From Prevotella sp. (lineage in GTDB: Bacteria > Bacteroidota > Bacteroidia > Bacteroidales > Bacteroidaceae), in contig JAGAON010000006.1 of the NCBI GenBank assembly GCA_017623655.1, positions 40,679-104,678 on the forward strand: a DNA stretch of 64,000 nucleotides, read 5' to 3'. Made by a program: the position numbers and the translations under genes. The first letter of the stretch is position 1, and each line of letters begins with the position of its first letter. The notes beneath the pieces were generated by a model that saw nothing but the letters and a program-made list of their open reading frames with translations, did not search any database and was not told the DNA's origin. Below are positions 1-64,000 of the stretch, piece after piece.

Positions 1-159
1 TGCGGTATGTGCGTAAGGGAATGCCCCAAGAACGCGATACAGGCCACATGGGAACTGCCTGCGCCAAAGCCGAAAGCGGAAACAGCGCCGAAGACCGAGG
101 CGAAAGCCGCGAAAGAGAACAACGCCGGCAATGGTGTAACTATAAAGAAGGAGGCTTAA
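1..159 (+). CDS. rnfB: RnfB C-terminal fragment (ferredoxin subunit)
   Basis: The window opens inside this gene; 52 codons are visible before the TAA at 157-159. They start with the 4Fe-4S motif CGMCVRECP, the end of the last ferredoxin-like cluster site of RnfB, followed by an Ala/Lys/Pro-rich tail that is probably flexible. RnfB is the subunit that accepts electrons from ferredoxin in the Rnf complex at the cytoplasmic face. The identity rests on the cluster motif together with the directly following rnfC, 3 bp downstream, in the order rnfBCDGEA. An AAGGAGG Shine-Dalgarno for rnfC lies inside the last codons (147-153), so the two genes are probably translationally linked. Confidence 0.85.
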   Translation, partial: CGMCVRECPKNAIQATWELPAPKPKAETAPKTEAKAAKENNAGNGVTIKKEA

Positions 160-162
160 CAC

Positions 163-1515
163 ATGAAGACACGTACATTCAGAATAGGCGGAATACACCC
201 CGCGGAAAACAAACTGAGCAACGATGCCGTAACACAACCCGCCCCATTGCCGAAGCAGGCGGTGTTCCCCATGGGACAACATATAGGCGCTCCCGCCAAG
301 CCAATCGTGAAAAAAGGCGACAAGGTGAAGGTAGGAACAATGATAGCGGAGGCCGGCGGCTTCGTCAGCGCACCGGTACACTCGTCCGTTTCGGGCACGG
401 TGTTCAAGGTAGATAACGCCATTGACGCGTCAGGATATATGCGTCCGGCCGTGATAATCAACGTGGAAGGCGACGAATGGGAAGAGACCATCGACCGTTC
501 CGATAAGTTGGAAAGGCTGGAAGACCATCCGGAACTGACACCGGAGGAGATAGTCAGGCGTGTGAAAGCGGCCGGTGTGGTCGGCATGGGCGGCGCTTGC
601 TTCCCTACACACGTCAAGCTCTGCCCGCCACCGGGCACCACTCCTGAATGCGTAATAATCAACGGAGTGGAGTGTGAGCCGTATATCACGTCCGATTTCC
701 GCCTCATGATGGAGAAGTCCGACGAACTGATAGAAGGCGTAAAGATACTCATGGCTGCGGTAAAGGTGCGCAAAGGCTACATCGGCATAGAGGACAATAA
801 GCCCGAAGCCATAGAGTTGCTGACGAAAAAGTTGGAGAACAACAGCGAGATAGAGGTGGTTCCATTGCAGAAGAAATACCCGCAAGGCGGCGAGAAGCAA
901 CTGATTGACGCTGTAATCCGCCGTCAGGTGCCGGCTCCTCCCGCAATACCTATCAATGTAGGAGCCATCGTCCAGAACGCAGGCACGGCTGTCGCCGTAT
1001 ATGAAGCGGTAATGAAACGCAAGCCGTTGTTTGAGCGTTACACTACGGTGACAGGCAAACAACTCGCAAAACCGGGCAACTACCTTGTGCGAATGGGCAC
1101 GTCTTTCGGCGAGCTCATAGACCTTTGCGGCGGTCTTCCGGACGGAGACAACAAGATACTTGCCGGCGGTCCCATGATGGGTAAGGCCGTAAACTCGCTC
1201 AATGTGCCCGTGGGTAAGGGACAAAACTCAGTCACCATACTCACTGATGAGGACGCACACCGCAAGACTCCGCAGCCCTGCATACGCTGTGCGAAATGCG
1301 TCAGCGTATGTCCCATGGGTCTTGAGCCGTTCCTTCTCGCCTCTGGCAGCGCGTTGAAGAAATGGGATCTCATGGAACAGGCGATGATAACTTCATGTAT
1401 AGAGTGCGGCTCATGCCAATACACCTGCCCCGCTCACCGTCCGATGCTCGACAACATACGTTACGGCAAGCAGACAGTCATGGGCATAATACGTGGAAGA
1501 GCCGCCAAGAAATAG
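163..1515 (+). CDS. rnfC: Electron transport complex subunit RnfC
   Basis: RnfC is the peripheral subunit of the Rnf complex that exchanges electrons with NAD(H) through FMN and passes them to iron-sulfur clusters. The protein is 450 aa. A glycine-rich FMN/NAD-binding segment, GVVGMGGACFPTHVK, lies near residues 138-152 with GVECEPY after it. Two 4Fe-4S motifs lie at the C terminus: CIRCAKCVSVCP from C373 and CIECGSCQYTCP from C412. The long Lys/Ala-rich extension seen in proteobacterial RnfC is absent, as is usual in Bacteroidota. The start ATG follows the AAGGAGG site 10 bp upstream. Identification is secure. Confidence 0.97.
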   Translation: MKTRTFRIGGIHPAENKLSNDAVTQPAPLPKQAVFPMGQHIGAPAKPIVKKGDKVKVGTMIAEAGGFVSAPVHSSVSGTVFKVDNAIDASGYMRPAVIINVEGDEWEETIDRSDKLERLEDHPELTPEEIVRRVKAAGVVGMGGACFPTHVKLCPPPGTTPECVIINGVECEPYITSDFRLMMEKSDELIEGVKILMAAVKVRKGYIGIEDNKPEAIELLTKKLENNSEIEVVPLQKKYPQGGEKQLIDAVIRRQVPAPPAIPINVGAIVQNAGTAVAVYEAVMKRKPLFERYTTVTGKQLAKPGNYLVRMGTSFGELIDLCGGLPDGDNKILAGGPMMGKAVNSLNVPVGKGQNSVTILTDEDAHRKTPQPCIRCAKCVSVCPMGLEPFLLASGSALKKWDLMEQAMITSCIECGSCQYTCPAHRPMLDNIRYGKQTVMGIIRGRAAKK

Positions 1516-1643
1516 CTTTTTCAAAGGATGGTTTTGGGTTAAGGGGCGTTGGTTTAAGGTCAGATACCACAAGCCAACGATACAAAAAGACAAGCCCGTA
1601 AGACCCACAACCATAAACCAAAAACCATAAACCTCAAAACAAC
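1516..1643 (+). other. rnfC-rnfD spacer with low-complexity repeats
   Basis: This 128-bp gap interrupts an otherwise tightly packed operon. It is skewed and repetitive: G/T-rich in its first half (GGTTTTGGGTTAAGG, then GTTGGTTTAAGGTC) and A/C-rich in its second half, with reiterated CCATAAACCA units. I see no ORF, promoter box or terminator. The two halves are partly complementary (GGTTTTGGGTT against AACCAAAAACC), so the transcript could fold back on itself. Confidence 0.4.
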
Positions 1644-2639
1644 ATGTCAAACTTAGTAGTTTCTCTTTCACCCCATGCCCACGGCACTGACTCTGTGGAG
1701 AAGAACATGTACGGTGTAGTGATAGCCCTTTTGCCGGCACTTCTCGCCTCATTCTACTTCTTCGGACTCGGCTCTCTCATCGTATGTCTCGTGAGCGTGG
1801 CAGCCTGTCTCTTCTTTGAGTGGGCTATATGCAAGGCTTTCCTCAACCGGACGCCGTCGCTGCTTGACGGCTCCGCCCTCGTGACGGGCCTGCTTCTCGG
1901 CATGAACCTGCCGTCAAACTTCCCGCTGTGGATGATTATCGTCGGTGCGCTGATAGCCATCGGCGTAGGCAAAATGACATTCGGCGGACTGGGGCAAAAC
2001 CCGTTCAACCCCGCCCTCGTCGGCAGATGCTTCCTCCTTGTCAGCTTTCCTACGGCCATGACATCATGGCCTGTCGAGGGACAATGGGCAGCTTACACCG
2101 ACGCAGAGACCGGCGCCACACCGCTTGCGCTTATGAAACAGGCGATAAAAGGTGACACCGACGCCCTTAACCAACTGCCGTCCGCATGGGATATGTTCCT
2201 CGGAAACGTCACGACCGGTGCCGGAACGATAGGCGAGATATGCGCTCTTGCACTGCTCCTCGGCCTCGCATACATGCTATGGAAGAAGATAATAACATGG
2301 CACATACCGGTAAGCATCATCGGGACAGTATTTGTTCTCTCCGCGCTTCTGTGGCTGTCAGACGGCAAAACATACGCAGACCCGTTCCAAGTAATATTCG
2401 CCGGCGGCCTGATGCTCGGCGCAATCTTCATGGCAACAGACTATGTCACCTCGCCAATGAACCACAAGGGACAGCTGGTCTATGGCATCTCCATCGGCGT
2501 TCTCACCGTCATCATCCGCAACTGGGGCGCCTATCCGGAGGGAATGTCGTTCGCCATACTCATCATGAACGCCTTTACACCACTTATAAATATGTATATC
2601 AAGCCAAAGCGTTTCGGCGAAGTGCCGGCTAAAAAATAA
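1644..2639 (+). CDS. rnfD: Membrane subunit RnfD (covalent flavin)
   Basis: RnfD is an integral membrane subunit of the Rnf complex, homologous to NqrB, that carries covalently bound FMN in the electron path across the membrane. The 331-aa protein is mostly hydrophobic, with about nine to ten membrane segments. The ApbE flavin-transfer motif reads DAETGAT and ends at T159, the predicted FMN attachment site. A conserved segment, GGLGQNPFNPALVGR, precedes it. The gene ends 16 bp before rnfG, which has a clear AAGGAGG site in the gap. Confidence 0.97.
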   Translation: MSNLVVSLSPHAHGTDSVEKNMYGVVIALLPALLASFYFFGLGSLIVCLVSVAACLFFEWAICKAFLNRTPSLLDGSALVTGLLLGMNLPSNFPLWMIIVGALIAIGVGKMTFGGLGQNPFNPALVGRCFLLVSFPTAMTSWPVEGQWAAYTDAETGATPLALMKQAIKGDTDALNQLPSAWDMFLGNVTTGAGTIGEICALALLLGLAYMLWKKIITWHIPVSIIGTVFVLSALLWLSDGKTYADPFQVIFAGGLMLGAIFMATDYVTSPMNHKGQLVYGISIGVLTVIIRNWGAYPEGMSFAILIMNAFTPLINMYIKPKRFGEVPAKK

Positions 2640-2655
2640 TAAGGAGGTCACGGAC

Positions 2656-3297
2656 ATGGACAAAATAAAATCAAATCTTCAGAACATGGTGCTCGTCCTC
2701 ACAGGCTCGGCACTAATCTGCGGCGGTCTCCTCGCATATATGAACAACCTCACCAAGCCCACCATCGACGCGCAAGCGGAGAAAGCCCTCAACGAAGGCA
2801 TCGCGGTAGTGCTTGGCGGTAACGCCGGAGAAAGGCTCGCGGAACCGGAGACCGTCACCCGCACCATAGACGGAAAGGAACAGACGTTCACGGTATATAA
2901 GATGCAAAACGGCACCGCGGTGCAGTCAACAGACCCCAATGGCTTTGGCGGCAACCTGAAAGTGCTTGTCGGTTTCAACGCCGCCGGCGACATCCTCGGC
3001 TACACAGTGCTTGAACACGCGGAGACACCGGGACTTGGTGCAAAAGCCGGCGACTGGTTCCAGAAGGGGCAGCCGGGCTGCATCATAGGGCTGAACCCCG
3101 GCAAGGCCAACCTGACCGTAAGCAAGGACGGAGGCGACATCGACGCCATCACCGCGTCAACCATAACCTCCCGCTCGTTCCTGCGTGCCGTACAGCAGGC
3201 TTACAAGACCTTCTCGGACAGCTATGACGGGCAGACCGGAGCCACAACGCAGCATAAATGCGGCAACAACGAGACAGAAAACGAACAAGAACAGTAA
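2656..3297 (+). CDS. rnfG: RnfG, covalent FMN-binding subunit
   Basis: RnfG (NqrC-like) is anchored by one N-terminal membrane helix (roughly residues 9-30), with its FMN-binding domain outside the cytoplasm. The 213-aa protein has the flavin-transferase site DAITAST ending at T169, where ApbE would attach FMN. The usual SGAT is here TAST, a mild variant, but the Asp, Thr and flanking TS are kept. The C terminus after about residue 195 is polar and glutamate/asparagine-rich. The start ATG has a good AAGGAGG site. No apbE is in the window. Confidence 0.95.
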   Translation: MDKIKSNLQNMVLVLTGSALICGGLLAYMNNLTKPTIDAQAEKALNEGIAVVLGGNAGERLAEPETVTRTIDGKEQTFTVYKMQNGTAVQSTDPNGFGGNLKVLVGFNAAGDILGYTVLEHAETPGLGAKAGDWFQKGQPGCIIGLNPGKANLTVSKDGGDIDAITASTITSRSFLRAVQQAYKTFSDSYDGQTGATTQHKCGNNETENEQEQ

Positions 3298-3321
3298 TCA
3301 ACCAAAGGAGAACCCAATAAT

Positions 3322-3906
3322 ATGTCAAAACTCGGATTAATTCTCAACGGCATCATAAAGGAAAACCCGACCTTTGTACTGATGCTCGGCATGTGTCCAA
3401 CCCTCGCCACTACCACAAGCGCGATGAACGGTATGATGATGGGACTCGCCACCATGGTGGTGCTGATATTCTCAAACATCATCATCTCCTGCATCAAGAA
3501 CATCACCCCGGACATGGTACACATACCCGTATATATAGTCGTGATAGCCACGCTCGTGACCATAGTACAGTTCATTCTCGCCGCATACGCGCCGGAAGTG
3601 AACAAGTCTCTCGGCCTGTTCATACCCCTTATCGTGGTCAACTGCATAATCCTCGGCCGCGCTGAATCCTTCGCCGGCAAGAACAACCCGTTCGACTCTG
3701 CCCTCGACGGCATAGGCATCGGCCTCGGATTCACCATCGGCCTCACGCTGCTCGGCATCGCCCGTGAGCTGCTCGGCAACGGAACCGTCTTCGGACTGGG
3801 CGTCATCCCTGAAGATTTCAGTATGCTAATCTTCATACTCCCTCCCGGAGCGTTCCTCACACTGGGCTACATCATCGCAATAATAAACCGTTTCAAGAAG
3901 GCATAA
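3322..3906 (+). CDS. rnfE: Membrane subunit RnfE
   Basis: RnfE (NqrD family) is one of the paired six-helix subunits, with RnfA, that form the membrane core holding a 2Fe-2S centre. The 194-aa length is typical. The sequence shows the conserved GMCPTLATTTSA near the N terminus and PLIVVNCIILGRAESFA in the middle, each with the Cys expected to ligate the intramembrane cluster. It is followed 4 bp later by its partner gene rnfA. Confidence 0.97.
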   Translation: MSKLGLILNGIIKENPTFVLMLGMCPTLATTTSAMNGMMMGLATMVVLIFSNIIISCIKNITPDMVHIPVYIVVIATLVTIVQFILAAYAPEVNKSLGLFIPLIVVNCIILGRAESFAGKNNPFDSALDGIGIGLGFTIGLTLLGIARELLGNGTVFGLGVIPEDFSMLIFILPPGAFLTLGYIIAIINRFKKA

Positions 3907-3910
3907 ACTT

Positions 3911-4513
3911 ATGGAATACATATTGATTTTCATCGCGGCGATATTCGTCAACAATATCGTTCTCTCACAGTTCCTCGGCATTTGCCCGTTCTTAGGCGTC
4001 AGCCAAAAGGTCAACACCTCCCTCGGAATGTCCGCCGCAGTGGCTTTCGTCATGCTTCTGGCAACCCTTGTCACATGGCTTGTGCAGTTCTACGTACTCA
4101 ATCCCCTTGGACTTGGCTACCTCCAGACACTGTCATTCATCCTCGTCATAGCCTCCTTGGTACAGATGGTAGAGATTATCCTTAAAAAAGTCTCACCCCC
4201 ACTCTATCAGGCTCTCGGCGTGTTCCTGCCGCTGATAACCACCAACTGCGCCGTTCTCGGCGTGGCAATATCCGTGGTTCAGAAAGATTACAGCCTGCTC
4301 ATGTCCCTCGACTACGCCATAGCGTCAGCCATAGGCTTCGGCCTTGCGCTCGTACTCTTCGCCGGACTGCGTGAGCAACAGGAGTTCGCCGCCATCCCAA
4401 AGGGCATGAAAGGCATAGCCATCACACTGGTCACGGCATCGCTCCTCTCTCTCGCCTTCATGGGATTCTCCGGCGTTGACGGAGGCCTGAAGCAGCTATT
4501 CGGACTGGAATAG
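3911..4513 (+). CDS. rnfA: Membrane subunit RnfA
   Basis: RnfA (NqrE family) pairs with RnfE to build the cluster-holding membrane core of the Rnf complex. The protein is 200 aa with six predicted helices. It has the family hallmarks NNIVLSQFLGICPFLGVS at the N terminus and LPLITTNCAVLGVA in the centre, giving the two cysteines expected for the shared 2Fe-2S site. It is the last gene of the operon; a strong intrinsic terminator follows about 150 bp downstream. Confidence 0.97.
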   Translation: MEYILIFIAAIFVNNIVLSQFLGICPFLGVSQKVNTSLGMSAAVAFVMLLATLVTWLVQFYVLNPLGLGYLQTLSFILVIASLVQMVEIILKKVSPPLYQALGVFLPLITTNCAVLGVAISVVQKDYSLLMSLDYAIASAIGFGLALVLFAGLREQQEFAAIPKGMKGIAITLVTASLLSLAFMGFSGVDGGLKQLFGLE

Positions 4514-4663
4514 CCGCCCGCCGCCACCTTTCCATGCCACAGAAGAAATGGCAGAACGAAAGAATGGCACAATAATTGTATTGCAGTAAACAAGAAAAAG
4601 AAATAAAGAGATGCCTGCGTCTCTTGCATTTGGAGCGCAGGTTTATTTGTGTTTGTGTTGTTG

Positions 4664-4700
4664 TCTCCTCTCGACGTGACGTCGAGGGGAGATTTTTTTG
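4664..4700 (+). terminator. Intrinsic terminator of the rnf operon
   Basis: A near-perfect 14-bp stem (TCTCCTCTCGACGT with GACGTCGAGGGGAGA, one G-U pair) is followed by seven T. A weaker hairpin (CCTGCG with CGCAGG, 4614-4642) lies just upstream. Confidence 0.85.
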
Positions 4701-4733
4701 TTATAGGACACTGTTGCAACGTGGTTGCCTCCG

Positions 4734-5153
4734 CCTTGTAGGGACGCACCTTGGTGCGTCCGAAATTACTGGAATGTACGCCCGCAAACATACGAACAGC
4801 CGGCGATTCGGACGCGCCAAGGTGCGTCCCTACAAAGCGTTGCGGTTCGACGCGTTACAAGTGCAGTTGCAAATAGGATTGTTGCCCCTATGTAGAGACG
4901 ATGTACCACATCGTCTCCGTAACCGTATCATGTTTCATTCATTATTGAGACGAGGTAATACCTCGTCTCTACAAGGCGGTAATGAAGCGGTAATAAGCGG
5001 CGATTCGGACGCACCAAGGTGCGTCCCTACAAGGCGTTATTATTCAACACGTTACAAAAGCCGCTGTAAAAGGGTGCTGATTACACGGTGAACAGGTGCT
5101 GATTACGATGCAAAAGGGTGCTGATTACAATGTAATCAGCACCCTTTTACTTA
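4734..5153. repeat. Composite hairpin repeat block 1
   Basis: This non-coding block between the convergent rnf operon and the 468-aa gene is built from modular palindromes. GGACGCACC-type hairpins lie at 4742-4761, 4810-4829 and 5007-5026. A GAGACGATGT hairpin lies at 4895-4917 and a GAGACGAGGTA hairpin at 4947-4969; together they form an inverted pair with TGTAGAGACGA-like outer ends. A 22-bp-period array of GTGCTGATTAC units spans 5066-5150 and ends in a perfect A-tract/T-tract hairpin that could terminate in both directions. The part 4801-5153 is repeated in direct orientation at 7635-7985. Confidence 0.85.
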
Positions 5154-5158
5154 CAAAA

Positions 5159-6565
5159 TCATCTATTCCATGGAGAAACCTTTGTTCCATGACATTGAGG
5201 ACAAACGCCAGGGGCATCTTTACAAGACACACATTTTTTCGTTGTTCCCATATAGTTTGCCACCCCGGTTCCTTTACATTTGAAGCATTTTCCTGTTCCT
5301 TTACACAGTCCGCAGTAATACATCCCACCGCTATTTAGAACATCTCGTTTTCGTTCCTCCAATGAATTGTTGACACTTCCACCGGAAACACTGTTGCCTG
5401 AACCATAAGACCAGCCACTCCATTGACCGGTGTTCTGCGACTGTCCGCGCCCGCTTTTGGTGTAATGATATTTCACTGCTCCGGAACTAACCGATGGGGA
5501 TGTAGATGTCTTTGAAACATTGACTACTGCTCCTGTAACTTTGTCTAATGTACAATTCGTTTTAACCCAAGCAGATTTGGGATTTATCCTTGTTTCAAAG
5601 CGTTGTGTCTTTGAATTATAGCGGATAGCACAAAAAGATTGTAAAGGGACGATTTCCTTGGTCGTACGCAAATCAATAGCTCCTGCCAATTTTCCTTTCG
5701 ACGTGTTCCTCGCTACCTTTATCCATCCTTCATCCCTGTGAATTTCTAAAATTATATATTGCCTGGATAAAGGTAATACACAAACTCCGTTTAAATCATA
5801 GATTGTTTCAAAATCATCTTCGTGTTTACATGCGATAAAATAACCATCTTTATACTTGACAAAAGAGAACTTTTCAGGCACTATCTTCTTGTTGTCTAAA
5901 GTGCGCGCACCGTAATGGTTGTAGTCACCTGTTTTATGATTCATATCATTTGTTGCATACCATATATAGCCATCATCAGCAACTTCTCTCTCTTTGTCAA
6001 TATATCTGTCAGAATCTGGCTTGCAGGCTTTTCCTTCACTATTTAAGGCTACATCCAAATCATGATATTTATTATCTGCCCCTTGATAAACAAAAGATCC
6101 GCGAGAACCATAGAATACTGATTTATAATTACAGGGTACAACTTCCTTACCTGTAATATCACAAGCACCTTCTTTGTCTCCTTTTTTTACACAGAAGTAT
6201 CCGACGTTGTTTTCTTCCACGAGAAAATATATAGAAGTGTATTTCCGACTGAGTGGTATTAATTCTTTACCATTCATATCTTTTGCACCATAATAGGTAG
6301 TAGAGATGCCTTGGCTTGTTCTTATCCATGTAAAACCATTTTCCTCCACTTTCTTTCTCTCATGAATTTCACGCTCTTTTCTTGCTTCCTCTTCACGTTC
6401 ACGCTGCGCTTCCTGCTGGCGTTGAATGGCTTGCTGGCGATTAAAATTCGCTAAACCTTGATTTACACCTTGCAAAAAAGGAATCCAAAACTGGGCATAA
6501 CAATGCACACAAGAAAATTGAAACATAATTAAAAACAAAAAAACTACATTTTTTTTCTTTTTCAT
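5159..6565 (-). CDS. Secreted protein with coiled-coil, WG-like repeats and DnaJ-like zinc finger
   Basis: I do not recognise a named family for the whole 468-aa protein. It has an N-terminal signal peptide (residues 1-24, ending in CYA). Residues 35-70 are Gln/Arg/Glu-rich and should form a helix. The central part (75-370) has repeats of the form D-x-x-G-K-E-V-V-P-x-x-Y (DITGKEVVP, DNKKIVPEKF, LRTTKEIVP), like the WG/KWG beta repeats of exported proteins. The C terminus has four CxxC pairs (C418/C421, C427/C430, C445/C448, C455/C458) with GTG and HGT between them, as in the DnaJ cysteine-rich zinc domain. The coding strand is AT-rich compared with neighbours. The gene is bracketed by long direct repeats, which suggests acquisition. 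Confidence 0.75.
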   Translation of the reverse strand: MKKKKNVVFLFLIMFQFSCVHCYAQFWIPFLQGVNQGLANFNRQQAIQRQQEAQREREEEARKEREIHERKKVEENGFTWIRTSQGISTTYYGAKDMNGKELIPLSRKYTSIYFLVEENNVGYFCVKKGDKEGACDITGKEVVPCNYKSVFYGSRGSFVYQGADNKYHDLDVALNSEGKACKPDSDRYIDKEREVADDGYIWYATNDMNHKTGDYNHYGARTLDNKKIVPEKFSFVKYKDGYFIACKHEDDFETIYDLNGVCVLPLSRQYIILEIHRDEGWIKVARNTSKGKLAGAIDLRTTKEIVPLQSFCAIRYNSKTQRFETRINPKSAWVKTNCTLDKVTGAVVNVSKTSTSPSVSSGAVKYHYTKSGRGQSQNTGQWSGWSYGSGNSVSGGSVNNSLEERKRDVLNSGGMYYCGLCKGTGKCFKCKGTGVANYMGTTKKCVSCKDAPGVCPQCHGTKVSPWNR

Positions 6566-7499
6566 AACAATCTCATTTATATTATTTTTTATATTGCACT
6601 AACAACACTGCTAGGTATATCCCAACATAAAGTCTTATATGTTCTTGTAAAAAAAAGTATTATCTCCCATAAAGATTGATAGCTTTATATATGACAAACA
6701 TGAAGTACTATCAATCACGCCAAGGCACAAGAAAAAGGGCATGAATCTTTTTTCTTATGCGTTTAGCTTGGAGGCGCGCCTAGGAATTTGGAACCTCCCA
6801 CGTTGATAAGAAACGATTTCATACCCCTTTAAGGATATGAAGCGTACGTATTATTATCCAACATGAGAAGAAACTTCCCCAAAAGGCAGAATCCTCACAT
6901 TTTTATTATTTCTATGTGTTTATTCCTTACGGACGTTGCACCTTTATGCAAACAGTCAAAGTTGTTTCCTAGGCATCTTTGCTAAACGCGAAATAATAGC
7001 TTGCTTCAATATGTATGTTTGTAACTTTCTGTTTTTTTCTCTGCTTTTATTTGATGTTTGATTAATATTACTACTAAAACAAATTTATTGCTTACAAATA
7101 TTATTATCTTATCAATATTTTATGTTGCCAATTTCTCTTATCGCATTCAATGTTATAAGCAACCCACAGGCTGATACTAACAAAATTCTGTTGATGCAGA
7201 AATCGTGTATAAAGCCTTGAAATAATGATTCCTTTACGCATTTTAATTTATCGTAAAAAGACTTTTATGCAAAGATAAGCTATTTTACTGGTATAGCCAA
7301 ACAAATATGTAACAAAATATTCTGTTGAATGAAAAAATATAAGAATTCTTACAACAAATAGTACAAAAAAATAAGTATGAGAATGGCACTGTTTCACAAA
7401 AGGGTGCCGATTAAGGTTGTAATAATAATGATACCTGCGACAACAGAAGACTATATATTTATTGAGCTACACACAACTATGCACTCATTTCTCGTTTAT
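6566..7499. other. AT-rich gene-free stretch
   Basis: About 930 bp upstream of the 468-aa gene with no convincing ORF on either strand. It is strongly AT-rich, unlike the roughly half-GC chromosome around it. A short GC-rich island (AGGCGCGCCTAGG near 6770-6784) is the only local feature. A degenerate copy of the GTGCTGATTAC repeat is at about 7396-7420. I see no canonical TAnnTTTG promoter just before the gene, so its promoter is unresolved. Confidence 0.4.
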
Positions 7500-7985
7500 T
7501 GTGCTGTTAATACGATTGTCTCCCGCATGTAGAGACGATGTACTACATCGTCTCCGTAACCGTATCATGTCGCGTTAGTTATTGAGACGAGGTAACACCT
7601 CGTCTCTACAAGGTGGTGATGAAACGGTAATATGCGGCGATTCGGACGCACCAAGGTGCGTCCCTACAAGGCATTGCGGTTCGATGCGTTACAAGCGCAG
7701 TTGCAAATAGGATTGTCGCCCGTATGTAGAGACGATGTACCACATCGTCTCAATAACCGTATCATGTCGCGTTCGTTATTGAGACGAGGTAATACCTCGT
7801 CTCTACAAGGCGGTGATGAAACGGTAATATGCAGCGATTCGGACGCACCAAGGTGCGTCCCTACAAGACGTTATTATTCAACATGTTACGAAAGCTGCTG
7901 TAAAAGGGTGCTGATTACACGGTGAACAGGTGCTGATTACAATGCAAAATGGTGCTGATTACATTGTAATCAGCACCATTTTACT
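7500..7985. repeat. Composite hairpin repeat block 2
   Basis: This block has the same modules and orientation as the block at 4734-5153. GAGACGATGT-type hairpins lie at 7532-7554 and 7729-7751, GAGACGAGGTA-type hairpins at 7584-7606 and 7781-7803, GGACGCACC-type palindromes at 7644-7663 and 7841-7860, and a GTGCTGATTAC array at 7900-7984. The stretch 7635-7985 aligns with 4801-5153 over about 350 bp with few differences by eye. In the last hairpin the stem reads AAAATGGTGC paired with GCACCATTTT, where the first block has AAAAGGGTGC paired with GCACCCTTTT: a compensated change. Downstream of the GH2 operon it may also serve as a terminator. Confidence 0.85.
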
Positions 7986-8070
7986 TTGTAACACGAAAAC
8001 AGGCACGGCATTTCGCCATACTACAAACGTTCCGATATGAAATCGGCGCTTGCACGGCCGGATACCGTGC

Positions 8071-10857
8071 CTACTTCTGTTGTCCGTTGATGACGTTTCC
8101 GCCCCATATATCCGCGAAGCGCATCAGGTAGGTATCATACTGCGTAAGGAACGGTTTGAACGGAGCCTTTACGCTCTTCGGCTCGGCAAACGGTTTCGGA
8201 ATGCTGCCGCTTCGGGTGGCGTACATACGGAAGCTGCCGGTCTTTTCCGGTGTCTTGTCCGACCATACGCCGAATGCCGTGCGCGCAAATTTCGGGCCTT
8301 GGCCGCTCACCGCCGCATTGACCGTTATCACAATGCCGCGGTCTGTCTGCTCGAAGCTCACATTTCCGCCGTCACATTCAAACACCACTCCGTTGCCTTC
8401 GCTGTCCGACACCCATACGGCGTCACAGTTCATGCGGTTGCCCTCAAAATAAATGTCGTCCTTCTGCAACGCCCAGAATCCATATCTGCCGGCCTGCTTA
8501 CGACCCGGATAAGTGGCATACGGGCCTTTGCCTATCCACTGCACACGGTCAAAGCGCGGCGACATGAGGTAAGCCACGCCGAGTTCTGACAGGAAATGGC
8601 GGGCCGTGTCAGGCACAAGAGTATATGAAACGGTGTTGCCCTTCTGCTCCACCGTAGCCCTTACATACGGATTATCCATGGGTTGAAGGTACTTCTCTAT
8701 CCTGTCCGCGGCCACTTTCATGTTTTCCGCCATCGTAGGTTTGCGCCCTACCCTTACCATCGGGGCTCCCTGCACATAGTCGTTCCATTCCTTTGAGCCT
8801 GTGGCGGGGAAGGTTTTGCCGTCGGCAAGAGTGAGTGCCGGGGTCTCATGTCCCTCCACCCGCAGAGCCTGCCGCAGCATCACATAGCCGGCCTTGTTCC
8901 TTATCGTAACGTTCAGCACGCCCACCGCACCGTCAGCAAGCTGCGGCACGGCCAGCGTCTGTGTCATTTCGCTGTGCGGAGGGCAGTCGGGCGAGAACGA
9001 ACCGGAGGCCACACAGCGGCCGTCGGAGGTCAGTTCCCAACAGAAATCCACATTATCCTTGAGGTTAAGGAAGTCATGGCGGTTTCTTACGTGCAGCGAA
9101 CCGCGGAACAGGGTGTCTGTCACCGCCGCCAAAGCGTAGTTGTGTTGCAGTTCATAATAGTTGGGCAAAGGCGTGCGGTCAGCGTAAAGCAGACCGTCGG
9201 TGCCTTGGTTTCCGTGCATCTCAAAGCCCCCGTTCTTCGATGTGAACACCCTCTCCTCATAACCGTAACGGTCTTTCAGATTGTCTTGGAACGGCATACC
9301 CTGATCTACCCATTCCCATATCGAGCCGCCGGCGATGCCCGGTGTGCGCTCAATTATCTCCCATTGCCTGTCGTGATCCTCAAAGGAAATGCCCAAGGTG
9401 TGGCAGTATTCCGTGAATATCAGCGGCCGGTCGGTCTTTGTATAGAAGTCTCTCAGCTGGCTTGTAGTGGGATAATGTGGCGCATATATGTCCGCCACGG
9501 CCGGGAATTTGTCAAACCCGATGCTGCGGAAGTAGCTGCCTATCTGCGGATAGCATATCATTCGCGTCGCGTCGAGGCTCTTGGCGTATTCTCCTATACG
9601 CTGACAGCTCTCCGGCAGAGGGTTCTCGTTGCCGAGACTCCATATCATTACCGACGCATGATTCTTGTCCCTGTCGATCGTAGCCTTTGTCCTTGTCCTC
9701 AGAATATCATAAAATTCCGGCTTCGTCAGATGCTTTTTACCCCTTGAAGCAAACGGAACCTCGTTCACAATGTAGAACCCTAACGAGTCAGCCAGTTCGT
9801 AAAACCTCGGTTCGCGGGGGTAGTGTGACGTGCGGATGTAGTTTATTGACGCCTCTTTCATCAGCTTCATGTCCTTCAATGTCAGCTCTTCGCCGATTAC
9901 CTTCACCCTCACCGGGTCTGTGGCATGACTGGTGACACCGCGGAACTTGATGGGCTTTCCGTTCAGTTCAAGCACGTTTCCGTCCTTTACTTTAAGCTCT
10001 CTTATGCCCACTTTGCTGCTGAACGTCTGCACTACCCTGCCCTTTTGCAGCACATCCACCTGCAATGTATATAGGTAAGGGGTCTCCGCCGTCCACAGCT
10101 TCGGACTGCTTACCGTGGCGGTCAGCAACCCATTGCCCCGGTTTTCCATGCGTGTCACCGTCCCTTCGGCATCCGTCAGCCTCGCCTCAACGGCCGTTTT
10201 CCTGCCGGCATTGGCCACTTCGGTCTGTAATGTCACCCTGCCGGTGGCGGAAGTGGTTACGGTCATGTCGGAAAGATGCACCTCCGGGGCGGCGAATAGC
10301 GTGACATCACGGAATATTCCCATCGGCGCCCAGTCGTCGGCACAGTCGAATTCAAAGCCTTGGAAGCGTGAATAGACGCGCATTGCCAGCCTTTGCGCCT
10401 CACCCTTGAACGCCTTTTTCGTCAGGAACGGCGTGATGTCGAAGAGGCAAGTGTTGTATGCCTGCTCCCATGTGCCGGCCTTCTGCCCGTTAATCCACAG
10501 GTCATAACCGCGCAACACGCCGTCAAGTCTCATGACAACACGCTTGCCTTTCCATGCGGAAGGCACCGTAAACTCCGTCCGGTAGTAGCCCGTCAGCGAG
10601 TCGGGGAATGAATAACGCGCCTTGCAAAGGCCGTACTGCTCCCAGCATCCGGGCACAGGCACGGTTGTCCATGAAGCATCTTTCTCCGGAACCGAAGTGT
10701 CCTGACCGATGCCATCGACCACCTTTATGTCCCAAACACCGTTAAGGCTCTTGATGAAAGCCTTGTCCGTCACGGGGTAAAAACCCTTGAACGCATCGTA
10801 AACCTCAGCCCTCAGCGTGGCGGATACGAGCAAAAACAATAATAACAGTTTCTTCAT
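8071..10857 (-). CDS. GH2 glycoside hydrolase (beta-galactosidase/beta-glucuronidase-like)
   Basis: A secreted 928-aa family 2 glycosidase with a signal peptide (MKKLLLLFLLVSATLRA). Order: jelly-roll sugar-binding domain (about 35-200, with YYRTEFTVP and MRLDG), immunoglobulin-like domain (about 200-300), then the TIM barrel with the acid/base in WSLGNENP (E411) and the nucleophile in FTEYCHTLG (E483). A C-terminal beta-sandwich resembles the LacZ small domain (QWIGKGPYATYPGRK). GH2 covers several sugars. Co-transcription with a GH115 alpha-glucuronidase 15 bp upstream suggests action on xylan side chains or their galactose/arabinose decorations, but the substrate cannot be read from sequence. 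It is the last gene of its operon. Confidence 0.9.
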   Translation of the reverse strand: MKKLLLLFLLVSATLRAEVYDAFKGFYPVTDKAFIKSLNGVWDIKVVDGIGQDTSVPEKDASWTTVPVPGCWEQYGLCKARYSFPDSLTGYYRTEFTVPSAWKGKRVVMRLDGVLRGYDLWINGQKAGTWEQAYNTCLFDITPFLTKKAFKGEAQRLAMRVYSRFQGFEFDCADDWAPMGIFRDVTLFAAPEVHLSDMTVTTSATGRVTLQTEVANAGRKTAVEARLTDAEGTVTRMENRGNGLLTATVSSPKLWTAETPYLYTLQVDVLQKGRVVQTFSSKVGIRELKVKDGNVLELNGKPIKFRGVTSHATDPVRVKVIGEELTLKDMKLMKEASINYIRTSHYPREPRFYELADSLGFYIVNEVPFASRGKKHLTKPEFYDILRTRTKATIDRDKNHASVMIWSLGNENPLPESCQRIGEYAKSLDATRMICYPQIGSYFRSIGFDKFPAVADIYAPHYPTTSQLRDFYTKTDRPLIFTEYCHTLGISFEDHDRQWEIIERTPGIAGGSIWEWVDQGMPFQDNLKDRYGYEERVFTSKNGGFEMHGNQGTDGLLYADRTPLPNYYELQHNYALAAVTDTLFRGSLHVRNRHDFLNLKDNVDFCWELTSDGRCVASGSFSPDCPPHSEMTQTLAVPQLADGAVGVLNVTIRNKAGYVMLRQALRVEGHETPALTLADGKTFPATGSKEWNDYVQGAPMVRVGRKPTMAENMKVAADRIEKYLQPMDNPYVRATVEQKGNTVSYTLVPDTARHFLSELGVAYLMSPRFDRVQWIGKGPYATYPGRKQAGRYGFWALQKDDIYFEGNRMNCDAVWVSDSEGNGVVFECDGGNVSFEQTDRGIVITVNAAVSGQGPKFARTAFGVWSDKTPEKTGSFRMYATRSGSIPKPFAEPKSVKAPFKPFLTQYDTYLMRFADIWGGNVINGQQK

Positions 10858-10872
10858 TTCAGTATAGTCAGT

Positions 10873-13407
10873 TTAGTTTTTAACGGGAAATACATAGAAT
10901 TTGCAGTCCACATCGAAGTCCACCATCCACTGGTCAAGCACTATGTGGCTGTCAAGAGCCGTCACCTTGAGCGTGTGTTCACCCTTTGATAACGTGTGAG
11001 TTGCGGTTTTTATTGCCTGTCCGCGCAGCACATTCTTCTTCCATGTGTCCGAACGGAACTTCTCTTTCAGCGAGAATACCTCCGGCTTACCGCCGTCAAC
11101 GCTTACCGCAAAGCGCAAGTCTCCCTTGTCATTGGGCTGTGTCGGTATCAGCGCCATGCGCAAAGCGGCCTTCCCTTCCTTCCCAGTCGTGAAACGGTAT
11201 GTCACCGTTCCGCCCTTGGGCATAGCCACCGCGTTCATGCTGTGGCCCAGCATCTGGACGCTACGGACGCCCCTTGAGGCGGAGGTATAGTCGCAGGCGT
11301 TGCGGCATACGAATGTGCCATCGGCCATATCATCAACGGATTTCGCCGCGGCCACCTTTCGTCCGGCATACCGTTCCACCTCTTTTCCGTCCGGCCATAG
11401 CGGCAATGACGGCGGATAGAACACGAAGAGGTCACGCGGATTCATGCACATGGAGTGTTTCCAGCGGCCTCCCGCCATGGTATTGTTGTAGTAGTCCGTC
11501 CAGCGTTTGATGTCGTTGTAAGCCTTCACGCTCCTTGCGCACGCTGTCATCAGTGCCTCCTGACGCGAGTAGAGCGTGGTGTCGCACGTGCCGGGGAACA
11601 TCGTTCTCGCCCTCTGTGCCTCCAACATCTTCACGCTCATGGCCGCCGCACAGTTGACAGGATACTGTATCTGCGCGAAGAAAGCGTCGCGCCTGTCCTG
11701 CGACACCAGTTTCCCGGCCTTCTCCACAGCCTGCACTACCGCCTCATAGTCGTCAAGATAACGCTGCAACTCGTTGCCGAACTCCGTCTCGCTGAACTCC
11801 GTATTCGCCGCTTGCGACCATCCGCGCCAGTACTTTGTCTTGTCAAGCTCCACCTGATTCCATCCCATGAACTCCGGCTTGCGTATGCCGCACAGTCTGT
11901 AAAACTCCTTCATGGCGGGCAGAAGAGCCTTTCCCGCCGCCTCGCCATAGTCCCTGCACAACCACTGTCCGAGGTGGTTCTCCAAGGTGTTTGGCGCCAC
12001 GCAGTCTATGTTCCACGCCATGTCGAGGAACAGTTCAAGGTCGTAAGCCGCGGGTTTGAGGTCATGCACGTTCACTATCCACAGCTTGCGGGCGTTCATG
12101 TCATACGCCTCGCGCATCTCGTTATAGACCAGTCCGGGCTGAGTGGTACACAGCCACATATAGTCGTGCGGCCTTCCCCAATAGCTGAGATGGTAATATA
12201 CCCCCGCACCGCCGCTGCGTTTCTGCTGCAAACTGTCGCTTAGGCGGGTCATGTAGCCATAGTTGTCGTCGCACCACACCAGCGTTACGTCCTCAGGAAT
12301 GTCCAGACCGTTCTCCATAATCTGCAAGACCTCCTTGTAAGGCACGAACTGCTGCGGTATCTTCGTCACGTCCTTGTTCACGTATTTTGCGAGCATCTTG
12401 CGCTGATCATATATCACCTGCCGCAAGGCATCAGTCTTTTCCCGCGTCGTCTTCACTCCCTCCATCGAGCCGTCGTGTATGCCGCGCATTCCGATGGTGT
12501 AGAAGTTCTCATATCTGTTCACCTCTTTCAGCCTTTCCGTCCAATACTCCTGCACGGCGGAACGGTTGGTAATGTAGTTGTATGCACCGCGTTTCTTCAC
12601 GTCCCACTCACCCACGTTGTTGCGCATCATGGGTTCGCAGTGCGACGTTCCTATCGTTATCCCGCAGCTGTCGGCCACCTCTTTCGCACCCGGAATGAGA
12701 TAGAAGGGCGTCGTTATGCCGTGCATACCCGGCCAGACGGCGTTGGCACGCAGACGCATCAGCAGCTTGAAAATCTCCTTATAGGTCTTGGCGCCGATAC
12801 GTCCCTTTACCTGTGACGGCTCAAAAGTCTTCCAACTCCACGGTTGCAGGCTCCAGTCCTCGTCGTTGAGGAATATGCCGCGGTACTCCACCGACGGGCT
12901 TTGGAACGTGCGATAGTCTCCCGGCACCGTCAGCCTGCCGCGGTGTTCAGGCGTAACATCGCCCCACCACACCCACGGTGACACGCCGGCAAGGCGGGAG
13001 AGTTCGAGTATTCCGTATGCCGTTCCCCTGCCGTCAGAGCCCGCCACGGCCAGTTGCCGGCCGTTCACGCCTTCCGTCACCTTTATATAAAAGGCGTCTT
13101 TCACGGCCATTATGCTGTCAACGGGCACGCCGCACCTGCGCAGCCACCGTGCGCCGGCGGCATCCCTGTCCAGTTGCACTACGCGTACCGCCGCGCGGTC
13201 AGCCGCACAGCGTACCGGTTTCATGCCCGTAACCTGCCTGATGTCCTCACTGAACATCTCCATGGCCGTCACCGTTACGGGTGACACATTGTTCCTGACA
13301 TTGACCGTGACGGCTTCGTTGCCGTCGAACCATACAAAGTCTTTCGGTGCGCCGATTGCCATAACACTGCAAAAGGCCGATAGCATTGCTGCGAATAAAA
13401 TTCTCAT
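10873..13407 (-). CDS. GH115 alpha-glucuronidase (xylan debranching)
   Basis: GH115 enzymes remove 4-O-methyl-glucuronic acid from internal xylose units of glucuronoxylan. The 844-aa protein has a signal peptide (MRILFAAMLSAFCSVMAIGA), an N-terminal mixed domain, and the family-diagnostic block from EYRGIFLNDEDW (about 175) through RLRANAVWPGMHG to GTSHCEPMMRNNVGEW, followed by VTLVWCDDNYGYMTR. A C-terminal beta-sandwich (about 710-840, ending KVTALDSHIVLDQWMVDFD) matches the usual accessory domain. It is the first gene of a two-gene operon with GH2. A TAnnTTTG box lies about 290 bp upstream, giving a long leader that contains a repeat array. Confidence 0.95.
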   Translation of the reverse strand: MRILFAAMLSAFCSVMAIGAPKDFVWFDGNEAVTVNVRNNVSPVTVTAMEMFSEDIRQVTGMKPVRCAADRAAVRVVQLDRDAAGARWLRRCGVPVDSIMAVKDAFYIKVTEGVNGRQLAVAGSDGRGTAYGILELSRLAGVSPWVWWGDVTPEHRGRLTVPGDYRTFQSPSVEYRGIFLNDEDWSLQPWSWKTFEPSQVKGRIGAKTYKEIFKLLMRLRANAVWPGMHGITTPFYLIPGAKEVADSCGITIGTSHCEPMMRNNVGEWDVKKRGAYNYITNRSAVQEYWTERLKEVNRYENFYTIGMRGIHDGSMEGVKTTREKTDALRQVIYDQRKMLAKYVNKDVTKIPQQFVPYKEVLQIMENGLDIPEDVTLVWCDDNYGYMTRLSDSLQQKRSGGAGVYYHLSYWGRPHDYMWLCTTQPGLVYNEMREAYDMNARKLWIVNVHDLKPAAYDLELFLDMAWNIDCVAPNTLENHLGQWLCRDYGEAAGKALLPAMKEFYRLCGIRKPEFMGWNQVELDKTKYWRGWSQAANTEFSETEFGNELQRYLDDYEAVVQAVEKAGKLVSQDRRDAFFAQIQYPVNCAAAMSVKMLEAQRARTMFPGTCDTTLYSRQEALMTACARSVKAYNDIKRWTDYYNNTMAGGRWKHSMCMNPRDLFVFYPPSLPLWPDGKEVERYAGRKVAAAKSVDDMADGTFVCRNACDYTSASRGVRSVQMLGHSMNAVAMPKGGTVTYRFTTGKEGKAALRMALIPTQPNDKGDLRFAVSVDGGKPEVFSLKEKFRSDTWKKNVLRGQAIKTATHTLSKGEHTLKVTALDSHIVLDQWMVDFDVDCKFYVFPVKN

Positions 13408-13524
13408 GATAGTTATATTGTTTAGTTGTTTATCCGGTTGGCAGTTTGGTTATCGGGGGTGGTTGCCCGTTGTTTGTACGCATATCCATACCCCGCTGTT
13501 GCAGAGGTTGTTACGGGAGTGTTT

Positions 13525-13612
13525 GTAATCAGCACCTGATTACCCTGTAAAAGAGGCCTGTTTACACTGCAATCAGCACCTGATTGCAGTGTAATCGGCA
13601 CCTGATTGCAAA
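13525..13612. repeat. GTGCTGATTAC-type array 3
   Basis: Four diverged units of the 22-bp-period repeat (AATCAGCACCTGATTGC and variants) with internal complementarity. It lies between the predicted GH115 promoter and the GH115 start codon, so it should be transcribed as part of the leader. Confidence 0.8.
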
Positions 13613-13694
13613 GCGGGCCGTTTGCCCCTCTTTCACGCCCGACCGTGAGACCCGCATTCAGAGGCGTCTTAACCACGGCAAGGCTTTACGGTTG

Positions 13695-13702
13695 CAAAGG
13701 TA
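13695..13702 (-). promoter_or_regulatory. Probable -7 box of the GH115-GH2 operon
   Basis: TACCTTTG on the minus strand matches the Bacteroidota -7 consensus TAnnTTTG. The -33 region is weak, as expected for a gene needing an activator. Transcription would start near 13688, leaving a leader of about 280 nt. Confidence 0.5.
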
Positions 13703-13861
13703 AGGTGAGCACGGAAAAAGATGGTTGTATTACATAAAAAAGGGGTTAAATCATGTTTTTTCAACCTTTTCGGAACATGATTCAACCCGTTAAGCGGTGT
13801 TTTTCCCGCTTTTCCCGGCGGGAAATTGAAAAAGAACAGAACTGTTGTTATTAAACAAAAG

Positions 13862-14176
13862 TCACAACAACCATGTGGCGCAGACCCTCCTTATCTGTTC
13901 AAGATGGTTCTCCATGGCGGGTTTCTGCCTTGCCTGCGCCATGTTGTATCGGCTCTGCATATTGACAAGCATTTCCGGATTAACGCCCAATGCCGCCTCG
14001 AAAACCAATGCGACGTCACTCGTCACAGGGCGTTTGGCATTGAGAATCTCATTCAGCATGGTATAGGACATACCGACTTTGGCCGCAAAGTCCTTTTGAG
14101 AAATGCCCCTTGCTTCTATTTCTTCTTTCATTACATCACCGGGATGTGTAGGAAGCCTGTGTGCGGTTATGTTCAT
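13862..14176 (-). CDS. HigA-like XRE-family antitoxin/repressor, orphan
   Basis: A helix-turn-helix protein of about 104 aa matching the HigA antitoxin family: the opening PTHPGDVMKEEIEARGIS, then the HTH (QKDFAAKVGMSYTMLNEILNAKRPVT) and the helical tail ALGVNPEMLVNMQSRYNMAQA. HigA proteins bind HigB toxin and repress their own promoter. A longer frame back to 14221 starts at TTG and overlaps a TAnnTTTG box, so I place the start at the ATG ending at 14176. No HigB-like reading frame is found on either side: upstream is a short regulatory gap, downstream is repeat DNA. It may be a solitary repressor or a remnant of a toxin-antitoxin pair. Confidence 0.85.
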   Translation of the reverse strand: MNITAHRLPTHPGDVMKEEIEARGISQKDFAAKVGMSYTMLNEILNAKRPVTSDVALVFEAALGVNPEMLVNMQSRYNMAQARQKPAMENHLEQIRRVCATWLL

Positions 14177-14218
14177 GATGATATTATTTGTAATGGTTTG
14201 ACAACTCTTCTGTAACCG

Positions 14219-14270
14219 CAAAGATACGAAAAAAGAACCAACTATTCACTTTTTTAGTGAATAATTAGTT
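14219..14270 (-). promoter_or_regulatory. HigA promoter with palindromic operator candidate
   Basis: A minus-strand -7 box (TATCTTTG, 14219-14226) is followed upstream by an imperfect inverted repeat: 14236-14250 against 14256-14270, core ATTCACT/AGTGAAT with a five-base centre. It covers the expected -33 region, the typical place for HigA autorepression. Operator function is inferred. Confidence 0.55.
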
Positions 14271-14411
14271 CTTCATTTGCTTTAATTAACACATCTTTTA
14301 CAGGAATGTAACCGTCCGGACAGGAAGAGCTGATGCCGGGCTATGTAACATAAGAACGTTCATTCATACAAATTTCCCGCCTCACACAACGTTTATTCGG
14401 GAAAAAATGAT

Positions 14412-14419
14412 TACCTTTG
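14412..14419 (+). promoter_or_regulatory. -7 box of the sensor-regulator gene
   Basis: TACCTTTG matches TAnnTTTG. It overlaps the alternative TTG start at 14417, which argues for the ATG at 14456 as the true start. Confidence 0.55.
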
Positions 14420-14455
14420 TCCGTTGTTATCAAACTAATAAACCTTCACACTATT

Positions 14456-17356
14456 ATGAACCTTCTGCGCCAACTGATATTGCTACTCGCCATAATATTG
14501 CCCATACCGTCATTCGCAGGCGGCATAGGCGACGTGAGGTTCACGCAGTTCTCCACTCCCGACGGGTTGCCAAACAGCATGGCGCACGGCATATATCAGG
14601 ACAGGGACGGGTTCTTATGGATACCAACTTTCTACGGATTATTCCGTTATGACGGCAGTAACGTGCGTACATACAAGTCGAACATCTACACGCCGGGACT
14701 GCTGGTAAACAACAATGTGCTGTGCGTGGCGGAGGACCTTGCACACCGTCTGTGGATAGGTACGCACGGAGGGCTATGCGTGCTCGACAAACGCAACGGC
14801 CGCATGAGAGCCATGCGCCCTGAAGGAGGCGGCCGGCAGCGGCTGAACCGGATATGCGTCACAAAGGACAACCGCGTGTTTCTCGGTTATATCAGCGGTA
14901 TGGCGTACTATGACTCCAAGCGTGACACACCGGTACGCATGACCAAAGGCAACTGTAAGGGCGATGTGCCGGCAGACATTAACATACAGGCCATAATGGA
15001 ATACGGCAACGGCAACCTGCTCATCGGCACATGGAAGAACGGTCTGTACAGGTATAACACGCGCGAAAACCGATTCACTCATTACCCGCCTCTGGATGAG
15101 ACGAACTCGGTGATGGACTTGTTTCAGGACTCGCAGGGCACGATATGGGCGGGAACAAGCGGTGGAGGCATACACAAGTTAGTATTTTCCTCTGACATGA
15201 AGACCGTCACCGTGGCAAGGACTTTCCGCCATGAGGCCGGGAAAGACACCTCATTGCCGTCTGATTTCATCTATTCCATACACGAAGACCTTATAACCCG
15301 CTCGCTATGGGCGGGCACACGCAACGGAATCGCAATCATGCCGTTCGCGGAAGAGGGTGTTTTCACAAACTATTCGGAGACAAGCAAACGGCATTTCCTG
15401 CCTATCGGCGAGGTGAACACGGTGATGCGGGACAGGAACGGCATGATGTGGATAAGCACAAAGGGAGCGGGTGTGTTCAGCGCCGACACCCGCCGGCGGC
15501 CGTTTGAGGTGACGATACCGGGCAGCAACGGCGGGAAACGCAACGAATACATAGCCACCGTGCTTGTCACAAAGCAGGCGGGAACGGCGGAAAACGGCGG
15601 TGAAGCCATGTATGCGGGCTGCGGATACGGCATAGAATACACCTGCGGAAACGTGCGAACGACCATCATGCCGACAGGAAGACCGTACCATATATCTTAC
15701 AGCAATATATATAAAGAGGTGTTGGTAGCCGTTCATGACGAGGGAATACTCGTGTGCCGTGACGGCAAGATGGTCAAACAATACAAGCGGGCAACCTGTA
15801 ATTTCATTCCGCATAACCTTGTTTGCTGCGTGCATGAGGACAAGAAAGGGAACTGGTGGGTGGGTTCTTACAAAGGACTCGGCGTGAGATATGCCGACGG
15901 ACGGGAATTTTATTTCAGGAAATCACCACATACCGACAGGCTGCTGACAAGGGAAACGACCGCCATTGTGAGCGACAATGACGGCTCGCTGTGGCTTGCC
16001 ACCGCCGCTGACGGCATCATCCACATAACCGGAAACATGGACAATCCGCAGGCGTTGCGGTGCAAAAGCTACACCACCGGCAACGGACGGCTTCCCGCAG
16101 GCACGCCACTCTGTTTCCTTATAGACAACAGCGGCTCACTGTGGGTGGGCACAGAGGGAAGCGGACTGTGCCTGTATGATTCGCAAAAGGACCTCTTCCG
16201 CTCCGTACACCAGCAGTATAACCTCCCCGGAGACATGGTGGCAAGCATGGAAACGGACAGTGGCGGCAACCTGTGGATAGGCACAAACCAAGGCCTTGCA
16301 CGCCTGTCGGTAACGGGAGAGCGGGCAGGACACGCAAGGATATTCACCACAGCAGACGGGCTGCCGGACAATTTCTTCAGCCCGAACGCCTCCTGCCGCA
16401 GCGGGGAAAGGTTCTATTTCGGCACGACAAAGGGCATCGTCTCATTCGGAGAAGACATGGCCGAGGGCGGAAAGTCTGATGATCCGCTGCGTATCACGGA
16501 CATACTAATCGACGGTCACCCGCTGGAAACGATGGAAAGTGACGCGCGTAACGACATAAGTCCATACACGCCGGACTTCACTGACCGCCTGACCATACCG
16601 TCAGAATATTCCGGTTTCACCGTATGTTTTGCCTCGTTGAACTACCGTCAGCAGCAAAAGACGAAGTATGCCTACCGCCTTGTGGGGTATGATGCCGTCT
16701 GGCATCATGCGGACGCCACTATGCGCACGGCCTCTTACTCGCATCTTCCGGCGGGGAAATATACCCTTGAGATTAAGGCTACCGGCGAAAACGGCGAATG
16801 GGGGAAGGTGCGCACGCTGTCGGTTGACGTTCTTCCTCCGTTCTATGCCACGTGGCAGGCCTTCGTCCAGTATGCCATTCTGCTGGCACTGGCTATGTTT
16901 GGCGCATGGTGGGAGACAAGAAGGCGGCTGATGCTACGCAACAAACGCCATGTTCAGGACGGGGAAACGGACAAGGTGCATCACTTAAAGTTGCAGATAT
17001 TCTCCAATATCCCCACCGATGAGGAGCGTTTCCTTGACAATGCCGTGGCCTGTGTCAACCGGCATATAGCCGATGCGGACTTCAACGTGACGCAGTTTGT
17101 GGAGGAGATGGCGACAAGCCGGACGGTGCTTCACAAGAAGTTGAAATCCATAACAGGGCTGAACACCACCGCCTTTGTGCGCAGCCTGCGGTTAAAGGCC
17201 GCGTGCAGGATTCTTGACGAGAACCCTGCCATCCGCATTTCTGAACTCGCTTACCGCGTAGGATTCAACGACCCGAAGTACTTTTCCATCTGCTTCAAGA
17301 AGGAATTTGGCTTGCAGCCCACCGAATATGCCGCCAAGGCAGGGGAAGAAGAGTGA
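14456..17356 (+). CDS. Membrane regulator: two-component-type sensor propeller, Y_Y_Y domain and AraC HTH without kinase or receiver
   Basis: The 966-aa protein looks like a hybrid two-component system with its phosphorelay removed. A signal/anchor (MNLLRQLILLLAIILPIPSFA) is followed by about fourteen beta-propeller blades of Reg_prop type with the motif D-x-x-G-x-L-W-I/V-G-T (ERGFLWIPTFYGLFRYD-like near the start, GGNLWIGTNQGLARL near 605). A Y_Y_Y domain (about 715-795) and a membrane helix (803-822) follow. After only about 30 residues comes an AraC DNA-binding domain (856-955; LAYRVGFNDPKYFSICFKKEFG). HisKA, ATPase and receiver domains are absent. By family knowledge it senses an oligosaccharide in the periplasm and switches nearby carbohydrate genes; the divergent GH115/GH2 pair and following esterase are likely targets. 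Confidence 0.88.
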   Translation: MNLLRQLILLLAIILPIPSFAGGIGDVRFTQFSTPDGLPNSMAHGIYQDRDGFLWIPTFYGLFRYDGSNVRTYKSNIYTPGLLVNNNVLCVAEDLAHRLWIGTHGGLCVLDKRNGRMRAMRPEGGGRQRLNRICVTKDNRVFLGYISGMAYYDSKRDTPVRMTKGNCKGDVPADINIQAIMEYGNGNLLIGTWKNGLYRYNTRENRFTHYPPLDETNSVMDLFQDSQGTIWAGTSGGGIHKLVFSSDMKTVTVARTFRHEAGKDTSLPSDFIYSIHEDLITRSLWAGTRNGIAIMPFAEEGVFTNYSETSKRHFLPIGEVNTVMRDRNGMMWISTKGAGVFSADTRRRPFEVTIPGSNGGKRNEYIATVLVTKQAGTAENGGEAMYAGCGYGIEYTCGNVRTTIMPTGRPYHISYSNIYKEVLVAVHDEGILVCRDGKMVKQYKRATCNFIPHNLVCCVHEDKKGNWWVGSYKGLGVRYADGREFYFRKSPHTDRLLTRETTAIVSDNDGSLWLATAADGIIHITGNMDNPQALRCKSYTTGNGRLPAGTPLCFLIDNSGSLWVGTEGSGLCLYDSQKDLFRSVHQQYNLPGDMVASMETDSGGNLWIGTNQGLARLSVTGERAGHARIFTTADGLPDNFFSPNASCRSGERFYFGTTKGIVSFGEDMAEGGKSDDPLRITDILIDGHPLETMESDARNDISPYTPDFTDRLTIPSEYSGFTVCFASLNYRQQQKTKYAYRLVGYDAVWHHADATMRTASYSHLPAGKYTLEIKATGENGEWGKVRTLSVDVLPPFYATWQAFVQYAILLALAMFGAWWETRRRLMLRNKRHVQDGETDKVHHLKLQIFSNIPTDEERFLDNAVACVNRHIADADFNVTQFVEEMATSRTVLHKKLKSITGLNTTAFVRSLRLKAACRILDENPAIRISELAYRVGFNDPKYFSICFKKEFGLQPTEYAAKAGEEE

Positions 17357-17374
17357 CCGCTCACGCCCGGCAAC

Positions 17375-17430
17375 AAGGTTGACAAATGTTTCAATGAGGT
17401 AGAAAGAAACATCTGTCAACCTTATTTTTC
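17375..17430 (+). terminator. Terminator after the sensor-regulator
   Basis: An 18-bp stem (AAGGTTGACAAATGTTTC against GAAACATCTGTCAACCTT, one mismatch) is followed by ATTTTTCC. The loop is about 13 nt. Confidence 0.8.
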
Positions 17431-17462
17431 CATCTGTCTCCTATACGAAAGGACATAAAACA

Positions 17463-17470
17463 CTAACTTT
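17463..17470 (+). promoter_or_regulatory. -7 box of the acetyl esterase gene
   Basis: TAACTTTG fits TAnnTTTG and is 40 bp before the esterase ATG. No clear -33 box is seen, suggesting activator dependence. Confidence 0.5.
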
Positions 17471-17510
17471 GCGCGATGAAGTAAAGTTATGATTAAATCT
17501 ATTGTATAAG

Positions 17511-18506
17511 ATGAAACAACTGTATTTATTTCTTATTACATTCATGCTGTGCGCCGTAAACCATGCTGCGGCGGAGACAAAAGTCATGTTTCTCACCGCC
17601 GGACAGTCAAACACCGACGGCCGTGTGCCGGCGAAAGACCTGCCCGATTTTCTGAAAGAACCTATCAGGATGTGTAAAATATCCTATCACTGCGGTTATA
17701 ATCCGGAGCGTGCCGGCAGGTTTTACACATTCCAAGCCGCGGCGGGAGGCAGGGGTAACAGCAGCAGATGGACCTATGACGCCGTGGTGTATCACCATAT
17801 CGCGGAGAAATCAGGAATTCCTTTCTATGTGGTGAAGTGCAGTCAGGGCGGCACGAGCCTTGATCCCATGGCCGATTGTTCGGGACGTATGGCTAAAACG
17901 ACAGCCGATAACGGCGAGAAGGCAAGCATACCGTTCTATGGCGTGTATGACGCAGACGGGACATTCCGCCCTATGTACGGCAAAGGGTATCATTGGAGCG
18001 CGGACAGTTCGTTCCTTGCTGACACGGAAATTGCGGGCGCTGTATATGAAAAGGACGGCAAGCGTTTTACCGGTCAGTCACTGCTGAAAGCATGGATAGC
18101 GGCAATAGACGCGGCCATCGACTCAATAGAGGCCGGCGGTGACAGCGTAGAGATAAAGGCAGTAATGTGGCATCAGGGGGAAAGTGACTACAAAACGCCC
18201 GCCGGCTATCACGATAGCATGAAGGGAATGATAGCATACGTGCGCCGGCATATAGCCGAAAAGCTGGGAGACAAGAAGTACCTGTCGCTGCCGTTCTACC
18301 TCGGAACCGTTCCGCATTCGTCAAGAATGTATAACGCTGACATAGAAAACGCGATGAAAAAACTTGGCAGGGATGATGCGAATGTACACGTCATAGACCT
18401 GAGTGACCTGTCAGTGCAGAGCGACAAACTGCATTTTGACGCCGCATCAGCCGTCATTTTCGGTGAAAGGTTGTGGAAAAGAATGAAGAAGGACATGCGA
18501 TTCTGA
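17511..18506 (+). CDS. SGNH-type acetyl esterase (CE6/sialate O-acetylesterase-like)
   Basis: A secreted 331-aa esterase (signal MKQLYLFLITFMLCAVNHAAA). Block I FLTAGQSNTDGR gives the nucleophile S33. WHQGESD (W220-D226) is the conserved block with catalytic-site Glu224, and the DxxH block is D305-K-L-H308. This layout is that of the DUF303/SASA family, which includes carbohydrate esterase family 6 acetyl-xylan esterases and sialate acetylesterases. With the GH115 gene nearby and xylAB in the same window, deacetylation of xylan is the likelier job, but this is context inference. The start is the ATG; a TTG nine bases earlier in frame is less likely. Confidence 0.85.
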   Translation: MKQLYLFLITFMLCAVNHAAAETKVMFLTAGQSNTDGRVPAKDLPDFLKEPIRMCKISYHCGYNPERAGRFYTFQAAAGGRGNSSRWTYDAVVYHHIAEKSGIPFYVVKCSQGGTSLDPMADCSGRMAKTTADNGEKASIPFYGVYDADGTFRPMYGKGYHWSADSSFLADTEIAGAVYEKDGKRFTGQSLLKAWIAAIDAAIDSIEAGGDSVEIKAVMWHQGESDYKTPAGYHDSMKGMIAYVRRHIAEKLGDKKYLSLPFYLGTVPHSSRMYNADIENAMKKLGRDDANVHVIDLSDLSVQSDKLHFDAASAVIFGERLWKRMKKDMRF

Positions 18507-18551
18507 CGCGCAAAGTATCCCATTACAAACCAATACGTTACAAAGAGCGTC

Positions 18552-18637
18552 GCAAAAGGGTGCTGATTACATTGCAATCAGCACCCTTTTGCATTGTAAT
18601 CAGCACCTGTTCACCGTGTAATCAGCACCTGATTGCA
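18552..18637. repeat. GTGCTGATTAC-type array 4
   Basis: A CAAAAGGGTGCTGATT / AATCAGCACCCTTTTG hairpin (18553-18591) followed by two further units on the opposite arm. It lies just after the esterase gene and may act as its terminator. The rest of the gap to 18886 holds no ORF. Confidence 0.8.
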
Positions 18638-18836
18638 GACGGATTTGTCTGCACCCCTTTCGTGTCCTGTTATCAGTTCCTTATTCAGCGGCGGTTTGGG
18701 GGCATCTGACATCGTAATGACACGCCGGCCAAAGCAATATGCCGGCCTTGCGGCCAAACAGTCGTGTTACTGCAAACATGTGGTTAAAAAACATTAATTG
18801 TATATGGTATATGCCATTACATTACCTATTTTTTAT

Positions 18837-18844
18837 TACCTTTG
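18837..18844 (+). promoter_or_regulatory. -7 box of the ABC transporter operon
   Basis: TACCTTTG matches TAnnTTTG, 42 bp upstream of the ATG at 18887. Confidence 0.5.
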
Positions 18845-18886
18845 CTTAACGATACGTATGAAAAAACATAAAACCCGTCAGGTGGG

Positions 18887-21790
18887 ATGGTTACGGATAC
18901 AATAATATCAGCTCTTACCAATCTGTTCGCGCTGTTCTGTTCCAGAGGCAACGTGGACACGAAGGTTTCGGCTAAGATGCTGGAAAGTTATCTCGGCAGC
19001 CATTTCGGCATACGCAACAAGGAGCAATATGTCAAGCTATATCAGGATTTAAGGGGCTTTTACGAGGATATGCCGGAACTGGATACGGAGGGTATTGTTG
19101 ACGGTATATGCACGGGTCTGAAATCTGAGATACGCCAGGAAGAGGGGGCTATGGTGCTGCTTCGGCTGATGGAGTTCTGCGCCAAGACACCGGAATACTT
19201 CGATGTGGAAGACCCTATCTTCACACGCACAGCCCAAAAGTTAGGGATTCCCAAAAGACTGTGTACGCTGTTCGCGGACTTTGTGCTGGGCTATGAGACG
19301 CGGGACGTGAAGCTCTGCCGGTTCGACGGGTTCAAGGCTCCGGTCAAAACGCTTTGGCTCAGGACGATGAACCTGATGGTGTTCTCTTACGATGGCAGCG
19401 ACATCAGGAATGTATTGTTCAACGATGTACCTGTCGTCAAGGGCATGTATCAGGTGTGGGACACCAGTGGTGTGCTGAAAAACAGGCTGGGCAAGCCGGT
19501 CTATTACTCCATGGTTCTTGCGCAATATCATGCCGCCAGCAAGAAAGGAAGAATACTGTTCTCGGGCAGAGACGTTGATTTCTACTATCCAAAAAGCAAG
19601 GACGGGATACACAACTTCTCGTTTGACATGCACGACGGGGAGCTGATTGCCATCATGGGAGGCAGCGGTTCGGGCAAGACTACGCTTATTTCCATTCTCA
19701 ACGGCAACATAGTGCCGCAGAAAGGCAGCATAACCATAAACGGATATCCACTTGACCATCCGAAGGCCAAGGCACTGATAGGGTTTGTTCCGCAGGATGA
19801 CTTGCTGATAGAAGAACTGACTGTATATCAGAACCTGTACTATACCGCCAGACTATGCTTTGACGGTATGCCGGAAGAGGAGATAGACCGCAGGGTTACA
19901 ACCACGCTGAAAGACCTCGGACTGTTTCAGGCGAAGGACTTGAAGGTAGGCTCCCCTGTCAAGAAAATCATCTCCGGCGGACAGCGCAAGCGCCTCAACA
20001 TTGCCTTGGAACTGCTCCGCGAGCCGGCGGTACTGTTGCTTGACGAGCCTACATCGGGGCTGTCCTCGGCAGATACGGAGAACGTTATATCGCTGTTGAA
20101 GGAACAGACGGCCAAGGGAAAGCTGATAGTGACGAACATACACCAGCCCTCTTCCGACGTGTATAAGCTGTTCGACAGACTGTGGTTGCTTGACAAGGGA
20201 GGCTATCCGGTATATGACGGCAACCCGATAGAGGCGATAACATATTTCAAAAGAGCCGCCAACTACGCCGACGCAGACACCAGTACCTGTCCGGTATGCG
20301 GCAATGTCAATCCGGAAGTGGTGCTGAACATAATAGAAGCCAAGGCACTTGACAGCAAGGGGCAGGTGACAGGAGAGCGTAAGGTGACGCCGGAGAGATG
20401 GCATCAGATGTATATCGACGGCAGGCCGGAAATGGGAAAGCCGCAGAAGTTCGGCATTCCCGAGACGGAACAGAAGAAGCCTGGCGCCTTGAAACAATGG
20501 TGGATATTCATCAGGCGCAACGTGATGACGAAGGTAACGAACGGGCAGTATCTCGCGATAACATTGCTTGAAGCCCCTCTATTGGCGCTGGTATGCGCAC
20601 TGCTGACCCACTACACCCCGCCGGGAGAGGACTATTCCCTGATGAACAACAAGAACCTTGTGTCATACTTGTTCATGGCCGTGATAGTAGCAACGTTCGT
20701 CGGCATGAGCGGTTCGGCCGAAGAGATAATAAAAGACAGGGCTCTGCTGAAACGGGAGAAGTTCCTTAACCTGTCATACCATAGCTATATATGGTCGAAA
20801 GTGGCGTTGATGGCAGTAGTATCTCTTGTTCAAACGCTGTTGTTCATTGCGGTAGGCAACAGCATAATGGAGGTAACGGACCAGTTCCTTGCATGGTGGG
20901 GCATACTGTTCACCACCGCAGTGCTGGCCAATCTCATGGGACTGCTGCTCTCGCAGAGCCTCGGTTCGGTGGTAGCCATATACATAACGATACCCATACT
21001 GCTCATTCCGCAGATACTACTGTGCGGCCTTGTGGTCAGTTTCAGCGACCTTACGCCCAAGAGCACTACGGGAAACGTGCCGGTTATAGGCAACATCATA
21101 CCGTCACGCTGGGCATACGAGGCTCTTGCAGTGGCCAACTATGCTGGCAATGACTATGAGAAGGACTACTTCAAGCTCGACAGAATCAAGTACGAAACGG
21201 AGTATTACCGGCACGGATTCATATACGAATTGCAGTCAGCGAACGAGACAATGGAGCAGGACCGCTTGCAGGGCAAGGCGCAACAAGCCCCCGAACACCT
21301 CACGCTGTTAAGGACGGAGCTGCCGCATCTGGCGGAAGTATGCGCCATGAAGCCTTACAAAGGCGGTTATGACTACCGGTCACTGCACGCCTATCTGGAA
21401 GAGGCGGAGCGGATAATGCTCGTCAAAGGCAACGCGGCAACGCTGACAGCCGACCGCATGAGAGTAGCCATGGCGGCCGACATAGGCAAAGACGGGATGC
21501 TGAAACTGAAACGAAAGAGTTTCAACCTGCAACTGGAATCCCAACTGGCGGGGCATGATGCCAAGCGGCTTTGCGACGTTGTAGATGGATATATCGTCCC
21601 ACGTGCGGCCTTTGTATATCTGACACCACGCACGACAAACGGCAACGCGCCGTTTTACAGCAGCGAGAAGCGTGTGGGAAGCATGACGATACCGACCCCA
21701 TGGTTCAACATATCGGTGATGATGTTGATGTGCTTAGTTGCCGTAACCATGCTGTTGCAGGACTTTCCCGGCAGGTACATGAGAAGATAA
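18887..21790 (+). CDS. ABC transporter, fused ATPase and ABC-2 permease with TerB-like N-terminus
   Basis: A 967-aa fusion. Residues 1-140 are helical and resemble TerB-like or helical regulatory domains. An ABC ATPase follows with Walker A GGSGSGKTT (258-266), signature SGGQRKR and Walker B LLLDEPTSGL, all intact, of the ABCG/white-like exporter type. A CPVCG motif (C468/C471) sits in the linker. An ABC-2 permease domain (about 540-740) has six hydrophobic segments, then a soluble helical region (about 745-930) and a final membrane helix (FNISVMMLMCLVAVTMLL). Such fusions are common in Bacteroidota; the cargo is unknown. The lipoprotein gene 54 bp downstream is probably co-transcribed. Confidence 0.88.
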   Translation: MVTDTIISALTNLFALFCSRGNVDTKVSAKMLESYLGSHFGIRNKEQYVKLYQDLRGFYEDMPELDTEGIVDGICTGLKSEIRQEEGAMVLLRLMEFCAKTPEYFDVEDPIFTRTAQKLGIPKRLCTLFADFVLGYETRDVKLCRFDGFKAPVKTLWLRTMNLMVFSYDGSDIRNVLFNDVPVVKGMYQVWDTSGVLKNRLGKPVYYSMVLAQYHAASKKGRILFSGRDVDFYYPKSKDGIHNFSFDMHDGELIAIMGGSGSGKTTLISILNGNIVPQKGSITINGYPLDHPKAKALIGFVPQDDLLIEELTVYQNLYYTARLCFDGMPEEEIDRRVTTTLKDLGLFQAKDLKVGSPVKKIISGGQRKRLNIALELLREPAVLLLDEPTSGLSSADTENVISLLKEQTAKGKLIVTNIHQPSSDVYKLFDRLWLLDKGGYPVYDGNPIEAITYFKRAANYADADTSTCPVCGNVNPEVVLNIIEAKALDSKGQVTGERKVTPERWHQMYIDGRPEMGKPQKFGIPETEQKKPGALKQWWIFIRRNVMTKVTNGQYLAITLLEAPLLALVCALLTHYTPPGEDYSLMNNKNLVSYLFMAVIVATFVGMSGSAEEIIKDRALLKREKFLNLSYHSYIWSKVALMAVVSLVQTLLFIAVGNSIMEVTDQFLAWWGILFTTAVLANLMGLLLSQSLGSVVAIYITIPILLIPQILLCGLVVSFSDLTPKSTTGNVPVIGNIIPSRWAYEALAVANYAGNDYEKDYFKLDRIKYETEYYRHGFIYELQSANETMEQDRLQGKAQQAPEHLTLLRTELPHLAEVCAMKPYKGGYDYRSLHAYLEEAERIMLVKGNAATLTADRMRVAMAADIGKDGMLKLKRKSFNLQLESQLAGHDAKRLCDVVDGYIVPRAAFVYLTPRTTNGNAPFYSSEKRVGSMTIPTPWFNISVMMLMCLVAVTMLLQDFPGRYMRR

Positions 21791-21844
21791 CATTACGTAA
21801 CAAGACAGAAACTAATATTAATAACCAAAATCAAAACAAAGTCT

Positions 21845-22636
21845 ATGAAAAAGTTTTCTTTCCTTTTGGCTGCCACGGCAGCTCTGGTATTGGCTTCATG
21901 TGGAGGCAAAAAGACCGACGCTAACCAGGAATCAAAGGACTCAGTGTCTTTTGAACAGTCACAAATCGAGCAGAAAGTCATGGCGGAACTGGACTCCGTT
22001 GCCGACATCTACAATTCACTGAACCCGGTGGAAGGCGTGTTCGCCAACGGCAAGATACAGCTGTCTGACGAAGAGTTGAAGGCAAAGCCCGCCTATCTTT
22101 ATGACTTGAAGAACATAGACAACCTCTCACTGTTGTCACAGAAGTACCGCGCACTCGGCGTACTTGCCGTTGACGCCAAGGTTGCGGAAATCTACAAGAT
22201 GGACTCCGACGCATACGCTGCGGCGATAGCAAAGATTGCCACCGACGTGAACGACCCCGCCGTGAAATTCAACAAGGATTACAGCGCAGAAGACCTGAAA
22301 GCCTTTTACGCTGCGGAAAAGGAGAACGGCCGCCTCAACTTCTTCTGGGAGGCTTCCGCTGCGGCAGTGGTGGAGAACCTGTTTGTGCTTTCACAGAACG
22401 TGGACAAGTTCCTTCCCGCATTTGATGACAAGTCAGCCTCTGAGTTCAGCTATCACGTTGCGCTGTTGAAGCTGTCTCTCGACGACCTCGCCGAGTATGA
22501 CACACACATCAAGGAGCTTGTTGACATCCTCGCTCCGCTGAACGAACTCAACGCAATCAACGTGGACCAGCTCAAGGAACAGATAGGCAAGATGAAGCCA
22601 CAGATAGAGACTGCACGCGCACAGATGTTGAAGTAA
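21845..22636 (+). CDS. Hypothetical helical lipoprotein
   Basis: The 263-aa protein has a lipobox LASC with Cys19 (MKKFSFLLAATAALVLASCGGKK), so it should be lipidated at the cell envelope. The mature part is predicted to be mostly helical, rich in Ala, Asp, Glu and Lys, without cysteines or obvious catalytic motifs. I do not recognise the family. It follows the ABC fusion gene and ends at a strong terminator, so it could be a partner of that exporter. Confidence 0.8.
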   Translation: MKKFSFLLAATAALVLASCGGKKTDANQESKDSVSFEQSQIEQKVMAELDSVADIYNSLNPVEGVFANGKIQLSDEELKAKPAYLYDLKNIDNLSLLSQKYRALGVLAVDAKVAEIYKMDSDAYAAAIAKIATDVNDPAVKFNKDYSAEDLKAFYAAEKENGRLNFFWEASAAAVVENLFVLSQNVDKFLPAFDDKSASEFSYHVALLKLSLDDLAEYDTHIKELVDILAPLNELNAINVDQLKEQIGKMKPQIETARAQMLK

Positions 22637-22662
22637 CAAGACAACAACCCTCTAATAACACG

Positions 22663-22708
22663 AAACGTGAGCCCGACAAGTCACACACTTGTCAGGCTCA
22701 CGTTTTTT
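22663..22708 (+). terminator. Terminator of the ABC-lipoprotein operon
   Basis: The stem AAACGTGAGCC..GACAAGT pairs with ACTTGTC..GGCTCACGTTT around a CACAC loop, followed by TTTTTTG. Confidence 0.88.
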
Positions 22709-22772
22709 GTTTCCACGCCCAAGGATGCGGTTCTGCAACCTGTTGGTAATCAAGCATGAAAGAAACGCGTTT

Positions 22773-22857
22773 GTAATCAGCACCTGATTGCAGTGTGATC
22801 AGGTGCTGATTACTGTGCGATTTGCACCTGATTACAAGGTAATCAGCACCCTTTTAC
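22773..22857. repeat. GTGCTGATTAC-type array 5
   Basis: Four units in alternating orientation (two inverted pairs) between the convergent lipoprotein and recQ genes. Confidence 0.8.
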
Positions 22858-22889
22858 AACGGCGTTGATGATGCCTTGAACCGCAACGC

Positions 22890-22967
22890 CTTGTAGGGAC
22901 GCACCTTGGTGCGTCCGAATCGCCGTTTTTCCCGCATCGGCGGACGCACCAAGGTGCGTCCCTACAA
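22890..22967. repeat. REPIN-like inverted pair of GGACGCACC palindromes
   Basis: Two palindromes (22897-22916 and 22942-22961) in inverted orientation. TTGTAGG lies outside on the left and CCTACAA on the right, and about 25 bp lie between them. The remaining bases to 23151 hold no recognisable feature. Confidence 0.8.
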
Positions 22968-23151
22968 CGTTGTTTGTAGTCATCCGGGTGTGTTTTTCAT
23001 ATCCCTACGGTCTCCCTTACCGTCTCACATATCTCGCCATCCATATAATCACATTTTCTTTATTAAGCATAAGACTATATATAAATGTGTTTGTTATCCT
23101 GCCATAAACACACAAGCCGCCGCTTGTAAAACCGCCAAACAGGCGGAGATG

Positions 23152-25320
23152 TCAATTTGCCATCTCCGAGATGAACATTATACGCACGAGGCGTATGTCT
23201 TCGTCTGAATAGTCACCGGCAAACTCATTGAACGCTTCTTTAAGGCTGTCCGTCTCCGCTTCGGTGAAATAATCGTATATGTCGTCTATCTCCTCCTCGT
23301 ACATAGTGTCTTCCATGTAGTACTCTATGTCCAGTTTCGTGCCGCTGTAAACAATGGCTTCCAGCTCGTCAAGCAGTTCGTCGAACTTCAAGCCCATCGA
23401 CTTCGCTATGTCGTCCAACGGCATCTTACGGTCGATGCACTGCACTATCTTCACCTTCCGCATGGAGTTTTTCGCCACACTGCGCACCCTCATGTCCTCG
23501 GGGCGCACTATGTCGTTCTCCTCGCAATACTTCTTTATGAGGTCACAGAATGGCTGTCCGTACCGTTTTGCCTTGCCCTGCCCCACTCCCTGCACGTTTT
23601 GCAGTTCCTGCAAGGTAACGGGGTACATGGTGGCCATCTGCTCAAGAGAGCCTTCCATGAACACTATGTATGGCTGAACGTTATGCCTCCGCGCCTCACT
23701 CTTGCGCAAGTCTTTCAGCATAGCGAACAGTGTCGGGTCAAGAGCGCTGCCTCCCGAGGGAGAGTTTTCCATGCAGTCCTCGCTGAAAGAGTTGTCCTCG
23801 GTGACGTAAAAAGGCTGGGGATTCTTCATCCAGCGCCTTCCGGAAGCCGTGACTTTAAGGTTACCGTAGGTCTCTATGTCCTTCTTTATGTAGCCTTCCA
23901 CTATCGCCTGACGCAGTATCGGGTTCCACAGACGGTCGTTCATGCCCTCACCGCATCCGAAATCGGGATGAAGATGGTGCTTGTGCGACTCTATGTCATC
24001 CGTGGAACGTCCCTTGATAAAGTCGAAGACATAGCCGCTCCGGTAGTTTTCTTTCAGCGCAATGATTCCCGTAAGCATGGCTCCAAGACCTTTTCCCGCC
24101 TCTATCTTCGTCTTGGGATGCTTGCAGTTGTCGCAGTTTCCGCAGTTGTCCTTGGGGTAATCCTCACCAAAGTACTTCAACAACATCTTGCGACGGCAGA
24201 TGGAAGACTCGGCGTATGCCGCCGTCTCCTGCAACAGATGACGGCCTATTTCCTGCTCCGCCACCTGCTTGCTGTCCATGAACTTCTCGAGTTTCTGCAA
24301 GTCTTTCTGCGAATAGAAGGCTATGCAGATGCCCTCACCGCCGTCCCTTCCGGCTCTGCCCGTCTCCTGATAATAGCCTTCAAGGGACTTGGGTATGTCG
24401 TAATGGATGACGAAACGCACGTCCGGCTTGTCTATACCCATGCCGAAAGCGATGGTGGCCACTATGACATCAATGCGTTCCATGAGGAAATCATCCTGCG
24501 TCTGGCTGCGCACCGCGGTGTCAAGGCCGGCATGATAGGGTGCGGCCTTGATGTCATTGGTACGCAACACCTCCGCCAGTTCCTCCACTTTCTTCCGCGC
24601 AAGGCAGTAGATGATGCCGCTCTTGCCTTGATGTTGCCTGACAAACTTTATTATCTGCTTGTCAATGTCAGCCGACTTGGAGCGCACTTCGTAGTAAAGG
24701 CTGGGGCGATTGAACGAACTCATGAAGTCCTTTGCGTCCGTAATGCCGAGGTTTTTCTTTATGTCCGCACGCACTTTCTCCGTCGCCGTCGCCGTCAACG
24801 CTATCACAGGAGCGCTTCCTATCTCATCCACTATCGGGCGTATGCGGCGGTATTCCGGCCGGAAGTCATGCCCCCACTCCGATATGCAGTGCGCTTCGTC
24901 AACGGCATAGAATGATATTCTCACTCCACGGAGGAACGTAACGTACTCCTCTTTGGTCAAAGACTCCGGCGCCATGTAAAGCAGTTTCGTCACGCCTGAC
25001 TTCACATCACGCTTTACTTGGTCTATGGCCGTCTTGTTCATGGACGAGTTCAGGCAGTGAGCCACGCCGTCATGCTCGCTTATGCCGTTGATTACGTCAA
25101 CCTGATTCTTCATCAACGCGATGAGAGGGGATATTACTATCGCCGTGCCTTCCATGATAAGCGAGGGCAACTGATAGCATAAAGACTTGCCGCCACCTGT
25201 CGGCATCAGCACAAACGTGTCGTTGCCGTCAAGCAGATTGCGTATTATCGCCTCCTGCTCGCCTTTGAACGAGTCAAAGCCAAAGTAGTGTTTAAGTTTT
25301 TCTGTCAGGTTAATCTGCAT
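23152..25320 (-). CDS. recQ: ATP-dependent DNA helicase RecQ
   Basis: A 3'-5' helicase acting in recombination and replication fork repair. The 722-aa protein has Walker A PTGGGKS (40-46), the DEAH box in AVDEAHCISEWGHDFRPEY, helicase motif VI (QETGRAGRDG), the zinc site CxxxC..CGNCDNC of the RQC domain, a winged helix, an HRDC domain (about 515-600) and a further C-terminal region of about 110 aa, making it longer than E. coli RecQ. I chose the ATG ending at 25320 over an in-frame TTG two codons upstream. It follows clpX by 18 bp. Confidence 0.95.
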   Translation of the reverse strand: MQINLTEKLKHYFGFDSFKGEQEAIIRNLLDGNDTFVLMPTGGGKSLCYQLPSLIMEGTAIVISPLIALMKNQVDVINGISEHDGVAHCLNSSMNKTAIDQVKRDVKSGVTKLLYMAPESLTKEEYVTFLRGVRISFYAVDEAHCISEWGHDFRPEYRRIRPIVDEIGSAPVIALTATATEKVRADIKKNLGITDAKDFMSSFNRPSLYYEVRSKSADIDKQIIKFVRQHQGKSGIIYCLARKKVEELAEVLRTNDIKAAPYHAGLDTAVRSQTQDDFLMERIDVIVATIAFGMGIDKPDVRFVIHYDIPKSLEGYYQETGRAGRDGGEGICIAFYSQKDLQKLEKFMDSKQVAEQEIGRHLLQETAAYAESSICRRKMLLKYFGEDYPKDNCGNCDNCKHPKTKIEAGKGLGAMLTGIIALKENYRSGYVFDFIKGRSTDDIESHKHHLHPDFGCGEGMNDRLWNPILRQAIVEGYIKKDIETYGNLKVTASGRRWMKNPQPFYVTEDNSFSEDCMENSPSGGSALDPTLFAMLKDLRKSEARRHNVQPYIVFMEGSLEQMATMYPVTLQELQNVQGVGQGKAKRYGQPFCDLIKKYCEENDIVRPEDMRVRSVAKNSMRKVKIVQCIDRKMPLDDIAKSMGLKFDELLDELEAIVYSGTKLDIEYYMEDTMYEEEIDDIYDYFTEAETDSLKEAFNEFAGDYSDEDIRLVRIMFISEMAN

Positions 25321-25338
25321 AAGCAAGTGTTATGGTCG

Positions 25339-26583
25339 TTATTGCTCCAGCTTCTGTTGAAGCTGTGACTCGGCGTAGTCCTTGGTGACTTCAAATTCCG
25401 TTATGCCTTTTGAAGGAGCCTCAAACATGGCCTGTGTCATTATGTTCTCGACGATAGAGCGCAGTCCTCGTGCCCCGAGTTTGTACTCTACCGCCTTATC
25501 TACGATGTAGTCAAGCGCCTCGGTGGTAAAGGTCAGCTTGATATTATCCATGGCAAACAGCTTGATGTACTGCCTTACAATGCTGTTCTTCGGCTCTACC
25601 AGTATGCGGCGCAGCGCGTCATGGTCCAAGGGTTCAAGGTGTGTGAGGACCGGCAGGCGGCCGATTATCTCGGGAATAAGCCCGAATGACTTGAGGTCTT
25701 GCGGCGACACGTATCTCATCATGTCCTTCTTGTCTATCTTCCGGATGTTCTGCACGCTGTTATAGCCTACGGTACGCGCGTTCATGCGCTGCGCTATCTT
25801 GCGCTCTATGCCGTCAAACGCTCCGCCGCAGATAAAAAGTATGTTGCGTGTATCCACGTGGATATAGTCCTGATCGGGGTGTTTCCTGCCGCCTTTTGGC
25901 GGTACATTCACCACTGTTCCCTCCAAAAGCTTCAGCATTCCCTGCTGCACTCCCTCGCCGCTGACGTCCCTCGTGATGCTCGGATTGTCCGACTTACGGG
26001 CTATCTTGTCTATCTCGTCGATGAAGACAATGCCCCTTTGCGCCGCATCAAGGTTGTAGTCAGCCACTTGCAGCAGGCGCGACAGGATGCTTTCCACGTC
26101 TTCTCCAACGTATCCGGCTTCCGTGAACACCGTGGCATCAACGATAGTGAACGGTACGTTGAGCAGTTTGGCGATGGTACGGGCCATGAGTGTCTTGCCC
26201 GTCCCCGTAGAACCGACCATTATTATGTTGCTCTTCTCTATCTCCACGCCATCGTTGCTCTCCGGCTGCGCCAGTCTTTTGTAGTGGTTGTACACCGCCA
26301 CCGAGAGGTAACGCTTGGCTTCGTCCTGTCCTATTATATATTGGTCGAGATATTTTTTTATCTCCATCGGCTTCGGGACGTCCTTCATTTCCGGCGCCTC
26401 CGACGCGTTTCTGCTGTATTTGCCGCCTCCGGTAACGCTGTCGGTCAGGTCTGACTGGGCTATGTGCCAGGCTTGTTCGGCGCACTCGTCGCATATAAAG
26501 CCGTTCACACCTGTTATGAGCATGCGCACTTCCCCTGCGCCGCGCCCGCAGAAGCTACACGTGTTTTCCTTCTTCTTAACCAT
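25339..26583 (-). CDS. clpX: ATP-dependent protease ATPase subunit ClpX
   Basis: ClpX unfolds substrates and threads them into ClpP. The 414-aa protein has the N-terminal zinc-binding domain with C9, C12, C31 and C34. Walker A is GSTGTGKT (124-131) and Walker B reads [11 protein letters not shown]. The ClpP-binding IGF-type loop is not obvious from this reading, but sensor 2 ([10 protein letters not shown]) is present. The order clpP-clpX is standard, with a 22-bp gap to clpP. Confidence 0.97.
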
Positions 26584-26605
26584 GTTCTGTTATCCGGTTG
26601 TCTTG

Positions 26606-27277
26606 TTACTTCTTCACCAACACCTGATCTATCATGCCATACTCCTTCGCTTCGTCCGCCGTCATCCAGTAGTTGCGGTCTGAATCCGCCCACACTTTCT
26701 CATACGGTGTGTGCGAGTGGTTGCTGATGATGGTGTATAATTCCTTCTTGAACTTCTGTATCTCCTTCGCTTCTATCTCTATGTCACTGGCCTGTCCCTG
26801 CACGCCTCCAAGCGGCTGGTGTATCATTACGCGGCTGTGGGGCAGTGCGGAGCGCTTGCCTTCTGTGCCCGACACGAGGAGGACGGCGCCCATCGAGGCT
26901 GCCATGCCCGTGCAGATGGTGGCCACGTCGCTGGATATGAACTGCATGGTATCGTAGATTCCGAGTCCGGCCGTCACGCTTCCGCCGGGGGAGTTGATGT
27001 AAATTGATATGTCCTTCTCAGGGTCTGTGGAGTCCAAATAGAGCAACTGCGCCTGTATTGTGTTGGCCGTGTAGTCGTTTATCTCAGTGCCGAGAAAGAT
27101 TATGCGGTCCATCATCAGACGTGAGAACACGTCCATCTGAGTGACGTTAAGTTGTCTTTCTTCAAGGATATAGGGGTTGAGATACTGATTCTGCGCTGCC
27201 ATCACATCATCAAGAGCCATACCGTTCATGCCAAGATGGCGCGTGGCGTACTTTCTGAAATCACTTGTCAAATTCAT
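26606..27277 (-). CDS. clpP: ATP-dependent Clp protease proteolytic subunit ClpP
   Basis: The 223-aa serine peptidase forms the tetradecameric chamber of ClpXP. The nucleophile is S128 in GMAASMGA and the histidine is H153 in MIHQPLGG, with the same spacing as S97/H122 of mature E. coli ClpP. The first 25-30 residues would be a propeptide or extension. It is the first gene of the clpP-clpX-recQ operon, with a very good promoter upstream. Confidence 0.97.
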   Translation of the reverse strand: MNLTSDFRKYATRHLGMNGMALDDVMAAQNQYLNPYILEERQLNVTQMDVFSRLMMDRIIFLGTEINDYTANTIQAQLLYLDSTDPEKDISIYINSPGGSVTAGLGIYDTMQFISSDVATICTGMAASMGAVLLVSGTEGKRSALPHSRVMIHQPLGGVQGQASDIEIEAKEIQKFKKELYTIISNHSHTPYEKVWADSDRNYWMTADEAKEYGMIDQVLVKK

Positions 27278-27346
27278 ATTCTATATATAATAATGTATAT
27301 TCACCTTATTGTCCCGCGCCGATGTGCGGCAAGACGATTTATAAAA

Positions 27347-27377
27347 CAAAGTTACAAAAAAAAAATGTAACGCACAA
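27347..27377 (-). promoter_or_regulatory. Promoter of clpP-clpX-recQ
   Basis: A TTTG -33 box (27374-27377) and TAACTTTG -7 box (27347-27354) on the minus strand, separated by 19 bp, fit the Bacteroidota consensus. A run of T lies between them. Confidence 0.75.
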
Positions 27378-27472
27378 ACTTTTCCTTTTTTTTTTGCCTA
27401 CAAGTCATAATTTGGGGCAAAAAACGGCATCATACATTTGGAGCAATATTCCAATTATAAACCAGCCCAAAA

Positions 27473-27556
27473 CAATCAGGTGCTAATTACACTGCAATCA
27501 GGGCCTGATTGTAATGTAATCAGCACCTGTTTACCGTGTAATCAGCACCTGTTTAC
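27473..27556. repeat. GTGCTGATTAC-type array 6
   Basis: Four units with partly degenerate stems (AATCAGGGCCTGATT) between the end of the der-lipoprotein operon and the clpP promoter. Otherwise the 316-bp gap holds only that promoter and a poly-A/T stretch. Confidence 0.78.
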
Positions 27557-27593
27557 GACGCTGCCAATATGTCTGCGTTCCGCTACGGCGTTT

Positions 27594-27989
27594 TCACCGC
27601 AAATACCACACGCCGTTTTTCTCGACCATAGGCACGACAATCTCCTCCTTGGTACTGTCCGCGTATGTCACGAAGAGGAAGGCGTTGACCGTATGCGAGG
27701 CCGTGTCAAGCGTCGCACGCAGTGCCTCCACCTTGCTGATTCCCTTGTGTTCCGCATTCTGACGCTCCACATACATCTGCATATTGAGCGTCAGCTGATG
27801 CCGGTAAGCGGGCGGGACGCTGTCGCCTTTCAATGTCCCGTCAACGTAGGCGGCGTAATCGCCTTGCAGCAGTTGGTCATAATACGCCTTCGCCGCCTGC
27901 AAGGCGACGTCCTCAGGCTTTACTTCCTCCTTCCTGCATGAGGCCACAAGCAGCCCGGACAGTAGTAGAACCAACAGTCCCCTCATCAT
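27594..27989 (-). CDS. Small lipoprotein, DUF4878/NTF2-like
   Basis: A 131-aa lipoprotein with lipobox LVASC (Cys18). The mature part has an early helix ([22 protein letters not shown]) and a final strand with W-Y (EKNGVWYLR), the pattern of small NTF2/lumazine-binding-like domains such as DUF4878, which is common in Bacteroidota. Function is unknown. Its ATG overlaps the der stop codon by 4 bp, so the two are translationally coupled at the end of the rpmF-fabH-era-der operon. Confidence 0.75.
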
Positions 27990-29299
27990 TTTTGTCTTAC
28001 AAACACGTTTATAGGTGTACCGGTAAGCACCCAGTGCTCGCGCATCTTGTTCTCCAAGAAGCGGCGGTACTGCTCCTTCACGTACTGCGGCAGGTTGGCG
28101 TAGAACACGAAGGTTGGTATCTGCGTGTCCGGTATCTGCGTGCAGTACTTTATCTTGATGTACTTGCCCTTGATGGACTGCGGCGGCGTTGCCTCTATAA
28201 TCGGCAGCATCACCTCGTTCAGCTTGCTTGTACCTATGCGCACCTTGCGGTTCTGATAGACCTGCTTTGCCGTCTCAAGCACCTTGAATATCCTCTGTTT
28301 GGTCACTGCGGAGGCAAAGACTATCGGGAAATCCGTGAACGGTGCCATGCGCTGGCGTATGGCATTCTCAAACGTTGAGATGGCCGCCTGCGACTTTTCC
28401 GTCACAAGGTCCCACTTGTTGACAACCACTACAAGCGACTTGTTGTTCTTCTGTATCAGCTGAAAGATGTTCATATCCTGCGCCTCTATGCCGCGCGTGG
28501 CGTCTATCATGAGTATGCACACGTCGGAATTTTCAATTGCCCGTATGGAGCGCATGACGCTGTAAAACTCCAGATCCTCGCTGACCTTGTTCTTGCGGCG
28601 TATTCCCGCCGTATCGACAAGGTAGAAGTCGAAGCCGAACTTGTTGTAACGGGTGTATATGGAGTCGCGTGTTGTGCCGGCTATGTCGGTGACTATATTG
28701 CGTTCCTCGCCGATAAAGGCGTTGATAAGGCTTGACTTTCCTGCATTCGGACGCCCCACAACCGCAAAGCGGGGGATGCCGTCCTCCGAACCGTCGGCGG
28801 TCTCTTCCGGAAGTTCCGCAAGCACCTTGTCGAGCAGGTCACCCGTACCGGAGCCTGACACGGCGCTGATACAGAAGGGATCACCAAGCCCGAGGCGGTA
28901 GAAGTCAGCGGAGTAATACTGCAACTCGTTGCTGTCCGTCTTGTTGCAGACAAGAATCACGGGCAGCTTTGTCCTGCGAAGTATATGCGCAACATCGGCG
29001 TCAAGGTCGGTAACGCCTGTCTTTACATCTACAAGGAAGAGCACAAGGTCCGCCTCCTCCGTGGCAATCGTCACCTGACGGCGTATTGCATCCTCGAAGA
29101 TGTCGTCGCTGTTGACAACCCATCCGCCGGTGTCAACGACGGAAAACTCCTTTCCTCCCCACTCGCACTTGCCGTACTGCCTGTCGCGTGTGGTGCCGGC
29201 CACGTCACTGACAATGGCGTGGCGGGTCTTTGTCAAACGGTTGAAGAGTGTAGATTTACCCACGTTCGGGCGACCTACGATAGCTACTAAATTTCCCAT
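27986..29299 (-). CDS. der: Ribosome-assembly GTPase Der
   Basis: Der (EngA) has two tandem GTPase domains and acts in 50S subunit assembly. The 437-aa protein has P-loops GRPNVGKST (9-17) and GRPNAGKSS (182-190), G3 motifs DTGG and DTAG, NKTD and NKWD as G4, and a C-terminal KH-like domain (about 350-437). It is followed by an overlapping lipoprotein gene and preceded by era after 101 bp. Confidence 0.97.
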
Positions 29300-29400
29300 T
29301 TTTCATTTCCTGTCCTTACAGGTTCTCTTTTTGCTCAGTAAACAAACTACTGGGTTTATATTACTCTGGGAGCGGTTAATAATCAATATATAAGATAATA

Positions 29401-30282
29401 CTATTCGGGATTGTACCCAAAGGCGTCCAGTTCCCTGTCATTGCTCCGCCAGTCCTTATCCACCTTCACGAAGGTTTCAAGGTAAATGCTCTTGCCGAAG
29501 AACTTTTCCAGAGCCTTGCGGGCCTCTGTGCTCACCTTCTTTATGGCCACACCCTGATGGCCTATGATGATACCTTTCTGCGTATCACGCTCCACATAGA
29601 TCGTCGCCATGATGTGAATGCTGCGCTCCGTCTCCTTGAACGACTCGCATCTTACCTCCACCGCATACGGAATCTCCTTGTCATAATAGAGCAATATCTT
29701 CTCCCTTATTATCTCAGTGACGAAGAAACGCGCCGGCTTATCGGTCAACTGGTCCTTCTCAAAGAACGGGGGTGACTCCGGCAACAGCTCCTTTATGCGG
29801 TTCAAAAGCATATCGGTACCGAACTTGTTTTTGGCGGATATGGGCAGAATCTCGGCGTTGGGGAGCAGCGAATGCCACTTCTCCACTATGTCACCGAGCT
29901 TTCCCTGCTCCGTCATGTCTATCTTGTTGATAAGCAATATGACCGGTACCGTCTGCTTTGCGACCTTGTTCAGGAAGTCAATGTTCTTCTCCGGCTTCTC
30001 AACCACGTCGGTAACGTACAGCAATACGTCCGCATCCGTCAAGGCGGACTCGGAGAATGCCAGCATGGACTGCTGCAACTTGTAGTTCGGTTTCAGCACT
30101 CCGGGAGTGTCAGAGAACACTATCTGCATCTCATGAGTGTTCACTATGCCCATGATGCGGTGTCTTGTGGTCTGCGCCTTGAATGTAGCAATAGAAATAC
30201 GCTCACCAACCAGTTGGTTCATGAGCGTACTCTTACCTACGTTGGGGTTGCCAACGATATTCACGAATCCTGCTTTATGCAT
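29401..30282 (-). CDS. era: GTPase Era
   Basis: Era binds 16S rRNA near its 3' end and checks 30S maturation. The 293-aa protein has P-loop GNPNVGKST (11-19), DTPG, NKID and a C-terminal KH domain with the conserved GHQGVAIKKV. Its ATG overlaps the fabH stop by one base (TAATG type), showing translational coupling. Confidence 0.97.
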   Translation of the reverse strand: MHKAGFVNIVGNPNVGKSTLMNQLVGERISIATFKAQTTRHRIMGIVNTHEMQIVFSDTPGVLKPNYKLQQSMLAFSESALTDADVLLYVTDVVEKPEKNIDFLNKVAKQTVPVILLINKIDMTEQGKLGDIVEKWHSLLPNAEILPISAKNKFGTDMLLNRIKELLPESPPFFEKDQLTDKPARFFVTEIIREKILLYYDKEIPYAVEVRCESFKETERSIHIMATIYVERDTQKGIIIGHQGVAIKKVSTEARKALEKFFGKSIYLETFVKVDKDWRSNDRELDAFGYNPE

Positions 30283-31295
30283 TATTTTCCGGCTTTACTG
30301 CCATCATATCCCCATTTAAGGAATGATGCTCCATGAACGAATCCTGCTCCGAAAGCGGTGAGGATGACGTTGTCACCCTTTTTCAGTTTCTCCTCGAAAT
30401 CCCACAGAGCGAGGGCTATTGAAGCCGCGCTGGTGTTGCCATAGTGCTCTATGTTCACCATAACTTTCTCCATAGGTATCTCAAGACGCTTGGTTACGGC
30501 CTCGATTATGCGCATATTCGCCTCGTGGGGGATTACCCACTTCACGTCATCCTTTGTCAGGTTGTTGCGCTTCATTATCTCTTCCACGTCATCTGCCATG
30601 CTTGTCACGGCATAGCGGAACACCGTGCGGCCTTCCTGATAGATGTAGTGCATACGGTGATCCACGGTGTAATGCGATGAGGGGCATACCGATCCGCCGG
30701 CTTTCATGTGAAGGAACGGCAGTCCGAGGCCATCGGTACGCAGATACGAGTCCTGCAATCCTACGCCCTCTTCCGTTGAAGCCTCAACAAGCACCGCAGC
30801 GGCGCCGTCTCCGAAGAGCACGCAGGTCTGGCGGTCTGTGTAGTCGGTTATTGACGACATCTTCTCCGCCGCCACGACAATCACTTTCTTGTAGCGTCCG
30901 CTCTGAATCATGGCGGCAGCCAGATCTACCGTATAGAGGAAGCCGCAGCAGGCGCATGACACGTCCATGCCATGTGCGTTTTTCAGTCCGAGCTTGCCTA
31001 TCACTATGGAAGCGTTTGACGGAAAGCGGTAGTCTGATGTTGTGGTGCAGCAGATTACGCAGTCTATTGTCTGAGGATCTACTTCTGTCTTCTTGAGCAG
31101 CTGGCGGCAAGCCTTACGTGCGAGGTATGCGGAGCCGAGGCCTTCCTCATTGAGGATGCGGCGTTCCTTGATGCCTACTCGTGTCAATATCCAGTCATCA
31201 CTGGTATCAACCATACGTGAGAGTTCCTCGTTTGTAAGGATATATTCCGGTACATAGCCACCGACGCCTGTGATAACAGCGTTTATTTTCTCCAT
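30282..31295 (-). CDS. fabH: 3-oxoacyl-ACP synthase III FabH
   Basis: FabH condenses acetyl-CoA or another short acyl-CoA with malonyl-ACP to start fatty acid synthesis. The 337-aa protein has the catalytic Cys116 in DVSCACCGF, the histidine in WVIPHEANMRI and the asparagine in EHYGNTSAAS. It sits between rpmF and era, a common order in Bacteroidota. plsX, often found here in other phyla, is missing. Confidence 0.97.
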   Translation of the reverse strand: MEKINAVITGVGGYVPEYILTNEELSRMVDTSDDWILTRVGIKERRILNEEGLGSAYLARKACRQLLKKTEVDPQTIDCVICCTTTSDYRFPSNASIVIGKLGLKNAHGMDVSCACCGFLYTVDLAAAMIQSGRYKKVIVVAAEKMSSITDYTDRQTCVLFGDGAAAVLVEASTEEGVGLQDSYLRTDGLGLPFLHMKAGGSVCPSSHYTVDHRMHYIYQEGRTVFRYAVTSMADDVEEIMKRNNLTKDDVKWVIPHEANMRIIEAVTKRLEIPMEKVMVNIEHYGNTSAASIALALWDFEEKLKKGDNVILTAFGAGFVHGASFLKWGYDGSKAGK

Positions 31296-31357
31296 TAATT
31301 AAGATGTTTGTGGTTACAGTTTACAGGTAACGGAGTTGCGGCCAGGGCTTAGCTTGC

Positions 31358-31387
31358 ATTGCCGGCGGGGTATGCCACGCCGGCAAT
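31358..31387. other. Perfect hairpin in the rpmF-fabH gap
   Basis: Ten-base arms ATTGCCGGCG and CGCCGGCAAT are separated by 10 bases, within the 191-bp gap between rpmF and fabH. There is no T-tract, so it is not a standard terminator; it could be a processing site or a pause structure. Confidence 0.6.
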
Positions 31388-31486
31388 AAGTCTTACGCCT
31401 GCTGTCCGCAACATCCGTTCTCACTCTGTCTGTAACCGCTTGGTTAACATTCGACAGGGGAAAGTGTATCTACTCAACAGTTCCCG

Positions 31487-31675
31487 TTATTCGGCAGCAT
31501 CGTCCATAGCGATAGCCTGCTTGCCACGATACTGGCCACAGGACGGGCATACGGTGTGATAAACATAGTATGCACCGCAGTTAGGACATACAGCGAGTGT
31601 AGGAGCTACTGCCTTGTCATGAGTACGACGCTTGAGAGTACGAGTCTTTGACTGTCTTCTTTTAGGATGTGCCAT
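31487..31675 (-). CDS. rpmF: 50S ribosomal protein bL32
   Basis: A 62-aa zinc-ribbon ribosomal protein beginning MAHPKRRQSKTRTLKRR, with CPNCGAYY and CPSCGQYRGK as the two zinc-binding pairs. It is preceded by the DUF177 gene, its usual partner, with a 24-bp gap. Confidence 0.97.
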   Translation of the reverse strand: MAHPKRRQSKTRTLKRRTHDKAVAPTLAVCPNCGAYYVYHTVCPSCGQYRGKQAIAMDDAAE

Positions 31676-31699
31676 TTTTCTTTTCTAATGTTTTTGTTA

Positions 31700-32224
31700 T
31701 TAATTCTTCAATTTATCCAGATCAGCCCAACGCGGATCCACGCCTTCCGCCGTTTCCTCATCACCACTTCGGGTGGCTGACAACTCACTGAGTTTTTGCG
31801 TCATCGCATCATTGCATTTTCCAGGTGCATGAACGTGCTTGATGGGAACAGCCAAGGCTATGGTCTCGTATATAGGCCATGCCAGCGAAAGAACCCCGTC
31901 CTTCTCGGCCACCACTATTACGTCCCCGTCCGGATCCGGCTCGTTTCCGAGCCTGACAGTGTAACTGCTTTCCGCCTTGACGTACTGCATCATGTCGTCA
32001 AGACACCTGTCACACTGCACGACAACCTCTCCGACAATCCGCAACGCCAGGGAGTACTCCCCGGGACCGGCCTTTGTCAGGCTTATCTCGGAGCAGACAT
32101 TGCCGCTCCGGATGCTTGCGCCGTCAAGACTGTTGAAATACTCGTCACGAAGGACATAGGTAGCCTCAAAAGAGTCTTCCTGCAAAGCTGATAGGTCAAT
32201 ATTGAGTTCTTCTATTCTAAACAT
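31700..32224 (-). CDS. yceD: DUF177 (YceD) family protein
   Basis: The 174-aa protein belongs to the YceD/DUF177 family, found next to rpmF in most bacteria and linked to 23S rRNA or large-subunit assembly. The family segment is VVQCDRCLDDMMQY, with a single CxxC pair. It is the first gene of the operon running to the lipoprotein at 27594. A TAnnTTTG box ends only 7 nt before the ATG, so the transcript may be leaderless. Confidence 0.9.
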   Translation of the reverse strand: MFRIEELNIDLSALQEDSFEATYVLRDEYFNSLDGASIRSGNVCSEISLTKAGPGEYSLALRIVGEVVVQCDRCLDDMMQYVKAESSYTVRLGNEPDPDGDVIVVAEKDGVLSLAWPIYETIALAVPIKHVHAPGKCNDAMTQKLSELSATRSGDEETAEGVDPRWADLDKLKN

Positions 32225-32231
32225 TTGGGTG

Positions 32232-32239
32232 CAAAGTTA
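32232..32239 (-). promoter_or_regulatory. -7 box of the DUF177-rpmF-fabH operon
   Basis: TAACTTTG on the minus strand, 7 nt before the ATG at 32224. The predicted start site falls within about two bases of the start codon. Confidence 0.6.
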
Positions 32240-32457
32240 CTAATATTTTCCGAAACCGCCAAAAAAAACGTGTACTTTTATAACATTTTTAATTACGTCC
32301 TGCTCCGTTCACGGTGGAAATCCCCCTACGGCAGCCGTCCACCTTATTGCCCCGAATACCGAAATTTACCATTATTGCCGATAAAACTGCCGGAAAACAT
32401 ACATTCCTGAAAGAGAGGATGTTACGTAATCCCAACGAAAAACGAAGCAAATTGTGT

Positions 32458-32543
32458 TGCAATCAGGCGCAGATCACACCGCAAACAGGTGCTGATTACA
32501 TTGCAAACAGGCGCTGATTGCGTTGTAATCAGCACCTGTTTGC
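32458..32543. repeat. GTGCTGATTAC-type array 7
   Basis: Four units in the divergent gap between DUF177 and rsfS, so this copy cannot be a read-out terminator for a flanking gene. The remainder of the 560-bp gap holds the two promoters and no ORF. Confidence 0.8.
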
Positions 32544-32744
32544 CGCACGGAAAGGATTTACCATCACGGCCATGGGCAACACCGGCGCTTGAAGCGGGCA
32601 CGCCATTCCGCCGCAAACGGGTGTTTCCCTATAAGTCAAAGCATCCGTGCGGCAGGGTGCCGCGCCTACCATTGCGGCGTAACGCACAAATGATAAAAAA
32701 GCAAAAAAAACATACCGTTGTTGTTGTTATTAATAAATAATGTG

Positions 32745-32752
32745 TAACTTTG
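32745..32752 (+). promoter_or_regulatory. -7 box of the rsfS-ftsH-cdsA operon
   Basis: TAACTTTG, 32 bp before the rsfS ATG. The -33 region holds GTTGTTG repeats but no exact TTTG. Confidence 0.6.
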
Positions 32753-32784
32753 CAAGCCGAAACTATATATTCAGATTATACATA

Positions 32785-33147
32785 ATGACAGAAAACGTAA
32801 AGAAACTGGTTGAGACTGCCGTGAAAGGCATACAGGAGAAGAAAGGTTGTAGCGTCAACATCGTTGACATGGAAGGCATGGAGGGCGTGATTTGCCAAGC
32901 GTTCGTGGTCTGCGAGGGTAACTCTCCGTCACAGGTGTCGGCGATAGCTGACAGCGTGGAGGAGATGATGCGCAAGGATTTGGACGAGAAGCCTGTCCGC
33001 ATTGCCGGACTGGAAAACGCCATCTGGGTGGCGATGGACTATGTTGACGTCATCGTACACATATTCCTGCCCGAGGCACGTGACTTCTATAATCTCGAAT
33101 CGCTGTGGCAAGACGCCGCAATAACAGAGGTTCCGGACATTGACTAA
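32785..33147 (+). CDS. rsfS: Ribosomal silencing factor RsfS
   Basis: RsfS (Iojap family) binds uL14 and stops subunit joining when nutrients are short. The 120-aa protein shows AFVVCEGNSPSQVSAIADSV and the end motif DVIVHIFLPEARDFYNLESLW with a downstream acidic tail. I take the ATG at 32785; the frame is open further upstream but overlaps the promoter. ftsH follows 20 bp later. Confidence 0.95.
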   Translation: MTENVKKLVETAVKGIQEKKGCSVNIVDMEGMEGVICQAFVVCEGNSPSQVSAIADSVEEMMRKDLDEKPVRIAGLENAIWVAMDYVDVIVHIFLPEARDFYNLESLWQDAAITEVPDID

Positions 33148-33167
33148 CTAACAAAACTCATTCATAA

Positions 33168-35207
33168 GTGGAAAGTTCATCTAACCAGCAAGGCAACGGG
33201 GAACGTTCCCCGAAGATGCCCCAGTTCAACATGAACTGGATATATCTTATCATTCTCGTAATCCTTGGCGTGCTGTTCCTTACCGACGGCGGAGGCACCA
33301 TCGGCAAGAACGTGTCGAAAACAGCGTCATACGACAATTTCAAGGTTTATGTTGACAAGGGCTACGCGCAGCGCGTGGTGGTCAACAAGAGCGACTCGAA
33401 GCTGCGTATGTACGTCAACTCCGCCAACATACGCGACGTGTTCCACCAGAACAAGGAGCAGACCGGGCCGGACCCGTGCGTGGAGGTGACCTACGGCAGC
33501 ATCGACAAGGTGGAGCAGTTCCTTGACGCCGAACGCTCGGCAGGCAAGTTCCGCGGAGAACTGAGCTACGAGGCCGACACGCAGAGCGGGCTGATGAGCC
33601 TGCTCATGACCTTTGCGCCCATCGTGTTCTTCGTCTTCCTGTGGTTCTTTGTAATGAAACGGTTCAGCGGAGGCGGCGGAATGGGAGGAGTGTTCAATGT
33701 AGGCCGCTCCAAGGCACGTATGTATGAAAAGGACAACGCCATAGGCGTGACCTTCAAGGACGTGGCCGGACAGGTGGGCGCAAAGCAGGAAGTGCAGGAG
33801 ATTGTCGATTTCCTTAAAAACCCGAAGCGTTACACCGACCTCGGAGGTAAGATTCCAAAGGGCGCGCTTCTCGTAGGCCCTCCGGGCACAGGCAAGACTC
33901 TTCTGGCAAAGGCTGTGGCCGGAGAGGCGGGCGTACCGTTCTTCTCCATGTCAGGATCAGACTTCGTCGAGATGTTTGTCGGTGTGGGTGCGTCACGTGT
34001 ACGCGACACTTTCAGACAGGCAAAGGAAAAGGCTCCGGCCATACTCTTTATCGACGAGATAGACGCAATAGGCCGCGCGAGAAGCCACAATCCCGGTCTT
34101 GGCGGCAACGACGAGCGCGAGAACACGCTCAACGCGCTGCTGACGGAGATGGACGGATTCGGCACTAACTCCGGCGTTATCATCCTTGCCGCCACAAACC
34201 GTGTGGATATGCTCGACAAGGCACTGCTGAGAGCAGGGCGTTTTGACCGGCAGATTCACGTAGATCTGCCCGACTTGCCCGAACGTAAGGAGATATTCCA
34301 GGTGCATCTGCGCCCGATAAAGGTGGACGAGACACTGGATATAGACCTTCTGGCACGCCAAACGCCGGGCTTCTCGGGTGCAGACATAGCCAATGTGTGC
34401 AACGAAGCGGCACTGATAGCGGCACGGCACAACAGCACAAAGGTGACGAAGCAGGACTTTCTCGATGCTGTTGACCGCATAGTCGGCGGTCTTGAGAAGA
34501 AGACCAAGGTGATGACGGCGGAGGAAAAGCGTGCGATAGCACTGCACGAAGCCGGTCATGCCACCATATCTTGGTTCTGCCAATACGCCAATCCGCTTGT
34601 GAAGGTGACGATAGTGCCGCGTGGCCGGGCACTGGGTGCGGCATGGTATATGCCCGAAGAGCGGCAGCTCACCACGAAGGAGCAGCTGCTTGACGAGATG
34701 TGCTCGCTGCTTGGAGGACGCGCGGCGGAGGAGTTGTTCACCGGACACATATCTACCGGCGCGATGAACGACCTCGAAAGGACCACCAAGATGGCGCACA
34801 GCATGATCGCTTTCTACGGCATGAGCGAGGCATTGCCTAACATTTGCTACTACGACAACGGCGAATACGGTTTCCAAAAGCCGTATTCCAACCAGACAGC
34901 ACAGGTCATTGACGAAGAGGTCATAAAGATGACAAACGAGCAATACGAGCGTGCCAAGGCCATACTGACCGAACATAAGGAAGGACATAACGCCCTTGCG
35001 GAGATGCTTATACGCCGCGAAGTGATATTCGCGGAGGACGTCGAGAAGATATTTGGCAAGCGTCCATGGGTGAGCAGGTCGCAGGAAATAATAGAAAGCA
35101 ACGCTCCCAAGGAGGAGGAAGAGGGCGGAAAGGAAGACGGCGACAACGCTTCCGCAAGCCAGACACAGCCCGATTCCGCCGCCGGCGACAGCCAGACGGA
35201 GGCTTAA
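33168..35207 (+). CDS. ftsH: ATP-dependent zinc metalloprotease FtsH
   Basis: A membrane AAA+ protease that degrades misfolded membrane proteins and regulators. The 679-aa protein has a short polar N terminus, TM1 (about 22-42), a periplasmic domain, TM2 (about 142-165), Walker A GPPGTGKT (237-244), [11 protein letters not shown], the second region of homology ending GRFDRQ, and the zinc site H460-EAGH-464. The C-terminal tail is acidic and Ser/Gln-rich. The start is GTG; the next ATG (33216) would remove a conserved cytoplasmic lead of 16 residues, so GTG is preferred. Confidence 0.97.
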
Positions 35208-35226
35208 ACACACACTATCACTGATT

Positions 35227-36096
35227 ATGAAGAACTTTATCATAAGGGCAATAACCGGCATCATCTTCGTCGTTGTACTGTCGGCAAGTTTCTTTGACCC
35301 GCTGTTCATGATGGCATTGTTCGCCATCATAACGGGAATGACCATCTGGGAGTTCACCACTCTGGTCAACCATAAGGAGAAAGTGCAGGTAAACCGCTTC
35401 ATCTGTACGGCCGCCGGAGTGTTCCTTTTCTTCGCATTGACGGCCTTTTGCGCCGAGTTCACCACGTCAAGCGTATTCATTCCCTACCTGATTACCATAA
35501 TTTACCTTTTCATAAGCGGGCTGTTCACAAAGAGTGCAGACCCCGTCAACGACTGGGCTTACTCCATGATGTCGCAGATGTACATAGCACTTCCGCTGTC
35601 ATGTATATCCATTCTCGCGTTCAGAAGCATCCCTCCGGGCTACATTGTGTATAATGCCCTGCTACCGTTGAGCCTGTTCGTATTCCTATGGATGAACGAT
35701 ACCGGCGCATACATCACCGGTTCGCTCCTCGGCAGGCACAAACTGTTCCCCCGTGTCAGCCCCGGCAAGTCGTGGGAGGGCAGCGTTGGCGGCGCAATCA
35801 TAGTCCTTTGCGTGGCAATCCTCATGGCATGGGTTGACCATACCATGCTGTTGGCAGACTTAGGAGTAACGGAAACGGGGCTCTCCACATTGGAATGGAT
35901 GGGCTTGGGAGCCGTGGTCGTGGTGTTCGGAACACTCGGCGACCTTGTGGAAAGTCTCTTCAAACGCACCCTTTCGGTAAAGGACAGCGGCAAGATACTG
36001 CCCGGTCACGGCGGCATGATGGACCGTTTCGACTCGTCACTCATGGCGATACCGGCGGCGGTGGTCTATCTTTACACACTTACAACAATAGGCTGA
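35227..36096 (+). CDS. cdsA: Phosphatidate cytidylyltransferase CdsA
   Basis: CdsA makes CDP-diacylglycerol from phosphatidate and CTP for phospholipid synthesis. The 289-aa membrane protein has about eight hydrophobic segments and the CTP-transferase signature from SVKDSGKILPGHGGMMDRFDS near the C terminus. It is 19 bp after ftsH in one operon with rsfS. Confidence 0.96.
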   Translation: MKNFIIRAITGIIFVVVLSASFFDPLFMMALFAIITGMTIWEFTTLVNHKEKVQVNRFICTAAGVFLFFALTAFCAEFTTSSVFIPYLITIIYLFISGLFTKSADPVNDWAYSMMSQMYIALPLSCISILAFRSIPPGYIVYNALLPLSLFVFLWMNDTGAYITGSLLGRHKLFPRVSPGKSWEGSVGGAIIVLCVAILMAWVDHTMLLADLGVTETGLSTLEWMGLGAVVVVFGTLGDLVESLFKRTLSVKDSGKILPGHGGMMDRFDSSLMAIPAAVVYLYTLTTIG

Positions 36097-36119
36097 CACG
36101 CCAAAAAGAATCATATCGA

Positions 36120-38153
36120 ATGAGAAAATTGCTGACATCACTGCTCATAACCGCCGCCTGCGCGGTACAGGCACAATATCCTATCACTCCCGTACCGTTC
36201 ACATCGGTGAAGGTTTCGGACGCTTTCTGGAGTCCAAGACTTAAAGCCAGCCGCGAGGTCACCATCCCATTGGCGTTCAGCAAGTGCGAGGAGACGGGAC
36301 GATACCGCAACTTCGAGATTGCCGCAAGGCAACTGGCGGGCGAGAATACGGAAGATGTCAAGGTGGGAGGATTCTCGTTTGACGACACGGATGTATATAA
36401 AACGATAGAGGGAGCGAGCTATATCCTGCAAACATATCCTGACAAACAGCTTGCGGAATACATCGACTCCGTACTCGCCATCGTCGCGAAAGGACAGGAA
36501 CCGGACGGCTATCTCTACACCGCCCGCACCATGAACCCCAAGCATCCGCACGAATGGGCAGGCTCCAAGCGATGGGAAAAGGTGGAGATACTGAGCCACG
36601 AGTTCTACAATCTGGGGCACATGCTCGAAGCGGCGTGCGCACATTATCAGGCGACAGGCAAGCGTAACTTCCTCGACATCGCCATACGCTACGCCGATTG
36701 CGTGGAGAAAGCGGTGGGACCGGGAGCCAACCAGCTGCATCTTGTGCCCGGCCACCAGATAGCCGAGATGGGATTGTGCAAGCTGTACCTTGTGACCGGA
36801 GAGCGAAAATACCTCAACCTTGCAAAATATTTCCTCGATATGCGCGGAAAGACGGCACGGAAAGACGCGTACAGTCAGGCTCACAAGCCCGTAACAGAGC
36901 AGGACGAGGCCGTCGGACACGCCGTAAGAGCGGAGTATATGTACAGCGGCATGGCCGACGTGGCGGCTCTTACGGGTGACTCTTCGTACATAAAGGCGAT
37001 AGACAAGATATGGAACAACATCGTAAACAAGAAACTCTACATCACGGGTGGCGTGGGAGCACGGCACGCGGGAGAGGCGTTCGGGGCGGACTATGAACTC
37101 CCTAACGCCTCGGCTTACTGCGAAACGTGCGCACAGATAGGCAACGTATATACCAACTACCGCCTGTTCCTGCTGCACGGCTTTTCATGTTACTATGACA
37201 TATTGGAGCGCACGCTGTACAATGCGCTCATCTCCGGCGTGTCAATAGAGGGCGACGGTTTCTTCTACCCTAACCCATTGTCCTGCCGTGAGGAGTCAAA
37301 ATACGCCCGCCAGCCATGGTTCGGCTGCGCTTGCTGCCCCTCCAACATCTGCCGTTTCATCCCGTCGCTGCCCGGCTACATATATGCCACGAAGCGAAAT
37401 ACCCTATATGTCAACCTGTTCATGGGCAACACAGCCACGATAAAGGTGGATGGCAGACCCATAACGATACAACAGGAGACGCAATATCCGGCTGACGGCG
37501 ACGTGAAGATTACCTTAAAGAAAGGGGGAGGCAAGTTCGCCATGTACATACGCGTACCTTCATGGGTAACGGGCAAGATAACTCCGCAGAGCCTTTACCG
37601 CTATGCTGACGGCAAACATCTTTCTTATTCCATAAAGGTTAACGGCAAATTGCAGGAGACCATCAGCGGAGCAATGATTAACGGCTATGCTGTTGTGGAG
37701 CGCAAATGGAAGAAAGGCGACGTGGTGGATGTGCATTTCGACATGGAGCCGCGCCTTGTCGTGGCGGACAAAAGGGTCACCGCCGACCGCGGAAGGGTGG
37801 CCGTAGAGCGCGGACCGTTAGTCTATTGCGCGGAATGGCCGGACAACGAGGCTGACATCAGCACCTACCTGCTGAACCAACAGCCGCAGTTACAGGTGGG
37901 CGCACAGCCGATTACCATAACAGAGGGGCACACCGTGACGCCCATCACCGCCAATGCGCAGTCCCTGTCCTACGGAACTGACGGACGGTTGCACACCACC
38001 GACCGCACGCTGACGCTCATACCGTACTACGCATGGGACCACCGCGGACAGAAAGGCGGCATGGACGTGTGGCTGCCGATAGACATAAAAGCGGCATCAG
38101 CCACGCACATTAAGGCGGAGAAACAGGCCGACAACGGTTTCTTCGGGAAGTAA
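36120..38153 (+). CDS. GH127 beta-L-arabinofuranosidase
   Basis: A secreted 677-aa member of GH127 (DUF1680), which releases beta-L-arabinofuranose. The signal is MRKLLTSLLITAACAVQA, followed by an (alpha/alpha)6 barrel with PVPFTSVKVSDAFWSPRL, GGVGARHAGEAFG and AYCETCAQIGN, then beta domains. The zinc-cysteine catalytic site of the family is intact: E335 and C337 in CETCA, and C405/C406 in GCACCPSN, matching E338, C340, C417 and C418 of the Bifidobacterium HypBA1 enzyme. It starts 23 bp after cdsA and probably shares its transcript. The frame is open upstream into cdsA, but the signal peptide fixes the ATG. Confidence 0.93.
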   Translation: MRKLLTSLLITAACAVQAQYPITPVPFTSVKVSDAFWSPRLKASREVTIPLAFSKCEETGRYRNFEIAARQLAGENTEDVKVGGFSFDDTDVYKTIEGASYILQTYPDKQLAEYIDSVLAIVAKGQEPDGYLYTARTMNPKHPHEWAGSKRWEKVEILSHEFYNLGHMLEAACAHYQATGKRNFLDIAIRYADCVEKAVGPGANQLHLVPGHQIAEMGLCKLYLVTGERKYLNLAKYFLDMRGKTARKDAYSQAHKPVTEQDEAVGHAVRAEYMYSGMADVAALTGDSSYIKAIDKIWNNIVNKKLYITGGVGARHAGEAFGADYELPNASAYCETCAQIGNVYTNYRLFLLHGFSCYYDILERTLYNALISGVSIEGDGFFYPNPLSCREESKYARQPWFGCACCPSNICRFIPSLPGYIYATKRNTLYVNLFMGNTATIKVDGRPITIQQETQYPADGDVKITLKKGGGKFAMYIRVPSWVTGKITPQSLYRYADGKHLSYSIKVNGKLQETISGAMINGYAVVERKWKKGDVVDVHFDMEPRLVVADKRVTADRGRVAVERGPLVYCAEWPDNEADISTYLLNQQPQLQVGAQPITITEGHTVTPITANAQSLSYGTDGRLHTTDRTLTLIPYYAWDHRGQKGGMDVWLPIDIKAASATHIKAEKQADNGFFGK

Positions 38154-38182
38154 ACGGACTGAAAAACATACCGAACAAACGA

Positions 38183-38227
38183 CAAACAGATGCAGGCTAC
38201 CATGATAGCCTGCATCTGTTTGTTTTG
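38183..38227 (+). terminator. Terminator after GH127
   Basis: A perfect 17-bp stem (CAAACAGATGCAGGCTA with TAGCCTGCATCTGTTTG, loop CCATGA) is followed by TTTTG. A second hairpin with 10-bp arms (CTTTATGCGT/ACGCATAAAG) is at 38250-38275. Confidence 0.88.
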
Positions 38228-38297
38228 CAATAGCAACTGTTCCGTCACTCTTTATGCGTAAAAACACGCATAAAGAAAACGCCACTACTATTATAAT

Positions 38298-38639
38298 CTA
38301 CTGCCATCCGGCCTTTTTCAGCAATGTCTTTATCTCATTATCTGTCATAGTTTCCCGTTCCGACTTATCATAAATGTCAAGCAACACTATGTGAATAAAA
38401 TCCTCTTCCTGCGAAATAAGGAAAGTCAAGACCCTCGCTCCCCCACTCTTACCTTTGCCCTTAGACGCAATGGACATGCGTACTTTTCTTACACCGCCAC
38501 CCAAATCTACGCCTTGCAAAGGATTATCCTGCACAGAATGCAAGAAGTTTGCAAAATCATCTCTCAGCGATTTATAATGCTTGGAAAGCCGTTTTAATGA
38601 CTTTTCAAACAACTTTGTATAAGTTATATTACAATTCAT
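38298..38639 (-). CDS. RelE/ParE-like toxin of a type II TA pair
   Basis: A 113-aa basic protein with the RelE/HigB-like pattern: an early helix (YTKLFEKSLKRLSKHYKSL), VRKVRMSIASKGKGKSGGARVLTFLIS and the C-terminal VLLDIYDKSERETMTDNEI. Family members are mRNA-cleaving or gyrase toxins held by the upstream antitoxin. The start ATG (ending 38639) overlaps the antitoxin end by 11 bp. The pair is more AT-rich than its neighbours, as is common for mobile TA loci. Confidence 0.8.
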   Translation of the reverse strand: MNCNITYTKLFEKSLKRLSKHYKSLRDDFANFLHSVQDNPLQGVDLGGGVRKVRMSIASKGKGKSGGARVLTFLISQEEDFIHIVLLDIYDKSERETMTDNEIKTLLKKAGWQ

Positions 38640-38883
38640 CAAGCAAATTCTCCGCTGAAAGCAATTCTACCTTTCCCTGTTTATACGCCTCCACCTCTGC
38701 CAAAGCCTCTTCCAAGTCGTGAGTCAGTTGTTTTTTTGTGCGCGAAGTGTTCCCCGTCATGGATGCGGTCTTGTTTGCGGCAATCCTTTTCACCGCCCTT
38801 AGAACCTTCTGCATACAATCCTCATCGTCAGCGATATAGCTAAGTTGACGATACAATTCTGAGTTAAGTTGTAATGTTGACAT
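38629..38883 (-). CDS. Antitoxin partner of the RelE-like toxin
   Basis: An 84-aa protein starting MSTLQLNSELYRQLSYIADD, with a central basic stretch and an acidic helical tail (DLEEALAEVEAYKQGK) likely to wrap the toxin. The family is not certain, but size, order and overlap with the toxin gene fit an antitoxin. I use the internal ATG at 38883; the frame extends to 38928 without a better start. Confidence 0.75.
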   Translation of the reverse strand: MSTLQLNSELYRQLSYIADDEDCMQKVLRAVKRIAANKTASMTGNTSRTKKQLTHDLEEALAEVEAYKQGKVELLSAENLLDEL

Positions 38884-38929
38884 ATAACAAACTTTTAATT
38901 TTATACTACTCCCACTAACCCGTTCCATT

Positions 38930-39014
38930 GCAAACAGGTGCTGATTACCTTGTAAACAGGTGCTGATTGCACTGCAATTAGGTACAGATTACAATGTAAT
39001 CAGCACCCTTTTGC
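38930..39014. repeat. GTGCTGATTAC-type array 8
   Basis: Three direct units with 22-bp spacing and one inverted unit, located between the TA operon and the end of the cvfB-like gene. Confidence 0.8.
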
Positions 39015-39072
39015 GGCACGGTTGGCGAACGGCGACACTACCGGCACATATAACACACGGAACGCCAAACGG

Positions 39073-39954
39073 TTAATCCACCAGCTCTATGCCGTTTTTG
39101 GTAATGTTGATAAGCCGCTGTTTATACAATTCTCCCACCGCCTGCTTGTACGTTCTCTTGCTCACGCCGAACTGTTCCTTTATCTCTTCCGCGTCACTCT
39201 TGTCCCCCAAGCGGCAGCGGCCGCCCTGTGTACGGAGGTATTCAAGAAGCGTGTGGGCGAAATCCACGGCGTGTTCATGCCCGCCCTTCTGCAATTTCAC
39301 GTCTATCTTGCCGTCCTGCCGCACGTTGGAGATATACCCCTTGACCCGGTCGCCGGTATGGATATTACGGAAAATCTGCGTGTCATACAGCAGTCCCGCA
39401 TACGCATTGTCTATTATAACCTTAAATCCGAGATCCGTTTTCTGCCATACCAACAGCTCCACCTCGTCGCCTATCCTGTACGGCACGGGGCTGCCGGGAT
39501 TGCCATACTTGTCCGGCGTGGTGCGGACGAGATACCTCTCCACCTTCGCCGAAGCCACAATGCGGTAGCTATCCTCGTCTATATGCACGTGGACTATGTA
39601 CGAACGCCCCTTCTCCATGCGCCTTTTCTGCTCGCGAAACGGGCAGAAGAGGTCTTTCATCAGCCCCCAGTCGAGGAATGCACCGTACTCGTTTACCCAC
39701 GCAACTTCAAGGTACGCGAAGTCACCCACCATCGCTTTCGGCTCCACGGTGGTGGCTATGAGCCGCTCCTCATTGTCAAGATACAGGAACACCTCTATCT
39801 CGTCACCCACCTTCAAGTCCTCCGGCACATAGCGTTCGGGCAGCAATATCTTGCTGTCATAGCCTCCGCCCTCGAGATACATGCCGAAGTCAACGCGCCA
39901 TGCGGCCTTGAGTACGTTCTTCTTTCCTAACTGTAACTTATTGTTGTTGCTCAT
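39073..39954 (-). CDS. CvfB-like S1 RNA-binding protein
   Basis: A 293-aa protein of the CvfB/YitL family: three S1-like domains (the last contains GDRVKGYISNVRQDGKIDVKL) followed by a winged helix (SDAEEIKEQFGVSKRTYKQAVGELYKQRLI). Members bind RNA and influence virulence or RNA turnover in Firmicutes; the role in Bacteroidota is unclear. The start is the ATG ending at 39954; the open frame upstream comes from a GGACGCACC-type repeat at 40003-40022 and is not coding. Confidence 0.9.
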   Translation of the reverse strand: MSNNNKLQLGKKNVLKAAWRVDFGMYLEGGGYDSKILLPERYVPEDLKVGDEIEVFLYLDNEERLIATTVEPKAMVGDFAYLEVAWVNEYGAFLDWGLMKDLFCPFREQKRRMEKGRSYIVHVHIDEDSYRIVASAKVERYLVRTTPDKYGNPGSPVPYRIGDEVELLVWQKTDLGFKVIIDNAYAGLLYDTQIFRNIHTGDRVKGYISNVRQDGKIDVKLQKGGHEHAVDFAHTLLEYLRTQGGRCRLGDKSDAEEIKEQFGVSKRTYKQAVGELYKQRLINITKNGIELVD

Positions 39955-40002
39955 TTCTATCAGTTGTTTGTTATCTGTTACAAGGCAGACAGTGCTGTTG
40001 GC

Positions 40003-40022
40003 GGACGCACCAAGGTGCGCCC
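40003..40022. repeat. Single GGACGCACC palindrome
   Basis: One copy, GGACGCACCAAGGTGCGCCC, with a mismatch in the last arm. It is wedged in the 77-bp gap between the cvfB-like gene and the ABC ATPase gene, ending inside the ORF whose stop codon is here. Confidence 0.75.
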
Positions 40023-40031
40023 CTGCATATA

Positions 40032-40709
40032 TCACGCCTCTTCCGCCTTTGCCGTGTCAGGCATTATCTGCCCGTCAACTATATGTATTGTCCTGTCGGT
40101 AATGGCCGCCAGCTCCTCGTCATGCGTCACTATGACAAACGTCTGGCCGAACTTCTCGCGCAAATCAAAGAACAGTTGGTGCAGTTCCTGCTTGTTCTTG
40201 GAGTCCAGAGAGCCGGAAGGCTCGTCCGCAAACACCACCGCGGGATTGTTTATCAACGCCCTTGCCACCGCTATGCGCTGCTTCTCGCCGCCCGAAAGTT
40301 CCGCAGGCTTATGTCCGGCACGTTCCTCCAAGCCCAAGAAGGCGAGCAGTTCCCTCGCGCGAGCCTTTGCCGCACTGCGTCTTTCGCCGGCTATCAAGGC
40401 CGGAATCATGATGTTCTCCTCGGCCGTAAACTCCGGAAGCAGCTGGTGAAACTGAAACACAAAGCCGATGTTACGGTTGCGGTAGTCCGCCAGCTTGTTG
40501 TTGGACAGCAGGCTGACATCAACCCCGTTTATCTCCACCGAGCCGGAGTCGGCCTTGTCAAGCGTGCCCATTATCTGCAAGAGAGTGGTCTTTCCCGCGC
40601 CACTGGGTCCCACGATGCTTACCACCTCGCCTGTCCCTATGTGCAAGTCTATGCCCTTCAACACCTGAAGAGAGCCGAAAGCCTTTGTTATATTCTTAAC
40701 GTCAATCAT
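40032..40709 (-). CDS. lolD: ABC transporter ATPase, LolD-like
   Basis: A 225-aa ATPase with Walker [10 protein letters not shown] (34-42), [15 protein letters not shown] as Q-loop region, signature LSGGEKQR and Walker [13 protein letters not shown]. This is the MacB/LolD/FtsE class. LolD drives the lipoprotein-releasing complex at the inner membrane; the permease (LolCE-type) is not in the window. The start ATG lies 4 nt after a TAnnTTTG box, so its transcript is probably leaderless. Confidence 0.88.
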
Positions 40710-40713
40710 GCGG

Positions 40714-40721
40714 CAAAGGTA
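40714..40721 (-). promoter_or_regulatory. -7 box of the LolD-like gene
   Basis: TACCTTTG on the minus strand, ending 4 nt before the start codon. Confidence 0.6.
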
Positions 40722-40819
40722 CTCATTTTTGCCGAAACGGCCAAGAAAAAGACACGTTAAAATACAGCCGTCACCGGTTATGGCAACTTGCGGGAGCAGA
40801 GCCGCATACCGTCCGTTTT

Positions 40820-40904
40820 GCAAAAGGGTGCTGATTACACGGTAAACAGGTGCTGATTACATCGCAATCAGGCCTCTTTTACAATGTAATCAGCACCCTT
40901 TTGC
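40820..40904. repeat. GTGCTGATTAC-type array 9
   Basis: Three direct units and a terminal inverted one, upstream of the LolD-like gene. Confidence 0.8.
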
Positions 40905-40939
40905 GGCGACATTTATAACGCATTGATTCGCAACACCTT

Positions 40940-41427
40940 GTCATCGTATCGAAAAAGGGTAGCGTTCCCAATATAACCGCCACCCTTTTACGCATATATC
41001 ACCGCTTCACCACCGCCTTGTAGAGACGAGGTATTACCTCGTCTCAGTAACAAATGCAACGTAACCCGAACACGGAGACGATGTGGTACATCGTCTCTAC
41101 AAGCGGGACTGCAATCATATCATAACGTTTTTATGTCGCATTGAATAACTATGCATTGTAGGGACGCACCTTGGTGCGTCCGAATCGCCGAATATTCCAT
41201 GTATTGTCGGACGCACCAAGGTGCGTCCCTACAACGCGGGTTGTTACCATCGTGTCGAAAAAAGGGTAGCGTTCCCAATATAACCGCCACCCTTTTACGC
41301 GTATATCACCGCTTCACCACCGCTTTGTAGAGACGAGGTATTACCTCGTCTCAATAACAAATGAACGTAATCCGAACACGGAGACGATGTAGTACATCGT
41401 CTCTACAAGCGGGACTACAATCCTATT
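40940..41427. repeat. Tandemly duplicated repeat module with REPIN-like pairs
   Basis: Two direct copies of a roughly 175-bp module, offset 307 bp (about 40943-41118 and 41250-41425). Each has an AAAAGGGTAGCG/CGCCACCCTTTT hairpin (40951-40991, 41258-41299), a GAGACGAGGTA hairpin (41023-41045, 41330-41352) and a GAGACGATGT hairpin (41075-41097, 41381-41403), the last two as an inverted pair with TGTAGAGACG outside. Between the copies lies an inverted pair of GGACGCACC palindromes (41162-41181 and 41209-41228). The gap holds no gene. Confidence 0.85.
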
Positions 41428-41459
41428 AAAACACGGGTTGTTACCATCCTATCAAAAAG

Positions 41460-41786
41460 CTACGCCTGCCGGCATCGTCTGCGGCACAAATGCCTCACCG
41501 TCATAATCGGATGATACAGCAGCATCCACGGCCCGCTGTAACGCATCACCCGCGCTATCCGCCTGCGGTTGTCGGGCTTGTAGCAATGTACAGGGCAGTT
41601 CACGCAGGCCGGCTTGCCCTCCCCGAACTTGCACCTCGACAGCCTCAGCATGGCATAGTCAAGCAGTTCGCGGCACTCCGGGCACAGGCCGTCACCGCCG
41701 TCATGCCCGTTCCGTCCGTGCTTGTGGCGGCAATAGATTTCTATCATCCGCCTCACCGTGTGCCGTTCATGTTCTATCCTCGTCAT
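41460..41786 (-). CDS. ygbA: YgbA-like nitrosative stress family protein
   Basis: A 108-aa cysteine-rich protein matching the Nitrous oxide-stimulated promoter (YgbA_NO) family: MTRIEHERHTVRRMIEIYCRHKH at the start, CPECRELLDYAMLRLSRC, then CVNCPVHCYKP and the basic end RRIARVMRYSGPWMLLYHP. E. coli YgbA is induced by NO through NsrR and is linked to recovery from nitrosative stress. Here the gene follows a heme receptor by 6 bp, an association seen in other anaerobes. Confidence 0.88.
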   Translation of the reverse strand: MTRIEHERHTVRRMIEIYCRHKHGRNGHDGGDGLCPECRELLDYAMLRLSRCKFGEGKPACVNCPVHCYKPDNRRRIARVMRYSGPWMLLYHPIMTVRHLCRRRCRQA

Positions 41787-41792
41787 CTTGTA

Positions 41793-43790
41793 TTACAACC
41801 ACTTTTCCAAATCCACACTGACGCCCACCATAAGGTTCACGCCCAACGTCACAGGAGAGTTGAAATAATAAGTCCGCGGGGCGTAGTTGAAAATGTTATC
41901 CACGGCAATGTTCAACCTCAACCCGTCCCTGAAACGGTTTGTCAGCTGCACCTTCCAGATGGTATATGCGGGATTGTGTATCTCATACTCGGTGAAGGGG
42001 GCGTCCAACATCATGCCGGTGTAATCCACGGCCGACAGCACCCGCCCCGTCAGGGAGATGTTGGAGCCGTACCACCCGCACCACTGCTTGTCCCAATCCA
42101 CACTCACATTCAGCGCATGAGGGCGTGCCGGACAATACTGGTTCACGTCGTTTCCCTTGACTTCCTCATGGGTATAGCAGTAAGACAGGCGCGCGCCGAG
42201 CAGCGACGCGTCGGCCATCAGCCACTTGCCCTGCGCCGTCGCCTCCACACCTGACACGCGCAGGTTCTCCAAGTTGATGTAGCGCACATAGTGATATGCA
42301 GGGTCTTCCGCCAGTGTCATGGGCGTGGAGGTAGATATCTTGTTGCGCACGATGCTGTGGCTGGCGGCAACAGTGAAGTAATACCGCCGCCACGTGTATT
42401 CCGCACTGGCGCTGAACGTGTGCGAATACTCCGACTTCAGCTCCTCATTGCCATGAATCCAGAATATGCCCGACATATCATAACGCATATATCTCTCCTT
42501 CAGCGTGGGCGAGCGGAAGCCTCCCGCATAGCCTGTCCGCACGGTGAGGTCGCCCGAACGGTATCTCATCCCTATCTTACTCGTGAAGTCAAGGTCGTTA
42601 TTGTCGGAGAAATAGTCCAGCCGTCCGGCCGTGACCAGCTCCCAATGCTCACTGAAATTATGGTCATACTGCGCGAACACATCGCCCGAATGCTGTCTCT
42701 TCGCACCGTCAGCGAACTGATAACTGTCGAGATAGTCACGCATATAGTCGCCCCCCAAGGTAAGGACGCCATCCTCGGCAAAGCGGTGTGAATAGAGCAT
42801 CCGCGTGGTATGCTGCACGTTCCGGTAGTCCCTCACGTCAAGATCACGCATCACGAGATAGTCAGACTTGTCGTACTGGTCGAAGTTATAGCTCACCTCC
42901 ACGTTGTCCCTGTCACTTATCCGCCACTCGCCCTTCACCCCTCCGGAGAAGTCGCGGTACCTGTCGGGAGCGTCAACGTTGTATAAACGCTCCTTGAAAT
43001 AATACCCGGCGTGCGCCGAAAGCTTCATGTTTTCATTGAGACTGTACGCCAGACGGTCATTGACGTTCCACGTCCTGCCGCCGAAGACGGTGCGGAAGTC
43101 ACAGTCATCCTTGGTGTTGTAACACAGGTTATATGTGTCAATCTTGGTGTGTGTCACGTCAATCATGTTGCTGAAGCCACCCTTCCGCAGGCCGAGAGAC
43201 CCGCCGTAACGCTGCTCCTTGTGGTCGGCCAGACGGGCGTTGAGGTTCAGCGTCCACGGCTTATCGACCTCCTTGGTGATTATGTTTATCACTCCTCCGG
43301 CGGCATTGGAGCCATACAGCGCCGACGCCGCGCCCTTTATGATTTCTATACGCTGCACGTTCTGCATATTAAGACGCGCGAAGTCCGTATTCTCCATCGT
43401 CTCCCCGGCCAGCCGCTCGCCGTTAAGCAGGATGAGAACGTTCTGCCCCGCGAAGCCGGAAAGGTTCATGTTCACCTGCTGGTTCATGGCGTATGTGAAC
43501 TCAACGCCCGGCATCACCTGCTGCAACAGGTCCTGAATGTTCGTCGCGTCGGTCTTCCTTATCTCCTCTTCCGTTATCAGTCTTGTCAGTATCGGCACGT
43601 CCTTCAACAGTTTTGGGGTGCGTGTTCCGGTCACGACCACGTCATCCAAGTTGAACAACCGGTCCGTCTCTCCGTCCGCAACCGTCGTATTTTCCGTCAC
43701 CCCGGCCGCACACGCCGGCATGATCGGGGCGCATACCGCCATCAAGAGCAATGCCCTGTACACCTTATTATATATATATAGCTTTCCCAT
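41793..43790 (-). CDS. TonB-dependent heme receptor, HmuR-like
   Basis: A 665-aa outer membrane receptor. The signal region MGKLYIYNKVYRALLLMAVCAPIMPACA is followed by a likely TonB box (DDVVVTGT), the plug domain (SGFAGQNVLILLNGERLAG, IEIIKGAASALYGSNAAGGVINIITK) and a 22-strand barrel ending VGVSVDLEKWL with terminal aromatic/hydrophobic residues. The preceding HmuY gene marks it as heme-uptake type. No hmuSTUV-like genes follow; instead ygbA does. Confidence 0.9.
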   Translation of the reverse strand: MGKLYIYNKVYRALLLMAVCAPIMPACAAGVTENTTVADGETDRLFNLDDVVVTGTRTPKLLKDVPILTRLITEEEIRKTDATNIQDLLQQVMPGVEFTYAMNQQVNMNLSGFAGQNVLILLNGERLAGETMENTDFARLNMQNVQRIEIIKGAASALYGSNAAGGVINIITKEVDKPWTLNLNARLADHKEQRYGGSLGLRKGGFSNMIDVTHTKIDTYNLCYNTKDDCDFRTVFGGRTWNVNDRLAYSLNENMKLSAHAGYYFKERLYNVDAPDRYRDFSGGVKGEWRISDRDNVEVSYNFDQYDKSDYLVMRDLDVRDYRNVQHTTRMLYSHRFAEDGVLTLGGDYMRDYLDSYQFADGAKRQHSGDVFAQYDHNFSEHWELVTAGRLDYFSDNNDLDFTSKIGMRYRSGDLTVRTGYAGGFRSPTLKERYMRYDMSGIFWIHGNEELKSEYSHTFSASAEYTWRRYYFTVAASHSIVRNKISTSTPMTLAEDPAYHYVRYINLENLRVSGVEATAQGKWLMADASLLGARLSYCYTHEEVKGNDVNQYCPARPHALNVSVDWDKQWCGWYGSNISLTGRVLSAVDYTGMMLDAPFTEYEIHNPAYTIWKVQLTNRFRDGLRLNIAVDNIFNYAPRTYYFNSPVTLGVNLMVGVSVDLEKWL

Positions 43791-43802
43791 CGTCTGTAAA
43801 TT

Positions 43803-44546
43803 CTAATACGGATACTTCACTTCTATGGTCAGATAACCCTTTGTTCCCCTGTCGCTCATGTAGTCCACAAGGCGCAATGCGGCATAAGTGCCGTCCTTCA
43901 TGCGCAGCACATACACCTTCCGCGAGGCGGAATACACCGGCGGAGGGGACGAGAAATCCATGCTGACCCAGCGGCTCAGCACCGTGTTCACCATGCTTCC
44001 CGCGTACCATATATTATAAGACATCATGCCGGAGAAATCCACTATGCACTGGTTCAGGCTCCATTCGTCGGGCGTAAAGGCCGCATCCTTGAAGGCATCG
44101 CTTGTCGCCGGCAGGTCGTCTATGGCCGTATAGTCCGTCTCCAAGGCCGCCCCGCCGTTGGTCTTCACGTCGAAATGGTGAACGGCAATGTCCCATTCCT
44201 CCGCATCCTGCTGCGTATCCACCTTGAAACTCTGCTGCTCCGAATACACCGAGCCGTGCACATTGTAGTACGTCCACCGTGACCTTCCGTCCCAGTCACC
44301 CGTCAGTACCTTCGGAATCTCTTTGGTTTCCACGGTCTTGTCACGCAGGTTAATGTAGTGCCAATGCTCATAACTGCGTGCGTCCAGCACCATGGTAAAG
44401 CGTGTTTCATCATTACCCGCCTGCACGCCGAGCTGCTGTTCGCCGTCATTCACGGCCTCGTCATACAGTCCGTCAAACGTTCCGTCGCAGCCTTGCAGCG
44501 TCACCGCAAGGGCAAACATTATGTATATATACAGATATTTCATCAT
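43803..44546 (-). CDS. hmuY: HmuY-family heme-binding lipoprotein
   Basis: A 247-aa lipoprotein (lipobox LQGC, Cys20) with HmuY-family segments: TMVLDARSYEHWHYINL, EWDIAVHHFDVKTNGG and VYVLRMKDGTYAALRLVDYMSD. HmuY captures heme outside the cell, in Porphyromonas from hemoglobin, and passes it to HmuR. Heme-ligand residues cannot be assigned with confidence; several His and Met candidates are present. Its ATG overlaps the upstream gene stop (ATGA). Confidence 0.9.
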   Translation of the reverse strand: MMKYLYIYIMFALAVTLQGCDGTFDGLYDEAVNDGEQQLGVQAGNDETRFTMVLDARSYEHWHYINLRDKTVETKEIPKVLTGDWDGRSRWTYYNVHGSVYSEQQSFKVDTQQDAEEWDIAVHHFDVKTNGGAALETDYTAIDDLPATSDAFKDAAFTPDEWSLNQCIVDFSGMMSYNIWYAGSMVNTVLSRWVSMDFSSPPPVYSASRKVYVLRMKDGTYAALRLVDYMSDRGTKGYLTIEVKYPY

Positions 44547-45091
44547 TTCCTCACCGCATTCAGTTCGCTATGGCACGTGAAAGGCATCGAACCGGGTTTG
44601 TAGTCCATGGTCATCGTCACGCCGCCATCGGCGGAAAACGTGCCTTGCAGCGTGCCTTTCGTGGCAAATCTGCCCGCCATCACCTCGAAATCATCCTTGA
44701 AGAACATACCGTTTCCATTCGGATAGAATGCGTACTGCACCGAATCGATGACCATTTCGCCTATCCCTATCACCTTGTTCATCGGCGCAGGAATCGTTAT
44801 GTCAAACTGTCCCAGCACCATAGTCGCATACCCGGAGCTCTTGTCTGTCATGTTCCTAAGCTCCATAAAGTCCGCGGTTGTCACCGGTTCCATCATCGCC
44901 GCCATTGCCGGCACGCTCGAAGTGAGCGTTCCTTCGTAGCGGCGCGAGTCGTCGAAAGGTTCCTTTTCCGCCGGCACCTCCACCACTTGCGTTATCACTT
45001 CCGGCTCAGGCTCATGAACATTATCCTGCGTACAGGAGGCGAAAAGCCCCGCACCAACAGCCAAACAATACAATAAAGATTTCTTTTTCAT
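44543..45091 (-). CDS. Lipoprotein with calycin-like domain
   Basis: A 182-aa lipoprotein (FASC, Cys20) with an acidic linker (EPEPEVITQVVEVPAEKE) and a C-terminal beta-barrel-like domain (RRYEGTLTSSVP through KGTLQGTFSADGGVTMTMDYKPG), matching the calycin-like C-terminal domain found in Bacteroidota surface proteins. It is the first gene of the heme-uptake operon and overlaps hmuY by 4 bp. A small-ligand (heme-related) function is an inference from context. Confidence 0.82.
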   Translation of the reverse strand: MKKKSLLYCLAVGAGLFASCTQDNVHEPEPEVITQVVEVPAEKEPFDDSRRYEGTLTSSVPAMAAMMEPVTTADFMELRNMTDKSSGYATMVLGQFDITIPAPMNKVIGIGEMVIDSVQYAFYPNGNGMFFKDDFEVMAGRFATKGTLQGTFSADGGVTMTMDYKPGSMPFTCHSELNAVRK

Positions 45092-45125
45092 TATATATTC
45101 CTTTCTTAGTAAACATTTGCGAGTG

Positions 45126-45133
45126 CAAAATTA
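45126..45133 (-). promoter_or_regulatory. -7 box of the heme-uptake operon
   Basis: TAATTTTG on the minus strand, 34 bp before the ATG. No exact -33 box. Iron control would be expected, but I see no convincing Fur palindrome. Confidence 0.5.
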
Positions 45134-45304
45134 CGTCTTTTTCGCGTCCCGTGCAATACCCATTTATGAGGATTTCCACCTGCGGGCACGATATGAAAAG
45201 GAGCATAAGGAACACCGCAAAACACCCCTTTATATCGTATTTTGTACGAAAAGTATTCTTTTGACGTTAAAATCGTTGTTTTACAGAAAATATTTCGCTT
45301 TTTA

Positions 45305-45357
45305 TTTGGCGGTTTCTGCAAAAAGCATTACTTTTGCAACAGAAACATTTTTGTTTC
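45305..45357 (+). promoter_or_regulatory. Promoter and palindrome upstream of the Nudix regulator
   Basis: TTTG (45305-45308) and TACTTTTG (45329-45336) with a 20-bp spacer match the full Bacteroidota consensus. Directly after it, GAAACA-TTTT-TGTTTC (45342-45357) overlaps the expected start site and could be the operator for autoregulation. Confidence 0.7.
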
Positions 45358-45403
45358 ACATCAGAAAAACGACAATAGTAACCTAAGCAACAAACAAAAA
45401 CAA

Positions 45404-46129
45404 ATGGTCAATCCATACGTATCGGTAGATTGCGTAATCCTCGGCTTTGACGGCGCACAACTCAACGTGCTTCTTGTGCGCCAAAGCGGAGAAGACGGAA
45501 AGGACAGCACCGGAGCGTACAAGTTGCCGGGCAGTCTCATCAACATGGATGAAGACCTTGACGAGGCAGCACAACGTGTACTGAAACAGCTTACCGGTCT
45601 GGCTCAGGTCAAGATGACACAGTTCCGCGCCTTTGGCGGCGCCAACCGCCTTGCCAATACAGACGACGCGGTATGGCTGCAACGCTTCCACAAACTGAAC
45701 AAGCAACTGGAGCGCATAGTGACGATAGCTTATCTGTCGCTGCTGCGCATAGACCGCAAGGTGGGAAAGCTGCAAGGCGGCTATGAGGCACAGTGGGTAC
45801 CGGTCAACAGTATGCCGCATCTGGCGTTTGACCATGAGGACATCGTGCGCACGGCCGTGGAGGAGGTAAAGCGCATGGCGCGCCTGAACCCGACGGTACT
45901 GTTTGACCTTCTGCCAAGGAAATTCACCGCGGCACAGCTCAGACTGGTCATGGAACACGTGGTGGGGATAAAGCCCGACGTCAAGAATTTTCACAAGAAG
46001 CTGGCGCAAATGCCATACGTGGTGCCCTTGGACGAAAAGGAAGAGGGGGTAAGCCACCGCGCCGCGCGGTACTATAAATTCAAGAAGGTAAAACAGACCA
46101 AAACAAAGCCCAACGCAAAAGGGCGCTGA
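45404..46129 (+). CDS. Nudix-fold (NrtR-type) transcriptional regulator, probable xylose regulator
   Basis: A 241-aa protein with an N-terminal Nudix-fold domain and a C-terminal winged helix (about 150-230, PRKFTAAQLRLVMEHVVGIK). The Nudix box position (G43 to L66) lacks the REXXEE residues, so hydrolysis is unlikely and the domain probably senses a sugar metabolite. This is the pattern of the Bacteroides arabinose regulator AraR and of Nudix genes next to xylB/xylA in Bacteroides. By context I infer control of xylBA by xylose or a phosphate of it. Its last codons (AKGR and stop) are formed by repeat array 10. Confidence 0.88.
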   Translation: MVNPYVSVDCVILGFDGAQLNVLLVRQSGEDGKDSTGAYKLPGSLINMDEDLDEAAQRVLKQLTGLAQVKMTQFRAFGGANRLANTDDAVWLQRFHKLNKQLERIVTIAYLSLLRIDRKVGKLQGGYEAQWVPVNSMPHLAFDHEDIVRTAVEEVKRMARLNPTVLFDLLPRKFTAAQLRLVMEHVVGIKPDVKNFHKKLAQMPYVVPLDEKEEGVSHRAARYYKFKKVKQTKTKPNAKGR

Positions 46130-46201
46130 TTACCATGCAATCAGGTGCTGATTACCATGTAAAAAGGTGCTGATTGCAATGTAATCAGGTGCCGATTGCA
46201 A
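46115..46201. repeat. GTGCTGATTAC-type array 10, overlapping a gene end
   Basis: Four units; the first (GCAAAAGGGCGCTGATTAC) supplies the final codons and TGA of the Nudix regulator gene. Confidence 0.8.
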
Positions 46202-46250
46202 AACATAACAATAAAAACAACCATCTAAAAACCAACGGCCGACGAACTAT

Positions 46251-46277
46251 CCTCCCCTCGGGGAGGCCGGGAGGAGG
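46251..46277 (+). promoter_or_regulatory. Hairpin before xylB
   Basis: CCTCCCC-TC-GGGGAGG (46251-46266) followed by GGGAGGAGG, about 20-30 nt before the xylB ATG. The C-rich arm could mask the purine-rich ribosome-binding stretch. Confidence 0.35.
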
Positions 46278-46298
46278 CCACAACCAAACAACGGAAAA

Positions 46299-47786
46299 AT
46301 GATTCTACTTGGCTATGACATAGGCACATCCTCAGTGAAAGCCTCACTCGTGGATGCAGAGACAGGCAAGACAATAGCTTCGGCACAATACCCTGACACC
46401 GAAGCACCTATAATAACGAAACAGGCCGGATGGGCGGAACAAGACCCGCAGATGTGGTGGGACGAACTGAAACAGGCCACCGCACGCGTGGCGGAGAAGG
46501 CCGGAGGCTCACTGGACGGCGTAGCGGCCATAGGCATATCATACCAGATGCACGGCTTGGTGTGCGTTGACAAGGACGGCAACGCACTGAGACCGTCCAT
46601 AATATGGTGCGACGGACGTGCCGTCCCATACGGGAACAAGGCGTTCGAGGCCATCGGCAGCGAGAAGTGCCTTACCCGCCTGCTCAACTCTCCGGGCAAC
46701 TTCACCGCCGCAAAATTAGCATGGGTGAAGGAGAACGAGCCGGAACTGTTCGCAAAGATTGACAAGATAATGCTTCCGGGCGACTATATCGCCATGAGAC
46801 TGAGTGGCGGCGACAGGCAGACCACTGTCTCCGGACTGTCGGAAGGTATGTTCTGGGACTTCAAGAACAACTGTGTCAGCCGTGACATCATGGACTTCTT
46901 CGGCTTCAACGACAGCATCATATCCGACATCGTGCCCACGTTCTCCGTGCAGTCACGCGTCTGCAAGGCCGTAGCAGAGGAGTTGGGACTGAAAGAGGGC
47001 ACGCCGATAAGCTACCGGGGTGGTGACCAACCCAACAACGCCCTGTCGCTAAACGTCATGAAACCGGGCGAGATAGCAGCCACGGGAGGCACATCGGGAG
47101 TGGTATATGGCGTTCTCGGCGACGTGAACTACGACAAACTGAGCCGCGTCAACACCTTCGCGCACGTAAACCACAACCAGCCCGACACACGTCTCGGCGT
47201 ACTGCTCTGCATCAACGGCACAGGAATACTAAACGCATGGATGAAACGCACCGTAGCGCCGGAGGGCATCTCATACGGGGAAATCAACGACTTGGCTGAG
47301 ACTGCGCCGATAGGCGGAGAGGGACTGTCGGTCATTCCTTTCGGCAACGGAGCGGAAAGGGTGTTGCAGAACGAGAACCCCGGAGCGTCGGTACATGGCA
47401 TCAACTTCAACATCCACACCAAGGCGCACCTGCTTCGCGCAGCACAGGAAGGCATAGCGTTCTCCTTTGCCTACGGCATGGAGATAATGCAGCAGATGGG
47501 TATGGAGATAAAGACCATCAAGGCGGGTCACGCCAACCTCTTCCTCTCACCGCTGTTCCGCCGCACACTGGCGGCCGTGACGGGAGCGACGATAGAGCTT
47601 TACGAGACGGACGGCTCCGTGGGAGCGGCTTACGGAGCGGGAATAGGAGCGGGAATATACAAGGACTCCGATGACTCCTTCAAGACCTTGAAACACATCT
47701 CGACAGAGAAACCGGTGGAGGAGACGGCCGACTACAAGGCGGCATACGAACTCTGGAAGAAGAGACTGGCAACGGTTGCGGGATAA
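46299..47786 (+). CDS. xylB: Xylulokinase
   Basis: XylB phosphorylates D-xylulose to xylulose 5-phosphate. The 495-aa FGGY-family kinase shows the phosphate-binding start LLGYDIGTSSVKASLVD, the substrate segment ISYQMHGLV and the conserved C-terminal FLSPLFRRTLAAVTGATIELYETDGSVGAAYGA region (quoted in part). Length and order with xylA are typical. It lies after the Nudix regulator and 139 bp before xylA. Confidence 0.95.
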   Translation: MILLGYDIGTSSVKASLVDAETGKTIASAQYPDTEAPIITKQAGWAEQDPQMWWDELKQATARVAEKAGGSLDGVAAIGISYQMHGLVCVDKDGNALRPSIIWCDGRAVPYGNKAFEAIGSEKCLTRLLNSPGNFTAAKLAWVKENEPELFAKIDKIMLPGDYIAMRLSGGDRQTTVSGLSEGMFWDFKNNCVSRDIMDFFGFNDSIISDIVPTFSVQSRVCKAVAEELGLKEGTPISYRGGDQPNNALSLNVMKPGEIAATGGTSGVVYGVLGDVNYDKLSRVNTFAHVNHNQPDTRLGVLLCINGTGILNAWMKRTVAPEGISYGEINDLAETAPIGGEGLSVIPFGNGAERVLQNENPGASVHGINFNIHTKAHLLRAAQEGIAFSFAYGMEIMQQMGMEIKTIKAGHANLFLSPLFRRTLAAVTGATIELYETDGSVGAAYGAGIGAGIYKDSDDSFKTLKHISTEKPVEETADYKAAYELWKKRLATVAG

Positions 47787-47925
47787 AACGTCCTAAGACA
47801 TGGAGCATTTGGCCAGTAACTGCATACCGTACAAACCGTATAGCTCCTTTAACTTCTGACACGCTTCGACATTTAGACAAACAAATAACATCAATAAACA
47901 TAATCTATCAAAAAACAAAACAACT

Positions 47926-49242
47926 ATGGCAAAAGAGTATTTTCCGGAAATTAAGGCCATCAAGTATGAGGGCCCGGAGTCAAAGAACCCAATGGCTTTC
48001 CACTATTATGACGCTGAGCGCGTAGTGGCAGGAAAGAAAATGAAAGACTGGATGCGTTTCGCTATGGCATGGTGGCACACACTGTGCGCAGAAGGCGGCG
48101 ACCAGTTCGGCGGCACTACAAAGAAGTTCCCTTGGAACGAGGGCACCGACGCCGTGACAATCGCCAAGCAGAAGGCTGACGCAGGATTCGAGATCATGCA
48201 GAAGCTGGGCTTCCCTTACTTCTGCTTCCACGACGTGGACCTCGTGAGCGAGGGCAACTCCGTTGAGGAATATGAGGCTAACCTCACCGCCATCACTGAC
48301 TACCTCAAAGAGAAGATGGACGAAACCGGCATCAAACTGCTGTGGTCCACCGCCAACGTATTCGGCAACGGACGTTACATGAACGGCGCTTCCACCAACC
48401 CGGACTTCGACGTTGTGGCACGCGCCATCGTGCAGATAAAGAACGCTATCGACGCAGGCATCAAGCTGGGAGCGGAGAATTACGTGTTCTGGGGCGGCCG
48501 CGAGGGCTATATGTCACTGCTGAACACCGACCAGAAGCGCGAGAAGGAGCACATGGCAACAATGCTGCGCATGGCACGCGACTATGCCCGCAGCAAGGGT
48601 TTCCAGGGCACATTCCTCATCGAGCCGAAGCCGATGGAGCCTTCAAAGCACCAGTATGACGTGGACACAGAGACCGTTATCGGTTTCCTCAAGGCCCACG
48701 GTCTGGAGAAAGACTTTAAGGTGAACATCGAGGTGAACCACGCAACACTCGCCGGACACACGTTCGAGCACGAGCTGGCTTGCGCCGTTGACGCCGGTAT
48801 GCTCGGTTCCATCGACGCTAACCGCGGTGACTACCAGAACGGTTGGGACACTGACCAGTTCCCTATCGACAACTACGAACTGACACAGGCTTGGATGCAG
48901 ATAGTACGCAACGGCGGCCTTGGCACCGGCGGTACAAACTTCGACTCAAAGACACGCCGCAACTCCACAGACTTGGAGGACATCTTCATCGCACACATCA
49001 GCGGCATGGACGCTTGCGCACGTGCCCTGCTGAACGCCGTGGAGATAATGGAGAACTCTCCTATCCCGTCAATGCTGAAGGAGCGTTACGCTTCATTCGA
49101 CAGCGGCATGGGCAAGGACTTCGAGGACGGCAAGCTCACACTGGAGCAGGTTTACGAGTACGGCAAGAAGGTAGGCGAGCCAAAGCAGACCTCAGGCAAG
49201 CAGGAACTGTACGAGGCTATCGTTGCTCTCTACGCAAAATAA
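47926..49242 (+). CDS. xylA: Xylose isomerase
   Basis: XylA converts D-xylose to D-xylulose using two divalent metal ions. The 438-aa class II enzyme has the catalytic His in YFCFHDVDL, the metal-ligand run FLIEPKPMEPSKHQYD, and VNIEVNHATLAGHTFEHE followed by DANRGDYQNGWDTDQFP. The codon choice is more uniform than around it, as in highly expressed genes. A 13-bp terminator stem follows 24 bp after the stop. No xylose transporter is in the window. Confidence 0.97.
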   Translation: MAKEYFPEIKAIKYEGPESKNPMAFHYYDAERVVAGKKMKDWMRFAMAWWHTLCAEGGDQFGGTTKKFPWNEGTDAVTIAKQKADAGFEIMQKLGFPYFCFHDVDLVSEGNSVEEYEANLTAITDYLKEKMDETGIKLLWSTANVFGNGRYMNGASTNPDFDVVARAIVQIKNAIDAGIKLGAENYVFWGGREGYMSLLNTDQKREKEHMATMLRMARDYARSKGFQGTFLIEPKPMEPSKHQYDVDTETVIGFLKAHGLEKDFKVNIEVNHATLAGHTFEHELACAVDAGMLGSIDANRGDYQNGWDTDQFPIDNYELTQAWMQIVRNGGLGTGGTNFDSKTRRNSTDLEDIFIAHISGMDACARALLNAVEIMENSPIPSMLKERYASFDSGMGKDFEDGKLTLEQVYEYGKKVGEPKQTSGKQELYEAIVALYAK

Positions 49243-49260
49243 TCGTACACTCATATAAAG

Positions 49261-49452
49261 AAAATGCGGGGAAGAACAAATGTTCTTCCCCGCTTTCTTG
49301 TTATACAGGCCTTTTTCCGAAGCGACAGGCAAGTCCTGAAAGGACGGAATAACCAAGCACAGGGTGTAAACCCTGTGTTACAAGGCGTGCACCGCAAGAC
49401 GTATTGGAACCCCAAAGCCGGCAGGCGAGATGCCCATAGGGCAGCGAGGGGT
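49261..49452 (+). repeat. Structured 192-bp element, copy E1
   Basis: It starts with a terminator hairpin, then has three stem-loops: GTCC-TGAAA-GGAC, CACAGGG-TGTAAA-CCCTGTG and TGCCC-ATA-GGGCA. The last sits inside the conserved frame ACCCCAAAGCCGGCAGGCGAG... (first 20 bases meant) and CGAGGGGT, whose ACCCC and GGGGT ends can pair. A nearly identical copy lies exactly 2040 bp downstream in the same orientation. Confidence 0.85.
49266..49302 (+). terminator. Terminator of xylA
   Basis: A perfect 13-bp stem GCGGGGAAGAACA / TGTTCTTCCCCGC with an AA loop, then TTTCTTGTT. Confidence 0.85.
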
Positions 49453-49579
49453 ATAAGGCGACAGAAGTTTAATGACTTATAACAAACTCCTGATATGGCA
49501 ATTAATATAAATCCTATATACATATAAAATAAGAGGAAAAGTATAATGTACGCATAATTTGCAATTTATAATCAGAAAA

Positions 49580-49611
49580 TTTGGTTGAATGTAATTTTAT
49601 TCGTACCTTTG
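49580..49611 (+). promoter_or_regulatory. Strong promoter ahead of a candidate structured RNA
   Basis: TTTG (49580-49583) and TACCTTTG (49604-49611) with a 20-bp spacer, a full consensus match. Predicted start about 49617. Confidence 0.75.
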
Positions 49612-49639
49612 CATATACAATCCTCACATTGATGTCTTG

Positions 49640-49897
49640 CTACAAGACATACAGAGAAAGGCAAGCCTGCCGTGGCAGACACTCTTTGTCCGAGGATACC
49701 ATATATAAAAAGGCGTTTATTTGCGCTTTGTTCTCTGACTGCTGAAAACGTAGGAAGTTTCTCATTAATTCGTCAAAGGACATTGCAACAATAGATGCCT
49801 CATGGGTATGATTATATACTTTCGGGTAGAACACGTAATTCACTTTATTTATATAAGTGGAATTACGTCTAATCGCCACAACCGGAGTTTTAGTCAT
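49640..49897 (-). CDS. Doubtful small ORF antisense to the candidate RNA
   Basis: An 85-codon frame from ATG (MTKTPVVAIRRNSTYINK) with a protein-like composition and a plausible helix (SFDELMRNFLRFQQSENK). No family is recognised. It has no canonical promoter: the nearest TAnnTTTG-like box has a mismatch. A good plus-strand promoter and terminator bracket the same interval. I list it because the frame is open over the whole element and could be real. Confidence 0.3.
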   Translation of the reverse strand: MTKTPVVAIRRNSTYINKVNYVFYPKVYNHTHEASIVAMSFDELMRNFLRFQQSENKAQINAFLYMVSSDKECLPRQACLSLYVL

Positions 49898-49956
49898 AAG
49901 CGTGGGGTTCTGGAGTTGCTCGTTCTGACGAATTGGCAATTCCTACGGCCTCAGCA

Positions 49957-49995
49957 GTGGAGCGAGCAACGGTAAGGCTCCACGTTTCTTTTTTT
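49957..49995 (+). terminator. Terminator of the candidate RNA/leader
   Basis: The stem GTGGAGC/GCTCCAC encloses a 13-nt loop and is followed by GTTTCTTTTTTT. Confidence 0.7.
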
Positions 49996-50050
49996 ATATG
50001 CGATATTCCACAATTTCATCTTAGACATTAGGAGCCAATGACTAACAAAA

Positions 50051-50770
50051 ATGCTAAATACAATGAAATTATTGGTTTCTTTTGTGGCTACAATGATTGT
50101 AACCATCAGTGCTATGGGGCAGACGATGACCCTTAAAATGAAATCTGGCAGTTATGTCACATACTCTACTGAGGAGGTAGAAGAAGTGACCTTTGCTGAA
50201 AAATTGGACGAAAGTAATCCTAGTGGAAATTATTACAACGGGCATGAATATGTTGACCTTGGTCTCCCCTCTGGTAAACTATGGGCTACATGCAACATAG
50301 GAGCTACAAGTCCAGAAATGATAGGAGATTACTTTGCCTGGGGAGAGACTAATACTAAAGAAGAATACTCTAAAGACACCTATAACTATTATGGGAAAAA
50401 CATAGGAGAAAACATTTCTGGCACAGAATATGATGCAGCACATGTACAGTGGGGTGGAGAATGGTGTATGCCTACATATTCTGAATTTAGCGAAATGACA
50501 GCAAAATGCACTTGGAAAGTTTCATTTATCAATGGAAATAAATGTTTCGTTGGAACAGCACAAAATGGGAATAGCATTACAATTCCCGCATGCGGATGGA
50601 TTAATGTGTACAATAACAATTCAGCAGAAGATGGTGCATATTGGTGTTCCAATTCTTCAGACACATATAACGCATCTATGGTATGGCTAATAAAACCGAC
50701 AGGCATATACTGCAGTCAGATCAATCCCAAAAGACTAGGCCAGTGCATACGAGCTATTTATAGGAAATAA
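50051..50770 (+). CDS. Secreted protein with FISUMP (Fibrobacter major paralogous)-like domain
   Basis: The 239-aa protein has a signal peptide (KLLVSFVATMIVTISAMG), a short beta lead-in (MTLKMKSGSYVTYSTEEVEEVTF) and the domain EYVDLGLPSGKLWATCNIGA...GDYFAWGETNTKEEY, known from many Bacteroidota surface proteins and related to the Fibrobacter succinogenes major paralogous domain with a C-type-lectin-like fold. The C-terminal part (GAYWCSNSSD to GQCIRAIYRK) matches the fold end where VRPV is usual. Function is unknown; binding or adhesion is plausible. Base composition is clearly more AT-rich than surrounding genes. It sits in the segment between direct repeats E1 and E2. Confidence 0.8.
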   Translation: MLNTMKLLVSFVATMIVTISAMGQTMTLKMKSGSYVTYSTEEVEEVTFAEKLDESNPSGNYYNGHEYVDLGLPSGKLWATCNIGATSPEMIGDYFAWGETNTKEEYSKDTYNYYGKNIGENISGTEYDAAHVQWGGEWCMPTYSEFSEMTAKCTWKVSFINGNKCFVGTAQNGNSITIPACGWINVYNNNSAEDGAYWCSNSSDTYNASMVWLIKPTGIYCSQINPKRLGQCIRAIYRK

Positions 50771-50814
50771 CGAACCTTCACTATTATTTTAGAGACTTAT
50801 ATAATTAGAAACGC

Positions 50815-51222
50815 ATGAAGACTTTATTCACACTTTTAACATTCTTGCTTGTATCGACATTTGCATCTGCAAGCACATCCGCGCTTTATGTCAAGCAGAA
50901 GACTGGCAGAACCGTTAGCTATAGTTTCGGAGAGAAACCTGTTATAACTTACTCGGGAAATAATGTAATAATAAAGACTTCTAATATACAGATGGAATAT
51001 CCGATGGCAGATATAGCAAACATATCTTTTACAGGTACTTCGACAGATGTTTCTTCTATAAAGATAACTCCATTAAATCCCAATGGTCTTACACGCATAT
51101 ATAACAGCAACGGAGTTCTTATAAAATGCTATTCAAAAGAAGATAGCATCGACTTTGACAGTATGCCAAATGGTACATACATAATAAAGGATGGTGATAT
51201 AACTTATAAGATAAAAAAATAA
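50815..51222 (+). CDS. Small secreted protein with type IX-like C-terminal tail
   Basis: A 135-aa protein with signal peptide (MKTLFTLLTFLLVSTFASA), then a beta segment (LYVKQKTGRTVSYSFGEKPVITYSG) resembling the N-terminal lead of its neighbour. The final 45 residues (RIYNSNGVLIKCYS...MPNGTYIIKDGDITYKIKK) look like a type A sorting domain of the type IX secretion system: I/V-Y-N-x-x-G, then the P-x-G-x-Y-I-I turn and terminal basic strand. It is 44 bp after the FISUMP gene and AT-rich like it. Partner or carrier role is inference. Confidence 0.72.
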   Translation: MKTLFTLLTFLLVSTFASASTSALYVKQKTGRTVSYSFGEKPVITYSGNNVIIKTSNIQMEYPMADIANISFTGTSTDVSSIKITPLNPNGLTRIYNSNGVLIKCYSKEDSIDFDSMPNGTYIIKDGDITYKIKK

Positions 51223-51300
51223 AAACTTGAAGACAAACATCCCTCTCGTTTGTTGTATGTTACACCATAACGACGATACCATACCGTAATTCAATAATGG

Positions 51301-51492
51301 AAAATGCGGGGAAGAACAAATGTTCTTCCCCGCTTTCTTGTTATATAGGCATTCTTCCGGAACGACAGGCAAGTCCTAAAAGGACGGAATAACCAAGCAC
51401 AGGGTGTAAACCCTGTGTTACAAGGCGTGCACCGCAAGACGTATTGGAACCCCAAAGCCGGCAGGCGAGATGCCCATAGGGCAGCGAGGGGT
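51301..51492 (+). repeat. Structured 192-bp element, copy E2
   Basis: Same order of stems as copy E1, differing at only a handful of positions around the TATA(C/T)AGG stretch. It provides a terminator (51306-51342) for the preceding small secreted protein gene. Confidence 0.85.
51306..51342 (+). terminator. Terminator within copy E2
   Basis: The same 13-bp GCGGGGAAGAACA stem and TTTCTTGTT tail as after xylA. Confidence 0.8.
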
Positions 51493-51526
51493 GAAAATAA
51501 AGAACCATTGTTTTTGATAAAAATAA

Positions 51527-51650
51527 ACCCCTCGGTGGCCGATGCCCACCTCGCCTGCCGGCTTTGGGGTTCCAATACCTTTGGCCTCTGCCAAACATTA
51601 CCCGGCGCTTACGCACCGGGCTATGATATTCCGTCCTTTCAGGACTTTTT
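51527..51650 (-). repeat. Structured element, inverted copy E3 (partial)
   Basis: A reversed copy without the terminator part, next to E2. Framework sequences are kept, but the variable stems read CCCGGTGC-GTAA-GCGCCGGG and GTGG...CCAC instead of those in E1. It ends 19 bp before the nadD stop codon. Confidence 0.8.
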
Positions 51651-51669
51651 CATAAACCACCACTACCTC

Positions 51670-52236
51670 TCAGCCGGCATACGCCCGCTCTATGTCATGC
51701 GCCACAACGGGCGGGACGAAAGGCGTTACGTCCTCTCCCCTACGCACCATCCCGCGCAACATCGTGCTGGTGACATCCACGGTGGGAACCGACACGAACG
51801 TGACACCTGCGGGCACTTCGGCCGGCACATCAGCCCCCTCACGGGGGAACACCGCTATGCGATGCGTGGAGAGTATGTCCTCACTGTGCGCCCAACGATG
51901 GAAATTCGCCCAGTTGTCACCACCTATAATAAGCACAAACTCGTCATCAGGGAAATCACGGTGCAGGTGTTGCAACGTGTTCCATGTATATGACGGCCGT
52001 GGCAGAGAGAACTCATAATCAACGGCACGCAGCCCTTTCTCGCCGGCAACGGCCTTTTCCACCATGCGCAAACGCTCCCTCTCGTCCAACAAGTCCGCCG
52101 ACTGTTTCAACGGATTGTGCGGGGAGACCATATACCATACCTCATCCAGCCCCATAGCCCGCAGCATGGTACGCCCGATGGCGATGTGCCCGTTATGTAT
52201 GGGATTGAACGAGCCTCCGAATATTCCTATCTTCAT
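51670..52236 (-). CDS. nadD: Nicotinate-nucleotide adenylyltransferase
   Basis: NadD makes nicotinic acid adenine dinucleotide from NaMN and ATP in NAD synthesis. The 188-aa protein has GGSFNPIHNGH with the nucleotidyltransferase HxGH at 14-17, VLIIGGDNWANFHRW and, near the end, VTSTMLRGMVRRG as the ST-x-x-R-type motif. The ATG ending at 52236 is 5 nt from a TAnnTTTG box; the ORF extension further upstream is promoter sequence. Confidence 0.95.
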   Translation of the reverse strand: MKIGIFGGSFNPIHNGHIAIGRTMLRAMGLDEVWYMVSPHNPLKQSADLLDERERLRMVEKAVAGEKGLRAVDYEFSLPRPSYTWNTLQHLHRDFPDDEFVLIIGGDNWANFHRWAHSEDILSTHRIAVFPREGADVPAEVPAGVTFVSVPTVDVTSTMLRGMVRRGEDVTPFVPPVVAHDIERAYAG

Positions 52237-52241
52237 GGTTG

Positions 52242-52249
52242 CAAAGGTA
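52242..52249 (-). promoter_or_regulatory. -7 box of nadD
   Basis: TACCTTTG on the minus strand, 5 nt before the start codon, so the mRNA is predicted to be leaderless or nearly so. Confidence 0.6.
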
Positions 52250-52410
52250 CGTCTTTTTTTCGACAAATACGACAAAAAGTGCGAACGATTCACACCGTCC
52301 GCACCCTATCGAAACAAATTATTACTCCCACAATGTGTCATTAAGCGGGATGTGCACTTCTATCTATACATTCAGAACTGCAATGTTTTACATTTATGAT
52401 ATTGTTGCAT

Positions 52411-53070
52411 TTACTTTACTGTCACCTTGCGTGCCACGCCGCTGTTGACATCCTTCACGATGTTAATGCCTGAACGCAATGCCGGCAGCTTTTGGCCGTT
52501 GGTGTCATATATCTCCACCTCCGTACCGGCAGCGTCAGCCACCGCCTCATTGACACCTGTCGGATCAGCGACTGTTATCTTGCCGGTGTATGTACCTTTC
52601 TTGGTAACAATAGCATTCTTTGAGTCAACAAGCTCTGTGTTAAACAGCTTTATCTCATACTCACCGGGTGCTACTGTCTCCGCAACATCAACGGTAATGG
52701 TGAACACCTCACCCTCTGTGCCGTCAAAAGGCTTGTTCGCAGAGTGAATTGCCACAACACGATACTCTCCGTTAACATAGTTGGAGGAAAGATTATGCTT
52801 TCTTGCGGTTGTACGTTCTGTACTAAGGTCTATCAAATAAAAGTCATCCTCCTGCGGAACTGTGACACCTTCCGGCAAAGTAAAATATGTACTTATTGTA
52901 AGCATATCCACATTGTTCTTCATCTGTACGGACAGCGTAGCACGCTCGCCGGGCTTTACCGTAGCGTCAAGAACATAGAGAGTATTGTCGGGAATGGTAG
53001 TTATGTCCTGCGCTATGGCCGGAGCTATGCCCATCAACATTGTTGCGAAGGCAAAAATTAACTTCTTCAT
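52411..53070 (-). CDS. Secreted cohesin-like protein with C-terminal sorting-type tail
   Basis: A 219-aa protein: signal peptide MKKLIFAFATMLMGIAPAIAQ, one cohesin-like beta sandwich (about 30-165: DATVKPGERATLSVQMKN, LPEGVTVP, GEVFTITVDVAETVAPGEYEIKL), and a tail (EVEIYDTNGQKLPALRSGINIVKDV...KVTVK) resembling the type IX secretion sorting domain. Cohesins classically bind dockerins in Clostridial cellulosomes; in Bacteroidota the domain is known but its partners are mostly not. It lies 61 bp after the cohesin-dockerin gene and is probably co-transcribed with it. Confidence 0.8.
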   Translation of the reverse strand: MKKLIFAFATMLMGIAPAIAQDITTIPDNTLYVLDATVKPGERATLSVQMKNNVDMLTISTYFTLPEGVTVPQEDDFYLIDLSTERTTARKHNLSSNYVNGEYRVVAIHSANKPFDGTEGEVFTITVDVAETVAPGEYEIKLFNTELVDSKNAIVTKKGTYTGKITVADPTGVNEAVADAAGTEVEIYDTNGQKLPALRSGINIVKDVNSGVARKVTVK

Positions 53071-53131
53071 TTCTTCTATTTATATTAAAGGTTTGTCATT
53101 TATCATTTGGCATCTTAATGCTATGCCAATA

Positions 53132-54220
53132 TCAGTTGCCAAGAAACATTGACAATATCATACTGGCATCTGCCGGTGTTATGTCACCATCTTCATTAAC
53201 ATCGGCTACCGAGGCATCAAAGCCTTCCGGCTCCTGACCAAGGAAGTAGCTGACTATCATGCTGGCATCGGCGGGTGTTACTTCACCGTCGCTGTTGACA
53301 TCACCAAGCAATGCGCTGACAGTCACGGCAACCTCGTTTGCTGTGCCTTCCGTATCAAAGGCGGCAAAGCCGTTGGAGACAAACACATTGCTGAGAGACA
53401 GTGTGCCGGTGCCTTTCGCTACGCCTTTAAGGACGATGGAGAACAAAGGTGCGTCACTCTCGGCAAACTCGTCATTGGTAAGAGATTCCACAAGAATTTT
53501 GCCGCTCTCGGCTATGTAGTTTACAGACACGTTATCGGAAAGGCGGTCACCCATCAGCATCTCCTCAACCTCAACACCTTCCGGAAGGTTCAGCTTTGCC
53601 TCAAAAGCAGAGAGCGCTATGGTATTGGCCATATAGACATCCACGGTATCTTTATCGTTGAGGGTGATGGACACGGCCTCAGGTGAGAGCGAGAATGTTC
53701 CGGCATTGGCCTTCACACTCATCTCGCTGTCGTTCATCGGCTTTTCCTCTGCCGGCACAACCGTAGCGTCACTGCCTATCACATTGCGCAGAACCAGCTT
53801 GCCACCGTTGAAAGTCTTTGCGGCCTTAACGTTGAAAGAGAAAATCATGCCGCTGTTACCTTTTATCGCTGTGGAAGACGGTGTTGTTCCTTTGGCAAAG
53901 ATTGTGAAACGCTTTGTCACTGTCGGATCAGGGAAATCCGTCGCGTTAAGGCTGTGGCTGTTGCGTGTAAGACGCTCAGTATTGCGCTCCGCGGTTTTTT
54001 CCACATATTCCAGTCCCGCAGGAAGCACAAGGTCAACCTGCAAAGAGGAGATGTTGTCTTCATTATCCATCATCACATTCACCGTAGCCTCCTGACCGGG
54101 AATGATGCTGAAATCCTCCACATACACATTGTTCTCCGCCATTGCGGCTACCGGAGCCACAAGCGACACAAGGCATAAAAGCACTGATTTCAGAATGTTG
54201 TTCGTAGTATTCATCTTCAT
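53132..54220 (-). CDS. Secreted protein with two cohesin-like domains and a type I dockerin
   Basis: The 362-aa protein has a signal peptide (LKSVLLCLVSLVAPVAAMA), cohesin-like domain 1 (about 30-172: SIIPGQEATVNVMMDN, LPAGLEYVEK), cohesin-like domain 2 (about 178-300: LNLPEGVEVEEM, LFSIVLKGVAKGTGTLSLS) and a dockerin (304-362) with two near-identical calcium loops, DVNSDGEVTPADASMI and DVNEDGDITPADASMI, each with the D-x-N-x-D-G...D ligand order. Having both partner modules on one chain would allow chain-like assembly. It is the middle gene of the three-gene cluster. Confidence 0.85.
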   Translation of the reverse strand: MKMNTTNNILKSVLLCLVSLVAPVAAMAENNVYVEDFSIIPGQEATVNVMMDNEDNISSLQVDLVLPAGLEYVEKTAERNTERLTRNSHSLNATDFPDPTVTKRFTIFAKGTTPSSTAIKGNSGMIFSFNVKAAKTFNGGKLVLRNVIGSDATVVPAEEKPMNDSEMSVKANAGTFSLSPEAVSITLNDKDTVDVYMANTIALSAFEAKLNLPEGVEVEEMLMGDRLSDNVSVNYIAESGKILVESLTNDEFAESDAPLFSIVLKGVAKGTGTLSLSNVFVSNGFAAFDTEGTANEVAVTVSALLGDVNSDGEVTPADASMIVSYFLGQEPEGFDASVADVNEDGDITPADASMILSMFLGN

Positions 54221-54320
54221 AATGAACAGTTTGTTTTGTTGTTATTTTGTTGATTGCGAGTAAAAAAAGGCGGGCATGACAGGCAGTCACAGTCTGCCAT
54301 GCCCTGAATGTTTAGATTTT

Positions 54321-57300
54321 TTACTCAATAACCTGTTTCTTGGTTGTTCCGTCAGAGTTGACGATGATGTTAATGCCCTTCTTCATCTTGTTCATCAACA
54401 TACCGCCCACACTGTAAACCTTAGACTGTACCTTCTCCACTGTGGTAAGGTTGGCCAGGCCTGTCGGTGTGCCGATAGAAGACTTCGCAAGGGTGAATAC
54501 AGTGCCTTCGGCATCAGCGAACTTGGCGTTCTGCACCTCTATGCCACCTCCATTGTAGTCGGACGTCACCTCAACGTTGAGCTCCACGAAGGTTTGTCCG
54601 TTTACTATTTCGGTATTTTCAAGGTTGCTTACAAGCACGCGGACCGCGCCGTTCACTTCGCCCATCAGAGCGTCGTGGCTTGAGGAAGCAACGGAAGCAA
54701 GTTTAACTCCGGCAGGCAACACTACATCGAACTGGCCGCCTACAAATCCAAGCGGGCTGTCAACGGCAACCTTCAAGGTCTGCGTAAGGCCTGAGCCCTC
54801 CGCCGTCATGGCAAGACTGCCGTAGGTCGGCAGGCCGAGCGCCATGCCCTTGGCCATCGCAACAGATGATGTTCCGGCGGGAGCGGCAGGGAATTCCTCA
54901 CCCTCCATGATGTATTTGCCTATCAATGTCAGGTCACCGACGTTTACAAGACCATCCCAGTTTACATCGGCAGCGTAGAACATTGCGCTGGTTTCGGCAG
55001 GATTGTTGATCTCAAGGATTATCTGGCGGACTGCATCGTAGTCACCTACTGTAATCTTACCGTTGTGATCAACATCACCCTTAATCCAACTCTTGTCTTT
55101 GGCATCCTGTGCAAGTGCGGCCACGGCATCAGCAACTTCCTTTGCCTTGGCCATGATGGCAGGATATTCCTCCATATAGACTACCGTCTTGCCAACAGTC
55201 TCGTCCTCATTTATAATCGGCTTGCCATTGATGTCCTTATTTACAAGACCTTGATATGCGGCTTCATTATAGTTATAAAGATTACTATAATTGCCGTTCA
55301 CCGTATTATATGTATTGTTCAGAGCCACTCTGTCAGCATCGGTGTAGCCAAGGTTGTCAATGTCCTTCTTCGCAGCTTTCAGATCCGTATTAATCTTAGC
55401 GATTGTCTGATTAGCGTTGTATCCCGCACAAGTCTTCTCCATATTGCTTATGTTGGATGTGATGTCATCTATGGTGTAGTCTGTCGGCTTGGAGGTTGCA
55501 GTAAGGTTGTACTTCTCGTTCTCGCCGTTAAGCCATTCCATGTCTTTGGCTATCTGGTAAGAATACAAAGCATAGTACTTCTCTGCGTATGTAGAGAACT
55601 TCTCATTCTCTCCTATCTCACCGTCACCATCGATGTCGCAATCATAGTTGTCCGTCTGCTGGTACTCATACTCCTTTATCGCGTTGTTAACGCTTTCAAG
55701 CTTTTCGGTAAGAGCGTTGAGCTGACCGCGAAGTTCCAAGTACTTGGCATCGTTCACATCATACGGAGCCTCCATACCGGCAATGTCAGCGCTGAGTTTA
55801 GATACGGACTCGGCAATCTTGCCTGCTGTTGTGGCATTCTCGTCCTGATAGAGCAATACGGTGTTGGCCGCAACCTCAGCGTCAAGCACTGTCTGCAAGG
55901 CATCGATGTCAGCCTTGAAGGCGTCAACCTGAGGCTGATACGTCTCTTTCACCGGAGTGTGACAGTCCGCGAGCTGTGCCACGAACGCATCGTATGTAGC
56001 GGTAAGTTCGTCTATCTTCTTCTGAACAGCCTCCTGTGCAGCCGCTGCGGCAGCTTCATTGTAGAGGGATGTCAACTCTGACTTCATCTGACCGACCTCT
56101 GTCTCGAGGGCTATAAACGCCTGACGTGTCTCCTCTGCCGTCGCAAATACAGGCTTGCCGTCAACATATACCGGTGCACCGTCCTTGTCAACCTTACCGT
56201 CCTTGAAGTCGCGGAGTATCTCCGCATTCTTCTTGCTGTAACCGGCAATCAAGTCCTTATAGCGCTTGGTGTCGAAGTCTGCGTTGTCTATATTGGCCGC
56301 CGCAGCCTGGTTATAGTCATGCTGCAAGAAACCTATCTGCACCTCAACAGCGGTACTCTCTTCCATAAGTGCCGCACCGGAAGTCTTGCCTTCGATTATA
56401 GCCTTTATGCTTGCAATCTGCTGGTCACACTTATTCTTGAAGTCAGCGAGATTTGCCTCGGCAGTGTTCGCCGTATGATAACCCTTGGCTTCCTCCGTCA
56501 AATTGTCTATCGCGGATTGCGCAATGTCCAGACGGTTGGTTACGGTAGTGTTGTTACGGATTATGAGAGACGCAACGAACTCCTCCGCCTTGTCGAGTTC
56601 TGCCTGAACATTACCTATCTTATCCTGCATTGCGAGATAAGAATTGTCGTTAGCATGATACTTCTGGTCAGCGTCGTATGCCTTCCAGAATGTCGCGGTA
56701 TGCTTAACAGACCATTCTTTCGGCTGTTCTGTGTCGTCCTTGTCGTAACCTGTATGCACGGCCGGTGTGCCGAACTTGTCAAGAGCGGACTTGACTGACT
56801 CTGTTTCCTCCTCGGCTACTTTGTCAAATGCGGTGTACTTATCCGCATCGGCTATCTCAGCCCACAATGCCTCGGCCTTGTCTATTGAAGACTCAACAAA
56901 GGTCTTGTACTCCTCAGAGAATGCTCCGAGCGTGCCGTCCTCACCATTATAGCCGGCAATGAGCGTTGCCTCACTGTTGGCCAATGTGCGGTATGCTTTG
57001 AGCCTGTCGTTGTAAGACGCCACGGCGGCATTTGTCTTGTCGGCCGTAATCTTGGCATCAACTGACGCAAAATCAGGAAGGATAGTGTTGTCAAGATACT
57101 CGGCGAAGTCCGCATGAACAAAGTTTCCTGCCTCGTCCTTTGCCGTGTAACCCTTGGCGTTGTCTATTATATCCTGTACATCCTTGAACTCCTTTGTCAG
57201 GAAGTCAGCGGTAGCAAAGCTGCTGCCGAGCTTGTCGGCCACCTCCTTCTTGGCATCAGCGAGTGCAGTCTTCACCTCCTGCGCCTTGGTGTTGTACGTG

Positions 57301-60300
57301 GTTTCCGCAAACTCATTGACAAGTTTCGTGTACTTGGTGGTGATAGCGTCTATCTCAGACTTCATCGTGTTGGCCTGTTCCTTGAACTTCTCACCGCCGT
57401 CAAACAGTGTAGGAGCCACGGTTGAAGCATAAGCGTTTTCCGTGTCAGTCTTCAACTTGCGAATCTTGTCGGCATAAGTATAGATACCGTTCTCGCCTAC
57501 CACTTCTTTCAGGTCTTCACCGTAACCGTCGGCATAGCTCAACTTACTGAGGCGGGCTATCACGTCAACGTCATCCGCATACGTCTTGGTCAGTGCGGTG
57601 TAAGCATCGTCAAACGCCTGCTTGCGCACCTGATTGTCAGCGGCGACAGCCTTGGTGTATTCATCGTTCCAGCCTGTCTTCAAGGTGTTCAGCTTCGTCT
57701 CGGCAGAGTTCGCCATAGCCTCTATGTCCGCCTTGCCGGTGCTGTTCGTACCTTTCTTGTAAGCTACGGCCACAGAATCCTTATAGTCGGCAATATCCTT
57801 GTCGATAACCAGCAACTCGGCCAGTGCAGCCTCGTGATAGCTTGAAGTCTCGGCACCGGTGATGATGTCAAACACTTCCTTACGGAGTTTGTCAAGCACC
57901 GCAGCCTTGTCGGTCTGGCTCTTATACTCAGCCTCACAGGCTATCAGGTTCTCCGCCACCTTTCCTATGTTGGACTTGAGTGTCGCAAGCTGTGTTGCGA
58001 GACCTCCGCCCACTGCTGTCATGTTCTTTGCTGGATCGGTATATTTAGCCTCGTCAAGCGCACCGGAAAGTATTGTCTTGCCGTCACTCTCATAAACCTT
58101 TCTTACCGCAGTGTTTGCCGTTGTGCGTGCCGTGCCGATGTTGACATACTCGGTACGATACCCCGCAAGCACCGTGTTCACGAAGTAGGTGTAAGCGTCA
58201 GAGCCCTGCACAACCTTCTTGTCTGTCACTGCCTTGGCGATAGCCGTCTCGGCATCAGTAACAGCCTTGCTGACGTTGATTTCCGTATCAGTCTTGCCAT
58301 AATCCTCGTCTGCCTTCTTGTTCGCCTTCTCCTTGGCCACAAGGTCATTGAGGTTGGCAACGGCCGTAACGATGGCATCCTTCGCCTTTGTAAGGTCTGC
58401 CTTGTTGGCGACAACGGTTTCTTCCGTGAACTTAGCCTCTATATCACCTTTCAGCTTTGTGATGGCAGTCTGCTGGTTAGCTGTTTCCGTAGCGAACATA
58501 TTGGCGCCATTCTTCTCGAACATAACCTTTGCGAGCTCGTCGATTATGCCGTCCTTACCGTCTATCGCCACAAGCAGTTCCTTACGTGCCACCTTCTCGG
58601 CGGTATAAGCCTTCTTCACGCTTTCAGCCTTTGTGCTCAAAGTCGTATATTTCTCCTCGGCTTTTTTAAGATCATCAACCACCTCTGACAGTATCGCTAT
58701 TGCGGCGGCGTCATCCGGTGAAGCCTTTGCGTTGCTTATCTTTGTGTTGATGGCAGCCACGGCATCATTACAGTTCTTGAGGAGTGTAGCAAGACCATCT
58801 ATCTTCTTATCCTTGTCACCCTCCTTCACGGTCTGGTCGTCAACCCACTTGCCGTAAGTATCCTTCTCGTATGAAGCGGTGTTCTCGCTCTTATTCTCCG
58901 GGTCAACCTCCGTCTTATACTCGTCCTTATAGACTTCATTCTTTATTACGTTCTTGGTGTCTATCTCACCCACACGGCGTTCAGCCTCGGCAAGCATACT
59001 CTGCTTGGCGTGAGCAAGTTGCACGTCGTTCCACAGCTTCTCGTTGTCAGCGTACTTCTCCTGAAGGTTTGCTATCTTGGCAACGAGATCGTCAAACGTT
59101 GCAAGAGCGGCCATGGCCTCCACGTGTGCGGTGTCATTCTTGGCCACAGCATCGTCAAGCTGTTTCTTCAAGCCCTCGGTGGCACCTATCTTCTTCTCCA
59201 CCTCGGCAATGTACTCGCCGTAGGTCTGACCCTCGAATGTGCCGTCGATGGTAACGTCGCGGTTCACGGCCACTTCCTTCAAGCCCGTAACAGCCGGAAC
59301 GTAGCCGTCCTTACCCTCTTCGCCTACTGCCGCCTTACCATTGAGAGCCACATCGTATGAAGCGAGAGCTTCAACGACAGCCTCATACTTAGTCATGGCG
59401 CCGGAAGCGGCTGTGGCATAGTCCGTGATGTTTTTGCCAATAGCGTCAGAACCGTAAAGGGTCACCTTGCCGTCCTTTGTCTGGTCCTTTGCAATACCTT
59501 TATAGAACTCCTCTGCCGTACCTGTGCCGTCAGCCTTGAAACTTGCGTTGGCCGCTGCAAGGAGGGCGTTAAGACGCTCCTGAATGGTGCGCTCGTACTC
59601 TGCCGCGAACTTGGTCTTCTGATCGTAAACCTTATCCTTGGAAACGGTGTTCTTGATACCTGTAACGTCTTTCCCGTTACCGTCCTTCTTCAGGTTAAAG
59701 TCAGCCTGCAAGTCAGCAACGGTGGTCTTGGAGGACTCCCAGTTGTCAAACTCCCTGACAGACTTCTCCACCTTCGGCGCAAGTTCGTCTATCACCTTCA
59801 GCACGGCAGCCTTGTCTTTCGCATAGTCTGCGTAATACGGAACGGCGGTTCCGTCACCTATGGTGTGTTTTTTGTTCACATCATCTACATTCGTCTGTAT
59901 GGCGGCGATGCTCTTCTCTATCGCTGCAACCTGTTCGGCATAGAAAGCACTGACCTCGTCACGCTTATAGTCCTTGCCGTCCTTCTTGCCTATAACGTTC
60001 TTCACCTGCTCTGCAAGGTAACCGGTAAGATTGTCCTTGACATCGTTGCAGGCTGCCTTATAGTTGGCGCGAAGGGTTGTGGCCTTCTCTTCGTACTCAG
60101 CATAGACGGTGCCTATATTATCTACCGCTTTCAGTTTCTCTTGGAACGCAACCTGAGTTTCAGTTGTGCATGTTCCCTTCTTGTACTCAGCCTCGTTGCC
60201 TGCCTTCACCTCATTGATGACACGCAGATAGTCGTTGAGCTTGCTGAGAGACTCTACATACATATCACGGTAAGTGTCACCGTCCTTTTCCGTAGCGTTG

Positions 60301-61754
60301 TTGGCAAGGAGATTATAGAGTTTGTTGGCCTCATCATCATACTTGGCCTTGGCATCATTGATGCTCTTGTTGACGTTGGCGTAAGAGATTGCGTTGTCGT
60401 CACCGTTAACGATAGCGTTCTTCGCATCGTCAAGGGTTCCCATAACGCCTGTTCCGGCAGTCTCGCCTTCCTTCACCTTACCCACAAGGCCGTCAATATA
60501 TGCCTTGTAAGCATTTAAGTCAGTCTGCTTGCCAGCCTCATACTCTGCGTCTATGGTTGACTTGAAATCCGTAAGCGCGGCAACGGCATTGTCATAAACC
60601 GTCTTGAGGGCAGCCAAAGCAGCCTCTTCCTTTATATTCTCCTGCGCTGACTTATACGCCGCGTCCAGCTCCGCCTTCTTGGCAAGGAGGGAAGTCGCGT
60701 TTGACTCGTCAAGCACCCAACCATTATCATACTTGTTACCATATTTCTCCTGCGCATACGCATAACCGTCGTATGCAGCCTTATCATTGTTTATCGTAGC
60801 GGTAAGGTTGGCTATCTTTGTTTCAAGGCTTGCTACCTTGCCTGTGGTCATGTACTCATCATACTGTGCGAGCCCCATGTTGTTGGCCTCTGCCATAAGG
60901 CTTGAAGCAGCCAACGCATCTTGCTGCAAACGGGCATCGTTGGTATATTGGTTAGCCTTGTTGATCATCACGGCAATCTTCTGCGTATATACGCTCTTCA
61001 CCTCGTTGAGGGAAGCGTCGGAAACTGCCGCAGTAACCTCAATCTTTTTATCACTTGAAGGTTTGCTGCCAAGCTTTACAGACACCTCAAGTACAGTACC
61101 GTTCTTCGCTACAACAACAGCATTATTATCCGCCATCACGGCATCACCGTCTTTAACAGTGAGCGTACCCTCTGCTGCCGTAATCTTATAAGTACCCTTG
61201 TTGAGGGTAATATTTCCTGAACCGGAATCTTTACCACTTTTGACTGTCACTTCCAAGGACTTGGAGGGAGTTGACTCCTCGTAACTGATAGCAGTTATTG
61301 TGCCATTACCTTGCAAACAGATATAATATGTAGTTCCGGCAACAAGTCCAGACACTTTCAACGTGTGTTTTTCTCCTTTTTTGGGTATAGCCACTTTCCC
61401 CATCACGGTTACTGCATCAGCATTACCACCGGGAGCAGTTGCCACAAAAATATGCCTATCAGTATTATCACCAGATGCTGAACCGCTGACGGTCAATACT
61501 CCATTTTTAGAAGGAGTGAAATAAATATGTCTTGTTGTTCCTGTGGAACCACCACCTGTGCTAAACCCATTCTTGTCAATTTTTGCATTGTTACCATTAC
61601 CTACGAAAGTAAAACCACTAATTGTTACAGGAGCGGCCTCACCCGCCAAATTCATTGATGTTGACGGGAACGTCACTTTAATAGTTTCCGCAAACGAAGC
61701 AGACGTTGATACCACCGCCAGCAATGCCGAAACAGGAATTGTAATCTTTCTCAT
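54321..61754 (-). CDS. Giant secreted helical protein with dockerin, cohesin-like domain and sorting-type tail
   Basis: A 2477-aa protein. Signal peptide MRKITIPVSALLAVVSTSASFA; an N-terminal beta-sandwich (about 24-160, ending GTTYYICLQGNGTITAISYEE), a second beta domain (about 165-255), then nearly 1950 residues of Ala/Lys/Asp/Glu-rich, Cys-free helix with short repeated motifs (LNTLKTGWNDEYTKA, LNDLVAKEKANKKADE), like FIVAR-type helical bundles or coiled coil. After it come a dockerin (about 2224-2290: GDVDHNGKITVGDYDAV and ADVNWDGLVNVGDLTLI), a cohesin-like domain (about 2305-2425: LPAGVKLASVASSS) and a type IX-like tail (VYSVGGMLMNKMKKGINIIV). It could be a long extracellular stalk or scaffold. 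The frame is intact throughout. Confidence 0.85.
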   Translation of the reverse strand: MRKITIPVSALLAVVSTSASFAETIKVTFPSTSMNLAGEAAPVTISGFTFVGNGNNAKIDKNGFSTGGGSTGTTRHIYFTPSKNGVLTVSGSASGDNTDRHIFVATAPGGNADAVTVMGKVAIPKKGEKHTLKVSGLVAGTTYYICLQGNGTITAISYEESTPSKSLEVTVKSGKDSGSGNITLNKGTYKITAAEGTLTVKDGDAVMADNNAVVVAKNGTVLEVSVKLGSKPSSDKKIEVTAAVSDASLNEVKSVYTQKIAVMINKANQYTNDARLQQDALAASSLMAEANNMGLAQYDEYMTTGKVASLETKIANLTATINNDKAAYDGYAYAQEKYGNKYDNGWVLDESNATSLLAKKAELDAAYKSAQENIKEEAALAALKTVYDNAVAALTDFKSTIDAEYEAGKQTDLNAYKAYIDGLVGKVKEGETAGTGVMGTLDDAKNAIVNGDDNAISYANVNKSINDAKAKYDDEANKLYNLLANNATEKDGDTYRDMYVESLSKLNDYLRVINEVKAGNEAEYKKGTCTTETQVAFQEKLKAVDNIGTVYAEYEEKATTLRANYKAACNDVKDNLTGYLAEQVKNVIGKKDGKDYKRDEVSAFYAEQVAAIEKSIAAIQTNVDDVNKKHTIGDGTAVPYYADYAKDKAAVLKVIDELAPKVEKSVREFDNWESSKTTVADLQADFNLKKDGNGKDVTGIKNTVSKDKVYDQKTKFAAEYERTIQERLNALLAAANASFKADGTGTAEEFYKGIAKDQTKDGKVTLYGSDAIGKNITDYATAASGAMTKYEAVVEALASYDVALNGKAAVGEEGKDGYVPAVTGLKEVAVNRDVTIDGTFEGQTYGEYIAEVEKKIGATEGLKKQLDDAVAKNDTAHVEAMAALATFDDLVAKIANLQEKYADNEKLWNDVQLAHAKQSMLAEAERRVGEIDTKNVIKNEVYKDEYKTEVDPENKSENTASYEKDTYGKWVDDQTVKEGDKDKKIDGLATLLKNCNDAVAAINTKISNAKASPDDAAAIAILSEVVDDLKKAEEKYTTLSTKAESVKKAYTAEKVARKELLVAIDGKDGIIDELAKVMFEKNGANMFATETANQQTAITKLKGDIEAKFTEETVVANKADLTKAKDAIVTAVANLNDLVAKEKANKKADEDYGKTDTEINVSKAVTDAETAIAKAVTDKKVVQGSDAYTYFVNTVLAGYRTEYVNIGTARTTANTAVRKVYESDGKTILSGALDEAKYTDPAKNMTAVGGGLATQLATLKSNIGKVAENLIACEAEYKSQTDKAAVLDKLRKEVFDIITGAETSSYHEAALAELLVIDKDIADYKDSVAVAYKKGTNSTGKADIEAMANSAETKLNTLKTGWNDEYTKAVAADNQVRKQAFDDAYTALTKTYADDVDVIARLSKLSYADGYGEDLKEVVGENGIYTYADKIRKLKTDTENAYASTVAPTLFDGGEKFKEQANTMKSEIDAITTKYTKLVNEFAETTYNTKAQEVKTALADAKKEVADKLGSSFATADFLTKEFKDVQDIIDNAKGYTAKDEAGNFVHADFAEYLDNTILPDFASVDAKITADKTNAAVASYNDRLKAYRTLANSEATLIAGYNGEDGTLGAFSEEYKTFVESSIDKAEALWAEIADADKYTAFDKVAEEETESVKSALDKFGTPAVHTGYDKDDTEQPKEWSVKHTATFWKAYDADQKYHANDNSYLAMQDKIGNVQAELDKAEEFVASLIIRNNTTVTNRLDIAQSAIDNLTEEAKGYHTANTAEANLADFKNKCDQQIASIKAIIEGKTSGAALMEESTAVEVQIGFLQHDYNQAAAANIDNADFDTKRYKDLIAGYSKKNAEILRDFKDGKVDKDGAPVYVDGKPVFATAEETRQAFIALETEVGQMKSELTSLYNEAAAAAAQEAVQKKIDELTATYDAFVAQLADCHTPVKETYQPQVDAFKADIDALQTVLDAEVAANTVLLYQDENATTAGKIAESVSKLSADIAGMEAPYDVNDAKYLELRGQLNALTEKLESVNNAIKEYEYQQTDNYDCDIDGDGEIGENEKFSTYAEKYYALYSYQIAKDMEWLNGENEKYNLTATSKPTDYTIDDITSNISNMEKTCAGYNANQTIAKINTDLKAAKKDIDNLGYTDADRVALNNTYNTVNGNYSNLYNYNEAAYQGLVNKDINGKPIINEDETVGKTVVYMEEYPAIMAKAKEVADAVAALAQDAKDKSWIKGDVDHNGKITVGDYDAVRQIILEINNPAETSAMFYAADVNWDGLVNVGDLTLIGKYIMEGEEFPAAPAGTSSVAMAKGMALGLPTYGSLAMTAEGSGLTQTLKVAVDSPLGFVGGQFDVVLPAGVKLASVASSSHDALMGEVNGAVRVLVSNLENTEIVNGQTFVELNVEVTSDYNGGGIEVQNAKFADAEGTVFTLAKSSIGTPTGLANLTTVEKVQSKVYSVGGMLMNKMKKGINIIVNSDGTTKKQVIE

Positions 61755-61841
61755 AAGCCTAAGTTTATTAGTTTATTGTTAATATTGTTTTGTCTTACAA
61801 ATTACAGCATTATTTGCTGTTAACATACCCTATATGCTGTG

Positions 61842-61849
61842 CAAAATTA
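61842..61849 (-). promoter_or_regulatory. -7 box of the cohesin-dockerin cluster
   Basis: TAATTTTG on the minus strand within GCAAAATTAAG, the same context as the LytTR gene promoter. The -33 position has TTTTC rather than TTTG. Predicted leader about 80 nt. Confidence 0.55.
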
Positions 61850-61989
61850 AGCAAAAAAAGCCATAGAAAACACACCTTATATGCTCCATTTCCTGAACTG
61901 TAAGGCTTAATGTACGAAACACCCGTCTGACTGTGTGAACGCATTTTTAAGGAACAGCAGTAGGCACGTCCCTACAACATAAGTCCATA

Positions 61990-62107
61990 ACGTTCATCGT
62001 AGGGACGCACCTTGGTGCGTCCGAAAACACGTCGCTCTTAATTCGTGCGTGGCATGAACGATACACGCACCATCCTTGTAGAGACGATGAACCTCATCGT
62101 CTCAATG
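61990..62107. repeat. Single GGACGCACC palindrome and GAGACGATG hairpin
   Basis: Palindrome at 62003-62022 and hairpin GAGACGATGA-ACC-TCATCGTCTC at 62081-62103. In the hairpin the usual T/A pair at the stem top is replaced by A/T, again compensated. Confidence 0.8.
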
Positions 62108-62125
62108 ACAGCAAACACGCACCCC

Positions 62126-62212
62126 CGCAAACGGCACCTGATTACACAACAAAAGCATAGTGATTACACTGCAAAAGGGATGCTTTTACAATGTAATCAC
62201 TATGCTTTTACA
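62126..62212. repeat. GTGCTGATTAC-type array 11, rewritten stem
   Basis: Same 22-bp architecture, but the stem is AAAAGCATAGTGATTAC paired with GTAATCACTATGCTTTT, differing from the usual GGGTGCTGATTAC on both arms. Confidence 0.8.
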
Positions 62213-62340
62213 ACACTCCATACGGCGAACATTGTGGCTGATGGTTACATAATCCTAAGAATCAATGTTTTGAAGCCACAAACGCCATTATGGTTACACT
62301 TACTCAAATAATACTGATGTTACATCTTTACTCGTAAACG

Positions 62341-62736
62341 TCATTTACCGCAAGGCTTTTGGTACTTGTCATACACGACCGTCTGCAACGACTTTAACAA
62401 GCGCTTTGACAGAACAAGAGGCTTGACAGCGTCAGGGAAGAACCCTAACATCTGCGTACAGAGGTTGACAGACTGCACGTAATCCGTATTAACAAGATAA
62501 CTCCTGCTCAAACGGAAGAACGGAGATACGTCGCCGCTCCTGTCATACAAGGCCGTTATCTCCTCCTCGAAGTACGCAAGAGAAGACAAGTGGGTTTTAG
62601 ACTTGCCGTCGGTGGTTATAAACTCGGTATAATTACCGTCGGCCTTAAGATAGACGACACTTGACAGATCAATGAGTTCAATGCCGTTACGAGTGTTGAT
62701 GCACATCATCGCGGAGTTTTTGTTGAGAATACCCAT
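62341..62736 (-). CDS. LytTR-domain transcriptional regulator (stand-alone)
   Basis: A 131-aa protein consisting almost only of a LytTR DNA-binding domain (about 17-118): IELIDLSSVVYLKADGNYTEF at the start, FFRLSRSYLVNTDYVQSV as the recognition region and VLSKRLLKSLQ at the end. There is no receiver domain. Stand-alone LytTR proteins in Bacteroidota may be controlled by partner membrane proteins or by their own level. It lies directly upstream of the cohesin-dockerin cluster on the same strand, with near-identical -7 boxes, so it is a candidate regulator of that cluster. Confidence 0.88.
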   Translation of the reverse strand: MGILNKNSAMMCINTRNGIELIDLSSVVYLKADGNYTEFITTDGKSKTHLSSLAYFEEEITALYDRSGDVSPFFRLSRSYLVNTDYVQSVNLCTQMLGFFPDAVKPLVLSKRLLKSLQTVVYDKYQKPCGK

Positions 62737-62873
62737 GTATTAAAGTAATGATGGCGATGGAAACATTTATTTAGGTTAATGGAAGCGATAAAAAGGAGTA
62801 GCACACGGTTTTTACACCGCCTGCATAGCCCTTGTGATATATGAAATCGCCTAATTCATATACTTATCGTGCG

Positions 62874-62905
62874 CAAAATTAAGAAATCATTGCAATATAT
62901 GCAAA
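62874..62905 (-). promoter_or_regulatory. Promoter of the LytTR gene
   Basis: A TTTG -33 box (62902-62905) and TAATTTTG -7 box (62874-62881) with a 20-bp spacer, minus strand. The leader would be about 130 nt. Confidence 0.7.
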
Positions 62906-62972
62906 TTTTTTCACAACTTTCTTCACTGGATTTATCAAAAAAATACATTTTCTTATAAATTACATAGTGTTA

Positions 62973-62985
62973 CCCCCCCCCCCCC
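62973..62985. repeat. Homopolymeric C13 tract
   Basis: Thirteen consecutive C on the plus strand, 68 bp upstream of the LytTR -33 box. The surrounding stretch 62906-63339 is otherwise AT-rich and without an ORF. Confidence 0.9.
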
Positions 62986-63339
62986 GCATATAACAAAGCA
63001 CAGTTATTTAGCACTATTCTTTCGTTACCGACTAAGTTCATACCTGAGTGTCTATCACGGACAGTGACTCTCCGCCTGTATATCAGGAACAACATTTATC
63101 CGCTAACTTTATCTTGACACATCCCCATTGGCCGGGAACACACATCATTACTACAAATAAACAATAAGAATCATTTTCACCTACTCATAATCAGTATCGG
63201 AATAACGCCATATATAAACCGACAAAACAACCGCCACGTGTGTTGATACGGTGAACCTCATCGTACCAATAACCAATTCTGGCAGCACCGCACCATGCTT
63301 CATCACTCCTTGATTTTCACTGCGCGGCATCCTCATATC

Positions 63340-63440
63340 AAAAAAGGGCAATGGTTACAAAGATAACCACCGCCCTTTTACCCATATATCACCGTTTCAC
63401 CGCCGCATAATGTAGAGACGATGTACCACATCGTCTCAGT
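63340..63440. repeat. GGGCAATGGTTA hairpin and GAGACGATGT hairpin
   Basis: A hairpin with arms AAAAGGGC...GGTTA and TAACC...GCCCTTTT (63340-63380), a further variant of the array-type stem, and a GAGACGATGT hairpin at 63415-63437. Confidence 0.75.
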
Positions 63441-63509
63441 AACATAACCGGCCAACGACGCCCTTGCTTCATCACTCCTTGATTTAAGTAACGGGCTACC
63501 TTTCCCCCG

Positions 63510-63634
63510 CAACAGCCCCGTAGGGGCGGCACAGCAAAGCACAGGGTGTAAGCCCTGTGTTAAGATGGCGCACCCGCAAAACGTATCGGCACCCCAAAGC
63601 CGGCAGGCGAGGAGCACAAAGTGCGACGAGGGGT
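63510..63634 (+). repeat. Structured element, copy E4 (diverged)
   Basis: It carries the same framework as E1/E2 (CACAGGGTGTAA, CCCCAAAGCCGGCAGGCGAG, CGAGGGGT), but two stems are different and still paired: GCCCC-GTA-GGGGC and GCAC-AAA-GTGC. Confidence 0.8.
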
Positions 63635-63688
63635 GAGAAAAAGCCGGCCGTGTGCGTGGGACTTGTCTGCCCTCCGCAAGTCCCGGGG

Positions 63689-63751
63689 GATTCCGCTATC
63701 TCCGGGATTTCCGGAATCTCCGGAACATCCGCCATATCCGGGGCTTCCGCC
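63689..63751. repeat. 9-bp tandem repeat, seven units
   Basis: Imperfect units of pattern NNNTCCGNN (ATCTCCGGG, ATTTCCGGA, ATCTCCGGA and so on) between element E4 and the rrn terminator. Confidence 0.75.
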
Positions 63752-63833
63752 GTCCACCAGGGACTGACGTGAGGCCGTGCGCACATGACGCCGCACGCCG
63801 GCGGGACTTCCGCCCCCTTGCCCCACGGGCATG

Positions 63834-63873
63834 AAAAAAGGCGTCCCGGAAGCGTTAATGCTTCCGGGACGCC
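63834..63873 (-). terminator. rRNA operon terminator
   Basis: A 14-bp perfect stem (GGCGTCCCGGAAGC/GCTTCCGGGACGCC, loop of 6) followed on the minus strand by TTTTTTC, about 22 bp after the 5S rRNA end. Confidence 0.92.
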
Positions 63874-63894
63874 CAACAAAATATATTCAAAAAG

Positions 63895-64000
<106 letters not shown>

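Follow-up and report, generated by a model that had tools for sequence, protein, structure and literature searches.

The role of dockerins in the PULs of Bacteroidetes is called undefined in the accessible text of PMC7480376, where dockerins of Prevotella are described on GH, DUF and CBM proteins. The window analysed here, a stretch of 64,000 nucleotides of a Prevotella sp. genome, contains three neighbouring genes that combine dockerins with cohesin-like domains. This raises the question of what such genes build. Judging from its sequence, the cluster, which recurs in related species, may explain what the dockerins of these bacteria plug into.

Organisation of the cluster

The three ORFs are located on the minus strand with gaps of 100 and 61 bp, and their products of 2477, 362 and 219 aa display the architectures dockerin-cohesin-tail (DCt), cohesin-cohesin-dockerin (CCD) and cohesin-tail (Ct), in this order (Table 1). 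The cluster totals four cohesins, two dockerins and two type-IX-like sorting tails. The first-pass annotation had counted the same cohesins and dockerins on three adjacent minus-strand genes, and the ORFs, Pfam and a genome-independent cohesin profile agree on this count. The N-termini of all three products read, by eye, as putative signal peptides. No enzyme domain was found in the three proteins with Pfam and TIGRFAM-type models such as TIGR04183, in agreement with the earlier claim that none is fused to them.

Table 1. Coordinates of the cluster genes, their domains and the upstream neighbour (positions in the window).
Feature	Position	Strand	Evidence
LytTR DNA-binding protein, 131 aa, just upstream of the cluster	62341..62736	-	Pfam 4e-11
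2477 aa secreted protein (DCt behind a long helix-rich rod)	54321..61754	-	ORF, Pfam, held-out cohesin and tail profiles, homologues
N-terminal beta-leaning region without family, aa ~23-165	61260..61688	-	Residue propensities
Helix-rich, Pro-poor rod, aa ~250-2200	55155..61007	-	Residue propensities
Dockerin, aa 2225-2282	54909..55082	-	PF00404 E 7e-8
Cohesin, aa 2321-2416	54507..54794	-	Held-out profile 2e-4
Type-IX-like sorting tail	54330..54437	-	Held-out tail profile 3.2e-5
362 aa secreted protein (CCD)	53132..54220	-	ORF, Pfam, held-out cohesin profile
Cohesin 1, aa 34-152	53765..54121	-	Held-out profile 3e-20
Cohesin 2, aa 183-282, directly N-terminal to the dockerin	53375..53674	-	Held-out profile 3e-8
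C-terminal dockerin, aa 305-355	53156..53308	-	PF00404 E 6e-12
219 aa secreted protein (Ct), proposed surface anchor	52411..53070	-	ORF, Pfam, held-out cohesin and tail profiles
Cohesin, aa 34-152	52615..52971	-	Held-out profile 6e-26
Type-IX-like sorting tail	52453..52560	-	Held-out tail profile 1.1e-6

Identification of dockerins, cohesins and sorting tails

Both dockerins pass the Pfam model PF00404 (33 and 46 bits, cut-off 22.9) and two calcium loops are readable in each. The loops of the 362 aa protein are near-duplicates, 14 of the 19 residues compared being identical. With the cohesin model PF00963, none of the three proteins gave a match above the curated cut-off, and the 219 aa protein was the only one detected (E 0.039, 14.6 bits, under the Pfam cut-off of 24.1). 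A 221 aa paralogue on contig C9 of the same genome is above this cut-off with 29.5 bits, and its tail scores 22.5 bits with TIGR04183 (cut-off 23).

A held-out cohesin profile was built from 19 seeds matching PF00963, some of them under the Pfam cut-off and none from the genome under study. It recovers the four cohesins of the cluster at E 2e-4 or better. With a stricter version of 11 seeds, the cohesin of the 2477 aa protein goes undetected and the other three are recovered; the equivalent region of the counterpart of this protein in Prevotella sp. P2-180 scores 2e-16. On 1951 reversed ORFs, the iterated held-out profile gave zero matches at E<0.01. In the PDB, the cohesin family profile A5, whose 39 rows include four from the window and two more from the same genome, has 31 sequence matches at E<=0.1. 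Their titles name cohesin, scaffoldin, scaffolding or anchoring proteins, plus the O-GlcNAcase NagJ and two endoglucanases, entries which we take to contain a cohesin chain. Individually, 23 rows of A5 match PF00963 at E<=0.1. By this profile link to known cohesins, the predicted domains of the cluster are assigned to the wider cohesin family.

The two type-IX-like tails proposed by the first-pass annotation were both found by a tail profile built without the genome under study, which has zero matches at E<0.01 in reversed sequences. Its seeds are 28 tails picked by a regular expression; these seeds alone detect the tail of the 219 aa protein (4e-4) and nothing in the 2477 aa protein. With TIGR04183, the 219 aa protein gives a tail match that falls short of the curated cut-off (E 0.1, 12.6 bits, cut-off 23). 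No sorting tail was found on the 362 aa protein. In the 2477 aa protein, no Pfam family is above cut-off within the rod, and a search for PDB sequence relatives of the N-terminal region gave a best match of only E 0.1.

Dockerins and cohesins in the rest of the genome

The genome encodes the type IX translocon SprA (TIGR04189, 2584 bits, contig C4). A search of the whole genome for dockerin proteins had been suggested by the first-pass annotation. In all, four dockerin proteins are above cut-off and seven cohesin matches were obtained, at most two per protein, in a genome that is ~60% complete, so that partners may be missing. One of the four, a protein of 1735 aa with arabinofuranosidase/GH43 domains encoded elsewhere in the genome (contig C8), ends in a dockerin and is the one dockerin-bearing cell-wall enzyme found at this completeness. 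The role "structural rather than catalytic" first suggested for the locus is thus appropriate for the three cluster genes and does not extend beyond them, since a dockerin ends the GH43 enzyme here and other cargo enzymes in relatives.

Conservation of the cluster and survey of relatives

The order LytTR, DCt, CCD, Ct is identical in Prevotella sp. P2-180. The congener G081 displays the order LytTR, DCt, CCt, where a single covalent CCt protein replaces CCD and Ct. The LytTR gene occupies the equivalent place in both related clusters (loci L209 and L211). Viral contigs yielded no relatives.

Among 120 congeneric genomes, 55 contain both domains, six only cohesins, four only dockerins and 55 neither. 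Without the 12 genomes that supply rows to A5, these values are 44, five, four and 55, respectively. The statement that Bacteroidota usually rely on Sus-type systems therefore needs a qualifier, dockerins and cohesins being held together by 55 of the 120 genomes sampled in this genus. In the wider phylum, an A5 match is absent from 63 of 75 dockerin-bearing genomes.

The two domains are also neighbours at the level of genes. In 40 loci selected for their cohesins, 18 of the 20 cohesin genes without a dockerin of their own adjoin a dockerin gene. Within the sampled loci, a cohesin gene free of dockerins comes directly after a dockerin-ended gene in 22 cases and directly before one in none. With a tail profile of 84 members, one of which is a tail from the window, a tail was detected in none of the 129 dockerin-ended genes (out of 227 sampled genes whose 3' end is complete) and in 54 of the 66 sampled genes whose final domain is a cohesin; this exclusion is partly built in, a dockerin at most 40 residues from the end leaving little room for a tail. 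It breaks down in four further Bacteroidota loci (G259, G307, G394 and G429), where dockerin proteins mostly end, by eye, in tail-like stretches.

In a comparison of 12 cassettes, the cohesin adjacent to a dockerin is closer to the anchor cohesin of its own cassette than to those of other cassettes (0 of 10000 permutations). A mirror-tree test of paired dockerins against anchor cohesins was weak and was discarded (Mantel r 0.17, with 247 of 5000 permutations as high).

The dockerin cargo of relatives includes LRR proteins, peptidases of families C10, C25 and M6, a pectate lyase and few glycoside hydrolases. Dockerins carried by unrelated cargo are alike in the genomes G001, G009, G013 and G026. 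A uniform dockerin code does not hold as a general rule, the pattern failing in G018 (0.337) and in the genome under study (0.371), against 0.360 between genomes; G014, G019 and G022 (three, seven and two pairs, respectively) are also near the between-genome level.

Proposed assembly and alternative explanations

The cluster probably codes for a small assembly of cohesin and dockerin proteins on the surface of the Prevotella-like cell, a reading to which we give a fair degree of confidence. Ct is most likely a surface anchor that catches CCD. Ct would cross the outer membrane by the type IX system, remain attached to the surface through its tail and present one cohesin, into which the C-terminal dockerin of CCD would plug. 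As CCD has no tail of its own, this non-covalent link to Ct would replace the sorting tail. The cohesins of CCD would in turn hold the dockerin of the 2477 aa rod, that of the arabinofuranosidase/GH43 enzyme, or those of more CCD copies, the last case giving a chain. The 2477 aa protein would itself be sorted by its tail, project its long helical stalk and be joined through its dockerin or its cohesin. The surface-anchored scaffold put forward by the first-pass annotation thus gains comparative support from the gene order, the CCt replacement, the co-occurrence of the domains and the 22:0 polarity, while a fibre, formed by proteins that bear both plug and socket, is possible.

The model gives no explanation for the export of the tail-less CCD, a point against it. 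Further points against it are the weak mirror-tree result, the failure of the uniform dockerin pattern in G018 and in the genome under study, the nearly constant distance from cohesin to dockerin described below, the lack of an A5 match in most dockerin-bearing genomes of the wider phylum and the tail-like ends of dockerin proteins there, the cohesin missed by the strict seeds, and the incompleteness of the genome. The dockerin could act as a detachable sorting signal, dockerin-ended proteins binding a tailed cohesin in the periplasm and leaving through SprA as a complex. This piggyback route is a tentative proposal that we regard as somewhat unlikely. If true, one small tailed protein could export and anchor several cargo proteins, and the route would be open to those 55 congeneric genomes, among the 120 sampled, that hold both domains.

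The best surviving alternative is an intramolecular clasp, where the dockerin folds onto the neighbouring cohesin of its own chain to form a calcium-stabilised end unit, with no binding between the three proteins. X-modules play a comparable stabilising part for some dockerins. The distance from cohesin to dockerin within one chain is nearly constant (23-32 residues in 53 of 59), as in a rigid unit, and is also compatible with packing in cis; moreover, two of the three cluster proteins contain both domains. However, 120 of the 227 complete sampled genes have a dockerin without cohesin, a count inflated by loci partly chosen for dockerins, and 38 a cohesin without dockerin, so that many of them lack a cis partner. 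A partner in trans fits both the CCt protein of G081 and the gene polarity, and we consider the clasp unlikely.

The three proteins could also be plain surface adhesins, a co-transcribed set in which cohesin-like beta-sandwiches and dockerins serve as spacers or calcium-stabilising modules and do not bind each other. The residue propensities of the 2477 aa protein are stalk-like, the Pfam family pAdhesive_11 touches the 362 aa protein below cut-off, and BspA-type LRR proteins are the commonest assigned dockerin cargo, or nearly, in three of the four sets scanned. Inert spacers would nevertheless not be expected to give the 55/6/4/55 co-occurrence of two unrelated domain families, the gene polarity, or the alike dockerins that unrelated cargo carries in four genomes, which makes this explanation improbable. 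Finally, a true cellulosome, with the cluster as the scaffold part of a multi-enzyme machine degrading plant walls, is very improbable in spite of the dockerin-ended arabinofuranosidase/GH43 enzyme and of genome G026 from another family (adjacent proteins with eight and five cohesins, 38 dockerin matches), because multi-cohesin scaffolds and cellulases are wanting here: four dockerin proteins only are above cut-off in the ~60% complete genome, its cohesins number at most two per protein where a scaffoldin has several, and the main assigned cargo of relatives consists of LRR proteins and peptidases.

Under the preferred reading of a surface assembly, the candidate partners of these dockerins are divergent cohesins, mostly below the Pfam cut-off in the window, many of them tailed and often encoded directly downstream of the dockerin gene. 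The question of the dockerin partner can now be tested in a named genome, that of Prevotella sp. P2-180. The cluster also points to a mechanism of surface display, possibly of export, in common gut bacteria, and is a possible source of new plug-and-socket pairs with which to engineer proteins in Gram-negative cells.

Comparison with known systems

Type I dockerins and cohesins are common to this cluster and to the cellulosomes of clostridia and ruminococci, and the architecture of CCD resembles their adaptor scaffoldins. Anchoring in those cellulosomes is by SLH or sortase. Here, in contrast, we observe a type-IX-like tail, one or two cohesins per protein and few enzymes. The cohesin of NagJ, which pairs with a dockerin protein, belongs to a Gram-positive secreted glycosidase without type IX tail, unlike the tailed cohesin proteins described here. 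This non-cellulosomal cohesin of the C. perfringens O-GlcNAcase (PDB 2jh2, 2ozn, 2o4e, 2w1n) is among the closest PDB relatives of A5.

Our literature search, mainly of openly accessible text, found no paper on Prevotella dockerins paired with tailed cohesins. In the accessible part of a camel rumen survey (PMC6071333), cohesins occur in certain Bacteroidetes species: Bin136 has five dockerins and one cohesin gene, Bin129 has two cohesins, and the dockerin-richest of the Bacteroidetes bins in that part (49 and 58, with 11 each) are listed with zero cohesins. The available sections of PMC9177762 give cohesins in Firmicutes_A bins only, and those of PMC5831590 report neither dockerins nor cohesins. 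Tailed cohesin proteins and the gene pair dockerin then cohesin are not mentioned in the portions consulted of PMC6071333 and PMC7480376.

Both domains are tabulated for one Bacteroidetes bin (PMC6071333, in part), and a surface-anchored scaffoldin is a known proposal for the Cloacimonadota. For Ca. Stygibacter, of the latter phylum, the accessible text of PMC8542988 proposes a cellulosome-like complex with a surface-anchored scaffoldin. C-terminal dockerins on secreted enzymes, including a C25 peptidase, are common to both systems. The Ca. Stygibacter scaffold is, in the same text, a single protein of 3755 aa with tandem cohesins and CBMs, whereas the Prevotella-like genomes contain small cassettes in which a dockerin-ended protein is accompanied by a tailed cohesin partner and the cargo is mixed.

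Domain organization of the three proteins

The three adjacent open reading frames (ORFs) of the cluster are separated by 100 and 61 bp and encode proteins of 2477, 362 and 219 aa. Pfam clearly detects both of their dockerins (PF00404, Dockerin_1), whereas the cohesins (PF00963) are barely detected. A cohesin profile was built from 19 PF00963 match seeds of other genomes, some of them below the Pfam cut-off, with the Prevotella genome of the window (the own genome) being excluded. This held-out profile recovers four domains in the three proteins, with E-values from 6e-26 to 2e-4, and after iteration it matches none of 1951 reversed ORFs at E<0.01. With the 11 stronger seeds only, three of the four cohesins are recovered, the one of the 2477 aa protein being missed. 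The family cohesin profile A5 (39 rows, six from the own genome) was used as query against PDB sequences and gave 31 matches at E<=0.1. These are titled cohesin, scaffoldin, scaffolding or anchoring proteins, plus NagJ and two titled endoglucanase, which we take to be entries with a cohesin chain. A profile of the type-IX-like sorting tail, built without the own genome, matches the 219 aa protein (1.1e-6) and the 2477 aa protein (3.2e-5); the 362 aa protein gave no match with the first version of this profile. These matches define the orders DCt, CCD and Ct (D, dockerin; C, cohesin; t, tail) for the proteins of 2477, 362 and 219 aa, respectively. The four cohesin-like domains, two dockerins and two tails of the first-pass annotation are thus borne out by Pfam and the held-out profiles. 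Residue propensities in the central part of the 2477 aa protein lean to helix, and no family exceeds the Pfam cut-off there.

Features of the gene cluster, its surroundings and related loci
Feature	Sequence	Coordinates	Strand
DCt ORF, 2477 aa	window	54321-61754	minus
CCD ORF, 362 aa	window	53132-54220	minus
Ct ORF, 219 aa	window	52411-53070	minus
Nicotinate-nucleotide adenylyltransferase gene, after the three ORFs	window	51670-52293	
LytTR-domain gene, before the three ORFs	window	62341-62736	minus
193-base direct repeat, copy one	window	49260-49452	
193-base direct repeat, copy two	window	51300-51492	
193-base direct repeat, copy three	window	63442-63634	
Two small genes	window	50051-51222	plus
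Secreted protein, 239 aa	window	50051-50770	plus
Lone Ct protein, 220 aa	contig C3 (locus L219)	9300-9962	
Eight-cohesin protein	G026 (locus L070)	8477-15877	
Five-cohesin protein	G026 (locus L070)	16022-19741	

The window covers positions 40679-104678 of contig C2; its right end is the end of the contig, and the own genome (1.93 Mb, 9 contigs) is about 60% complete. Copies one and two of the direct repeat are 97% identical, the third copy 62%, and the two small genes lie between copies one and two. The 239 aa protein has no Pfam match; by eye, its C-terminal half resembles the post-dockerin domain of several proteins of genome G001 ending in SVRPVLP.

Gene order and C-terminal tails

Loci were selected for dockerin or for cohesin, 40 of the cohesin loci being hand-picked from the best listed matches of the genus. 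They provide 231 non-redundant cohesin/dockerin genes from 41 genomes, 227 of which are complete at the 3' end: 120 with dockerin without cohesin, 38 with cohesin without dockerin and 69 with both. Classified by their final domain, 129 of these genes have a dockerin no more than 40 residues from the C-terminus, none of them with a tail; in 32 the final dockerin lies farther from the C-terminus, 8 of them with a tail; and of the 66 with a final cohesin, 54 are tailed. The 40 hand-picked loci contain 70 cohesin genes; 50 of these also encode a dockerin, and for 18 of the remaining 20 there is a same-strand dockerin gene within 300 bp. Across the whole sample, the gene directly after a dockerin-ended gene is a cohesin gene without dockerin in 22 cases (profile tail in 17), and the reverse order, with such a cohesin gene directly before, was found in no case.

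The same tract occurs in Prevotella sp. P2-180, where LytTR, a 1984 aa DCt, a 356 aa CCD and a 215 aa Ct follow the gene order of the window; identity to the window proteins is 34% for CCD (346 aligned aa) and 29% for the giant DCt (626 aligned aa). In genome G081, LytTR and a DCt (26% identical to the 2477 aa protein over 1268 aa) are followed by a single 469 aa CCt protein, which aligns with the CC part of the window CCD (33% over 255 aa). In G081 a covalent tail replaces the dockerin and the separate Ct, as expected if Ct normally links the dockerin to a tail.

Cohesins and dockerins in the rest of the genome

The own genome has five Dockerin_1 matches, four of them above the cut-off; the fifth is partial, below the cut-off, in a protein that is SusC-like by eye. 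The genome-wide search proposed in the first-pass annotation did reveal two further dockerin proteins beyond the window. Contig C9 encodes a BspA-type LRR protein that contains a single cohesin and has a dockerin at its C-terminus; after it comes a Ct protein of 221 aa, the tail of which is marginally below the TIGR04183 cut-off and was not detected by the lineage tail profile. The 5' end of the LRR gene is uncertain, since its start lies less than 200 bp from the contig end, with in-frame stops upstream and no readable signal peptide. This cassette has a counterpart in G096, very probably the same genome as P2-180 (anchors 57% identical). On contig C8, a 1735 aa protein contains arabinofuranosidase and GH43 domains, with a dockerin at its end. 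A5 detects seven cohesins, including that of the lone Ct protein of contig C3, which shares 46% identity with the 219 aa protein and has no dockerin gene within the surrounding 18 kb. In total, dockerins are present in four proteins of this approximately 60% complete genome, three one-cohesin proteins have a tail-like end, and the type IX translocon SprA is found with 2584 bits.

Distribution in the genus and the phylum

At E<=1e-5, A5 matches 61 of 120 genomes of the genus and PF00404 matches 59: 55 have both, 6 cohesin only, 4 dockerin only and 55 neither (Fisher p 3e-22, too small because of shared descent). Without the 12 genomes supplying A5 rows, these numbers are 44, 5, 4 and 55 (p 9e-20, likewise too small). 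Dockerin-bearing genomes of the genus contain from 1 to at least 49 dockerins, three of them reaching at least 49.

In a sample of 296 genomes spread over the phylum, dockerins are present in 75, A5 matches in 16 and both in 12. Most dockerin genomes of the phylum thus display no cohesin match, and A5, drawn mainly from the genus, may miss distant cohesins. In four other Bacteroidota loci (L221, L222, L223 and L224), chosen among the better A5 matches of the phylum-wide search, dockerin genes adjoin two- or three-cohesin genes; by eye, tail-like ends are present on most of the dockerin and most of the cohesin proteins. In G026, from another family of the order, two adjoining proteins contain 8 and 5 cohesins, and among 21 scanned carriers of its 38 dockerin matches there are C25 and C10 peptidases. 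This system is a larger scaffold than that of the window.

Four sets of 37, 21, 28 and 38 dockerin proteins, the last including the arabinofuranosidase of the own genome, were scanned with Pfam (PF00404 at E<=0.001 in 36, 21, 27 and 32 proteins). Among the 25 commonest families per set, the cargo comprises BspA-type LRR, C10 and M6 peptidases, CotH, Fn3, InlB repeats and pectate lyase, with C25 peptidases in G026 only and glycoside hydrolases as single cases (GH5, GH11 and this arabinofuranosidase). The cargo looks like a mixed surface proteome, not a cellulase set.

Signs of cohesin-dockerin pairing

After removal of homologous-cargo pairs and of dockerins shorter than 48 residues, the likeness of dockerins on non-homologous cargo is 0.516 within genomes versus 0.360 between genomes, a difference of 0.156 (largest value in 200 label permutations, 0.016). 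It is carried by G001, G009, G013 and G026 and is absent in G018 and in the own genome. The likeness of the dockerin-adjacent cohesin to the cohesin of the anchor (the tailed cohesin protein) is 0.248 within cassettes versus 0.119 across them (12 cassettes, 0 of 10000 permutations). Such a likeness would let a dockerin bind either the anchor or another molecule of the protein that carries it, next in line; it may also reflect only tandem duplication. Direct dockerin-anchor co-variation is weak. In 53 of 59 cases the cohesin and the following dockerin are 23-32 residues apart, and given this near constancy the dockerin-adjacent cohesin may instead be a stiffening module.

In the proposed assembly, the 219 aa Ct would be a surface anchor sorted by its tail, on which CCD would dock as an adaptor; the CCD cohesins could in turn take up guests, possibly the 2477 aa rod as well as the C8 enzyme. 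The N-terminus of CCD resembles a signal peptide, and no tail was found in CCD; it would thus exit together with Ct or by some other route.

Comparison with known systems

In the parts of the reports considered here, a role of the rumen Bacteroidetes dockerins is left undefined (PMC7480376). Certain Bacteroidetes are described with cohesins, one bin having five dockerins and one cohesin gene and another two cohesins, while in bins 49 and 58 cohesins are absent and dockerins number 11 (PMC6071333). Elsewhere, cohesins are confined to Firmicutes_A bins (PMC9177762), dockerins are reported in Bacteroidota single cells with cohesin solely in a Christensenellales one (PMC10266427), and neither domain is found in the genome studied, matching other Bacteroidetes (PMC5831590). 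These portions of the cited literature mention neither divergent cohesins that bear sorting tails, nor a dockerin gene followed by an anchor gene, nor the spread of such a pair in the genus. In Cloacimonadota, surface attachment of a scaffoldin-like protein via a conserved C-terminal domain has been proposed, with citation of a type IX review (PMC8542988).
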